Below, piece after piece: positions 1 to 64,000 of a stretch of DNA of 64,000 nt. This stretch comes from Anadara kagoshimensis (taxonomy: Eukaryota; Mollusca; Bivalvia; Arcoida; Arcidae), in the NCBI GenBank assembly GCA_021292105.1, contig CM037871.1, positions 52,180,700 to 52,244,699 of the forward strand, in the 5' to 3' direction. Position 1 is the stretch's first letter. Every line of letters begins with the position of its first letter. The position numbers were made by a program, and so were the translations under genes. The notes below the pieces were generated by a model. The model was given only the letters and a program-made list of their open reading frames with translations. It made no database searches and had not been told where the DNA came from.

Positions 1-557
1 AAACTCCATTCATTGGAATTTGGGTGCGAGATTTTCAACATGCAAAACCGTGGGGAACTCGAGTACAAAGAAGAGAATGTAGCTCTTGGTAGCTCAGTTG
101 ATAAAACATTGTGACGATTCTACATTTCTTCTTCTCTTTCCTCTTACACAAGTGACTTCGGTTTATAATCTACACATCGAGCCTAAATACAAATCACTTT
201 TACTACATTTCCTACATAAACATTTAATTTTTCAGGACAGGTCACCGAAACAATATTTTGTCTAATAGTTTTCTTTTAAAATTGAAAAACAGTAGTAAAA
301 ATATTAAACTTTATTTTTTCAAACCATTCAAAATTAATTATTATAAATACATAAACACATGAAAGCAAAAATAAATATGCACACATACATGTAATTACAT
401 GCATAACAATAGTATCCAAAGACAGCTGATGTATTTTCTTTCTAGCAGACCCATCTTATATTAACGAGAGATCGGTCACTGAAGTAACATCATTATGTAG
501 TATTGTGTTACCATGGTTTTTAAATAAGTTACTGTTACTATGAATGAAGGTGAACAT

Positions 558-600
558 AAGTTGTTAGGCATTCATAAGGGTTCCATGGACTGATGTTCCT
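558..600 (+). repeat. Short dispersed repeat, copy 1
   Basis: The core GGTTCCATGGACTGATG with its left flank AAGTTGTTAGG recurs at 1264-1305 in the same orientation. The two copies differ by a few bases. Family unknown. Confidence 0.5.
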
Positions 601-1263
601 TATGAAGATTCAAATCTTTTTCGTTAAAATGTGCAAAGTCTCTGTGAATCGAATGTCACTATCAAAGCAGGTCAAGGTAAACAATTTTAAAATTTGTAAA
701 CTTGGAAGGCGTTAAGCCAAAGAAAATCACTATGAAGTTTAATAGTTTTGCTGGTTTTAAAGTAGGTAATAGTAGCTGTATACACATATGATTAAAGATG
801 GATACGCAAATAAATTGAAACTGAAGCCATAACACAAACCCGCTACCTCAAGACATAGTATATATATAATATATATTATTTTAAGGTCATTTTAGTAAAA
901 ATCACATTTTCTTTATATATTCATATGATAAGAAATTAGAATTATAGAAGGAAAATCTGAAAATAAAAATACAATATTTGATCCTTTTTTTTGTTCTTTG
1001 ACTTATAGGACTCAAACCAAATAACAAGAAGATAAAAATCACAAACAATAGATCAAGCCAAAACAATGTATCACACACAAAGAAAATGCATCACACAGCT
1101 ATCACAAACACAGCTGTATCAGCATTCAGCAATAGGAACATTTTCTAGTAACAGATTATTTAAGCACCAGAGAAAGAATTGTTTCAATGGCTTTATCTCA
1201 GGACAAATTTATTTTAAAATGTTTATGTATAAAAAGTGACTGTTAACCTGAATAAAAGCCGGA

Positions 1264-1305
1264 TAAGTTGTTAGGTAATTATAGGGGTTCCATGGACTGA
1301 TGCTA
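1264..1305 (+). repeat. Short dispersed repeat, copy 2
   Basis: Second copy of the 558-600 repeat; similarity falls off on both sides, so the unit is short or is the remnant of a longer element. Confidence 0.5.
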
Positions 1306-1484
1306 CATATGGAGCTTCGGGCAAGGCTGTATAAAAGCTGTATTTAACAATCTACCAAACTATCTACCTTGCTATTCTATGCTACTTTATATTTCAATTT
1401 TACCATAATCAAATTTGTCTAGAATTGTCTTTGGAGAACTAAATACTTTATTCTTTGTTTCTTTTTATTTGTCTTCAGTTAAAC

Positions 1485-1765
1485 AAATTAAAACTGTCTC
1501 CTGAAAGCCAAATACCCCTGCCCCAAAGTAATATTTTATTTTGTGATCCTGACTTTTGCCCGACACAATTAAATTTGGTATCCACACATAGTTTCATGTT
1601 GGTATATATTTGTGCAAAGTTTGGTCAATATCCGTCCATATAGGGGAAAGTTATGGAGCAGAAGCAATTTTACACTGTAATACAGACAGATGGAGGATGG
1701 ACTGACAGACAGACAAAGTGATTCCTATGGACCTACCTTAAAGCTAGTTTACGGGGGTAATTATA
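1485..1765 (+). repeat. Dispersed repeat with GACAGACAGAC box, copy 1
   Basis: The stretch starts near AACTGTCTCCTGAAAGCC and ends with GACAGACAGAC, GTGATTCCTATGGACC and CTAGTTTACGGGGGTA. The same ordered blocks recur at 19255-19520, and the last blocks at 54570-54735, so it is an interspersed repeat. I see no terminal repeats or coding potential and do not assign a superfamily. Confidence 0.6.
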
Positions 1766-2515
1766 TCTTTCAAAATACCACCAGTTTTTATTTAATTTCA
1801 ATTTTTACATTTACACAGTTAGTCAAGTAGAAGTTGTTGAGGGTAGTTGTTCAAGCGCATATGATGGAATGCTGACCGAGTTTGCATGTTGTAGTCCTTA
1901 TGTAAAGCTAATAGCAGGTGGTCTTTACCAATTATACAATCTCAACTGAATAAAAAATAAATTAATGGAATATTTATAATATTAAACTGGATATTTGATA
2001 AGACAAACTTAATGTTCAAAACAAAAATTGCCTGGAATTTTATATTTTGTTTCCAGATCTAAATATGTATGTACCCATTACCAATATATGGAGTCAGAGA
2101 GTGCATGGATGTCTCCATTTGTTACATAAAATGGTCAATTGTCTTGTCCATCTAATATAGTTTCAAATTATGTCAGTTGTTCGTATAAAGTCTAAATTAG
2201 GTAAGTCGACAAACACCCAATTAATCTTTAAAATCATTGTGAAGTGATGGTTACTAATACAAATGAACGGCTACTAGGTTTCCACAAATTTAAAATGATC
2301 AGCAGCCAAATTTTCTATCTTTATGAAAATAAAGTCCTTTTACAGGTTTTTATAACAAAATTGCAACATTGAAATTTAAAACAATTAGTAGCCAATAGGC
2401 AATTCTGGTTACCAAGAATGGAAACACAGCCTCCAGTAAAGTCAACTATTAATTCTTTCTAAAGACATAACAGAATACCTTAAAACATAAACATATAAAA
2501 ACTTAACATATAAAT

Positions 2516-3504
2516 TAGTCCGTGGGCTAAGTGGACCCACTGTGCACCCCCCCCAGGATCCTCCGACACCACTTTTTTCTGGTACCTTAGGGTGTCTAGT
2601 AATGGAATCGGGATGTTTCCCAGAAATAAGTTGGGATGCTCTTCATGAAAAACTTCAATATTTAAGAGTACCTGAAAGTTTTCAGTAAATTTCTCTATTA
2701 GGGGTAGGGGAACGTTTTTATCTTTGTTTTCAATATTATTATGCAGATACAGATCATATTTGGTACCATTGTATAGGGAACATGTTCAGCTTTTATAAAA
2801 TACAAAGTTTGTTGATGTAGCTGCTTCTATGTCGTCACCATGACGTCATAAACACAAGTTTTGAGGAAAAACGCTATAAAATCGTGTCAATTTATCCTTT
2901 ATAAAATTATTTCTGTACAGCATAATAAAACACATTAAGACAAAGTATGTTTTCCATTTACTTAATGAATTGTAGTTATAAATGATCATATATTCTCATC
3001 TGCGATAAAAGACACCACTCTATTAGAAAAAATATATTAAAGATAGCCATTTTTAAAAAAATGATCGAAACGGGGTAGGGGAACGTTTTTATCTTTGTTG
3101 TCGATGATATTATGTAGATATAGATCATATTTGGTATCATTGTAAAGGGAACAGCTTCAGCTTTTATAAAGTACAAACTTGATTGGTGTAGCTATTACTG
3201 TGACGTTTCTATGACGTCATAAACTCAATTTTTGAAGAAAAATGCTATAGAATCATTTGAAATTATACTATATGAATTTATTTCTGTACCACCCAATAAA
3301 ACACATTGAGACACTGTATGCTTTTCATTTACTTCATAAATTGGTGTTATAGATGATCATAATTCTCATTTTAAAGAAAAGACGCCACTCTGTTATGAAA
3401 AATATATTGATTTAAAGATACCCTTTTATTTAAAGTTGATCGAATCTTAAGATTAATAGTTTTCACGATTAAAGTGACCCAGTATGTTTCTTTGTATAAA
3501 TAAT

Positions 3505-3548
<44 letters not shown>

Positions 3549-4030
3549 TATCATCATCAACATCATCATTATTATCATCAATTTTTCATACATTCATAAC
3601 TATACAAATTTATAAAAATGTCCAACATCATCACCCATTATTCTATAGCTAACAAAAAGCTTAATTAATAATCTTAGTTTGAGAATGACTTTTAGTTCAA
3701 AGTATTACCAATGGTGATTTAGTAGGTGTTTTAATGGTAGTCATATGCCACAGGATTGTTATATGCAGCTAGAGCAGTGGAAACCTAAAATGCGATTTCT
3801 GCCGTTGACTAGTTGTAGCGAATAGGAAACATCAAGAATAAATCTTTTACTTTTCTGCCAACTGTATATCCTACTAACCCAGGGTGAATTTGTGCTAGAT
3901 TTCGGAGCAGCTACAGTGCCAGAGATGCAGTTCCATCATTTTTCAAACAGTTATAAACAGAATCATAGAAATTTTCTAAAGATATTATTTATTATCTTTA
4001 TGCTTTATCACTACAATAAGGTACATTATT
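2516..4030 (+). repeat. Left arm of element A
   Basis: Inverted partner of 5850-7396. It contains an (ATC)n run at about 3504-3580 that is mirrored by (GAT)n in the right arm. The short reading frame shared by both arms (66 codons) is explained by arm identity and is not taken as a gene. Confidence 0.85.
3504..3580 (+). repeat. (ATC)n microsatellite
   Basis: An ATC run with a few substitutions inside the left arm of element A; the right arm has the complementary GAT run at about 6333-6405, of different length and interruption. Confidence 0.9.
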
Positions 4031-4210
4031 GCGACACAAAGATTGCCATAAAGTAACATCGGTATCACCAGAAAAATTATTGACCATATAACTATAGAAC
4101 AAATTAGTAGGAGGAGTCTATTCATTGTCAGGGCAATGCATGGAGCTGATGTCATCTCGAACCACCAATTTATCATGACAAAGATAAAAATAAAAGCAGC
4201 CAAACAAATC
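3985..4210 (-). pseudogene. Hydrophobic exon-like remnant in the core of element A
   Basis: On the minus strand a pyrimidine tract and CAG acceptor are followed at once by an open frame of about 74 codons ending in a stop. It reads ICLAAFIFIFVMINWW, then a cluster of small residues, then a long hydrophobic stretch (LLLLICSIVIWSIIFLVIP) and a basic end (VVIKHKDNK). It looks like a piece of a multi-pass membrane protein, perhaps captured by the element. No family recognised, no partner exon seen, and a chance frame in AT-rich DNA cannot be excluded. Confidence 0.3.
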
Positions 4211-4279
4211 CTGAAAAAAAACAGAACATGAGTTTAATGTTAGAAAATTGAAACAACTGGAAAAGAAAGAAGAATTAAG

Positions 4280-5720
4280 ATTAGTCTGAAGAACAGGTTT
4301 TATGCTTTAACAGCTAAAGGTGATAATAATGAGAGCTGGGATGTCATAAAAAGTGCAAACCGGTATATCGACACAGAGAATATGGTTGTCAGAGGAAACA
4401 CGGGGCAAAATATCCCAAGGAAATACAAGAGAAAATAACAAATAACAGAACCAGATTAGCAAAATATTAGTATGAAGGGAGTATGAGGAGGCAAAGGCAG
4501 AAATATAAAGGAACACAAACAAGTGATGAACGAAAATATATGGAAGATGGAAAATATTGTAACCGCACAAGAAATAGTAGCTAATGAAACTTAGAAAATC
4601 TATACCTAAAAACAAAGAAACACACAGGTAAACCAGCAAACACAGACAGACCGGTGTAAGGAAAGGATGAAAAAAAGATCACAACAGAGGAAGGATGGGC
4701 TGAACATTTTAACTATATACCAAAAGACCACCTCCATAAGAAATATTGGACATAACACCACATACCTTTGATAATAAAATAAGGAAGAGTTGCCAACAAA
4801 AAAGAAATAAAAAAGTATAAATCAACATGAAAAAGGAAAAGCTATAGGACCTAAATAAATATCTAAATTACTGTGCATCATCTGGAAAAGAGAAATTATA
4901 TTCCAATGGGAGATGGACAATCTCATTAAACTACTCAAGAGGGTAGAAAATGGAGATGTAAGAACTGGAGAGGCACCATACTACCCAATGTAGCTGAGAA
5001 AATACTGTCAAAGATCATCCTTCATAGACTAAAAGATGGAATAGAAGAGGTACTAGGTGCTCTGAACAAAAGAAGCTGGTTTTAGGAAAAAAATCTTACA
5101 CAGACCAAATTGCCATGCCAAGGTATAGAACAGTCAGTAGAATGACACTATGCATTATACCTTTATAAATACTAAGTGTACATTTGTTAAGGTCTTAAAA
5201 GAGAAAACTATCCCCAAGCATTGCATGTGAATACAGGAGTATGTCAAAGCTGTATGCAAACACAAATCACCTTTAATTGCAATAAATGGAATACAATGAA
5301 CACTAACACCCGAGATGGAATATATGGGCTTCGCTGATATACGCTATTGACCCTCACATTAAATCAAATGTAGATAAAGACCACTCTACTAAACGAAACA
5401 GTTTTAAAAACTGGACTGAAGATCAACTCAAACGAAACAAATGTTGAACAACAATACAACAAAAGGTATAAATAAGATAGTTATAAATTGAAGAGGCAAT
5501 TGAGCTCTGTTACTTGGGGAGCATGATTGTTGCTGAAGAAGAAACAGAACGGGGCATCAAGAACAGAATAAAAATATCCAGAAAAGCATTCAAAATTATA
5601 AAGAAACATATGGAAAGCTAGTCTGCCACTAAGAACAAAAATCCAATATCCAACTCAAATATAAAATTGTCCCTCTTATATGGTGTAGAAACGGTACCGG
5701 TGGAACTGAATTAGACATAC
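4280..5720 (+). mobile_element. Decayed RTE/CR1-like LINE remnant
   Basis: Several frames give recognisable parts of a non-LTR reverse transcriptase in the right order. Near 5095 is SYTDQIAMPRYRTV, matching the conserved 'SCTDQI..LR' stretch after the fingers. Near 5312 a GFAD stretch stands where the 'FADDI' active-site block should be. At 5502-5603 is CYLGSMIVAEEETERGIKNR, the block downstream of the polymerase core, followed by LPLRTKI. The frame is broken many times by shifts and stops, so this is an old copy. It lies wholly in the core of element A. Confidence 0.75.
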
Positions 5721-5849
5721 GCTCAGAAAACCACCAAAGGGCAAGTGTTAGAGTAGAAGGCCAAAGCTTTTAGTGAGAAATAAAAGAGACAGAACAGAAT
5801 CGCTTCAATTGAAAAATACTCTGATGGCCATATATTGTTTAAGGAACTA

Positions 5850-6332
5850 TTTCTTTATAATGCATTGTACTGATAAAGCATATGTTATAAGGATAATGGA
5901 TGATAATGTTAAAAAATTCTATGATTTTGCTTATGAATGTTTGAAAACATGACGGAACTGCATCTCTGGGACTGTAGCTGCTGGAAAACCTCCCACAAAT
6001 CCACCTGTACAGTTTCTAAATGTTGGTTAGAGGAGGCACTGCAAGAGTCTTGATAGTGAGGCAAAAGAAATATTCTATATGTTTCATTTTCGCTACAACT
6101 AGTCTACGGCAGAAACCACACGTATGTTAGGTTTCCACTTCTCTAGATGCAAATAACAACCATGTGGCATATCTCCACCATTAAAACAACTGCTAAATCA
6201 CTATGGCAATGACAAGAACTAAAGTCATTCTCAAACTAAGATTATTAATTAAGCTTTTTGTTAGCTATAGAATAATGGGTGATGATGTTGGGCATTTTTG
6301 TAAATTTGTATTGTCATGAATGTATAAAAAAT

Positions 6333-6367
<35 letters not shown>

Positions 6368-7396
6368 CCATCATGATGATAATGATGATGATGATATTAT
6401 TATTATTTATACAAAGAAACATACTGGGTCACTTTAATCGTGAAAACTATTAATCTTAAGATTCGATCAACTTTAAATAAAAGGGTATCTTTAAATCAAT
6501 ATATTTTTCATAACAGAGTGGCGTCTTTTCTTTAAAATGAGAATTATGATCATCTATAACACCAATTTATGAAGTAAATGAAAAGCATACAGTGTCTCAA
6601 TGTGTTTTATTGGGTGGTACAGAAATAAATTCATATAGTATAATTTCAAATGATTCTATAGCGTTTTTCTTCAAAAATTGAGTTTATGACGTCATAGAAA
6701 CGTCACAGTAATAGCTACACCAATCAAGTTTGTACTTTATAAAAGCTGAAGCTGTTCCCTTTACAATGATACCAAATATGATCTATATCTACATAATATC
6801 ATCGACAACAAAGATAAAAACGTTCCCCTACCCCGTTTCGATCATTTTTTTAAAAATGGCTATCTTTAATATATTTTTTCTAATAGAGTGGTGTCTTTTA
6901 TCGAAGATGAGAATATATGATCATTTATAACTACAATTCATTAAGTAAATGGAAAACATACTTTGTCTTAATGTGTTTTATTATGCTGTACAGAAATAAT
7001 TTTATAAAGGATAAATTGACACGATTTTATAGCGTTTTTCCTTAAAACTTGTGTTTATGACGTCATGGTGACGACATAGAAGCAGCTACATCAACCAACT
7101 TTGTATTTTATAAAAGCTGAACATGTTCCCTTTACAATGGTACCAAATATGATCTGTATCTGCATAATAATATTGAAAACAAAGATAAAAACGTTCCCCT
7201 ACCCCTAATAGAGAAATTTACTGAAAACTTTCAGGTACTCTTAAATATTGAAGTTTTTCATGAAGAGCATCCCAACTTATTTCTGGGAAACATCCCGATT
7301 CCATTACTAGACACCCTAAGGTACCAGAAAAAAGTGGTGTCGGAGGATCCTTGGGGGGGGGGGGGTGCACGGTGGGTCCACCTAGCCCACGGACTA
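5850..7396 (-). repeat. Right arm of element A
   Basis: Inverted copy of 2516-4030. The most obvious difference in the outer part is the length of the C/G run next to the terminus (near 2551 and 7358). Confidence 0.85.
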
Positions 7397-7399
7397 AAT

Positions 7400-7859
7400 A
7401 TAGAAACTTAATAAATTTACACCATTCACAAATTAAGGCACTTTAATTCATGATAAAATCGAGTTAGATATTTAAAAAAAATCAAAAATACTTTACTATG
7501 CTAAAAATGATAAAAAATAAATTTAACTTCTGATAAAATAATTTCATCGAGTTAGATAATAAAAAAATAAATCAATAATGATATCTACACTAAAAAATGA
7601 TAAAATAAATCAATTTGTTATTATCAATTACTTAGTTACTTTATATATTATAAAATAATATGTGGAAAATAAATTTGTTAAGAACATTTTTCATTTACAC
7701 ACTGTTATAATGGCACAGGTTTTATGATTTCATTAACAAAATGTAATACCCTTAATACAATTCCTACCATCAAGAATGTTTATGTTCATTTATCTCCCTT
7801 TATTCAAGCTCGTTTATATCCCTTTGTTCACACATGTATCTCCCTTTGTTAGTACTCGA
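7400..7859. other. AT-rich 3' flank of the C19orf12-like gene
   Basis: Very AT-rich with no repeat structure that I recognise. It would contain the 3' untranslated region and poly(A) site of the minus-strand gene ending at 7860; several AATAAA-like hexamers occur on the minus strand and none can be preferred. Confidence 0.4.
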
Positions 7860-10556
7860 TTATCCCCATTTGACATCATTCACAAAGTTCTGTATCAGAT
7901 TGAGCAGCATTTCCCGTTCTTCCGGTCCACCTATAAACTGTGTTAATGCCTCTTTACCAGAGGCTCCCACTAATTGTTGTACTTCTTCTACAAGCCTCTT
8001 CTTATCTGCACCTGACATTTCTTTTAAAACTTGTATTGTAGCTTCGTATGGGTCAGACTGACAGTAGCCAATTACTGCGCCTACAAGGTACAATACAAAA
8101 TATTAAGGACTTCTATAGTAGCACAATTGTTAGAGTATTCTGGTACTAACTCTGTTTAATGTGGAAGGTTGGAGTCCAAGTTCCAACTAAATCTGACCAA
8201 ATCTTGTAATAAGAGTAACTGTACTTTCACAAAGCAATCTGCATTTAGACATGAAATTGAAAGTTGTGAACCTTTGGAAGATACTTTAAAAACTTATCCC
8301 TCCCGTCACAACAGAAATGACAAGCTAAAGAACAATTTCTATATTCTGTCTTTAGTGCACTGGAAAGGTAAAAATCTGTGCCTGTTCACCTTTAGCTGGT
8401 GACATCCTGATGCAAGTGTTATATCCTTGACTTGGAGGTAAAACGTACCCCATTAAGTCAATTAATCAATAAAATACAAAATAAATCTTAATACAACATG
8501 TTAAAATAAAAATGTTACAACTTAAAATAAATCTCATAGTTCATTTTGTTATAATCAATAATACATGTGTAGTAGTTTTTCAAAACAGATTATGAAATTT
8601 CAAAGGTTAGCTCTATTTCTCTAGATCTTATATTAGTTTATGATCTCTTTACTCAAAGAATTCTACATAAGGATGCACAAAAAGAATGGGCTAAATTGTC
8701 CAGATTGAGATGGAAGTTTGGGCTTTGTTTCTTTACTAGTGTACGTTTTTGACTCAAATATTTGTGATAAATATGATGTCTTTACTACCAAGCGGGCGCC
8801 ATTGACGTTGGTCAGGGGAAGTAAGTCTCATAATGACTAGATATGGAACAGACCTGCCTGATGTGGATTATATTAGGTCACCACGTGACCGGCATTGTCG
8901 ATTGACATTCACAGAAACTAGTGAGAGGTAGGATATAAATGTATACCTATATCAAACTGAGTGTCAAGACCAATACATGTATACATAGGCACAATGTGAT
9001 CTAGAAAAACAGATAGAGGCCTAAACTTGAACCTAGGATCCTAAATCTTACAGAGACAGGGGTACTCAGATATCAACACCATGTACAATGCATGGGAGTC
9101 CAGTCAAATAAATTCATAAAATAAACAGTTTTAGATTAAAGATGTGTAAACTAGATATTACCAACTATAGTGCCAACAAGAGCCCCTGAAGGGCCCCCTA
9201 CAACACCCCCAACACTTGCTCCTCCTGCTGCCCAGGCCATTTGCTTGAACACACCTAAATAAAAATACATTAAATGAATATACACATGTATTAATGGGAA
9301 ACCATCTGATATAAAATAAATAATGAAATATTAGACCTTTCTGGAGTCAAGATTCTTTCACTTATATCAAGGTGGTCAGTTTAGAGATGGTGAAGAAAAC
9401 TGGAGTCACCAAGGAAAACCACCTATCTTCAACAAGCGAACTGACAAACATCTCAAAATAAGATCTGTCCTGAGTGGGATTCGAACGTACATTTGTAGGT
9501 TGTGAAAGGTAATGTTATCAGTAAGTGCACACTTTAGTCAATTTGGTCACTGCGCCCCCTACACCTTTTTGAAAAACAGATGTCTGTGCCCGTCATAATC
9601 GCCATTTTACTTGACCTGTCATGTGACAATAAATAAAAACACTGAATCAGAAATAAGAAGCCACATTTAGTATTTGTTGTGTAAATATGTTGGAACATAA
9701 TAATGTAGTTTTTTGGCAACAAAAAATATAAATACCATTGACAAATTATAATAATAATAATTACGGGTATAGTGATAAAATTTATTGCTCAAACAGAAAA
9801 ACACAATGACATGTAGTTGAATTATAATAACTGGATATGGGATGAACAAAATTAACAAAATACAATTGCTTAGCAATTAAATGTCTATGAATACTGAAAA
9901 GAGGAGAGGAAAACCCTATGCCCGCAATTTGAATTATCTCCCTTTGACTATATATACCGGGTATACTGTTGTTGTATCATTCAAATTTGTAATGTATATT
10001 AAAGTAGGGCTGTCATTGATAGATTGATATATCATCGATAAAAGCCATTGATACTATATATCGATACATTTTTTGAGTATCGGTATCAACGAAAAAGGCT
10101 GCCAGTTCATGACCAAGGTTGGAGAAGTCAATGACACATAGATTAAACTGGTTTTAAATATATTATAATTACAATCCATCATTTTAAGGTATCTCAAAAC
10201 CAACTGACATACAAAACAGAGTGCATATAATATTAGAAATATTTAAGATGACACCAGGCATGTCAAATATTGGTGAAAAATAATTTGTCTATGAAAGATT
10301 CAACAAAAATAAACTATTTTAATCATGTTTCTGATATTTTGATATATCGATTTATCGATATATTTTTCAGTCGATATATCGATACTTAAATTCCTATCAA
10401 TGACAGCTCTATATTATAAATAATTTTCTATTACTCTTAAAGTTTTAATTCATGGTCCTTACCTCTTGCACTGTTCTTGAGGTCATCATTTGTTTCTAGT
10501 AGTTTTATTAAATGGTTATAATATGGTACAAAGGCCATACCAACAAAATCAGCCAT
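7860..10556 (-). CDS. C19orf12 homologue, three coding exons
   Basis: Exons: 10463-10556 (ATG at 10556), 9162-9254 and 7860-8080 (stop TAA at 7860). All junctions are GT-AG (donors GTAAGG and GTAATA; acceptors TTTAG and TTGTAG) and the phases fit, giving 135 residues. Exon 2 and the start of exon 3 form a glycine-zipper hydrophobic hairpin (AAGGASVGGVVGGPSGALVG, then TIVGAVIGY), the hallmark of C19orf12. The C-terminal part (LKEMSGADKKRLVEEVQQLV and EEREMLLNLIQNFVNDV) matches the helical 'L.ELPPAEQQRLF' and 'QQQLLAMLVNYV' parts of the human protein. The human protein is a small membrane-associated protein of mitochondria, ER and contact sites linked to lipid metabolism and, when mutated, to a neurodegeneration with brain iron accumulation (NBIA4). 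Length agrees with the family (about 140). The introns carry a SINE and a MITE. An extra 5' untranslated exon is possible upstream. Confidence 0.88.
9370..9565 (-). mobile_element. tRNA-derived SINE in intron 2 of the C19orf12-like gene
   Basis: Read on the minus strand it begins with a tRNA-like head (GGGGGCGCAGTGACCAAATT), followed by a B-box-like GTTCGAATCCCACTC, then a body with GGTGGTTTTCCTTGGTGACT. A related body lies at 18420-18545. The A box is poorly kept. Confidence 0.6.
10005..10411. mobile_element. hAT-like MITE in intron 1 of the C19orf12-like gene
   Basis: The termini are TAGGGCTGTCATTGATAG and the inverted CTATCAATGACAGCTCTA, 407 bp apart. The flanks TATTAAAG (9997-10004) and TATTATAA (10412-10419) fit a partly decayed 8-bp target duplication. 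Termini of the TAGGG type with 8-bp duplications suggest the hAT superfamily. Both ends are rich in ATCGATA/TATCGAT steps. No coding capacity. Confidence 0.65.
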
Positions 10557-11061
10557 AGTGATGATGAACACCTCCAATCAAACACAACTCAGTGTCAGAG
10601 TCCTTCTATTGCCTTTTTGTTTCCACTTCTTTGTCTTGGTGTCTTCTATAATCAATACAACATGACTTCTAAGATTTAAGCTCTTGCGAGTTATTTTTCT
10701 GGTGAATAAAAATTTGAACCTGTAAATTTAAATAAATTATTAATTAAATAACATAAAATAGTGACTGATGAGGGTATCAGGTCAATTCGACACGCAGTAA
10801 ATTCGCCCCCACATTTATCAAATTTGCACCCGTTCAAAATCCTCCCAACACCCACATGACTATGGGGATCAGATTTGGTAAAATTAAAACAAAAAGAAAG
10901 AAAAACAGCCAAAGTTATGCTCTGTTTGTATTACCATTATTGTAATTGCCATGTGCTACTTTTGAATGATTATTTATAAAAATTCAGAAGCAGCACATGA
11001 CATAACAAAACATCACAATGAATCTGGTCCTTGTGTACATCAGGGATGAAGATTAGCAGGG
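10557..11061. other. Upstream region of the C19orf12-like gene
   Basis: Presumed 5' untranslated region and promoter, on the minus strand. I see no clear TATA box or 5' exon. It ends at an assembly gap, so an upstream exon may be missing. Confidence 0.4.
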
Positions 11062-12061
11062 NNNNNNNNNNNNNNNNNNNNNNNNNNNNNNNNNNNNNNN
11101 NNNNNNNNNNNNNNNNNNNNNNNNNNNNNNNNNNNNNNNNNNNNNNNNNNNNNNNNNNNNNNNNNNNNNNNNNNNNNNNNNNNNNNNNNNNNNNNNNNNN
11201 NNNNNNNNNNNNNNNNNNNNNNNNNNNNNNNNNNNNNNNNNNNNNNNNNNNNNNNNNNNNNNNNNNNNNNNNNNNNNNNNNNNNNNNNNNNNNNNNNNNN
11301 NNNNNNNNNNNNNNNNNNNNNNNNNNNNNNNNNNNNNNNNNNNNNNNNNNNNNNNNNNNNNNNNNNNNNNNNNNNNNNNNNNNNNNNNNNNNNNNNNNNN
11401 NNNNNNNNNNNNNNNNNNNNNNNNNNNNNNNNNNNNNNNNNNNNNNNNNNNNNNNNNNNNNNNNNNNNNNNNNNNNNNNNNNNNNNNNNNNNNNNNNNNN
11501 NNNNNNNNNNNNNNNNNNNNNNNNNNNNNNNNNNNNNNNNNNNNNNNNNNNNNNNNNNNNNNNNNNNNNNNNNNNNNNNNNNNNNNNNNNNNNNNNNNNN
11601 NNNNNNNNNNNNNNNNNNNNNNNNNNNNNNNNNNNNNNNNNNNNNNNNNNNNNNNNNNNNNNNNNNNNNNNNNNNNNNNNNNNNNNNNNNNNNNNNNNNN
11701 NNNNNNNNNNNNNNNNNNNNNNNNNNNNNNNNNNNNNNNNNNNNNNNNNNNNNNNNNNNNNNNNNNNNNNNNNNNNNNNNNNNNNNNNNNNNNNNNNNNN
11801 NNNNNNNNNNNNNNNNNNNNNNNNNNNNNNNNNNNNNNNNNNNNNNNNNNNNNNNNNNNNNNNNNNNNNNNNNNNNNNNNNNNNNNNNNNNNNNNNNNNN
11901 NNNNNNNNNNNNNNNNNNNNNNNNNNNNNNNNNNNNNNNNNNNNNNNNNNNNNNNNNNNNNNNNNNNNNNNNNNNNNNNNNNNNNNNNNNNNNNNNNNNN
12001 NNNNNNNNNNNNNNNNNNNNNNNNNNNNNNNNNNNNNNNNNNNNNNNNNNNNNNNNNNNNN
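11062..12061. other. Assembly gap (1000 N)
   Basis: Exactly 1000 N, the usual placeholder for a gap of unknown size. The open frames that appear to cross it are artefacts. Confidence 0.99.
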
Positions 12062-12122
12062 TAGTCAAAGGAACCATTGCAGGAGCTTTATTAGGTTTTA
12101 ACATGGTTGTTTAACTTAATGT

Positions 12123-12255
12123 TAGTTTAAGAGATCATGCACTGAAATCCGAGTGAACTATGCCAAAAGGTCTGAAGGTTAATTCTTGTAGGGAAATGTC
12201 TGTAGTTATTAAAAAGCATTTTCTTAAGCGTGCTAAAATTTCTTAAAGTTGATAA
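12123..12255 (+). repeat. Diverged end of an element-B-type transposon
   Basis: TAGTTTAAGAGATCATG, then AAATCCGAGTGAAC, GCCAAAAGGTCTGAAGG and GGAAATGTCTGTAGTTA follow the order of the element B terminus (21223-21330) with about one difference in five or six bases. Only this end is seen; the opposite end may lie elsewhere or be lost. Confidence 0.65.
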
Positions 12256-14740
12256 TTACCACTTTTTAGCACAAAGGTTAACCGAAAATGAAATACGAAC
12301 ACCATTCTTCCATGGCCATACAAATAGGAAAAACAATGAAGATAAGAAAGTCATAACCCATACATAGGACTCTTATCTCTTTAATGATACCCTTTAACCT
12401 TTTCATTGTCACGGTATTCGAATAGCCATAATGACGTTTTGTTTGTGAGGTAGCCGATTTCTGAGCTGTTGAATTCAACGGCATCATTCAATGTAAGTTA
12501 TTGTCAGCTTTAATAAGGAACGATTCAACCCGGAACATCCAAAAGAACAGTATTTTTGTCATGTTTTCAAAATGTGTAGTAAACAGATTATTGAATTATT
12601 CGATTTTTTTCTCTGGTTAAAATAGATTCTAGGTGCATTGTGTCTTTTTTCTCCGTGTCAAAATAGTTACTCGACTCTGAAAACCCAATGACATGATTTA
12701 CACATACATTAAAGATATGTCACTCTAAATCCCATTTCGAAAACAATGACAAAGTAGTTCCCTGGTGAAAGTTCGCGTGTTTAACTTTATTCCTGTAGAA
12801 AACTTAAATGAGAGGAAAGTAATTGTTTTTTCCCTCAAAATAAATTTTGTCCAGATCATTTCTCTTATAGAGCTCATGTGATTTTTATGAAACTTCGGGA
12901 AATAGTCAACATGAAGTGATAATCCTGTTTAGTACATTTTTTCACAAAGTTATATCCTTTTGAATTTCAATGTTCACAATTTGCCAGTTTCAAAGTTTCC
13001 ATTTTTCTGTAGATTGTGATTTGGACATGGATTGGTATGTTTGTTTTCGCTAAGGTATCTTCAAAGTAATGTCAAGAAAATATCAACGTAACCCCCTCAT
13101 TATACTCGTTATTCTTCTTAAAATCAATTTGATATTGTTCGGGAAAATCTCGAGAACTTACCCATACACAAAGGATTATTCAGTTAAATTTTAATATTAA
13201 AACTGTCGTGGACAGGGCATATAATATCCACGTTCCTTACTTTTCACGTCACACACTACCCACACGTTCACGGAATGGACTGTCACGCGCCATACTGTCC
13301 ATGGCCCACGCTGTCAGAACAATATCGTTTCCAAGGTGCGTTACCAATAATTATTGTTTGCTGAAAATAAAATAAAACACTCTCTAGTTATATATTTATA
13401 AAATATTCATCTAATAAAATCAGGTTAACACACAAAGGTATTTTTAAAGCACGATCAAATTGTAATATAATTTCGCTCTTATGATGGACATTAAAATGGA
13501 TGTCAGTCAAAATGGAAGTAATAAATTTGTGACCTAATTTTAAAACGATTGACATTTTACAAACGACTTCGTGTCATTTACCGGTGGGAGAGATCAATTA
13601 ATATAGAAAGCAACTCTACTTCCTCATTTCATCGCCTACCATATAATCAATTTTAAGACATTACAAATGCACTAAAATCAACTGATTTATATTAATTCTT
13701 AATTTTTCAATACACTCTTTAATATTAAAATCGATATACATGTAATATGACTTTAATGGTGACTTTTTGCATGTTTTCTGTAGCAAACTTGTGAAAAAAA
13801 CTTAATGAGCAAATATTATAAAACAATTTTATAACAAACACCACTAATGGTTAAAGGAACGTATACAAACCTCAATCTTAGTTTTCCCCTACCATGTTCA
13901 CGTACTGATTACTCTGGAGGGTTTCAATGACGATCCTCACTAAAGTCTGCCCTGATTACGACCGGTATCTCTTCTGAATATCAGTCAGACTTTTTCAAAC
14001 AATGTAACTTGCTAGCTTTCTTCAAACAAATCATTCTCTGTTGTATAACATTCAACTTTTATGTTTTAATTATAATATAGGATTCACATTATCATGAATG
14101 TATCACATGGTTATAAAAAGTGGGATGGTCGAAAGTCATCAAATACTACTAAAAAGCTCTCACTAAGTCGTTTTGGAGCTACATAACATTCCCTTTTTCT
14201 ATTGTTACAAAATCATTATAAATTTGGTAATGTAGTTGCAACTGACACTTATTCGACATCGACAAAGTTTAACATTTCACCAACTATCTTAAGTATAATA
14301 TCGTGAGTTTATTTGGCTGAGCTATTTTTGCGATAGAATAGTTAAACGCCAGAGCCACACACCTAAAATATCCTTTATCAATCATTAAAGTGATTTATTT
14401 TCCGTTTGATTACAGGATTAAAGAACTATCATATATAACTTTCTTATACAGACAGAAAGCTCACGAATTCAATTAAGCCATGTTGCATTTGCATATCGTG
14501 ATAAAAAGTTCTACAAAAAACTACACTTGTATGGCAAATTCAAATTTCTTTATTTCTCTCAATTGCATATTTACAATATAGAGAACATATAAATATTACA
14601 AATACATTTACAATATATTGCATGTATGATCATGAGCTGACAAAATATATAATATAATTAACCTGGAGGACTGAAAAGTAAATCATTTTTTCAAATCGAT
14701 TTGAAAAGACAGTACAAAGTTTATGATAACGAACTAGAGA
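12256..14740. other. Non-coding stretch
   Basis: No exon or RNA gene recognised. It contains one interrupted tail of the reverse-transcriptase family at 12765-13050 and otherwise unassigned AT-rich sequence. Confidence 0.5.
12765..13050 (+). repeat. Reverse-transcriptase element tail (RT tail), interrupted
   Basis: The first half (TTCCCTGGTGAAAGTTCGCG at about 12760) and last half (GATTTGGACATGGATTGG at about 13018, then TATGTTTGTTTT) of the tail are separated by about 190 bp of unrelated DNA. Confidence 0.6.
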
Positions 14741-14759
14741 TTCTCAGATCGAAAGTGCA

Positions 14760-15320
14760 TCTTGACCACTACGGCAACTCAGTAGTTGAATTAGCTTCGC
14801 ATGAGGGGGTCGTGGGTTCGAACACCTGCAGGGTCAGATCAAGACTTGAAAATTGGTATTGGCAGTTCTTTTGCTAAGCACGGAGAGTCAAAGAGTTCTT
14901 CAGAAAAGACATTTAAAACCGATGCCCCGTGTCACGGAAGGCGCAGCACGTTACACTAGAAGGGGGTTTTACCGAATTGCGAAATTCCGGAATAGATAGA
15001 CACTTCCCGTAATCTTTGCAAAAATCCGGAATGTTTAGATCAAATCCGGAATTTTTATACCAAATCCGAAATAATCAGACAAAATCCGGAATAATTAGAA
15101 TATTTTTACGGTAAATTTTACGGATTCTAAAAATTCCGATAAGTGTCTGATTATTCCGGTAACTTGTCTGATTTTTCCGGTAAAATACTGATTATTACGG
15201 TAAAAATCTAATTATTCCGGCAAATTTCCAATTATTCCGGTAAAACCCCATTCTAGTGTTAAAGAACCCTCCCTGTACATTGCCCTGAGCACACTACAAA
15301 CGTAAAAAAATTCTGCCACT
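14760..15320 (+). mobile_element. tRNA-derived SINE, split by a CACTA-type insertion
   Basis: The head contains a weak A box (GGCAACTCAGTAGTTGA) and a good B box (GTGGGTTCGAACACC) about 50 bp later. The body reads GCCCCGTGTCACGGAAGGCG up to the insertion at 14954 and resumes at 15259 with TTAAAGAACCCTCCCTGTAC. Taking out the insertion and one TTA gives a continuous SINE body. Confidence 0.7.
14954..15258. mobile_element. CACTA (EnSpm-like) miniature element, 305 bp
   Basis: The ends are CACTAGAAGGGGGTTTTACC and the inverted GGTAAAACCCCATTCTAGTG, flanked by TTA on both sides (14951-14953 and 15259-15261). CACTA termini with 3-bp duplications define this superfamily. The inner part is a palindrome-like array: ATCCGGAATNNTTAGA units on the left and TNTNATTATTCCGGTAA units on the right, as expected for subterminal transposase-binding repeats. 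No coding capacity; the mobilising element is not in the window. Confidence 0.8.
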
Positions 15321-15595
15321 TCACATATAGCTAATTAATATTTTCGATTTAAGTGAAATATTCTTCACTGGGACATCAAACCCCATTTCATCAATCAAAT
15401 AAAAGTGTATCTAGGCTTCATGTAAAACTTTACACAAATATCCAACACAGAAGGAAGTGTCTCTGTAGCAAGGGAAATAACTTTGTTCAACAGCAAATAA
15501 TAACCGATAAATCAAGGTTATCGTACACAATATGACTAGTCTTTCTTCGTCAAATCTGTAATAAACATGACAATAATTTTACATTTATCATCTCC

Positions 15596-15715
<120 letters not shown>

Positions 15716-16394
15716 TTTTTTTATCATTTTATACATCTTGAAAATATTGGATTAGTTTTGCTGCAGAATTTCGGGAAGTCTCATACAGTTTGATGATTTC
15801 ATGAGTTTTTGCTCTTTTTTAGAATATTTGCATGCGTTCCAGAAAAGTGTTTTAAATTCAATTGTCCTTTGGCAAAAATAAACAAAAATAAGCATATAGG
15901 GTGTAAGTATTGTTTATCTTCGAATCCACTGGTCGGTTCTGGATGTAGATAAAAAGATAGATAGGCCCCTGAGTGGCAGAACATTGAACCCCGACACATG
16001 CTTTTACTCGTTTATTTTATAAAATGTCAAAACAAATCAACTTCCTATGAGAAGTTTTTTCAATAAACATATTTTGTAGTTTTTATGGGATTTAATGTCA
16101 ACAAAAACGAAGATATTTTTACACACTCGGTTATAATAAATTATGTTTTTATTGTGATATTTATATGTATGACATATCATGACATGTCTTTTTATGGGAA
16201 TGTGGATAAAAACATACAAATAAAATGCGTTTTTATTAGAATAAGTAATTATATATAACAAACATCAAATTATCTTCCATGGGGGTGGGGATCAGTTGGG
16301 GATGGTTTATGGAACTCTATTGAAAAACGAAAACCAAAGCATAATTTGTTTTTGGTTTGATTAAACTAAGGAGTTGAGTAGTGGTCTTTAACGT

Positions 16395-16465
16395 TTAACG
16401 TGGGGTTCGAACCCACGGCCTCCCACTTACGAAGAGAACACTACCAACTGAGCTATTGCAGTGGC
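16395..16465 (-). pseudogene. tRNA-like sequence (tRNA pseudogene or SINE head)
   Basis: On the minus strand, GCCACTGCAATAGCTCAGTT starts a tRNA-like shape with a perfect A box (TAGCTCAGTTGG) and B box (GGTTCGAACCC) and a paired T arm (CGTGGG/CCCACG). The anticodon loop would be TTCGTAA. The 3' strand of the acceptor stem is not complementary to GCCACTG, so this is not a working tRNA gene. Confidence 0.6.
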
Positions 16466-17139
16466 TAGATAATTAAACTAAGGACATACTAGTATATTAT
16501 GGATGTAAATTTAAAAAAAAATCGTAATTCGGGGAAACCGACACTCACATTCACAATCCATTGTAAAAAAACCAAAATTTGACATTTAGTGTACGTTTTA
16601 ATTGTCACGATATAGATTAATAGTGTGTATGTAAACATTTTAAAATTCATTCACACCATGAAATAGTGATATAGGAAATTAAAATGGTCTGATAATCAAA
16701 GACAGTAATTGTTACATAACAATAACGCAAAATGAAGTCAAGAAACAACATACGTGTACTTTGAATTACAGTTGACGTATAGTTTAGATGTCGATCTTTA
16801 CAGTCCAAGTGAAATCAGCAATACATTTTGACATTTGTGTCATGTTCCATGTTTTGATTTTTTATAAAAAAAGTACTAAAAAATTAGGACACGGCAACTA
16901 CTTGCTAGGTGCTAATTCATGAATGCATTATTCGTTGCCATGTGGAATTTTTTCAATACTTAATAAAAAAAAATATAATAAAAATGAAAAAAATCAACGC
17001 ATAGTAGTAGTAACTAGATATTTCTAGAATTTTAGATTGCTTCATTATTTTTCATCAATGGATGGTAATACGACATCAAAATCAGTGGCAAATATATAGG
17101 AATCAGGCAAGTCAACTGCCTCTTCCATTAAATAGTATA

Positions 17140-17260
17140 CAAATAACTAACCCATGTCCAAATTACAATCCCAAAGAAAAGTAAAAACTTCGAAAACTGG
17201 CAAATAAGGTTAAAAACGCTAACTTCCACCAGAGAAGTAAATCTAACTGACGCCTATTTA
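17140..17260 (-). repeat. RT tail fragment
   Basis: Minus-sense copy of the tail: CCCATGTCCAAATTACAATC through to ACTTCCACCAGAGAAGTAAA. Confidence 0.65.
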
Positions 17261-17431
17261 TTGCCCTTGTTAGGAATTTTTGATTTGCCCCAATCCGTTT
17301 AATAAATATAATATGTCTTTGAAAGGTTCTTTTTTTCTTAATCCATCACTAAATAAATACATAGATATCGAATAAGAACCATACAACCGGAAAGCGTTTG
17401 TCATTTTTCCACTATATTATAAACTTAGAAT

Positions 17432-17435
<4 letters not shown>

Positions 17436-17486
<51 letters not shown>
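17436..17486. repeat. (TA)n microsatellite
   Basis: About 50 bp of alternating TA. Confidence 0.97.
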
Positions 17487-17491
<5 letters not shown>

Positions 17492-17591
17492 ATGAGTAGC
17501 AAATTTTGCTTATTTGACAGTTTTTATCAATCGTAAAAACAGAAACATTATGCAATTATGATCACCAGATCGTGTTGTTGTTCATAAGGAT

Positions 17592-17645
17592 CTGTCATAT
17601 ACCATTTTTGAATGTATTTAATTAAATTCCAAATGGTATATGACA
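17592..17645. repeat. Short hairpin repeat
   Basis: TGTCATATACCATTT is followed 20 bp later by AAATGGTATATGACA, giving a 15-bp perfect stem. Possibly a tiny MITE. Confidence 0.6.
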
Positions 17646-18419
17646 AACCTACATATTATTAAAACCTGATGAGGATTGTCGGAGATAACGTCTATACATG
17701 TCGCCTGTTTAATTTGCCAATATGCAAAACGCTGAGTCGCTTTTTATATTACGAAGGTTCCGGTTGTGTTTTATACCGCGACGGTTCGGATTATCTAATA
17801 ATCACGACGCTACATTTCCGGTTATTTTGTTTCCTCAAAATTATGTTGAGTATCCACGATACACAAACCACAAGACAGTGGTAAAATCTAGAAAAATCCA
17901 AAAGAATATAGAATTGTTCAAAATTTGTTGAAAAATGACTTAAATTAATGTTTCTACGACAGATCTGTCAATTTCATGATGATAGTTTTATTGTATTTTG
18001 ACATTTCATATCTCCCTTAAATACAAAATTTATCACCAAAGTCATAAAATATTTTACCTTTATTTCAATCAATGTCAGTTTATAATTAAGAAATTGTATT
18101 ACGTATCGATATTTCTTAAAACCAGTCACATAATCAGAATAGCAAAAATACGGTAAACGTCTGTTTTTGTGGACTCTTAAAAACCAATGTTCATTAGTGA
18201 AAGGTAAGATATTTTATGTTTTCGCAAAAAATAACAAAAAATAATATTTTGTATAATTTTTTATTTATCTTCAAATGATAAATTGTTAAAACAAGTAAAC
18301 AGAAACTTAAATACCAAAACCAAAAGACTTCATTCATTCAAATAAATAGAATGTTAAATATTATAAGGTGGATGTAAAAATATGTTTATATCTAATGGTC
18401 AATTAAGATTTTTTAAAAT

Positions 18420-18545
18420 TATATATATCTGCAATTGAGGCGGTCAGTTCTGTGACCAGAGAAAACCACCGACCTTCGACAAGAGGATAGGCAAACTTTC
18501 TAACCGTGACTAGGACTTGCAATGGTGTGAAATAGTAATCTAGGA
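18420..18545 (-). repeat. SINE body fragment
   Basis: GTCAGTTCTGTGACCAGAG, AAAACCACCGACCTTCGACA and CTAGGACTTGCAATGG follow the block order of the SINE at 9370-9565, without its tRNA-like head. Confidence 0.45.
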
Positions 18546-18627
18546 AGTGAGAGATTATGTGATCCGTAAGCAAAATTGTTAATTTTAGAATTTTTATAAA
18601 ACAAATCATTCAAAACTAAAAAAGAAT

Positions 18628-18655
18628 AAATAAATAAATAAATAAATAAATAAAT
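18628..18655 (+). repeat. (AAAT)n microsatellite
   Basis: About seven tandem AAAT units. Confidence 0.9.
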
Positions 18656-19254
18656 TGACCAGGTAAATGACAATTGTTAAAGTACCAAAACCTCAAAGCA
18701 GTATAAAGTACCACAGCTATAGCAAAATAAAGGTATTTTCACATGAGCTATATTCTCTCCCAAGTCATTTAATTTCTTATTTTGTTTAAGCGATACCATT
18801 TAAAAAAGAAACGAATTTTAAAACAAACTTTGATACTGGGGGCATCCATATTTTTTAAAATAAGGGATATTGAAATCTGTTCTACTAACATTACACTGAG
18901 AACGGTTTTGTGTCCTATATAACTCATTGGTTTTGAACGAGTCCTAATACTGTGCTTGATGGATTCGGATATTTTTTATTTATTGATTCATACGCGCAGA
19001 TAGTTTTTTCTTATTCAGTTAATTCAATGAACAAAATAAATAAACAACAACCCGGAAATGTATCAAAATTAATTAAAATCAAAATTATACTTAAACACAT
19101 TGAGCCCATGGTATGCCTCCTATGTTTTATCGAACATAGTAAGTTTATAGAGTTTTCACATTTTTTCATAAGTTATGTATCATACATGTAAATACATTTT
19201 GGATTTTATAAAATCCCCATAAGCATTCATGATCAGGTTTTGAATCTAATAATG

Positions 19255-19520
19255 AACTAGAACTGTCTCTTGAGAGCCAAATCCCCCCCCCCCCACCTCA
19301 ACATTTAAAGTTTTCCTGCGACCTTGGAGTTTCCGATATGACCTTGGTTCAACGTCATGACACATCTTTGGACCATAAAGATTTTTCATGTGAAGTTTCA
19401 TGAGAGTCCTCCAAAGCATTGATGAGATCTGGCCCGGACACGATTTTACACGACAGACGGACAGACAGACATGGTGATTCCTATATACCCCCTCAAACTA
19501 GTTTGCGGAGGGTATAAAAC
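19255..19520 (+). repeat. Dispersed repeat with GACAGACAGAC box, copy 2
   Basis: AACTGTCTCTTGAGAGCC at the start; ACGGACAGACAGACATGGTG, ATTCCTATATACCCCC and CTAGTTTGCGGAGGGTATA at the end. Same block order as 1485-1765. A poly-C run lies near the start. Confidence 0.7.
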
Positions 19521-20232
19521 GAGATAATCGACCATTACAATAGGTAAGTGTAGAGGACAAGTCAAGTCCAAAAGAAACCGAAACCGTCTTTTAATAATAT
19601 GTTGTTCCCGTTGACATACAAAGTTATTTAACCATTTCAGAAACATTGCATAGCATCTTTGTTCTCATGGCTTCAATAACAGTGGTGTTTCCTTCGAATA
19701 ATAATGACCTGAACGTAGTTTTCATTATCATGACGAATAAGTTTAAGCATTGAGAAAAATTATTTCCAAAAAATTAGACTAGTCCTAAACTGAAAAGCAT
19801 GTCCTAACCTATGAAATGTACTTACGAATGTTGGTTTCCTAAACTATAGTACTGACAATTGTATCATAGATCATAACCCCTTTTTTCAATGGCATAATCT
19901 GCTTACAGCCCTGAACCATTCAGCATATCTTGGGACATCTCTAAATACATTGATACTGGGGGACTGTGCTAACTGTATCTGAATCTGTCTTTGATATAAC
20001 AACTTAAATCCAGGAAAAACCTTTAGAAATTTAACAGTAATAGTTACAAGCAGGTTGATTGTGCATATTAAATGGGATTTTATGATCTCATTGTCATATG
20101 CTATTTTGGATTTTTTTAATAAAATAATGCTTTGGCAATATCATTTCTTAAATTAATTTTATGATTAAATTAAAAACGGTGCAAGACATCATTGATAAAG
20201 TTAAGTGCAAATGTTATAAAACACCAGTTAAA

Positions 20233-20296
20233 TGAGAGAGAGAGAGAGAGAGAGAGATGGCACAACATGCCCCGTGGGGAGTTATGAAGAAGTCAC

Positions 20297-20362
<66 letters not shown>

Positions 20363-20399
20363 TATGCCTAATGCCACAACATGCCCCGTGGGGAGTTAT

Positions 20400-20452
<53 letters not shown>

Positions 20453-20505
20453 TAATGCCACAAAATGTCCCGTGGGTAGTTATAAAGATTTCTAATCCAT
20501 ATGTC

Positions 20506-20578
<73 letters not shown>
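20233..20578. repeat. Compound (GA)n / palindrome tandem repeat
   Basis: Four (GA)n runs alternate with three copies of a non-repetitive spacer whose core is AACATGCCCCGTGGGGAGTT, ending in TATGAAG or TATAAAG. Two spacers start GCCTAATGCCACAA. The core holds CCCCGTGGGG, a near-palindrome. The whole block has expanded as a unit rather than as a simple microsatellite. Confidence 0.85.
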
Positions 20579-20579
<1 letters not shown>

Positions 20580-20667
20580 AAAATTCGAAATAAACAATCA
20601 ATATTCCATTCACGGCGTATCAATTTCATGTTATCATGTCATGTTAATATAGTGACAATTTGAATAT

Positions 20668-20868
20668 GTATAGACCTGTCGAAAGTTTAACAATAAGCTA
20701 ACGAAATGGAAGCCAAGTAGCTGATATAGTGATAGCTAGTGATAGAAAAACTGCCAAGAAATAGATAGAAAATGCTGAAAATCTGCCGAGATTTTGCTTA
20801 CAGATGCGATTCCGATTCTGCACCAATTCGTTAGCTTAAGTGTTAAATTTTCGACAGGTCTGTAACGT
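20668..20868. mobile_element. MITE with GACCTGTCGA ends, copy 1
   Basis: AGACCTGTCGAAAGTTTAAC at the left and GTTAAATTTTCGACAGGTCT at the right form terminal inverted repeats about 200 bp apart. Copies are at 27040-27255 and 52711-52905. The best combined ends are CAGTACAGACCTGTCGA next to TA, which suggests a Tc1/mariner-type MITE. It ends about 60 bp upstream of the signal-peptide exon of secreted gene 1. Confidence 0.7.
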
Positions 20869-20929
20869 ATATTGTTATCGGAAACCTTGTCAAATGTTTT
20901 ACATAAATCTGTTTATTATATTTCAGGAA

Positions 20930-20981
20930 ATGTTTCGACTGATTTTTGCTGTAATCACCACGCTGTCTATAATTTATATAG
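20930..20981 (+). CDS. Secreted gene 1, exon coding the signal peptide
   Basis: ATG at 20930 follows an acceptor (ATATTTCAG ending at 20926), so a 5' untranslated exon lies upstream. The exon codes MFRLIFAVITTLSIIYI and ends after the first base of a codon at the donor G|GTAAGC. Joined to 28999 it reads ...IYIVKAQSNATAS, a classical signal peptide with a likely cleavage after VKA. The next exon is 8 kb away across an intron with a 5 kb transposon. I chose this exon because it supplies start, signal peptide and matching phase for the long frame downstream, and because genes 2 and 3 have the same design. Confidence 0.8.
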
Positions 20982-21089
20982 GTAAGCATTTAGAACGCTA
21001 TAATTTGAACACGCCCAACGATAGTCGAAGTAAACAAATTTGTAAAGAATATAAAAATGCAAGCTGTCTTAAACATATAAGCCCAATAA

Positions 21090-21222
21090 ATATGTTTTGC
21101 AAAAGTCGAAGTCACCAAATCAGAAACAAACATACCAAATACATGGCCAAATTACAATTCAAAAGCAAAGTAAAAAAATTGATGAACTTTAACCAGGGAA
21201 GTAAGACCGGATGCTTTGGAAG
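21090..21222 (-). repeat. RT tail, first part (split by element B)
   Basis: AACAAACATACCAAATACATG to TAACCAGGGAAGTAAGACCGG, then ATGCTTTGGAAG where element B begins. It continues at 26222. Confidence 0.7.
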
Positions 21223-22560
21223 TAGTCCAAGAGATAATGGCTAAAATCCGGGTGAACGAGGCCAAAAGGTTTGAGGGTTGATTCTTGTTGGAAAATGTCC
21301 CTAGTTACTGAAAACCAATTTCTTACGCGTCAAATCGTTTCCGATTTTTTAATCAGAAACAGTTTTTGAAGAAAAGCCTCTGCAAATTCTAAATTTTGGT
21401 AAAAAATAAAAATTCCAGATTTTGAAGCATTTTGTGGCAAAAACAACACAAAAATTTTCATTCTATCTTTCATTGTGGACACATGATAGATTAAAATGCA
21501 AAACTTCATGACAGTTTTCCGATTTTGTGTCAAAATTTTAAAATAAGCGATAAAATCGATGCTGTAAACTGCGTTTTTACCATATCTACCGTCTTTCGAT
21601 TCTTGTAAATCTGTTGTTTATGCATTAAATATGACAAACTATATATTTTTATAAAGCCTTGGTAGTCCTTTAGATAAAAATGTTACAAAACTTCGGAAAT
21701 ATGGAACCTTAATACCGTAGCAAATTATTATATTTCCCCTACCCCAAAAATACAAACATGTCAAAAATTCATTATTTTGGCCCATGCTTGCCGATAAGTG
21801 TTTAAAACAAAACGTTATTGTTTGTTACATCTCCCGTCTGTTCCCAACTTATTTATAAAACAATAATATGTAGAGTGTTTGGTGATTTTATATGAAAATT
21901 TGCACTTTTCATATAACAATAGTTTGGAAATGGGTTTTCATTAAATCTTTTGTACTCTGCTTCTTGTAATTTTGTTATATCGGCATTGAATCTTGAGATT
22001 TATAGGTTTCTGTATTGCCATGGCACATTTGAGTCTGTCTGACAACATAAAAAACTATCGGAAATACCGAAGTTTATAGTGGAAACGGATAAATTTATTT
22101 CCCCTACCCCAAAATTGAAAAACGTGAAAATCGATTTTTATGCAATATATGCCAATTTGTGTTTCTAAAGAAGATTTCGAGCAAAAGTACCCGCAACAAT
22201 GATAAAACAAGCTTCGAGGATTTTAAATATTTGTGAAATGCTTTAGCTTAAGGACAGATAGGACTAACTAATATAATAAAATTGCTTATTTTATTCATTT
22301 ATACGTAAAATGCTATAAGAAAAAAGGAGCCTCGCCTCTTGTATTTTTGTTATTTAGGCATTGAATCTCGACTGTTTTCTATTGACGTAATTTCTTGTCA
22401 TATAAGAGTCTTATAACACCAAAAACTGTCGGAAATAGCAAAGCTTGTAGAAGAGGCGAATAAATTTATTTCCCCTACCCCAAAATTGCAAAAAATGTGA
22501 AAACTCTGTTTTAGCCAATATGTAACAATTAGTATTTCTAATGAAAGTTTCAAGCAAATG
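21223..22560 (+). repeat. Left arm of element B
   Basis: Built of diverged subrepeats of about 365-371 bp that each run through 'TCTTGTAATTTTGTTATAT', a CGGAAAT block and a CCCCTACCCC box. It pairs with 24920-26218. A further unpaired subrepeat continues to about 22900. Confidence 0.8.
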
Positions 22561-23629
22561 TTCCTGTAACAATGGAAAGGAAGCTTGAAGGATACAAAAT
22601 AATTTACACAATGCATCATTTTAATGGCAGATTGGTCTAATTATTCATAGAAAAATGACTACTTATTTCATTTTCAATTCAATTTGCTATGGCAAAAAAA
22701 AAAAAAAAAAGAATCTTCGCTGTTTGTATTTTTGTTACATAGGGATTGACTTTCAAATATCAGATATTGATTCAATGCGGTAACACTTAAATCACTAAAA
22801 CATGAAAATATGTCGGAAATGTCAATTTTGGTAGCTATCATGAATCAATTGATTCCCCCTTCTCCAAAATGTGAAAACATAGAAACCCTCTCCAGGCTAA
22901 GAAGTCATGGCTTACCTTTTTGCATTAGAAGAAGAAAATATAAAAAATTGGCCATATGAATTCACAAAAGGGTATATCTAGGCATGTATGCAAATAATAG
23001 TACAAATGTAAGTAAACGGGTTTGTTTTCAGATTGGTAAACAAGCAATGCTTGAACCATGCGTTTAAATTCTACTCTGTATTCATAGAATGAAAAGAACA
23101 GTAGCATTTCGGTAAATTACTATACTTGAAAAGTTACAATATGAATGCCGCATTTAAGTTAAGAAACATACTAGATCACAACTTCAAATATTGGGTACAG
23201 GGTCAAGTATGTAAAATGAGGGTGAAAGACACTGACACTTAATTTTATGTTGAACCACATTTGAATAAAACACATTGTAATCATTAAAACAATGACTGGA
23301 CCCTCTGCCAAAAGACTAAAAGTCAACTAATAGAAATCCAAAATATTTGCAAATAAGACCATGCGCAAAAATAATTGTGTAAGTGTTATGCATTCTAAAC
23401 ATTTAACATAATCAAGACTTTGTCATTTGCAAGGCATTGTCAGTCAGTCTTTGGACAAATCCCAAAATCATCTTCAAAATCACAAACAATTTACTTGGAC
23501 TGTTAATTCAAAGTAATTGAAACATAAATCCAACAATCTGTAACAATAAATTGGTTTGAGATCTGTTTTTTTTCTTCAATTTCCTTCCAAACGTTCTGAG
23601 TTGAAATGACTTTTCTTGTTATTTCTTTC

Positions 23630-23730
23630 ACTCTCAACTTTGATTTCACATGTGGTGGCAGGAGGCGATTACCCTTCTCGAGCACCCGGATTTTTCCCCT
23701 AGCCAAATGTTTACGTGTTTAACTTTGCCA
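23630..23730 (+). repeat. RT tail fragment in the core of element B
   Basis: GGAGGCGATTACCCTTCTCG, GAGCACCCGGATTTTTCCCC and TTTACGTGTTTAACTTTGCC keep the block order of the tail. Confidence 0.65.
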
Positions 23731-24714
23731 GTTTTTTAACTTTGTTTTTTGTTATTGTGATATTATGTTTGTGTTTATGTTTGATGATTTACACAGCGCA
23801 TTTAATCAATTCTCTATTGCCTCAATTCAAAAATGTTTTTTATATAAAATTGATCTCTTTCCATTTGTCAGTTTAACACTTTACTCGTATCATCATACCT
23901 TTGTTCCATCAATTTTTGCAACTCCGGTAATGTTAGCAATTCACTTTTTCAATCCGACCTTTGCTGTCCATATCTAGCTTTTTTTTAGCTAAAGCATAAG
24001 TATCTACGGGGTTTATATTCTTTGTTAAAACATCTCAATCTAAAAGCATTTCTTATATCTGTGATTCTTCTTTTTTCTGGTTTTCTATGACCTCGACTAT
24101 ATTATGTAGTAGTGTTTACCTATTATTCGTGATTATATGACAAAATAAGTTTACTAATAGCATATAAACCGTATTTGTTATTACTAAAACTTGTATTCTT
24201 AAAAGAACGTGGCACTGGGCACCTGGTAACAGGCTTAAGGTTGAAAGGTGTCCAATACCACTTTCTTTTATCATTATAATATGTCCAGGCAATTTGTGAT
24301 GTGATAGCAATCAATAATTCCTTTAAAAGTTATTGGACATAGAAATTTTGTCACTTTAAAATTGAAAAATTTACGGAGTGTGCAGTCTTTTTAAAATAAG
24401 ATTTAATGGAGACTGACATTGTACATTAGGCCACTTCCAAATGAAATGATTCCACAAGAATAAATGCAAAGTTTTGTAAAATGTGGCTACAATCTTTGAT
24501 AGACGGGTTTTAGTAATAATGGATATGGTTTAGAAAGCTTATGGATCTGATTGAACTTTATCGAATGGAGATGTCTTATAAAATCCAATAGCTTCATATA
24601 AAACCATAACCAGAAATGCCTTACACTAAGTTTTACCATATTTTAACATTATGTTTCACCAGAGATGACCTTATTTGCAATTATTATTTTATAGTATCAG
24701 GTTGTGTATTCTTA

Positions 24715-24845
24715 ATTTTTCACACGTGGCGGGTGCAATTGCTAAACAGGAGGTGCTTAAGGAGCACCCCGCCAAATTTGCTAGTTTCGAAGATTTTACT
24801 TTTGTGGGGATTGTGATCTTGACAAGGATTGTTTTTGATTTGTAT
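24715..24845 (+). repeat. RT tail fragment in the core of element B
   Basis: CACACGTGGCGGGTGCAATT, GCTAAACAGGAGGTGCTTAA, GGAGCACCCCGCC and GGGATTGTGATCTTGACAAG in tail order. Confidence 0.65.
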
Positions 24846-24919
24846 ATTTCCTAATTTCTTTTCTTAAATTAAAAAAAATCATCTGCTATGACTTTGAATC
24901 ATTAAAACATAATTGTTGC

Positions 24920-26218
24920 ATGGACACTTGCTTAAAACCTTCACCAAAAGCATACATGGCCTAAAAAGGTTTTTTCATACTTTTGGGGTAGGGGAAATAA
25001 ATTTATTCGCCTTATTTACAAGCTTTGCTTTTTCCGACAGTTTTTGTTGTTATTAGACTCTTATATGTAAAAGAATTACGTCAATAGAAAACAGTCGAGA
25101 TTCAATGCCTAAATAACAAAAATACAAGAGACGAAGCTCCTTTTTTATAGCATTTTACGTATAAATGAATAAAATAAGCAATTTTATTATATTAGTTAGT
25201 CCTATCTGTCCTTAAGCTAAAGCATTTTATAAATATTTAAAATCCTCGATGCTTGTTTTATCATTGTTGCGGGTACTTTTGCTCGAAATCTTCTTTAGAA
25301 ACACAAATTGGCATATATTGCATAAAAATGGATTTGGGGTAGGGGAAATAAATTTATCCGTTCCACTATAAACTTCGGTATTTCCGATAGTTTTTTATGT
25401 TGTCAGACTCAAATGTGCCATGGCAATATAGAAACCTATAAATCTCGAGATTCAATGCCGATATAACAAAATTACAAGAAGCAGAGTACAAAAGATTTAA
25501 TAAAAACCCATTTCCAAACTATTGTTATATGAAAAGTGCAAATTTTCATTTAAAATCACCAAACACTCTACATATTATTGTTTTATAAATAAGTTGGGAA
25601 CAGACGGGAGATGTAACAAACAATAACGTTTTGTTTTAAACACTTATCGGCAAGCATGGGCCAAAATAATGAATTTTTGACATGTTTGTATTTTTGGGGT
25701 AGGGGAAATATAATAATTTGCTACGGTATTAAGGTTCCATATTTCCAAAGTTTTGTAACATTTTTATCTAAAGGACTACCAAGGCTTTATAAAAATATAT
25801 AGTTTGTCATATTTAATGCATAAACAACAGATTTACAAGAATCGAAAGACGGTAGATATGGTAAAAACGCAGTTTACAGCATCGATTTTATCGCTTATTT
25901 TAAAATTTTGACACAAAATCGGAAAACTGTCAGGATGTTTTGCAATTTAATCTATCATGTGTCCACAATGAAAGATAGAATGAACATGTTTGTGTTGTTT
26001 TTGCCACAAAATGCTTCAAAATCTGGAATTTTTATTTTTTACCAAAATTTAGAATTTGCAGAGGCTTTTCTTCAAAAACTGTTTCTGATTAAAAAATCGG
26101 AAACGATTTGACGCGTAAGAAATTGATTTTCAGTAACTATGGACATTTTTCTTAAAGAATCAACCCTCAGACCTTTTGGCCTCGTTCACCCGGATTTTAG
26201 CCATGATCTCTTGGACTA
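24920..26218 (-). repeat. Right arm of element B
   Basis: Inverted copy of 21223-22560. The outer subrepeat is very similar to its partner; the 67-codon frame found in both arms reflects that identity and is not called as a gene. Confidence 0.8.
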
Positions 26219-26221
26219 AAG

Positions 26222-26335
26222 GATGAGCGCATCTCGTTTAGCTAGCTATACCCGCATCAAGGAACATTGAGCTATTGGACGTCTGAGGAACGTTTGAGAG
26301 CCTGGACTTGCAATGCACCCGATAACGATTAATAA
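26222..26335 (-). repeat. RT tail, second part (split by element B)
   Basis: GATGAGCGCATCTCGTTTAG, CTAGCTATACCCGC, AGCTATTGGACGTC and GCCTGGACTTGCAATG continue the tail interrupted at 21222. Confidence 0.7.
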
Positions 26336-26429
26336 TCAATATGTTTGGGAAAGATTGTCTCTACAAAAACACAAGGTCCAAGTTGTTAGAATCTTGATTA
26401 GTTTAATTGAAGTGAAGCACACTGTCTTT

Positions 26430-26785
26430 TACTTACAATATTTCCATGTAACCCTTTTCTTTAAATGTGATTTGACGTGTTGCTGGGTAGCAAACAGAAT
26501 GTGCTTCCACCTTCGGAGCATTCACTTTCCTGGTTGAAGTTCATGTGTTTAATTTAATTTATAATTTTCCAGTTTTCATAGTATTTACTTTCCTTTTGGA
26601 CTGTGTTTTTGGACATGGACCGGTCAATGTACATATGTTTGGATGAACAAATTCCTATATACCCGTTTATACTTCGACCTTATAAAATTCCTAGTGAAAT
26701 TTCACGTGTTTAACTTAATTTATCATTTTCAAAGTTTTTACTTAGCTGTGGGATTGTGATTTGCATATGGATTGGTATGATTGTT
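26430..26785 (+). repeat. Two RT tail fragments in series
   Basis: 26430-26640 has GGGTAGCAAACAGAATGTGC, CGGAGCATTCACTTTCCTGG and TTGGACATGGACCGG; 26695-26785 has TTCACGTGTTTAACTTAATT and ATTTGCATATGGATTGGTAT. Both run in plus sense. Confidence 0.65.
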
Positions 26786-27039
26786 TTTGATAGCACTTTT
26801 ATAAGCATATAAATATGAAGCCGGAAGACTGGCGTTATACAAAAACAGAAATAAATTTATCCTTGATTGGATATAGACACAGTCTAACACAACAATGAAA
26901 TATGCTTTGTATTAATAACGACCTTAAAACTCAAATATGATATATTGGAATAAGGTTTTACAGCTAACATCGCATTCTTAAATGATATTAATTATCTAAA
27001 AATTACAGATGAATGAAAGTTCTCTTTATATGTACAGTA

Positions 27040-27255
27040 CAGACCTTGTCGATAGTTAAACCGTGAGTGATCTAACGAAAAGGGGTCCAAACTAGGCTCT
27101 CGAGTGGCCGACTTATATAGTGTCCAAAAATAGAGAGTAGACGTCACTAGACGGCTGTCGTGAAGCTGCCGAGATATAGCTTACGTAGGGCGGATATGGA
27201 CTACCGATTCGGCACTAATTTCTAGCTCAGTGTTAAATTTTCGACAGGTCTGTTC
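27040..27255. mobile_element. MITE with GACCTGTCGA ends, copy 2
   Basis: TACAGTACAGACCTTGTCGA at the left and GTTAAATTTTCGACAGGTCT at the right. The outermost CAGTACAGACC next to TA is best kept in this copy. Confidence 0.7.
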
Positions 27256-27873
27256 TGTAAGTTTACCTATTGTCTGTATGATGTATTACACTAGACTATA
27301 TTAAATGTAAGTTGAAGCTTAAAACCTTGACACATGATCATAAAAGACATAGATGAGTCGTTATGTACTCGCTTTTATTTTAGTGTTTTCGTTTCATTAC
27401 CTTTTCATTATACCAGGGTTTACCCTAACATACAATTATTAACTGGGGTTGACAACTCCGCTTTGCGTCGGGCAATAGTTAGGACCTCATGAGCCAACAA
27501 TCCCAGTCAAAAATTGTTTTGTTATATGAAGTTTTGTATTAAGTTTGTAATGCAACAATACAAAACATATACATGTATATAATGTTGTAATAACAAGACG
27601 TCGTTTTGACAATCCCGCGCAGTCATATTGCAAAAAAACAAAACCGATCCAAAATGACTAATTTTGTTGGTAGGACAACAAGTAAAATCATTGTGTATTT
27701 TTCCCAGTGGACTTGCATAGGATATAATTTATGTGCATATTAATATTTGTTGATTAAATTTTTAATTATCCTTCAAAATAGTATTACTTAAATCGAGATG
27801 CCATCAATTATGTTTATACTCTTGTTCAATGACCGTCACCTTTATGGCGATACATAAATATAATTTTCTTATA

Positions 27874-28103
27874 TAGGTAAACAGCATTGACCTTTCCGTT
27901 TGACCTGACATTAGGAATATTCATATAGGAGAGTCCATCCAATACATGGGTAGCGTTAGGTTTCGCAGTTAGTACATATACACATTGCCCATGATTAGTG
28001 TTCACATATACACGCACGATACCTATTACTTACATTTACTTGTCCATAATGAATATTAAAATTAAAGGTCAAACGGACAGGTCAATGTTGTTTACCTATA
28101 CAT
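27874..28103. mobile_element. MITE with TAGGTAAACA ends, copy 1
   Basis: TATAGGTAAACAGCATTGAC is inverted at the right end as GTCAATGTTGTTTACCTATA, with CCGTTTGACCT / AGGTCAAACGG next to them. A second copy is at 40117-40342. The TA at both edges fits a TA target duplication. Confidence 0.75.
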
Positions 28104-28320
28104 GAAAATGAAAGGTGATGGTCATTGTTTTTTTTCCGTGCAGTGAGTACTTGTTCAATGAAATATCAAGATTATGGCATATTAGATGACTATAACGTTA
28201 CATGGGATTGTAATGATAGTGTATCAGTCCAGTCGGTTAAATTCAAACAACATTCTGTGAATAAAAGTACTTCTTTGTAGTTATTACTAAACATGTTGTA
28301 AATTTAGCAGCATTATATTA

Positions 28321-28365
28321 CAGTTTCGAGGCAAAATTCTCCATCAGTAGTGCTAAGACAAGAAT
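28321..28365 (-). pseudogene. Hammerhead ribozyme relic
   Basis: On the minus strand AGCACTACTGATGGAG, a short stem II and CTCGAAAC keep the left half of the core (CTGATGG, GAAAC); the cleavage triplet and 3' strand of stem I are lost. The body after it (TTTCAAGATGTTAAAATG) matches that of the complete copy at 37693. Confidence 0.55.
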
Positions 28366-28454
28366 TGTGGAAATTCAAAATATTTCAAGATGTTAAAATG
28401 AAGAAATAATAATAATAAAAACACACACACACACACACACAAAGAAAATGCATT

Positions 28455-28960
28455 TTGTCAAATTTTGGCATATTATCCATATTATATTTTTCTAAAGAAA
28501 ATAAAGCGTCCTGCCCATTTTTTTCTATTATCGATTTGTGTGTCATATTTTTGCACGTGTATATATTAATTGAAATAACAAGGTTCGGAAGCAATAGGTA
28601 CCTTTTGCTTTGCTTACATAAAATCATTCTCATTATTTAAGAACCGAAAACGTATTTTACCAAATTTTAGCATAATATCCGTTTTATATTTTACTTTAAA
28701 AATGAGGTCACTATTGTATTACTACGCACAATTAATCATTGAATTATATATCAAATGGTGCCTATATGCATTTGACCTCTTTTTGTATTTTGACATGTTT
28801 AAATTTTTTTATGATCGACCTGTGTCATATTTTTTTGTACGTTGATGAAGCCAGGCTCATGTTTTTTCACGTATAAATTCCTTCCTCATATTTTAAATGA
28901 AATAACAAGGTTAGGAAGCAGTAGGTGGCTTTAACTTTGCTTACATAAAATAAAATTTTA
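28455..28960 (+). repeat. Diverged tandem duplication at the intron end
   Basis: CAAATTTTGGCATATTATCC (near 28460) and CAAATTTTAGCATAATATCC (near 28662), then GAAATAACAAGGTTCGGAAG and GAAATAACAAGGTTAGGAAG (near 28572 and 28899), show two unit copies. The second copy is longer by about 125 bp, part of it bounded by GAGGTCA / TGACCTC. Confidence 0.65.
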
Positions 28961-28998
28961 AACTTATTATTTTACTTACAACTTATTTATATTTTCAG

Positions 28999-31900
28999 TT
29001 AAAGCACAGAGCAATGCAACAGCTTCAACACAAACAGCAAACACCGTAGTAGAGCAATCTTCACCACTTTTTAACTTTCGGGATTTACCTGCGGGATTAT
29101 TTGGAATAGACCTATCTTCTAAAACTGCACCAACATCCAAATCTGGGTTAAAGGTTGATCTTCCACCTGCTCTTGACAGTCTTTCTGTTACGGGAACTAA
29201 TTCAGCAGTAGATCCAACAAGCTTTTTTAAAAGGGAGATAATATTTCCACAAACCGCTCTGATTAATGCTGTAAGGTCAGGCACAGACGTTCTTATTCCA
29301 AACACCTTTCTTGGCTCAGACGAAACACTGGAAACAGGAATTCAAAATGATCAACCGATAACTGAAATAAATTTACCAACATTTCAAAGTGGATCGATTA
29401 CATCACCGTTTACTGGAAAATTTCCAGCGGCAGTGGGAAAATTTCCGGCAAATGATAATTTCATTGCAAATGGTTTACCAACTACTGAGCAGACCTCGGG
29501 ACTGGATACTGTTTCGATCGCGGGAGGATTTCTTCCAAATGAAAATTCAGTTCCTAATTTAAATACTATTTTATCTGGCGGCGGAGATACACCAAAATCG
29601 ACATTAGATAAGGGCACACACGATACAAAACCTTCTCTATTGGACAATGCAATAAGTGAACTTCTTCCGCCTCCGTTACCAACAAACGCAAAATTACCAC
29701 CCGTAAATCTAGTGGACCAGCCTTTAATTTTGCCAATAGTTCATGATACAACACCGACCCCAGATGTTCTACCACTTTCTTTGGAACCTTTAGCTTCTGA
29801 AAATCCAACTGTCAAACCCGTGTCTATTCCATCAACAACAAAATCTACTTTAAGTATAGATTCGAATCCAGCTGGCCATTCTGAAAATGTTGTATCGGTT
29901 CCTTTGGTTGCGCAAACTAACATAGAGAACACTAATGTAAACACAACCGGTAACGTTGTGACAATGAAACAAAGTTTATTACCTGTTCCTTCTGCCAGTA
30001 ACTTGACGACAGAATCATCAAATGGGACATCAACTGCAGTAAACGTTATTAATCAAGCATCAACAACGTCAGAAATGCTTCCGCAAAACAAATCGAACAA
30101 TGTGGCATTGAATTCTATTCAAAACATTCAAGCTAAAATTAATGCAGAGGCATCTTTAAATCCCCCGATACCTATAGAACTCGTTAGTGAAAAAGATAAT
30201 GTGAACCAAATCGTCAATTCGCAATTGATAGATATGAAACAAGATAACATTAACAATATAAACCGGTTAATAGATCTCCCACTAATAACACAAAACAGCT
30301 TAATAGACAAACCGAGCAGCCAATTTCTAGGGAACAACATAGTGTCATTAAAAGAAAGTCTGACACACACTCCAAATAACGGTGATTTTGTGCCATTGCC
30401 TGTACCGGATATTCTTTTGGATAAAAGCGCATTAAACGCGAAAAAGGAAAAACCGACATTTACTTCGCAGTTAGATACAAATTCTCCTTCCTTGGCTTTT
30501 ACCAATCCATCGACGCCATGGGAATCATGGTTACAAAACTCGATACTTAACAAAAATGGCGACAAAAAGGTGGACTCTACAGTTGCCCAAGCGATACAGA
30601 GCACTATCGAAAATTTAAAACAACTAGGATTAACAACAGGTGCTGATAACGGAATATCCTCAAATACAAATTTAAAAACAAGTGTTGAAAACACAAAAAC
30701 ACTATCAAAGGAATCAAATGTAATAATCTCACCAGTTTTATCAGCAAGTATTGATATAAGTCCAAAAGTGGAGAAAACTAATACACAAGAACAGGTTCAA
30801 ATTGCTCAATTAAATAATTTAGCTGCTTCTGACAATTCCAAAGTGACGTTACCCACAAATCCTGTTGTAGCAGCAGGAATAATACCCCAGGCAAATGCAG
30901 CAGGGACAATGTCCCAGGTAAATACAGCAGGAACATTTTCCTTAGGAAATTTAGCAGGAACGTTACCCAAGCTAAATTCAGCAGGAACATTACCCCAGGT
31001 AAATACAGGTGGGACAGGAACATTGCCTCTACTAAATGCAGCAGGATCATTGCCCCAGGTAAATACAGCAGGGACATTACCTTTAGTTAGTGCAGCAGGA
31101 ACATTGCCACAGGTAAATCCAGTGGGAACATTACCCGAGGTAAATAATATAGGTGTACAACAAACACCTATTACAAGTCCGACGATATTAAACAGTATAC
31201 AAAATATGAATTTGGACAATGGAGCCTCTACACAATCCAGTGACAATTTTGCTGTTCATAGACGATTGATGTTACCAGCTTCCAGGCTAGGAGAGGCATT
31301 ACGACTTCTCCAAGGAGGCACTACATCGGGAGTCACAGGGAACGCCCCATTACAAAATCAGTTCATCATTGATGAAATCAAACCAGTAGGTGACAATGAT
31401 GCCGCAACACAATCATTCTTTGTTTTTCGACCATATTATTTAAATGGCGGCAACGTTAATGATATTATTTCCTCTTTAAGTAATATTGTTTCTACGTTGA
31501 ATGGACAAGCAGTTGCAAGTCAAGGGGCTGCTCCTGCCATAGATGGTGCTTCTCAAGACCAAGTTTCTCCTGGTACTGATGCACAGAACACAAACACCGT
31601 CGGTGTACCTGTTAATTTCGATGCAGGAATCAGCGCGACTCCTCTTGTCTTGTCATCAAATTTAGTTGATCCAACGACCAATTCTGTAAATTTAAACGCG
31701 GGTAACCAGCCGTCTCCAAACACTGTACAACAGATTCCTGATACCATCACTGATACATCACCAAGTGGAAATGTGGGACTTATCCATCCTTCTATAAATA
31801 GTATTAATTCAAATGCAAATGTACAGATCTCAAACGACATTCTGAGTAATCTAATGAGTGGTCCTAGTTCATCGTCATTATTAACAGATGTTCCAATCAA

Positions 31901-34280
31901 CAGTAATGTTTTGACGCCCGACCCAAACAATATTCTTGGGTTATCACAACCACTAATACCGTCTAATGCACTTGGAAATAACAATGTTCTTACACCTAAC
32001 TCTGTTCTTGGTTTAGGCCAAACTCAAAATCCAGGTTTATTAGGTTCTCAACAACTTACACCATTTAACACATTAACTGATACAACGACAACTGGGGGAT
32101 TGTCTGTAGGCGGTCAGAGTAATACAAATCAGCCAGAACTACCAAACACACCTAAAGTGATCCGTTTATCTTCAAATCAATTGAACAGCATTAAAACAGG
32201 TTCGTCTGTTTCAATTCTAGATTCACCTAACGCTATACAGGATAATAGTTTTGGTCCTGCAGCGACACCTAATGGAGACAGTGGAATTATTTCTTCCTCT
32301 TCAAATTCCATCCTTCTTGGAGACATAGGAAGAACACAGTCAACAAACGGAGATTTTAATTTACCATTCATGAACCAAATACCAGGATCCATCAATGCTG
32401 ATACAGCCCCAAGGAACAGTCTGCAAGACACGAACGATGGCTCTTTCTCAACACACATTGAAGGGAATGCCCTTGAAACAAACTCTATCATTTCACAGAA
32501 TAGTGAGCCATCCATGCCTTCAACGAACATTCAGCAAACTATAGAAAATCGTTTCGGTTTTGACTCTTCAGCTAACAATGGCGAAATTAATCGAGAAACA
32601 AGTTCCTTTATTTCACCCCCAAATACCGATATATTTTTGTCCCAGAACAGCGTCGGTCAAACAAACAACGCATTTGAAAGTAATAGTTTGGAGTCTTCTA
32701 TAACAAACACCAGAAATTCTCAAGATATTAACAGTAGGATATCAACTTTACAAAATGATCAATCTTTTACGTCACTTAATAGTAGATCATCAACTAATAA
32801 CATTAATAATCAACAAGAACGGAGGAACATTGGTTCTTCAACAAATACCCAAACTCAAAGTGCTACCTCAAATAATGTACAACCACCGTCTCCTACTGAA
32901 GGACCACCGTCGTTGTTGCCAGGACTAGAGAGTCTTTTGGCTAACGTACCAGATAATCAAATAGCGGTTATCAATTTGGATGATAATTTCAACGTTGCAT
33001 CAGTTGATAGGGTTAATAGTGTAGATGAGTTGAACTTCAATCAAAATAGAATATTCAATCCAAATAGATTTAATTCTAATACAGCAAATATTCAAAATAC
33101 TAATAGGTTAAGAAATCAGGCGGTATCATCTTCTGAGAGTGCGACATCTTCAAGCAATATTGGTTCGAACACATCACCTAGGGGTGTTCAGAATTCGCGA
33201 AATGTCAATGAGCAAATAGTGTCGTCGGCGGATGCTAGTGCTCGCGAAAACATAATATCAACATCGCCAGATAGGATCAATCCTATGGAATTTAGTTTTG
33301 GAACTTCGTCGGATTTAAATAATATAGTTCAAACTCAAGCTCAAAGAAATTCTGCAAATGCAAGAGAGGCAACCAGTTCGCGGCAAACCCAAAACAGACG
33401 AGAAAGAAACAGAAATAGAGTAGGAGAAAATAGGGAAAGAACAACCAGTAATCATAGAATAAAAGATAACACAAGAACTAGAAACAACAGGGATAGAATT
33501 GCCCCCAATGAAAATATAAGAAATACACCTGATCAAATTTGGGAAAATACACGACGAAGCAACAGAATCAGAAATAATAACAACAGAAATATTGGTGTTG
33601 GGAATAATGAGAACTTGAACATAGGGATACCATTTAGAGATGTTAACAACAGGCATAGCAGAAACCGACATGTCGAGGAAACAAGGAGAAGACACAATAG
33701 AAATAGAAATACAAGAAGAGAGAATAGTAACAGAGATACTAGGAGAAACAGAAACCAAGACAGTAGAATTAGTGAGAATAGAAATAGAGATAACACAGCA
33801 AGAAATGAGAGAAATCGTCACAATAGAACAAGAGACAATAGAAATAGGGACAATAGAGAAAATAGAAGAGGTCAAAGAAATAGAAACGATCGTTTTAGGG
33901 ACAATAGAAGGCCTAATGATGCAAGACGGAATGATAGAAATAGAGAATGGTTAAATGACAATAGAAACAGAGGGAGGCCAAATGAGAATAACAGAAATGA
34001 TAGAAATAGAGAATCAAATACGAACAGAAACAGAGAAACATCAAATACAAACAGAAACAGAGAAACATCAAATACAAACAGAAACAGAGAAACATCAAAT
34101 ACAAACAGAAACAGAGAACCATCAAATACGAACAGAAACAGAGAAACGCCAAACAATGATAGAAACAGAGGCAATAGACCAAGGAGATTGTTTCGAACCT
34201 GGGAAGAAAGAGGAAATTTCGTTCAAACCATGAGAAGAATTTTACTTGATAATGCTAGAGAACTTCGTTCGAGAATCTAA
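28999..34280 (+). CDS. Secreted gene 1, long exon: cysteine-free Asn/Ser/Thr-rich protein with Arg/Asn-rich tail
   Basis: The frame is open from the acceptor at 28998 to TAA at 34278-34280; with the signal exon it gives 1777 residues. No cysteine was found. Residues about 20-640 are N/S/T/P-rich with many N-x-S/T sites. Residues about 642-735 hold 9-11 degenerate ten-residue repeats of the type AAGTLPQVNT. Residues about 765-860 are the least biased part (RRLMLPASRLGEALRLLQGG, SFFVFRPYYLNGG). Residues about 1465-1777 are Arg/Asn-rich, with five tandem copies of a nine-residue unit NTNRNRETS near 1690-1735, ending in RRILLDNARELRSRI. The protein is probably secreted, disordered and, at its C terminus, strongly basic. 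I recognise no family. A role in an extracellular matrix such as shell or byssus is inference from composition and secretion only. Antisense and shifted frames inside are shadows. Confidence 0.85.
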
Positions 34281-37200
34281 ACCTAAGATACAGAAATATG
34301 AGATCGATTAATTATTTAATTGTTTAATATATCATCCATGCCAATTACCCGTCAAATGAACCTTTACTGTCTTATTGGATGTTGTCAAAAATTAATGGTT
34401 GGCTGAAGAGACCAATCACTGGACGTTTTTATTGTTGTTTTTGACTTTATTTAAATACTGACCATAATTGTTGTTTTCTCTAACCAATGAGGAAACAAGT
34501 ACCACCATTTACTGTTATGTAATGTACTGATATTCTTGTTTTCTTTGGGACTTTTGATACTATAATGTAGTGTTAGAAGTAAAGTGCATTTGTTTCTCGC
34601 ACAACAAAACATGGATCTCTTATGAAGACATTTATGTACAATTACTGAATATGTTCAGCTAACATAAGTGTTTATGCTGGTAATTTAGTTATACACTATA
34701 ACAAAGACAGCACAGTATTGTCTGATACTGACCTACACTCCGAACAAAGGTGTTGAATTTGCATTTAAACAACAGATCTAGAGAATATAAAATACTTTCA
34801 ATATGCATTATCGTTATGATTTAAATTCAAATATATTGTTCAAAATCGAGATATAAGCATTTAAACTTGAGGTTGTTAATACGATTGTCATATTAAGGTG
34901 AATACTTTTTATTTAAATTTCTTTGTTAATACTCGAATGGTGCAAACTGCATCACAATATATGAATATCTATATATTGATTAATTTCCAGTTTAAATATC
35001 AACATCGTGTTCAGAATTGCACATATAGTCTACAACATATACAGTCCATTTTTATTACAGGTTCGATTGCAAATTGCAAGGTTATTTTTACACTTTCGTC
35101 TTTGCAAATCGGAAGGTCAATTCAAAGGTTATTTTTTAAACTTTTATTGTTCTCATTAAAATTATTTTCCTTTCTATTATAAGACTTTTTCACTTATACA
35201 CAAAAATAAATAGCATTTACACGTCTTTTATTTGGCAACGAATCACCAGAAAACAAGTTAATTTTACGTCATGGAAGAAAGATATATATTCCTGTATGAA
35301 TTAGCCTACTATTTTGTTATTCAGTTATTGAGTGTTTTAAGTATTTGTTTTACATGTTATTTTTGTCATTTTTATTGTAAACGTATTTAAGTACATCATT
35401 ACCTTTTTGTTGCTTTGATGTTGAAGATAACATCTTCTGACCTTTTTGTCAAATTCAGTACGTGATTAGCATTTACATACATATGTGATTGTTTTTGTTT
35501 GTGACGATTAAAATTCAGCTCTATATTTTGGGTAAGGAATTTACACTTTAAAACTGTTTTTGAAGCAATAAGTGCATTGGTTTTTTTTATTTATGTTTTC
35601 ATATATGTTTGTATTTACGTTTTCAACTTTTGCCTGTAAAACATCACTTGAAAATATATACAATAATGGATTTTAACATTTAAGAATTTATTTATTCTTT
35701 ATTTGTATTGAATGAAGATACTTTCATAATAAACTTTTTTTGAGTAACGTATATCACAGTAAGGCATTAATAGTTTCCGTACTATAAACCCGTATTAGTA
35801 ATTAAGATATAAGACTTCGTATTATGATTTAAGTCAACGGTAAAATGTAGAGGTAACCACTTTATGTTCATCGAATATTTGTATTACAGAAAACAAGATT
35901 TATGTTATATTTTATTTTTGTACTCGGATTTCGATTAAATTTTTTGGTGCAAAAATAACTTTTGATTTTCTTTTAAAACGTATCCACGGCATGCGTTCTC
36001 GCTTCCCTGATGGAATTTAACTTGTTACACTTAATTAGCTATTTCTCGAAGTTTTTATTCGTTTTGGAATTGTGATTTGTACATGGATTGGTATTTTGTT
36101 TTTCATTTAGCCTTGTATATGCTAATTACTAGTATTAGTCACACTCTTTTGTATTTGTACCTCGCTTTCATTTTAATTGATTCATTTTATTGTTCTGTAT
36201 TTTCTTCATTTTTACGCACATTTTCATTTTAATACGTTTTTATCCTATTGTTCTTTTTTAGTTGTTTATAAGAAGTACTTTTTTGTTTGAATCACCATCA
36301 TTATAGGTGTAAGACTGGTTTCTTTATTATTGTACATGTTGTTATTATTATGCATTATTGTTGTTATTTAATCAAACATGTAATTATCCATTATGCTTAT
36401 TGTTCTTACTTAGAAGAGGACAAATTACCAATGTCTGTTGTCCAACCTTAATCTAGGGGTGAATAAAAATTGTTTAAATAGAAAATGAATTATTTTCATT
36501 TCTTATATTTCTAGAATGTTTAGACAACAAATCAGTGCATTTAATACATTAATAACCGTAACAAGCATAGCATGGGGTAGGGATAAAAGTGTAAATGTGC
36601 GTCGTCCTTAATATCAGGGCAAAGTCTTTCATACAAAATTAAAAGAAAAGGTCTGACCATTAAAATGAATCAAAGAATAATTGAATTATCAAAAGATGTT
36701 TTTCAACGCTTTTATAGTAATTAACAAAACAGTATTAAAGAACAAGTGATGGAAATTAGGTGTGAATATATTAGATTTAACACCAATCAGTGGACGCCCT
36801 ATTATGTCTATAAGGAAATATAAAGCTATTGAAGACCACATGTCCACAAAAATAATTGATATGATATATCTATAGTTGTGTTGTAAAATATCGTTATATG
36901 CATGGTAACTTATAGTAGTATATGTATGTGTATGTCTGTATTCCTAACATCACTTCTCTTGATGTGGGTTCTTTAGTTCAAATAAATCATAGTGTCATCT
37001 TAATGTCAAATCAAACCTTCATTCTGTCTAGTTTTGAACGTGTCCAACATTAGAATCATATATATTATATATCCCTGTATGTGTGTAATGCATCTGTATT
37101 TATAAGATTGTGAAGTCACAAAGTAAACATTATTTTTTTATGTAAAACATTTGTGCCAAATGAAATAATTAAAATGAAATTTGTGTAAATAGAATACTTT

Positions 37201-37670
37201 GAATGTTTTAATTTACGATATAATTTCAAAAGATTCAGAAAGTAATTTGATGGACCAGAACCTTGAAGTTTTTGTGAAGAATTATTTTAAATATTGTGGT
37301 TTGGCCATGGATTGGTATGTTTGTTTTTGATTCCAACGAAGACGGATTAAGTACATATAAAACTGCACTGATATAATCACTACTCATGCCTTGGATTTAA
37401 AAAACCCAAACATGTTAAAAACTTTCACCTTTGTGGCTGGTAAATTATTTTGGGGATGATCTTATTATGTACCGGTATGTTTGTGTTTGATCTATCAAAC
37501 GTTTCCTATTTATTGTCTTTGTTATTCCCGTCATCTTCTTTATCATAACACAGCAAGACTATGTCATGGAAAGTGTTGATGAACCATAACCATTATTCGC
37601 ACAGTTATGATTTAAACAACTTACTATTTTCGTTTGTACAGAGATAACTATCTAGTTTTTTGTAATGTAA
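34281..37670 (+). other. 3' region of secreted gene 1 and following non-coding DNA
   Basis: No coding exon seen. Candidate poly(A) signals AATAAA lie at 35205 and 35728. A block at about 36300-36475 (GAGGACAAATTACCAATGTC, CTAGGGGTGAATAAAAATTG) looks like the 3' end of a transcript or of a LINE. RT tail pieces lie at 35985-36110 and 37285-37335. Confidence 0.45.
35985..36110 (+). repeat. RT tail fragment
   Basis: TTCTCGCTTCCCTGATGGAA to TTGTACATGGATTGGTATTT, in plus sense. Confidence 0.65.
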
Positions 37671-38015
37671 TAATTACATATTATACCAGTTTTAATTTTA
37701 CAGCACTAGACGGCCGTTTCGGAATACAATTCCTCATCAGTAGTGCTTGGACCAAAATTATTTTGAAGATGTTGAAAAGCTACCCAAAGGACCAAAATAT
37801 ATTTTACCAAATTAAGCTAAGAAAATACTTTGCATGAGAGAGTATACCTTAGTTTTTGAGAAATTTCAAATTTTAACTTGCAGGAAATTTAGACAGTTTC
37901 AGTATATTTCTGACAATAATACGAAATTATTACCTATTCGGGGCACCAGCCACCAGCAGAGATATCGGCTCAGGGGTTTAAATTACATATTATACGAGTT
38001 TTAATTTTACAATAT
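37671..38015 (-). mobile_element. Retrozyme-like repeat with a hammerhead ribozyme
   Basis: The block ATTACATATTATA..AGTTTTAATTTTAC occurs twice in direct orientation, at 37672-37701 and 37980-38010, exactly 309 bp apart. The ribozyme sits at the first one. This is what a partial dimer of a 309-nt circular RNA would leave after reverse transcription, as known for retrozymes; the second ribozyme is lost just after the shared block. Non-coding. A fragment of a hammerhead-bearing Penelope-like element is an alternative. Confidence 0.6.
37693..37760 (-). ncRNA. Hammerhead ribozyme, type I, complete core
   Basis: Read on the minus strand: helix Ib TAATTTT (37760-37754), internal loop GGTCCA, helix Ia AGCACTA (37747-37741), CTGATGA (37740-37734), helix II GGAAT-TGT-ATTCC, GAAA (37720-37717), a two-pair helix III closing loop GGCC, cleavage triplet GTC (37711-37709), then TAGTGCT (37708-37702), GT and AAAATTA (37699-37693), which pair with helices Ia and Ib. 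All invariant core bases are present and every helix is perfectly paired. Cleavage would fall between 37709 and 37708. The short helix III is typical of metazoan retrozyme and Penelope-like hammerheads. Activity is inferred, not shown. Confidence 0.85.
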
Positions 38016-38119
38016 TCATATAAGTTCATGTGTATTTATATGTAAAAATGACAATAAGATCGGTAAAAGTAATTAATAAAGTTTTAAGTAGAAATCCAAA
38101 TAATAATAAAATTGGCGCA

Positions 38120-38230
38120 CTCGGCCTTACTTCCCTCGTGAAAGTTCACGTGCTTAATCTAACTTGTCAGTTCCAAAGTTTGTACTTTACTACTGGATTG
38201 TGATTCGGTCATGTATTAGTATGATTGTTT
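38120..38230 (+). repeat. RT tail fragment
   Basis: CGCACTCGGCCTTACTTCCC, GTGAAAGTTCACGTGCTTAA and GATTGTGATTCGGTCATGTA in tail order. Confidence 0.7.
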
Positions 38231-39172
38231 TGTAAAATCGTTAAATGTTTACTGGTTGTAAATTAATTGCAATTAATGAAGACCTTCAAGTACTACATTT
38301 ACTCCAGTGCCCGTCTAAAGTATGATGTTTAATCGTCTTATGTGTTTCTCGTGTCTTTGTTTTATCCGATTTTAGGCGTTCTATCATTTATTTGTATTGG
38401 TTCGTGTTTTCAGAAAGCGTTGACTAGCTAACAACATTATTGCAGCTTCTACTTTTCTTTTTTTATTTGATGATACATTTGCATGCTCATCTTAAATATA
38501 ACCAAAACTCATCAAGTTTAAAGATACGTAAATTCAACTATTTCCTGCTAGTACTAACGCTAAAATCAAATCACTGATTAAAACCACGTCATCTGATGAG
38601 CACTTTGTAACTAACCATGTTGAAAATTAGTGGTCGAGTATACTACGCATTGTTTAGTTGTCATGAATTCGAATTCTTAACTTGTTGTAAAACTATATGT
38701 CATACACTGACGTTTCAAATTTTATGAAATAAAGTATTCAAAAACATCAGATTTTGATTACCTCGTTTCATAAATATTTATTTAAAAATATCACATGACA
38801 ATGCAAAGTTTTGAATACCTTATGTAATACAAATTCACTTAAGATAAGTGTTGACTATTATCATAAAGGCAATGTTGGAGTCGTCATTGCTGTCCTGAGT
38901 GTTTTAAATATCAACTCATTTACATGATACATAATAAAATAAAAACGTACTAGTCCATGTCAAAAATCACAACCCGAAAAGCACATGAAAATATTTGCAA
39001 ACTGGCATATTGAGTTAAACACGTGAACTTCTACTAGGGAATTGAGGTCAGCTGCACCTAAGGGTAAAAACCTCCTGTTTAGCTGTATCAACCACGCGAG
39101 AAATCAAAATTAATAATTGAAAAAACATAGGATATTGGAACATCAAACGCATTCAATAAAATTTTGGATATA

Positions 39173-39983
39173 CAGGTCCATCTAGAAAGTTTGGACACCC
39201 CATAAAAGTAATTCATAGCTAGCCACAAATTTGTTTGTTATAATTACATATTATACCAGTTTTAATTTTACAGCACTAGACGGCCGTTTACAATTTCCTT
39301 ATCAGTAGTGCTCAATTATAACAATTTTTGACATGCTTTATCAATGATTTGTTTAATAGTTGGTTACATGTGACATACCACTAGATCTAATCGATGTAAC
39401 TTGGGCACAATAAAATCGCAAAAGACACTGTTATCTCCCTTTATATATTACAGACACAAAAACGGGTATCCTTTGGCAAAAATGGTTTTAAACAATGAGA
39501 ACAAAGCATCTGTACCACAACATAAGTAAAATGTTTTTTCTAAGTCAAATAATACTATAACACATCTTTTTGCAGTAGAAAATTAATGTTATACAAAATA
39601 TAAATAATCGTTAAATACACTCACCAAAAAATCCCAATTTTACTATATTTCTAAATATTTTAGTATTTTCAATACAGAGGGAATTTTAACAGATAAAATG
39701 ACATATTTTACTTAGAAAGTGTCCAATAATCACTTGGAACTAAGTGTTTAAAGTCGTTTCCAGCATTTTCTATTTATTAAGTCAATATTTGAAGAAATAT
39801 GATTTTTTCACAAATATTTTCATTTTTGATCACTCACTGTTCCCTAAAAACTAAAATAAAAACTTTGATCTATTTTGATTTCAACAAATATAAGTTAACA
39901 AGACACCAAAAAACTAAGGCCATCAAAATTGCTCTTTTACAAAGGTTATAGAAGGGGATGCCCAAACTTTCTGGATGGACCTG
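39173..39983. mobile_element. Tc1/mariner-like non-autonomous element, about 810 bp
   Basis: CAGGTCCATCTAGAAAGTTT, GGACACCCC at the left is inverted at the right (GGGGATGCCC, AAACTTTCTGGATGGACCTG). TA lies at both edges (39171-39172, 39984-39985) and the flanks join into one RT tail. No transposase frame. It carries a hammerhead relic at 39241-39312, so that relic either inserted into it or was carried by it. Confidence 0.75.
39241..39312 (-). pseudogene. Hammerhead ribozyme relic inside the mariner-like element
   Basis: The same TATTATACC..AATTTTAC block and stem I strands (AGCACTA, TAGTGCT) as at 37693, with the GGCC loop and GTC kept, but CTGATAA in the core and part of helix II missing. 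TTGTTATAATT and AATTATAACAA flank it as an inverted pair. Confidence 0.65.
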
Positions 39984-40116
39984 TAGAGACATCATGCTCA
40001 TTAACAATATAATATTCTGATTATGGCCATGAAACGTTTTGAAGGCATTGATACAAATAGGCTTGGCATATAGATGAAAGGGTAAAGTAAACATAGTTGA
40101 AGTCGCAGTTTGTGTA

Positions 40117-40342
40117 TAGGTAAACAAGTTTGGCCTGTCCGTTTGACCTTTAATTTAAATATTTATTATGGGCATTTATATAATAGGAATCACACGGGTT
40201 TATTCTGTGTACATAATGAGAACTCTAATCGCTTATCTTGTGTATGCGAATCCTACTACTACCTATGTATAGGATGAACTCTTTTATATGAATATTCCTA
40301 ACGAAAGGTCAAACGGACAGGTCAATGTTGTTTGCCTATATT
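40117..40342. mobile_element. MITE with TAGGTAAACA ends, copy 2
   Basis: TATAGGTAAACAAGTTTGGC with CCGTTTGACCTTTAA at the left, inverted as AGGTCAAACGG and GTCAATGTTGTTTGCCTATA at the right. Same family as 27874-28103. Confidence 0.75.
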
Positions 40343-40359
40343 GAATGTTTTAATCAAAA

Positions 40360-40830
40360 ACAAACACACTAATCCATGTCTAAATCAAAATCAAGAAGCA
40401 AAGTAAAACTTAAAATTTAAAACGTAAATTCAACCAACAAAGTGAGGCCGAGTACTCCGAAAGGTTAAGCACCTGGTGTTAGATATATCAACCACCTGAG
40501 TAATCAAAATCAATATAGAAATCAAACTTGTTTACAATATTAAAAACAAACATACTTATCCATGTCAGATTCACAATCCAGAAGCAAAGTAAAAACTTTA
40601 AAAAGTTAGACACGTGACTTTCACCAGGGAAGCGAGACCGATTGCTCCGAAAGGGTAAGTACCTTCTGTTGAGCTATATCCACCATGTGAGAAATCAAAA
40701 TTGTTAATTGAAAGAACATGGGACATCAAACACATCATATTTGTTAAGAATATTATATTCTGATAACGACCATATACGTTTTGTTTTGAAGGCATTATTA
40801 AGTCTAGACTTGGCATATGATAAAATAATA
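40360..40830 (-). repeat. Two RT tails in series
   Basis: 40360-40500 and 40535-40830, both minus sense. The second still codes the retroelement C-terminal stretch (VYGRYQNIIFLTNMM) seen at the end of the copy at 63105. Confidence 0.7.
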
Positions 40831-42119
40831 AAATCTACAATGATGAGGTCGTGGTTTCTGTACTGAGTGAATTTAACATCACGTCATTTACACATTGTTT
40901 AATATTGATAAGACAAAGGTTGTGTACTAGCACTAAGTACACTAGAAAGAACAATAAAACAATGACTTTTATTTGTATTTATTAATAAACATGTTATACC
41001 ATGTTAACCTTTTGTTTTAATGTTTTTTTTATTTATTTTCATTCCCTTTGCAATTTTAAAATCTGAACACCTGAGTGCTTATTGATATTCTGCAGGTAAA
41101 CATTGATTAAAGATTCTTTAATTTTATTAACGCAAGGTTAATCAATTTTCAAAGAAAAAACAAAAACCAAATGCATGAAATGAATTGTAAATAGTTAGGT
41201 GATTTTATTGTGTATTTCTGATATATGTAACGATCAATGTTTCCATAAACCAGAAGGTTATAGACTTCTCGTGTAAAAACAATGTCCAAAAGGTGTCTGA
41301 CGGCGTGATCTTACAAAGCCAAGAATAACATCACTTGTTGGAATATTCATACTGGTAAGTTGTTAACAATTATTAAATATTTCATAACATATTAAAATAT
41401 TTTTTAAGGTGTCCATGTTATTGAATTTTGATTAGTAATATTCCATTGGCTATAATTATGTTCATATGTATAATATTAAATATTTTCTGTTTTTTTTTTT
41501 TGTTCCATGATGGTTCAAGATCTGTCTGGGTTCCTTAAACAAACAATATGGTTTTAAAAATAAGGAATAAAATATCATAAAATATTTTGTATTTATGGTC
41601 TTATGTTCTTTTCATTCCCAATTTGGAATTTACACGTTTCGGCTGTATCTAGAGAAGGAGCTTACCTCATTTACCTGGTGGAAGCTCACATGCATAGTTT
41701 AATTTGCTAGTTTCTTAGTTCTTACAATACCTTTGTGATTTAAACATTGAGCGGTATGTTTGACTTTGACTTTCATTTAGCAATTTTTTTTGCAAAAGAA
41801 GCTGGATACCATCATCTCATTACGTACACTATCCGTTAGTGATTTTATAATCATTGGTGTTTGTGTATATATTTTGGCTTGTTTAATTATCGTGTTTGTT
41901 GCCAAGCACGTTGCCAATGACGATGAAATGTTATCCAGTGGTTGGTTCAAGTACTTTTCTTAGCCAGTTACAATTTAATTTAGAGTACTCGGGAATCGGA
42001 GCTATACTTTTCCTTTATCTTATTTGTCTACAAACAGAAAATTTAAACACATTTACTAAAAATAAAAAAATAAAAAGTGAAAATGTTATTGCAAAAAAAA
42101 ATATTAGTATTATCATTGG

Positions 42120-42335
42120 TCAAAATAAAAACCGAACATAATTATCCATAGCCAAATCACAATTCCAGTGCAAAGTAAAACTTTGAATCTGGCAAATAAT
42201 ATTAAACACGTGAACTTCCACCTGGGATATAAGTCCGGGTGCTATGGAAAGATAGGCGCCTCCTGTTTTTCTAGCTATATTCACAACGTGTGATCGTTTT
42301 AAAACACCCGGTCTAACGTCCGAGGTAAAACTTTG
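42120..42335 (-). repeat. RT tail
   Basis: TATCCATAGCCAAATCACAA, GAACTTCCACCTGGGATATA, GCGCCTCCTGTTTTTCTAGC in minus sense. A plus-sense tail end follows at once (42355-42410), so two copies abut in opposite orientation. Confidence 0.65.
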
Positions 42336-44389
42336 CATGGTACTTAATATTAGTACAAAAAGTTTTACTTTTTCTGGAATTGTGATTTAAACATGGACCA
42401 GTACGTTCGTATTTGATTTGTATCTTTTACTAAAAGTTAAGTAAAAACTCGTCTTTTTTGGACATATCACTATCTCTTGTGATGTATTGTCATATCATAT
42501 ATTATTGAAGCTTAAACATGTACTAGACGATAATGTAATCACGAACACGTGAAACAACAACTGAACTAAAAGGATCGTCCAGAAAAATACACACACACAT
42601 ATATATAATGAATATTCCCGATTGAGGTGCATTTGTGCTAATATAAAATTAGATACGTCAAAAACTAGAATTCAAATAAAAATTGCGTTGAGGTTATAAT
42701 AATAACTTTTTGATAGCAATAATTGATAATAATAGACAATTCATTAAAAGCAGGTTTTGATTTATTGAACCGCCTTTAAACAAAAGAAAAAATGCAATTG
42801 AAAAAAAAAGTTCAGATTTGGAATATAAGAATTTTAATATTCTCATAAAATGTATGAAAGTAGCAAATAAATACTTAAATAAAAATGTTGATTTTTTGTC
42901 ATAAATCTTTCTTGTATGTTTTTAAAATAAAACAATAATAAGATAATAAAAAAATGAAATAATAATAAATAAAATAATAGCTGTAACAATAGTGGTTTCA
43001 CTAAAACAACAATGCATTCACTGCGTAAGAAACTTTTTTTAAATACTGTATGTTATTTTACGGAAATAACACGGAAATATCACATTATTCTGCAGTATTT
43101 TTAAAACAAGAGAAAAACAAATGACAAAAGAAAACAATGCGGTTATTGCTTATAAAAAGCTTTATAAGATACCAAGTTAAATATAAATACCATATGAAAA
43201 ACAATGCATGGACAAAATTCTTGCGTGATTGGAGAAATCTGAGATAAACGCAGAAATATTTAATTAACATTGGTGAGTAGTTGTTTCATTTATTTCAGAT
43301 ATGTCTGACGGATAGGTATGTTTGTGTTTTTGATATCTAACATATTGATAATGATAAAATCATGATAATATTCTGTGTTCAATTTGCCTTATTAGTTTAT
43401 TTTATACATATTTTTGGAATAGAAAAAACTTCTTTTTCTAATGGGTTTTTAGAAGTTTTTTTCGAACGTATGGTTGATATGGACTATAGCTGATTACAAA
43501 ACCACACTTAACAAATTTTATTAGTCCGAACGGGTTGTACATATCACTAAAATGACCCTGTACGATTATTGACCTCGAGAAAATTTGTCATACATGCAGT
43601 TTTTCAATAGATATGCTCTTTCAGATTTAGCGCCTTTTTGTCTGTGAATTTAAATGCATCGTATTTCACATCGATCATATAAAAATATAATAAATTCTTT
43701 AAAATTTACAGTCATAGTGTCTTGTTGAGGAAGCATTTTACATCATTTTGTTTTTATATGCCAGTCAAATTGCAGAATTACAATCGTAAAATTACAAGCT
43801 GTGTTCGTTTTTTGGCTGTGCTTTTTTGTTGTGTGGTTTTCCGTTGTATGATAAAAACAAAAGAAAGTGATTGTTAACGCATCAATAAAATAAGATTTTC
43901 GCACAAAAACCTTTGGAAGAGAAAAACGAGAGAAATTGACAAATTTCTGTAAGAAAATCAAAGAGGTGTAACAAATAACAAATGCCGTTTGGAGTTTTTG
44001 GAGGGAACAAATACAGTAAATAGTATGAATATATTTGTACATTGTACTTTTTCTTTGCAAAAATATGGTCTTGGGTTCACGGAAGATAAGTGATTCAACA
44101 AGCAAATCAAAAAACTATAAATTTTTCGAATGACATGGGTTAGTATGTTTGTTTTTGATAGGTAAATGTAAATACATATTTGAAAAGATTTTGATGTTGT
44201 TTTTTAATTTGTATGTCAATATATAATTAGATAACGATAATAATACATATTCCTTCAAAAGTGCAATAGTAAAGATAGAGATTTAGTAACACGTGTTATA
44301 AACAGCTTTCTCACAATATGTACCTTAAACGACATTGTGACGCTAACATCACGTTCTGTAGAATAAAATTGATTTACAATATAAAAAAC

Positions 44390-44920
44390 AAATATACAAA
44401 TCCATGTCAAAAATCACTATCCAAAAATAAAGCAACGATTTTGAAACCAGTAAATTAAGGTAAAGACGTGAACTCCTACCAGGGAAGTGAGGCCGGGTGT
44501 TACGGTTGGGTAAACTACACATAACTGTTGCTCTCCTTGACATCAAATGATAACGATGATAATAGGGTCCAGTTCCAAATGGGGTTTTCCCCTTATACGC
44601 GCGATTCAAAGAGAACATTCCCAAATTAGACAGATAATACTTAGATTGGGATATAGTTTGGTCCAAAGGTATGCTGTATTAAAAAGGATAAAGGGTAGTC
44701 CTGGTTATATCATAATCAAAACAATCATTCTAATCCATTATCTAATTGAAATCCAGTAGCAAAGTAAAAACTTTGATACTGTCAAATTAGGTTCAACACA
44801 AGAAGGGAGACCGGGTGCTCTGGAAGGGTAAGCACCTTCTATTTAGCTAGCTACACCCGCCACATGTGTAATCAAAATTGTGTGAAAGGGACATAGAGCT
44901 ATAGGTATATTAATTATGAA
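44390..44920 (-). repeat. Two RT tails with about 200 bp between them
   Basis: 44390-44520 and 44735-44920 keep the tail order (ACCAGGGAAGTGAGGCCGGG; GAGACCGGGTGCTCTGGAAG). The spacer is not recognised. Confidence 0.65.
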
Positions 44921-45725
44921 ATGTGATTATAAGCAAATTGCCTAAAACGTTCGTATCGTGATACAATTTTCTTTCTTCTTAGTAGTAGTAGGACAACAAA
45001 AGAATGTCTCAATTTTAATATTCCGGCATGGCTAGGTAACATCCCAAATTTCAATTCTATTGAGATTGATTAATATACATGTAAATCCAGATATTGATTT
45101 TTGAGTTTTCAACACAACTTAATGATCTGTACAAATCAAAAACAAACTTTGTAACCGACAAGTCACGTTAGAAACGTGAACTTCTACCAGGGAAGTGAGG
45201 CCAAGTGCTCCAGAAGAGTAAGCAATAAAATGAATTGCAAAGTATGACACAAAACAATGATACTTGAACGATCCTGATCGATATATGCCAAGACGCTCGT
45301 GATTAGTACTACTTTAACAATATCTATTGTATATAAATCAGGTCTCATAGGACTAATTATGATTTATAAAATTCATTTAAAAAATTTGTTAAAATAAGTC
45401 AATAATAGAATTTTAAAAAATGAATAAAAGATAAAAATGATAATAAAACAATAAAAATAATAAATAAGATATATATATTGTCATTGTTAAAACCCCAAGA
45501 GTGTGTATTGAAAACAAACGATTTATACAATAAACAGGAAAATCAGTATAAAGAACATCACAGGAGACTCGCATCTTACAATAAGTATTTATGTCAATCA
45601 AAAACAAACATACTAATCCATGTCTGAATCACAATATAAAAGTAAAAACTTTATAAGCTTTGTCTTATAAGACAGATTTCCACGCTGTCGTTCCAATTGA
45701 GTCTAATTTTGCTGTTGTTTTGCAG

Positions 45726-45772
45726 TCCAGATGTCCAATCCTTCTTATTTCTCTTCACATTTTCACCAAAAA
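45726..45772 (+). other. Likely 5' untranslated exon of secreted gene 2, with an upstream frame
   Basis: Acceptor TTGTTTTGCAG (ending 45725) and donor AAAAA|GTAAGT bound a 47-bp exon. Spliced to the next exon at 45948 it gives a 16-codon upstream frame (ATG at 45731, MSNPSYFSSHFHQKNE) whose stop, in AATGAGTAATGATG, ends just before the main ATG at 45956. Confidence 0.5.
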
Positions 45773-45955
45773 GTAAGTTTATTTGTTTCACTTGAAGACT
45801 TGCATTAGCTGAAAAGCACTTTTCTGACTAAGTAAGCTGTTAATTTTTTTTTGATTTTCTTCTGTGTTATAAGTTTTATAAACTTATGCTAAGCGAAAAA
45901 TCACAAGTTTGTGTGTCAGACTTTATTATCTGTAATTTCTATTTCAGAATGAGTA

Positions 45956-46010
45956 ATGATGATTCACTTTGTACGTTCAATATTGCTGCTGGTTGGGATG
46001 GTGCTAAATG
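45956..46010 (+). CDS. Secreted gene 2, exon coding the signal peptide
   Basis: The exon begins at 45948 after TATTTCAG. ATG at 45956 (a second ATG follows) codes MMIHFVRSILLLVGMVLN and the exon ends after the first base of a glycine codon at G|GTAAGC. Joined to 48954 it reads ...VLNGLHTVTSSAHMRY; signal cleavage is likely after LNG or a little later at SSA. Same phase and layout as genes 1 and 3. Confidence 0.8.
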
Positions 46011-46018
46011 GTAAGCTT

Positions 46019-46054
46019 AAACTACTACTACTACTACTACTTCTACTACTACTA

Positions 46055-46091
<37 letters not shown>
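46019..46091. repeat. (CTA)n then (TC)n microsatellite
   Basis: About 40 bp of CTA followed by about 32 bp of TC, only 8 bp downstream of the donor site of secreted gene 2. Confidence 0.95.
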
Positions 46092-46093
<2 letters not shown>

Positions 46094-48239
46094 AATTGCA
46101 GGTATTTTTTAAAACAGAAAATGAAGCAAACATTGTCGCCTATTTTTTACGTGAAAAAACTGTACGTAGTGACAGCCAATTATTTTACTTTCGATAATAA
46201 ATTAGAGAACTAAATTAAGAAGAGCTATTACAAAGAAAAATTCTAACGTTAAAATCTCAATGTGAGTTTCATGTCATAAAAATAATTTGGAATGGTTAAG
46301 AGAACATATTTACAAGTTTTTAATTTTGCTTTCGGGTTTTGTTTTGGACCTAGATTGGTATGTTTGTGTTTGATTATCACCACTCTCTGTATGAACCTTT
46401 TTCTTTTTTCTCTGACGGATACAATGGCGTATGAAACGCAATAATGCACAAAATCCGCAAAATACTCCCAAGTAATATTTCTAATTTGATATTCTATATT
46501 GAACTTTTACTTTTATCTTTGATCAAAAACAGTAAGATGCCAAAATATCCATGTGGCTGTAGTCGCGAGCAATACAGTTATGATACGGACGTATGTGTGC
46601 TTGGTGACCTGTCTTAAAACAGGTTTGTCATCGTTAACTATTAACGTACAAGGTCATGATTACGGGTATAGATCGTCCAGTGTTTTTGACAACATAAATG
46701 TAGTGTTGTAGACACTGAACTACCTATACTAGTGTAGTCTTAATAATATCAATTTGGCATTATTGTGTATTGGGTATTCTTATGTTGTATAGTGCTTGTG
46801 TTGTTGTGAAATGATATAAATAAATAAATATAAAAAACAATAAAATGTCAACCGCTTCAAATAAAGTTGAAGGTTAAATGGGCTTGGCCTAACTAAGAGG
46901 GAAAATGTCAAAACATTATGTGTGCTTTATTTCCTAATTTGTTCTAAAAAATCTTACATGATTGTTAATATCAAAATAGATTTTTGTCTTTTATCATTGA
47001 TCAAGGTATAAAGGGTTAGAGGTGGAAAGGAGATAAATCAATAAATTTTTATTTCAAACGAGGCGAATAAAGCTAGCTAGACAGAAAGTGCTTACCCTTC
47101 TGGAACAGCTGGCCTCACATCCGTGGTTTTGTTTTATTTTTGGGATTGTGATTTGAAAATGGGATGTCATGTTTGTGTGTGAACTAATTTTAAATATCCT
47201 GAATCCTTAAGTATTGAATATAAAGACATAATAGAAAATCGAATGCACTTCAAATCAAAGTTTAAAAAACATTGAATTATTGTGCATATATATCGAATAT
47301 CAGCTGGTTGATAGCGGTTTTAGAGACATATTTGATTTATCGAGACAATGTGTCATACGTGTGTGTGATCAGAATACTCAAGCTTAAATTAGTATGCAGT
47401 TTGTATGATTTAACAAATTTATAAGAGACGTGTGCTCCGGGTCATATACAACAATAAATATAAGTGACAGACACAAAGTCTTTAATATATTGCTGATTTT
47501 AGAGAAATATAGATGTTTTGATATCGCCCTGAGTGTAATGCGACATGCCGCAATGTAATCAATGGTGTATATACACTGTACATGAGTACTGATATAGGTT
47601 ATAACTATAAAAATAGTGTGCAGACAAAATCGCACAATGATAATTAATGAAGGAAATAATAGAAAAGTGGACGGCTACAAATATTTCCAAGCAAAACATC
47701 AAAATAGGCACCCATTTTGGATTTTCATTAAACCAATCGGGCAGACAACTCAAAGATCATCAATGTTGCCATTTAATGCTTGATGGTCTAAAAGAAAAAG
47801 CGTAAACTCACAAAATAGCATCGAAATATGACGCCGTTTTCATATTTCTTAAATAGTTACATCTTTTTAACTGTTTAATTGTGCTAATAAGCTTCATTGG
47901 ATGTACACAATTTCAATGTATCTGTGACTCCTGTTACCTGTTTGCTTTCTTTTGAAATCTTAACATTTTACATTATTCCGTACTGTGACACATGGATTGT
48001 GTTCTGTTTTCTTTTATAATTCAATTTACTAGAAAATAAAATATTTTTTTTTACTATATTAAAAAAACCCACACCGAGTTAATACAATGTATGCCATTTA
48101 ATTAAAAAACCAGTGTGAACAGTGTTGTTTTCAGAAATAAATGAATATTTCATACCAGTTACACCAAAAGTATACGAGTTATTGCTCTTAGTCAAGTCAT
48201 TGTTCTAAATGGATTGGAAGTCTACCTTCTAATTCACAA

Positions 48240-48645
48240 GATTATCAAATAAAAAAAGAAAAATACTTAATCCATATCCATACCACAATCTAAAGAAAGT
48301 AAAACGTTTGTGACTGACAAATTAGGTTAAAGACACGAACGTCCACCAGAAAAGTGAGACCGGGTGCTCAGGAAGGATTAGTACGTATCTCCCGTTTAGG
48401 TAGCTACACTAGCCACGTGAGTAATGAAAGTTGAGATTGAAAGAAACATTGAACTACGGGACGTCAAATATATCCAGGGTAATCCTAGAAACAGAGACAT
48501 CATGCTTATCAACAATATTGTGATGACGGCCATACAACTTTTTGAGGGTCTAGGCTTGCAATATACCTGAATCAACATTTTTATAAACAGTTTGGTTCGT
48601 TGTATAAAGTTCCCGTACACATGGCATTTGGTCAATGATGTATAA
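48240..48645 (-). repeat. RT tail with C-terminal coding part
   Basis: One of the longest tails (about 400 bp). In minus sense it starts with a coding remnant (FIQRTKLFIKMLIQVYCK) that matches FIQRSKLLINKLLMQVYCK in the copy at 63105, then runs through the non-coding tail to TCCATATCC. Confidence 0.75.
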
Positions 48646-48953
48646 TATTAAAAGCTCAATTTTATTTAATTTTTATTATGTCCACCAAAAGAAGAAAGGG
48701 GGCAATAAAGTGTTTTTTATTTCATCTGCAAACATTTTATAAATAACTTTTCTCGAAATCTATTAAACATATCTTCACAAGAAAAATAATTTATTGAATT
48801 AGAGGTGTCATTGACATTGTGGAATATATGAAGTCTCGATTGGGGTTTCTTTGGGGCATTTTTTGTCATATTTCATTTATAACTTGTTGGTTCTTTTATA
48901 ATATGACTGATAATATTTATAATAATATTATATGACTAATAATTATTTTTTAG

Positions 48954-51799
48954 GTTTACATACAGTGACGTCATCGGCTCATATGCGATACCCTGGAGTT
49001 CCAATTACCTTTGGTTTTCGGACATCAGAAAGTGGAGGTTTTACTTTTTTCAGCGTCGACAAAAAAGATGAGAATAAATTAGATTCATTGCAAGTGTCCA
49101 ACGTTGTTTCCAAGCCGGTTCCTTCAGATAAAATAAAACAGAAACAACAGAAAAAAGACACTCCATTGGTTAAAGTGCCTCCCGGAAACACAAATACAAG
49201 AACGACAAATAATAATGTATTTAGAACAGCTGTTCCTGTAAATGTCAATGACGACTGGCGATCGATGAATTTCTTTACAAGCAACAAATTAAAAGGAACC
49301 GCTCAAACGAAATCAAATGATAAAAAGAAGAAGGCCAAACTATTGAAAATTGAAGAGGCAAATACGATTGTCAAAAAAGCCAGAAACGGAAATACAATAA
49401 AGGAATCATCGAGAAGTAAAACTCGAGCACCTGTCGATTTATCCTTTAGAGGTAGCCTTGGTATTGGGAACAGGAATTTTGACGACTGGAGTAAATACCT
49501 ACTTGGTCAATACAACTGGATACCAACTTCCGGGAAAACGAACTACGACGAATCTTTAAATAAATATCCAATACTCCCAAACATGATTAATGACAACCCG
49601 TATGAATTATTGGCTATCGATCATAACGGGAAATCTGTGTACGATAAAAAGGTCATGGCAAAATCTAAATTCCTAGCAAATACGCGATCACAAGTTGTTA
49701 AAAACGTCAGCACAAAAAATATCGAAAAGAAAAGAAAACATCGGGTTACTGGTAACACTATACAAGCAGCGCCTAAACTTGCTTTTACTGACGCAAAAAA
49801 TGTTAACATGATTAAAAATAAGGGGATCAAACCCAAAATACTGGGAAATACCAAGTCAGTATGGAGTTTTAAATTACGCGAAACAAAACCTGTGATACCA
49901 AATATACCTAAAGCAATTGACAGCGTCAGTGTAAATGCATCAAAAGAAAACGCTAATATGATGAACAACCGTAGACTTAAAAGTTTTAATACGTTTCGGT
50001 TCTCTCCACTGAGGGAGATAAAACCAGTTAAACCAGTCATTCCTACAAATGCAGAAGATATAGAAAAACCAGTACAAGTTTCTACACCAATGCCAATTAA
50101 AACACCACTCAGTCATGGTATATCAATAGTAAATTCCCCATTACGCGAAGAAAAAACTCCAGTAAAACCATTTATACCAAACAATGTAAATACTATTGAA
50201 AATAAGAATAGTTGGCTGTCGCTTCAACCGAAGATTGAATCAAAGAGTAAACAACGTATCCTAAAGAAACTAAGCTCTAAGATGAAGTCAAAGGAAATGC
50301 CACTAGGAACTTCAACACACGATAACAATATCAAGGAGAAACAAAAACCAATACAAAACAATTTTAGGAAGAAAATAATACCTGTACAAAATAAACAGAA
50401 GCCTAAACGTGTCAGAGTGTATTTATCTGAATTGTCTCCGTCTTATCATCATGAAAATGAAAACCACACAGATGGTGAACTGTCAGATTCTTCTGTGAAA
50501 GATAAGGTATCAGAATCTAAAAAGCAAAAGCAAGTTAAGATAACAAGGAAAGTCCCTATGGCTTCCTGGAGAAGTCGTCCTCAATGGCGTGTTAAATCGA
50601 GCAAGGCGCCAAAAACTGTTGAGACAAAAGTACCAGTCAATGTCATCATGCATAAAAGAGTGTGGCCAAAACTTGACTCTCTTATGCAGGAAGTGAAGAA
50701 ATTAAACGTTATTATACATGAAAATGAAACTAGAACCAACTATACAAGACTAATTTCGAATTCTATTCATGGTTCAAAACCCGGAAAGGAGATTATTCCA
50801 ATATCGCGCTCTAAACAAATTAAAAATAAAGTCATTAAAAAATTAGGGAAACCAAAGCGACTTAGAGGCGGGAACGTTCGTCCAATGAAATCATGGAGGA
50901 GTATATATAAGAACAAACAGATTAAGAAACCTGAAAGTCACTTAAAATCTAATCAAATTGTTGGTTCAAACTTGCGTTTGGGTGACATCTTGTCATCGAG
51001 GTTTCCCGGAAGCACTATTTTGATACCTAATAACCAAGCTGAATCCGGAATAGACAAAATACGGAAACACAAACTAAAAACTTCTAAACTAAGTGAAAAT
51101 CATTTATCAAAATCAGAAAAGGTAACAGACAATAAGTTTACAAGAAAACATCTTAAGATCGCGTCGAGGAATCCATATACGCCCACGGACCAACCAGTAG
51201 CTTCGTCACAAAATGTACAATTAAATGAATTTCAATCCAATTCAAATTTTGTGGCGAATGACAAGGACAATAGCAACATGAGACGAAATACCAATGTAAT
51301 AGACACCTCACGGCTACATGAAAATGAAATCGAAAACGTGCGACCCAAACGAAAGTATCTGTCCGATATATTAAAATCTTCGGATCAGCAGACGGACATT
51401 GGAGATCAAAACCCGGGTTCAAACTTGAACGCATTCCAGCAAAACGTAGTTCCATCAGAAGTCAGCAGCACAGTAACCGAGCACCCAACCACCCAAAGCC
51501 AATTTACGTCAGGTCAGTTAGATACGACGACAGAAGATGTAATAAATCATCATGATTCGAATTACAATGGTAACATGAAAGTTAAAACTCCAGCATTTCA
51601 AACTACCATACCTCCACTTAATGCAGACGACAAGACAACTGGTACCTCCGATATTCATTCCAATACAGGGAACATGATATCTGACAAAGTCCCCGAGTTT
51701 ATGAACCCGTTTGGTCTGACTTTGTTTGACGCTAACATGAAGCCACTCTCCCTAGAAGATATGATTAGCATTTTACAGGATGCGAACATTGCGATATAA
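48954..51799 (+). CDS. Secreted gene 2, long exon: cysteine-free Lys-rich repeat protein
   Basis: Open from the acceptor (ATTTTTTAG, 48953) to TAA at 51797-51799; 966 residues with the signal exon. Lysine-rich throughout, no cysteine found. After the signal peptide is a less biased N-terminal part (YPGVPITFGFRTSESGGFTF; about residue 190, DDWSKYLLGQYNWIPTSGK). Three degenerate repeats centred near residues 325, 370 and 414 share LRExKPVxPxIP. Two copies of PMxSWRS occur near 553 and 661. The last 200 residues become N/S/T-rich and less basic, ending MKPLSLEDMISILQDANIAI, probably a short helix. No family recognised. Its architecture and composition tie it to genes 1 and 3; gene 3 is convergent, with 4.4 kb between the stops. 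Confidence 0.85.
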
Positions 51800-51950
51800 T
51801 GTGTATTTCTTTTTCTTCAAAATTTCGAAATATTTTTCAGGAACATTTGTTAAGACTAAAATAACTAATTCATTGTATTAATATAAAATATGTTGTTTTC
51901 CAGCGATAAACATGCAGCAAAAACAAGAAATATAAATGTATTTAATATAA

Positions 51951-52087
51951 GTTATACAGGGCTTTGGCAGGTTACACGGCCTCATGTACCCCGTCAAAGA
52001 TTTATATACCCTGAGCCGCAGGCGAAGGATATATCCATCTTTGACGGGGTACAGGGGGCCGTGTAACCTGCTAAAGTCTTGTATAAC
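51951..52087. repeat. 137-bp near-perfect hairpin (foldback element)
   Basis: GTTATACAGGGCTTTGGCAG..GTTACACGGCC..GTACCCCGTCAAAGAT is matched inverted by ATCTTTGACGGGGTAC..GGCCGTGTAACCTG..GTCTTGTATAAC; loop about 30 bp. It lies 150 bp after the stop of secreted gene 2. TACCCCGGCA motifs recur downstream at about 52240 and 52276, so it may be part of a longer element. Confidence 0.8.
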
Positions 52088-52710
52088 GTTTTTGTCATAC
52101 TTCAAAGTGGTAGCAGTTGGATATTTTTACTTCCATGTTTTGTGTGACTTGCGTATGTTGTCGCCATGTTTGTGTACCGTACCAGACGGCCATGATGTAC
52201 GAGTTACTTCCCTTCTACCGCTAAACGTCGCTTGCGATTATGTACCCCGGCAGATTTCCGAACATAGTTCTATGTACCCCGGCAAGTTAACCAATCAGCA
52301 TGCGAGAAATTTCTTTGAAGGTGGCAATTTAGCAATTACGATTATAGTTTTGGTATATTCATGTGAACTTGATTGAATTAGCTGAAATCTTATAGGTTAT
52401 CTTCTGTAGAATGATAATATGAAACTTAGCAGTGGATTTAAATTAGCGCCATTGTTTCCCTATCGGTATCATTAGCATCGCTAAAATTAATACGTTTACC
52501 ATATTCAGTACAAACTTTAAGATTGGAAATCTTCAAATTAATCATTGTTTCCGTAGAATAGCGTAATGCTCTTTATAAACGTTTGATTGATTTCAAATAG
52601 TTTAAAAGCTGTTTGTATCTCAATCGATAGCTAATTACGTAACACGCTGATTTAAACAAAATTGATGTGATATGGCGAGATTTAAAATGTCAAAAGAAAA
52701 GTTAGCATAC

Positions 52711-52905
52711 AGTACAAACCTAACGAATTTTCAATACTAGCTAAAAAATTAGTGACGAAACAAAAACTTATCTTGACTCCTCGTATCTCTCTGCAGCGTT
52801 TCGGCAGCTGCTATCTATCTCCTGACATAGATTGAATCACTGAATATTTAACTTCAACTCTTTATCTAGCGAAAAGTGTTAAACATTCGACAGGTCTGTA
52901 CTGTG
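52711..52905. mobile_element. MITE with GACCTGTCGA ends, copy 3
   Basis: ACAGTACAAACCTAACGAAT at the left and ACATTCGACAGGTCTGTACT at the right. The left end is the more diverged of the two. Confidence 0.6.
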
Positions 52906-53479
52906 AAAGTAATATTGTGTATATATTGAAAGTGATTATTTATTTATTTGTTTATTATTTATTTATTTTGTTAGTAAGCTTATAAGCAGTACTTTATGCA
53001 TATTTTGTAAAGATTTTTAACTATGAGCGTAGATTCACATTTGTGCAATGTGTGGTTAATAATGATGGCTTGTTGGCTTCTAATCTCTGAAACGGTTCAC
53101 AATATGTAAACGAGGGTCATTATACAAAGTTCAGACAGTTCAGACTGAATTTACAAAGTTTCATTCTTTAAGCAAAAATTATTTTTCTAATTAACAAAAA
53201 TATACTTTAAAATCAAACTTCTCAAAGAAGCCTGTTTTTGGCTTGAAGGTCAGATCTAACCTTAATGTGTTACGATGAAAATTGGAAACACGGATTACAT
53301 TACCATTGGTTGTTGAGATTTCTATTTTACTGGTAAATTATAGAAATGACTGACATTTTGTGAATATATAAGACGAGTATTTTGTAGTTTAATTAGATAA
53401 TAATAATAATAATAATATTAATGTATTTTTGTTATTACTACAGCGGTTGTAATTGCTATTTCAAATAGCAAACACAAGA

Positions 53480-53720
53480 AACTAAGTGAAGTTAGGCATA
53501 CTAATCCATGTCCGAATCACAATCCAGAGGCAAAGTAAAAACGTTGGAACTGACAAGTTAGGTTAGACATGTGAACTTCCACCAGGGAGGTGAGTCCGGG
53601 TGCTCCGGAAGGGTAAGCACCTCCCGTTTAGCCAGCCACACCCGCCACGTGTGTAATCAAAATTGTGTGAAAGGAACATAGAACTATGAGACGTCAAATA
53701 TATCCAGGGCAGGTAAGTTT
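53480..53720 (-). repeat. RT tail (good reference copy)
   Basis: CATACTAATCCATGTCCGAA, ACTTCCACCAGGGAGGTGAG, CCGGGTGCTCCGGAAGGGTA, ACCCGCCACGTGTG and GACGTCAAATATATCCAGGG. This copy gives the empty-site reference for element B. Confidence 0.8.
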
Positions 53721-54416
53721 TCAAACCTCATCACATATAAGATGTTTGGGTAAATTTCGCGTTCAGCCTTACATGAAGCAAACACCATCAAACATTCTCA
53801 GCGAAATAGCACCCCTCGCAAGCAAGTAATTTCCAGTCAAAGGATCATAACTTCAACGAGAATGCGCAAACCAGCTATGGGTAATTATACGAGTACCGTC
53901 TGCGCAGCTTCTATCAATGTTTATGTAAAAACGGTTAAAATACGCGTAACCAATTTTCGCACTGATTTCACGAAATGAATGAATAATTATAAGTTTAATA
54001 CTCTAAAGAGGACCCAGTCATGTTTTAGGAAATTTAATCTTTCTGGGTTTTTTAGTTAAAGGGCCATAACTTCAAGTATAATGAGCAAGCCAACTCGGGG
54101 TAATGACATGCGTATCTTTTATCAATGTATGTTGTGACTCTGTTCAAGTTTCATGAAATAGTGTTTCCTACTCTCTAATATTTACATTTATGGTGTTTGA
54201 TTGTATTAAACTCTGTTTTAGACCAAATGAAGTTATAGGACTATAATTACCTTTGCTAATGTGACGTCACTCATTTCTTGCTGACACCTATGCTCGTGAC
54301 GTCATTGATAGGCTGTTCCAGGAATTGGAATTGCATGTCGTACACGACAGTGTTTTAAATTTATTTCAGGATTCAAAAACAAAAATAAGATTTTCAAAAA
54401 ATGCGAAATGTAAATA

Positions 54417-54537
54417 TAACCATTGAACTGTTTAGAAATGGCGTTTATAGTGCTATAACTTCCATTGCCGTGCAAAGCAAACTAGTCAATGGAGTAAATA
54501 GCACTATAAACGCCACGTCTAGACAGTTTAATGGTTA
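54417..54537. mobile_element. 121-bp foldback MITE
   Basis: TAACCATTGAACTGTTTAGA, AATGGCGTTTATAGTGCTAT on the left; inverted ATAGCACTATAAACGCCACG and AGACAGTTTAATGGTTA on the right. Both arms are about 45 bp. Confidence 0.8.
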
Positions 54538-54569
54538 AAGAATTACTACGGACAAGCGACAAAAAAGAA

Positions 54570-54735
54570 CAGAAGGACTGAAGGAAAGAAGGAAGGAAGG
54601 ACGGAAAGTAAGGACATCGAGTTTAATACACGTCTTCCTTCAAAAGGTATAGTGCGGGCATGCATTTGTACAGACAGACGGACAGGGTGATTCCTATATA
54701 TTCCCTTAACCTTCGTTTTTTGGAAGGGCTATACC
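54570..54735 (+). repeat. Dispersed repeat with GACAGACGGACAG box, copy 3 (3' part)
   Basis: CAGACAGACGGACAGGGTGA, TTCCTATATATTCCC and TTTTGGAAGGGCTATACC match the end of the 1485 and 19255 copies. Confidence 0.6.
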
Positions 54736-54985
54736 AATTATAAATATTATTACACAAACAATAATGTGGTTAATCTGTAACCAAATTTACCGAATGGTTA
54801 AGACTTTCATGTAATCAAAGTGTAATTATACCCGGAGTTTCATTGAGTGATCACTCTACCAAACTAGCCATATTGATGATGTTTACTATTCCGAGAAAAC
54901 ATAATGAAAACACGTACATTAAATTAACAATCGAGGACAGACTGTAAGATAAGTTACGAATATCGTAAACAAAGAAATGAATAAA

Positions 54986-55292
54986 ATTGTCATCTTAGAT
55001 CGGTTGATTACACACTTGATAGAATGATCGACATTTCCGTGACGTCGCGTCCTGTCTGTCAGTGATTTACGTACAGTAATGTATGGTTTTAAGGTGATTA
55101 AGGCGTGTTCTATGAAGTAGGTGGTAGGAAATATGTGGTAGCTTACTGTATTGTTTAACATACACCATCTGTGTTTTTACGTAATGCGGTATTTTAGCTT
55201 AACCTCAGAACGCTTACAAGTATCGAACCTGAATATAGGATATTTGTGGTGACTTCTATCATGTGTGTTATCAACCGATCTAAGATGACAAT
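54986..55292. repeat. Inverted repeat (23 bp) around a diverged direct repeat
   Basis: ATTGTCATCTTAGATCGG, TTGAT at 54986-55008 is perfectly inverted at 55270-55292. Across its right edge a block of about 90 bp (GTAATGCGGTATTTTAGC, ..CGAACCTGAATATA) at 55153-55240 is repeated at 55298-55392 as a tandem-like copy. Confidence 0.7.
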
Positions 55293-56181
55293 ACCGGTAT
55301 TATTTAACATAGACCACCTGTTTTTTGCGTAATGCGGTATGCGTTGTGGTTAAACTTAACCTTAGTACGCTTGTTTCGAACCTGAATATGAGTTTGCAAG
55401 ATCGATCGCTTGCTGAACTTGTTGAACCAGGACTTGGAAATATGAAGTAACCTTATATTTTTTTCATTCAACAAATACCTAATCTAAGAGAGTTTGTCTT
55501 TTCGATTTGCCCAAAGGCAATTATTTTTCTCCGATGCTCCACCAGTCCAAAAATAACTGGGAAACTATAGCAACACAGGACACTCGCCAAAACACAACAA
55601 ACGAAATAAAGTTCTGTTATAATTCGGGCGAGTGAGAAAGTTTGTCAGTTCACTTGCCAAATGTCTGGTTTTTCCCGGACACTCCGGTGTCCTCCACCAT
55701 TCTGATACTGTCTGCTTTGATATAAGTGAACGGTTCTTGACTGGAACATAAAAATACGATTACAAAACATAACTCAATTCTTATGTAATTACCACAATTT
55801 ATGATGGAGTGAAACAAGCCGTGAAGAGTGTTTGAAGCACATGAACCATAAATGCATACTCATTCTAGCAAAACAAACGCCCTTATCATTTTAGTCATTT
55901 ATCAACCGAGATCTTAAATGTGGATGTGGTTTGGTTTGAAAAAAAAACTTAACCCTTGCAAATTGTGCGAAGTGTTTTAATAAATAAATACATAAAATAC
56001 AAAATGACGCTAACATAAGACAATATAAGGTTATGTGTTGTGATTCAGCTGCTGGTTGGGCTGTCATGTCCTGATTTTGAATTTAATTTAAAATAATGTA
56101 TTCAAAATCAGCACATGGCATGCAGGACTATAATGAATTAGGACTATATTTGTGTCTTAGTTTTATGTAATGTTTATAATT

Positions 56182-57134
56182 TTAATCGTCAAACGAATCC
56201 ATCATCCAGTACAAATCAGCTAGGTCTTGGTTTTCAAGCTTCTTATTTTGTCTGTTTCTGTTTTCTCTATTTCTCAATCTATGTTTTCTTCGCCTCCTTT
56301 TGTTTTCTTTTATTCTATCATATCTGTCCATCATTTTCTGAAGTTCTGTTTTCAGATGGGCTTCTAGTTTCGTCAATGGGAATTTTCTATTTCTGCCTTG
56401 GATGGAATTCGTTTTTCTGTTTGTTTGTGGTGTTATTTGGTTAGGACCGGTGCCTTTTCTTTGATATTGGCCGTTTCTGTCTTGTCCAGAGAAAACAGGA
56501 CTTCTTCCATGCGACCCTCCTGTCTTCGTCCTCTGATCAATCATTTGCTGTTTATTATGGCTTGATAGACTGTTTGATACAACATCACCTGCTTCGTATA
56601 AACTGTTTTCCTTCGGTTCCGTTACTGAATTTAAGTTTTTCTTTGACTGGTTTGGTTGCAGCCTTGGTCTGTTGTTCTGTGGTGCTATGGCGGCGTTTCC
56701 GTTTCCGGTATTTTGACTTTTATATCCATTATTCTGATTATCAGTTATCGAATTTTGGTTCCTTATATTTTGTTTATTTTTTAACCATACTTGTTCACTT
56801 TGTTGGAACTTTTTAAAATTGTTACCGTTCGTTTGAACAGAAGTCTGTCCTGGGATGGAGTTCGTGTGTTTGATACCTAGCATGTTTTCAAGGGTACCAT
56901 GGCTGTAACTAACGCTATTCAAGTCAAATTGCCGAGGATCGAAAAACTTTTTAACAACATTGTTTGTCGCCTTTTGGATTGTGTATTTCGGACTTCCGGC
57001 ATATAAACTTGAAGAAATGTAATCTTGACTACCAGACTTTGACCTTGAACCCCCTGCTGATGGTTTCGTCAATGGAGAATTCCCGACATTTTTTGGAGCA
57101 CCCAGTTTTTGTCTTCTGGCGTCTGGATTATATC
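56182..57134 (-). CDS. Secreted gene 3, long exon: cysteine-free Gln/Asn-rich basic protein
   Basis: The frame runs from the acceptor (TTTTTCAG at 57135) to the stop at 56182; 340 residues with the signal exon. The mature N terminus is QPQGYNPDARRQKLGAPKN. The middle is Q/N/S-rich (QNSITDNQNNGYKSQN). The last 70 residues are a helical, very basic part (LEAHLKTELQKMMDRYDRIK, then RRRRKHRLRNRENRNRQNKK) and an acidic end DLADLYWMMDSFDD. No cysteine found. No family recognised. The RNR-rich stretch recalls the C terminus of gene 1. Secretion and composition suggest a matrix protein; that is inference. Confidence 0.85.
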
Positions 57135-59377
57135 CTGAAAAACATAAAGGAAATAATAAATAAACCTGATCGTTTTTACGTTGTAATATTTATTAAGTAT
57201 TGAAAATACAAAATAACATCAAAGTCATTAACTAGAGATGTCATCAATCAATCAACTGTTTGTTAACAATTAAGGTTAAGTTATGTTTAAGTTGGCTCAG
57301 AAATGTTATCTGGCCATATCTACACTATGCATTGTTTAATTGATTCAAATCAATTTACGCCGCTGTTAATAAACCGAATGTTTATCACTGTCAATACAAA
57401 ACATTATCTTTATGTTGATTACAAACCGCAAAAATATTTAATAGGTTTTATTTACATGACCATATAAATAATACCTAATACGACATTCCCATAAACAATA
57501 CATTCAATAAATCATTCAATAATTAACAACTTACACTATTTGTTAACATCACGTATTCCGGGATAAGGCGATACTTATTTGTTTACGTATAAATATTTCC
57601 AGAGCACCCGACCTCACTTCCAAGTTGAAAAGTCGCGTGTTTTTACTCAGTTTTCCCGTTTTCAAAATTTTCGAGTTTTGAATTGTGATTTGAACATGTT
57701 GTGGTATGTTTGTGTTTGATTTAATTGTTTTGCAGAATTTTAAATAATTTTCTTAAAAATGGACATAGTACAATAAGCAATAAAATACTACAAAAAGTTA
57801 TATAGTACAATGTAAAAACATCATATTATATTTATACACGGTTGTTATTTGCGATTAATGTAGTTTACTTTTGGAAGAAAAAAATACACTTTTATTTGCC
57901 GTCATCATAAGTATGTTGATCCTGTATTCAGAGTTATCGTGGATATATTTGACGTCCAAGTATTCAATGTTTCTTTCATTCTTATTTTTATGACACAAGT
58001 TTCGGGTGTAGTTAGATAAAACAGAAGTCGTTTACCCTTCTTGAGCACCAAGCCTTACTTCCCTGGTTGAAGTGTTGATCAGTTTTTGCTATGTTTTATA
58101 GGATTGTGATTTGAAATAAACCGAATTATTTCCCATATCAACAGGATATGGGAATTATAAAACTGCAATATAATTTATATTATTTGATGTATTAGTTGTT
58201 GATTGTTTTATACCTCGTGATTGTGCACGCCTTATCTATCATCGTCACCTGGTTTGACGCACCTGTAGTGATGCATCAGTAATAGATTAGGTCATTGGCT
58301 TGACACTTAATTAGGAAATGATCAATTCCAACGCCATATATTTCAAAATACCTCGTAAGTGTCAGATTAACACAATTTTTATTTTATGTTTCATTACTCT
58401 TGTTGTATTATTTATTTATTTATTTGTTTTGTGTTTTGTTTTTTAATTTAGAAAAGTATATTAAAATGTAGTGGAATTTGATTTTCAACAAAATGCAACT
58501 TCATAATTTCATTATAATCAGAGCATACATTAAAGAGAAGAAAGAAGTCGTGTTTTTATCTTTTAATGAAATGATATCATCTTTGACCTAACATCTTTAG
58601 GTATACAATTATTGTAAATTGAACATAAAGAACTGTATTTGAAAAATATATACTCGTCAAAATAAATATTTATTAAACACGAACAAATGAAACTAGAAAA
58701 CAGAAAAATAAACACAATTATATAACTTCAAATTTGGACGGGTAGCGCTATAGCGACTAATTTATATCTTTAATTTTGTATCATCTTTATGTTTAGGCTT
58801 TTATCTATCGTTAATCAGTGACTGATACTGTGCTCGGAATTTTGTTCACAAAACAGCTAATAAGTAATCTTCCCTGAATTTGTTATTAATTATTACTTTA
58901 TGTTTAAGTGAGTAAGTAAGTAGCAAAATAGATATGGATCATATACAGTAGATATACATGTAATTAAAATGCATATTACAGAAGCATCATTATACATGTT
59001 TTACTAAGTTTTAGCGCGATTAAGAGAGGACCGGTAATCCTTCTCCGTAAAGTTTAAGGTAAATTAAATTATTAAATTATTTAAATATTGTGTTTTAGTC
59101 AATCACAATTATAATGGTCAATGTCCAAATCAAACCTTAGGAAATTAGGTCAAACATGTGAACTTCAACCAGGGAAGAGAGGCTGGGTACATCGTAAGGG
59201 TAAGCACCTCTAGTCGTCTAAAACCGCCACATGAGAAATCAAAGTTGAATTCAAGAGGAGATAAAAGACATACAACGAATGCATTTTCCCACTAAAATTT
59301 TTATATTATTGTAGAAAATCGGTAAACCTTATGATAACATTATCCTAGTTTATAAAACAGAATATTAAAATACTAAC
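57135..59377 (-). other. Intron of secreted gene 3
   Basis: Phase 1, donor G|GTTAGT at 59377 and acceptor at 57135. It holds RT tails at 57590-57715 and 57940-58130 (plus sense) and 59105-59250 (minus sense). No other exon is evident. Confidence 0.75.
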
Positions 59378-59447
59378 CTTGAGGCTGAGCCAAGGAATAA
59401 TGCCACAATAAAATGGCTGAAAATATCGTGTATCTCAACATTTCCAT
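59378..59447 (-). CDS. Secreted gene 3, exon coding the signal peptide
   Basis: ATG at 59447 codes MEMLRYTIFSAILLWHYSLAQPQ, and the exon ends one base into a glycine codon. A hydrophobic core and SLA|QPQ form a clear signal peptide and cleavage site. A second ATG two codons later is an alternative start. Confidence 0.82.
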
Positions 59448-59482
59448 GATTTGAGTTATAATGAATATATAATTTTCTTTTG

Positions 59483-59490
59483 TTTATATA
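59483..59490 (-). promoter_or_regulatory. TATA box of secreted gene 3
   Basis: TATATAAA on the minus strand, 36 bases before the ATG. If used, transcription would start about 13 bases before the ATG, giving a very short leader, unlike genes 1 and 2, which have an acceptor just before the ATG. Confidence 0.5.
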
Positions 59491-60028
59491 GGTGTCTTAA
59501 TGATTCAGGCATTAGATATTCGCGTTGGACAATGCATACACCAATCATCTACGTCACGGCTGATCAAATTGTTTATTACTATATCAATTAATGATGTTAT
59601 TTCCTCTAGTCAAAAACAAATAAATCCTGTTTATTAATCTCATTTCACGCCTAGTGATGCAAAACTACTCGCCTTACTGACACAGTTATCAAGCTAATTA
59701 ATCTAATTATTATGCCACGTAGAACCATTCCCTTGCTATCATTTCGGTTTATAGAGTTACTAGTAGTTACATTAGTACAATTTTGTATTCTAATCTTGCT
59801 ACATGTAAATGGTGTCATATAGTAGGAATCCGACTTCATTATTATAGAGTTTTTGTTTGAGAAACCCGACCTCGCTTCCCTGGCGGAAAATCACGCTTTC
59901 TACTTACTTTAATATAATTGTTTTTAAAAAAGTTCTTGTAATTTTTTATTTTTATTTTATGCAATTCTCGATATGAGGAATACTTTGTATGAGGTTATCA
60001 AATCATGTATGTAGAATATTTTGTAACA

Positions 60029-60102
60029 TTACATATTATACCAGTTGTAATTTCACAACACTAGACGGTCGTATCGGAATACAATTCTGCATCAGAAGTG
60101 CT
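60029..60102 (-). pseudogene. Hammerhead ribozyme relic with body
   Basis: Minus strand: GGTCCAAGCACTTCTGATGC, AGAATTGTATTCC, GATACGACCGTCTAGTGTTG. Helix Ib (AATTT/AAATT) and the cleavage triplet GTC persist but core positions have changed (CTGATGC, GATA). The 95 bp after it on the plus strand match the body of the 37671 unit. Confidence 0.7.
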
Positions 60103-60529
60103 TGGACCAAATTTATGAAAATAAAATTGTTTTCAAGATGCTGAAAAGATTACCAAACGACCAACATATATTTTACCAAATGTAGCTAAGGAAATATATT
60201 TTATAATTTTATAAATACGTTTTAAAAAAATTACTACTAAAATCATTAAAATGTATTTTTATAGATAGGTGATTGAAAAAAATTAAAGCTTTTATAACAT
60301 TTATTTTTTTTCGGCATAACACATGTGCAATGCTTAAATGGTAATTATTATAAATAATTGAAAGAATGTCTCACATAAATTAATCAGTCCATTGAATGTG
60401 CATGCAATGTTGTCAAATAGATTGGACAATTCAAAGAAATGAAAATTCTTTTATCGTCGAGTAGGTTCAGTTTTATGGTCGAATCATAAACAAACATACC
60501 GATCCATGTTCAAATCACAATTTCTTAAA

Positions 60530-61660
60530 GCAACTTGGATTAAAAAAATATTGCATACAAAGGGTTCCTGGTGTAATATCTTAGACTGTTACATAGATAC
60601 AGGGAAAATTTTTAGCATAGGAAATGAATTTATTGAAAAGAATATGAAAGACTTTAAAAATGACTTCTGGACAGATGTGTTTAAGGCTTGGATACTATAA
60701 ACAAACAATATTAAAAAATTAAGAATATTTAAAAACGCAGCTGAAAGTTATCTTTGGTATAATAGTGATATTATTATTGAAAATAGTTGTATTTACATTA
60801 AGAAATTATACGAAAAAGGGGTAATATTTATCAATGATCTACTTGATACTGATGGGCAATTTTTAAGCCTGCAAGATTTTATTCGGAAATATAACTACAA
60901 CATACATTATCTTCACTAGACTGGAATAATTGAATCGATAAAACATATGCTGAGAAAAAACATTGAGTATTGTCTGTCTAAATCTGAAACTCCTTTCATT
61001 CCTAACATTCTTAAGATACTTTTTAAAAATGAAAAAGGCTCGAGGGATATGTATAAAATCTTGAAGCAAAATAATATCTTACCTACTTCACTGCAAAAAT
61101 GGCAAAGCATTTTTGATAATTTAACTGAAAATGATTGGAAACAAATATACAAAATTATTCACCTGACTACTCTAAATTCTAAAATAGAATGGTTCCAATA
61201 CAGAATAATTCATAATATAATTGCTACAAATTCTTTTTTGTTTAAAATAGGTATTAAAACAGAGGCATTGTGTAGTTTTTGTAAACAGGAAAGTGAAACA
61301 GTTATTCATCTCTTTTGGGAATGCGATATAGTACAACAATTTTTAGAAGACTTAGAAAACTATTTTTTATCGAATGGTATTTTGTTAGATCTAACAAAAA
61401 TGAGTTTAATTTTTGGATATTGCAGATCGTTTAATAGAGTTAAAAATTTTATCCTTATACATGTAAAATATTACATTTATAAAACCCGTTGTATTGGTAA
61501 AAAACTGTCTGTAAAGTTTAAATAAATTTAAAAGATGTATATTACATCGAAAAAGAAATAGCAATAGGCAAAAATAAGTTAGAACATTTTCAAAGAGAAT
61601 GGCAACACATCCACCGTATTGTTATATAGAACACAAAGAACAATCTTGTATCATAGTGTG

Positions 61661-61714
<54 letters not shown>

Positions 61715-61822
61715 AAAACTATTCATATATATGTTTATCAAAATATTTGTAATGTTGTATTATCGTTCCTTTTGTGTTATATATATATTGAATATGAAAT
61801 AAAGAAAATAAATATAAAAAAA
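60530..61822 (+). mobile_element. 5'-truncated L1/Tx1-like LINE inserted in an RT tail
   Basis: The direct repeat ACAATTTCTTAAA flanks it (60517-60529 and 61823-61835), as left by target-primed reverse transcription. It codes the C-terminal part of an ORF2-type protein: LTENDWKQIYKIIHLTTLNS, IEWFQYRIIHNIIATNSFLF and the zinc-binding CSFC..E..HLFWEC. Two in-frame stops lie in its first 400 bp; the last 190 codons are open (60947-61525). It ends in a (TC)n run and an A-rich tail. Confidence 0.85.
61665..61713 (+). repeat. (TC)n microsatellite in the LINE tail
   Basis: About 24 TC units between the coding end and the A-rich tail of the LINE. Confidence 0.95.
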
Positions 61823-61835
61823 ACAATTTCTTAAA

Positions 61836-62165
61836 CCAAAGTTAAAACTTTAAAATCTGACATATTAAGTTTATCACGTGAACATCCACCAGGGAAGTGA
61901 GACTAGATGTTCCAGAAGGGTAAGCGCCTTCTGATTAGACACACTCTCCACGCGTGAAATAAACATTTACAATAAAAGGATCGTGAAACTAACCATTTGA
62001 CGCCATATATACAGTAGATACAGATACGTCATGTTTTCAACAATATTGTGACGACGGCCAAAATGTTTTGAAGTCCATGAAAAGCCTGAGCTTGCAATTT
62101 GCCAGAGTCAATAATTTATTTATAAGCACATTGCTTCATTGTATAAAGGGAACGTTGTAGGAACA
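61836..62165 (-). repeat. RT tail, continuation after the LINE
   Basis: The tail begins at 60478 (AAACAAACATACCGATCCAT), is cut by the LINE, and resumes here with TTTATCACGTGAACATCCAC, CAGGGAAGTGAGACTAGATG and CAACAATATTGTGACGACGG. Confidence 0.75.
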
Positions 62166-62584
62166 ATATCTATCACAGCGTAGTTTCTGTAAAACAAATA
62201 CACAAACAGGGACATTGTTGGGGTACCGTAGCAGAGAGATCGAGGGCATCATCATATTGCCAAAAACTTGCGTTACTTTGTAAATATACTTACTATCATA
62301 AAATTTAAGTTGGCGCTATGATTTGTTCTTTCCGCGTCATAATCATTCTATTTAAAGTATTAAGACTAAGAGCTTATGCCGATATAAGAATGGAAAAGTG
62401 CTAGCAACAATCGTGAAAGAGTTGTGTAAAAAAAACAGACTAAAAGTTTCTAAAATAAGCTGAATAGAACATGTCAATAAAATAGTCCAAAACCTTTACC
62501 ATCTCCGGTTTGATTAGAGTTGCTCATTTAGTCAGTCATGATGACGACTAAATTACAAGTATGATGGCTCTGTGTTCAAGTTAA

Positions 62585-62810
62585 CCCTGGATATATGTGA
62601 TGTCTTATAGTTCCATGTTTCACTTTCAATTTTGAATGCACACATGGGAGTATAGCTATCTAAACAGGAGGTGTTTGTCGTTTCAGATCCTACGACCTCA
62701 TTTCCCTGGTGAAAATTCATGTGTTTAACCTAGTTTGTCAGTACTAACATTTTTACTTTGCTTTGGAATCGTCATTTGGATTCGTGTGTTTGTTTTTGAT
62801 TAACACAAAA
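62585..62810 (+). repeat. RT tail
   Basis: CCTGGATATATGTGATGTCT, AACAGGAGGTGTTTGTCGTT, CCTCATTTCCCTGGTGAAAA and GATTCGTGTGTTTGTTTTTG in plus sense. Confidence 0.75.
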
Positions 62811-63104
62811 CAAGACTATTGGCGAGAAAAATCTTTTGATCTGCATTTTTCTCTTAGACTCAGTCTTCAGTTGATACTATTACAAAACTTGTCTAATTTA
62901 AGCTCTGAAAAATAGGTCCATTGTTTGGCAAATAAACAAATCTAACATACGGTAACCACGATTTGATAATCCATAAAATTGATTAATCCACTCTACTGTA
63001 CACATCTCTCTAGTGATCTTAAACGAAAATATACTGAAGACACATGAACCATCAACAAAATATTAAGTTTTTGATTAACAACATATTTAATTTATACAGA
63101 TAAT

Positions 63105-63755
63105 ATATAAGATGACGTTCTATCGCTTCATAATCATGGATAGGGAAACTATGAATGTCATCTATCCTAGTGAACTTGAAATGAAAGATACGACTGATTT
63201 TTCCAGTTCTGTGTCCAATTTGGACTTATACCTCAGTTTTAACATACAAAAAATGCTACATTTACAGCTGTATGACAAACGTAATGACATCAATCTTTAT
63301 ATTCTCAACTTTCCTTGTCTGGTAAGCAATATAATTTTGTGTCCTGCTTATAGTATATTTGTTTTACAATTAATTCGCTATGGTAGAGCTTGTTCCCACT
63401 TTATACAACGAAGTAAGCTGCTTATAAATAAATTGTTGATGCAAGTTTATTGCAAGCAGAAATAGAAGCCCTCATAAAGCCTTATGACCATTATCACAAT
63501 ATTGTTGGTCAATTTAACGTCTCTGTATACAAAGTTACCTTGGAAACAATTGAATTCCATTGTTCCATTTTCTTTAATTCTCAATTTTGATTACACACGT
63601 GGAACTGAGCGGAAATACTTATCATTCCGGAGAACGCGTTCCCACTTTCCTAGTGGAAGTAACGTATTTAACTTGGTTTGCTAGCGGAGTTTTTTTCCTT
63701 TACTTTGGTATTGTGGTTTGTGCATGGATTAGTCTATTTGTCTTTGAGATCAAAC
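63105..63755 (+). mobile_element. Truncated reverse-transcriptase element, longest copy in the window
   Basis: It codes the region after the polymerase core: VIYPSELEMKDTTDF, SNLDLYLSF, QLYDKRNDINLYILNFPCLV, FVLQLIRYGRACSHF. This pattern (YDKR.D..F.I.NFP, QLIRY.RAC) is one I know from RT-domain proteins common in mussels and other invertebrates; I cannot say whether the element is a non-LTR or a Penelope-like one. After the coding remnant it runs into the tail (GAGAACGCGTTCCCACTTTC, TGTGCATGGATTAGTCTATT), which shows that the many tails in this window are its 3' end. Old and broken. Confidence 0.7.
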
Positions 63756-64000
63756 ATATAGTTAGATAAGTTTTATTTTGTCAAGGTCACCACTTGCTTC
63801 GTAAATTACTTTTTTTAAAAAAAAGCAAAAAACCAAAACAAATGTTTTAAAAAACAATGTACTAGAAAAGAGAGAGAAAAAACATACCGGTTTATGGTAG
63901 TTAATAATAAAAATCTAACCTTTCATGGAAAGTATGCCGATTTTTATAAGTGTTGGTTATAAAATTGTTGTTGTTGATTAGTTTTTAGCACAACTACGGG
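63756..64000. other. Non-coding end of window
   Basis: AT-rich, with A-runs; nothing recognised. Confidence 0.5.

Follow-up and report, generated by a model that had tools for sequence, protein, structure and literature searches.

Introduction

Animal retrozymes make abundant small circular RNAs, and the machinery that copies them into DNA is unsettled. Among the closest described systems are the retrozymes of the mussel Mytilus galloprovincialis, which are repeats of low GC content without a coding region, provided with a type I hammerhead ribozyme (PMC7229834); the same source describes their circles as unusually self-paired, and for elements of this sort it has been published that a ligase closes the circles and that mussel tissue contains circular RNA. 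Tandem units with a type I hammerhead, of 150–450 bp, are described also for the coral Acropora millepora (PMC7229834) and for Nematostella, the latter with 15-bp target-site duplications (PMC4918200). Hammerheads of type I topology occur as well in Penelope-like elements (PMC7229834 and PMC7761336, with reference to Cervera 2014, Arkhipova 2017 and Lunse 2017), where they are minimal, with little helix III, and belong to elements encoding a reverse transcriptase and a GIY-YIG endonuclease. The LTR retrozymes of plants share with the animal ones the self-cleaving unit and the proposed circular RNA intermediate, but they differ in having a type III hammerhead, LTRs, PBS, PPT and 4-bp duplications (PMC4918200). 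Concerning the enzyme that mobilises these repeats, PMC7761336 states that they have no conserved motif pointing to the autonomous element used.

The locus considered here lies in a 64,000-nucleotide stretch of the genome of the bivalve Anadara kagoshimensis (C15:52180700-52244699), which is called the window in what follows. The family to which it belongs is a metazoan non-LTR retrozyme of the kind described in 2020; it is assigned there for its type I hammerhead, its tandem units and their size, its low GC content and its high copy number. The likeness to the mussel elements is one of description, with units of 338–339 bp against 350–390 bp, and 7,984 core matches against about 5000 copies (PMC7229834). 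One difference is that a fixed 3′ end beyond the cleavage site is documented here, such an end being absent from the accessible descriptions in PMC7229834, PMC7761336 and PMC4918200. The ends of the copies open the copying step to experimental test.

Results

A type I hammerhead on the minus strand

An earlier note, made from the sequence alone, had proposed a complete hammerhead ribozyme of metazoan type I style on the minus strand at 37760–37693. All its blocks and stems were located there, in the order CTGATGA, helix II, GAAA, CGGCC and GTC, and the 68-nt sequence is present once on the minus strand of the window. Helix II (GGAAT-TGT-ATTCC) has the perfect 5 bp and 3-nt loop that had been announced; helix Ia (AGCACTA/TAGTGCT, 7 bp) and, past a 6/2-nt internal loop, helix Ib (TAATTTT/AAAATTA, 7 bp) were likewise confirmed by reading the sequence. 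The very short helix III consists of 2 bp closed by GGCC, ACGGCCGT being self-complementary. GTC ends at 37709 and the following base of the minus strand is 37708, so the coordinates given for the predicted cleavage are correct. As far as the sequence goes, the interpretation of this segment as an intact metazoan-style type I hammerhead is supported. The features found in the window are summarized in Table 1.

Table 1. Features of the hammerhead-bearing repeat family, and copies of a second dispersed family, in the window.
Feature	Coordinates	Strand	Basis or remark
Whole hammerhead motif with internal loop and 7-bp helix Ib	37693..37760	minus	sequence, fold
Type I hammerhead core, helices Ia, II and III; predicted cleavage 37709/37708	37703..37746	minus	RF00163, scan
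Retrozyme copy from about 38011 (5′ end) to the 3′ terminus at 37672 (...TATGTAATT), about 1.1 units	37672..38011	minus	terminal repeat, alignment
31-nt terminal direct repeat, 5′ copy	37981..38011	minus	30/31 identical
31-nt terminal direct repeat, 3′ copy	37672..37702	minus	inside the fixed 3′ tail of the family
Second copy, 5′-truncated or deleted	39242..39312	minus	core broken (CTGATAA, helix II collapsed)
Third copy, 5′-truncated	60028..60196	minus	core mutated (CTGATGC, GATA)
Fourth copy, most decayed	28295..28401	minus	CTGATGG, cleavage triplet ATA
GTGAACTTCYACCAGGGAAGTGAGGCC family copies	38980-39068, 42167-42255, 44425-44513, 45133-45221, 48292-48380, 53528-53616, 59115-59203, 61835-61923		

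The covariance model Hammerhead_1 of Rfam (RF00163) matched the motif over its whole length (model positions 1–45 of 45) with 28.1 bits and an E value of 1.8e-5 in a search of 121 nt; rescaled by arithmetic to one family and both strands of the window, this corresponds to about 2e-6. The score lies below the gathering score of 34 bits, and the hammerhead was not listed either in a gathering scan of the whole window or in a 701-nt scan at E ≤ 5. Taken literally, this is the outcome that the earlier note had named as contrary to its claim, a covariance score under threshold. The motif was nevertheless retained because the match covers the full model, its E value is far from chance, and the core is common to thousands of places in the genome.

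A strict scan for the core plus helices found one site in the window, with three parses of helix II, and none in 60 first-order random windows scanned on both strands. As a control of specificity, 17 matches to the core pattern with helix III GCGC or GGCC were obtained in bacterial and viral collections, with a helix I of at most 3 bp and a helix II of at most 2 bp. Exact-pattern scans of viral and genome contig collections yielded nothing related, a 16-mer occurred at 60 loci of the contig collections without the core upstream, and a literature search with a ribozyme sequence string gave no match. The fold stability of the 68-mer was ordinary (z −1.21, 27 of 200 shuffles equally good), which is to be expected since the motif is short and the energy model does not describe the contacts of the core. 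The exact hammerhead fold amounts to −8.7 kcal/mol versus −13.9 kcal/mol for the minimum free energy fold, which retains helix II and most of helix I.

Four copies of a dispersed repeat in the window

The motif is part of a dispersed repeat of which the window holds three more, decayed copies, a fact that had been overlooked in the first reading. The four related copies, at 28.3, 37.7, 39.3 and 60.1 kb, are all on the minus strand, and the core is intact only in the 37.7-kb copy; the hammerhead model gave no match at E ≤ 10 with the other three. The intact copy aligns to a unit of the genomic array described below at 87%, and its period is 309 bp versus 338–339 bp in that array. Counted from the first base beyond the cleavage site, its second 31-nt repeat begins 6 nt further on, so the copy comprises about 1.1 units. 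It has one ribozyme, so any transcript of the minus strand would split once and release no monomer, a point likewise overlooked in the first reading. No stop-to-stop open reading frame of at least 90 aa overlaps 37672–38011.

The family in the genome

The genome from which the window comes (1.115 Gb, 36 contigs) was searched with the core pattern CTGATGA-N8-20-CGAAAC-N2-8-GTC and, as a control, with the same pattern read backwards. The core pattern gave 4015 forward and 3969 reverse matches (7,984 in all), and the control 258 and 9 (267 in all). The asymmetry of the control between strands suggests one unrelated array.

Of the 7,984 places counted, 100 were listed, and 90 of these, contained in 80 stretches, were taken as the sample. 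It is not a random one, as all the places lie in the first 12 Mb of contig C1 and an intact core was required; among the ten listed places outside it is C1:9791378, whose helix II clearly differs. The core sits inside a copy of the same element in every one of the 80 stretches. Considering 83 core-bearing copies, one of them from the window, the median identity to the array unit was 89% (range 76–99%), and at least 6 of the 7 pairs of helix I are kept in 75 of 91 cores. No covariation was demonstrable among 49 inspected cores, since the copies hardly differ from one another and had been chosen for an intact core. Some loci are duplicates, namely L100/L102 and L103/L105 (flanks included), L200/L204 and L202/L205.

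One locus (L086) is a head-to-tail array of five units, with the predicted cuts 339, 339, 339 and 338 bp apart; it starts at TTTAAACCCC and stops at TATGGAATT. This size falls in the range of the class (about 170–400 bp), and 14 of 82 copies exceed one unit in length. The GC content of the unit is 34%, and its body presumably resembles the mussel repeats. The strong self-pairing described for retrozyme circles was not observed: four array units were 63–69% paired, with a stability within that of 60 shuffles each, and the circle of the window unit was 56% paired, 117 of 200 shuffles being as stable.

A fixed 3′ end beyond the cleavage site

The ends of the copies were mapped on 84 loci, the 80 stretches and the four copies of the window, by alignment to a tandem query that introduces no artificial end; of the 104 alignment chains obtained, 83 contain the core. 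In 70 of these 83 core-bearing copies the 3′ end is shared, within a 21-nt span 24–44 nt past the cleavage site, the commonest distance being 38 nt. The sequence of 39 anchored copies agrees through ATATGTAAT, the next letter is T in 82%, and then the copies diverge. In none of the 83 does the 3′ end fall within 4 nt of the predicted cut. Thirteen copies have a different 3′ end; one of them (L177) ends 5 nt and four end 8–13 nt past the cleavage site, although in L146 and L183 the tail resumes right after a small deletion. The 5′ ends are scattered, and none of 82 falls at unit positions 300–308, around the cleavage site; four lie 7–11 nt past it, corresponding to the window copy and to L161–L163, the latter being probable duplicates of one another.

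The 20-mer of the tail occurs 2867 + 2805 times in the genome, and its reversed control 0 + 0 times. Twenty tail places, all outside the listing of the core pattern, were fetched. In 17 of them 59–361 nt of retrozyme are joined to the tail, in another (L211) the retrozyme is interrupted by another repeat, and two (L199 and L203) hold just 27 and 32 nt of the element. Nineteen end at unit positions 2–6 and one continues into the next unit. The possibility that the tail is owned by another element was considered and discarded, as none appeared among the 20 places (18 retrozymes, 2 too short to assign). Selection for an intact core means that tail-only copies derived from cut monomers are absent from the main sample; L199 and L203 could be such copies.

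A clear target-site duplication was found in one of 43 copies, and in one of 38 in a second set, in both cases at the same locus (L096, 31–32 nt). This is the one clear case of a class feature that, when present, exceeds 4 bp, and it contrasts with the 15-bp duplications reported for Nematostella (PMC4918200). Short flank matches scored at least 7 in 13 of 38 copies versus 15% of mismatched pairs, a slight excess of 7–8-nt matches. The near-absence of target-site duplications is odd for a LINE-like insertion.

Penelope-like elements with a hammerhead of their own

GIY-YIG domain matches occur in at least 50 places of the genome, with 150 of 248 candidates scored. Two loci, L131 and L133, encode a reverse transcriptase plus GIY-YIG and carry, about 1 kb downstream, a different, minimal hammerhead-like motif, which departs from that of the retrozyme in all three helices (I, II and III). 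With a 201-base probe taken from the region of this motif, at least 41 matches were obtained, with 40 of 215 candidates scored; 38 of the 41 alignments stop at positions 184–197 and three, including the self-match, at 200 or 201. The Penelope 3′ regions are 95–100% identical to the probe and therefore likely recent. These elements were also seen as inverted pairs and same-strand clusters (L131, L132, L133 and other places).

Five of 12 Penelope ends (L131, L133, L215, L216 and L223) diverge after TTTAATT, TTTAATTAAT or TTTAATTAATT, 64–68 nt past their own ribozyme cleavage site; the other seven run into common sequence, presumably the next unit. The Penelope-like element of this genome thus has, like the retrozyme, a short tail after the cleavage site. 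This hints that both may share one plan (ribozyme, short tail, TAATT-like end), though in so A+T-rich a genome a likeness limited to a handful of A and T letters counts for little, and the tails are otherwise unlike. Another GIY-YIG family (L135, L141) seems by eye to end in a different A/T-rich string.

The locus L141 was rejected as a Penelope-like element with a retrozyme tail, since it holds just a 27-nt match among other repeats. No retrozyme unit encoding Penelope proteins was encountered, the units being of 338–339 bp and without a long open reading frame. A Pfam search of 14 of the 45 open reading frames of at least 90 aa in the window showed no autonomous partner; one zf-RVT domain was found.

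Discussion

The combination of a fixed 3′ end and scattered 5′ ends usually indicates a reverse transcription that begins at one start and stops early. A monomer cut out by the ribozyme is linear and ends at GTC; priming there would yield copies that stop at the cleavage site, and a start at the tail on such a monomer would give copies of 38 nt at most. A fixed 3′ end beyond the site means, therefore, that the RNA template of the ribozyme-bearing copies spanned the cleavage site, which excludes as that template a linear monomer released by self-cleavage and primed at its 3′ terminus. A template that is either a religated circle or an uncut multimer would explain this, and the circle would account for the copies longer than one unit too.

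From what was directly observed, i.e., the ribozyme sequence, a family with tandem arrays, the fixed 3′ end, the scattered 5′ ends and the junction-spanning copies, we consider it very probable that a copy of a metazoan non-LTR retrozyme carries the motif as its self-cleaving ribozyme and that the family moves by the following cycle. Tandem genomic copies would be transcribed, and the hammerhead of each unit would cut after GTC. The resulting monomers of about 339 nt would be religated to circles by a host RNA ligase, as in the literature. An autonomous element, most likely a Penelope-like one, would lend its reverse transcriptase, which would then be primed from target DNA at a single fixed position, some 38 nt downstream of the cut. 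By proceeding round the circle for a variable distance, the enzyme would produce insertions either 5′-truncated or longer than one unit, with a common 3′ end. The more specific proposal that reverse transcription began at a fixed site on religated circles, with the enzyme coming from the co-resident hammerhead-bearing Penelope-like element, is put forward tentatively, as a possibility that we hold with some doubt. If true, it would supply the conserved terminal feature that the 2020 review calls lacking for naming the mobilising element. The tail offers in any case a concrete start site for testing candidate enzymes on circles.

The main rival explanation is that genomic arrays supplied the templates as long linear transcripts left uncut, which would give equally well the junction-spanning copies and those longer than one unit. 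It has to face that the units have an intact ribozyme, and that an exact end at the tail needs a reason, no poly(A) signal or T run being visible there by eye; on balance it seems to us possible and rather unlikely. Another interpretation would make the family an ordinary satellite or dispersed DNA, spread at the DNA level by unequal crossover or extrachromosomal circles, with the ribozyme as an incidental passenger. The existence of tandem arrays, the scarcity of target-site duplications, and the pairs L100/L102 and L103/L105, plainly duplicated together with their flanks, go in this direction. In 70 of 83 copies, on the other hand, a single 3′ end is combined with scattered 5′ truncations, the pattern left by reverse transcription from a fixed start, and DNA circles should open at various points; spread at the DNA level is thus considered improbable.

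It could also be thought that the hammerhead is a remnant of Penelope-like terminal repeats rather than part of a separate non-autonomous family, as Penelope-like elements with their own hammerhead are present (L131, L133), and both types of element stop tens of nucleotides past the cleavage site in a TAATT-like end. Nevertheless, the array is made up of 338–339-bp units only, and the Penelope ribozyme is dissimilar in all three helices. A retrozyme match occurs in 3 of 20 GIY-YIG loci, and these read as separate insertions: those of L130 and L144 are antisense to the GIY-YIG frame, and that of L141 has 27 nt only. This origin appears very improbable. As to a mere chance match, the sub-gathering Rfam score and the ordinary stability of the 68-mer would be in its favour, but the absence of sites in the 60 random windows and the 7,984 core matches versus 267 for the reversed pattern leave it practically no credit; as an account of the sequence feature, chance is already refuted by the genome-wide family. 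The interpretation as a retrozyme copy is therefore the one preferred.

Other features of the window

Two large inverted repeats were observed. The arms of one (2547–3536 / 6370–7359) have 990 nt, are 99% complementary, lie 2.8 kb apart and hold internal direct repeats at a spacing of 371 bp; it is probably a recent foldback or long-terminal-inverted-repeat DNA element, and a 123-aa open reading frame inside it had no Pfam match. The second such element (21223–22037 / 25404–26218) has 815-nt arms, 98% complementary, with direct repeats spaced 365–385 bp. A dispersed repeat family with a block around GTGAACTTCYACCAGGGAAGTGAGGCC has at least eight direct copies among those listed in the window (Table 1), and is probably an old short interspersed element.

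A run of 1000 N, apparently a single one at about 11060–12060, yields false long open reading frames in six frames. Long low-complexity frames of 1772 aa (28962–34280, plus strand), with 27-bp coding tandem repeats, and of 957 aa (48926–51799, plus strand) gave no match in Pfam, and are possibly large exons of secreted or structural proteins. Finally, the zf-RVT domain (E 1e-10) is located at 60920–61525 on the plus strand, and marks a probable remnant of a non-LTR retrotransposon.
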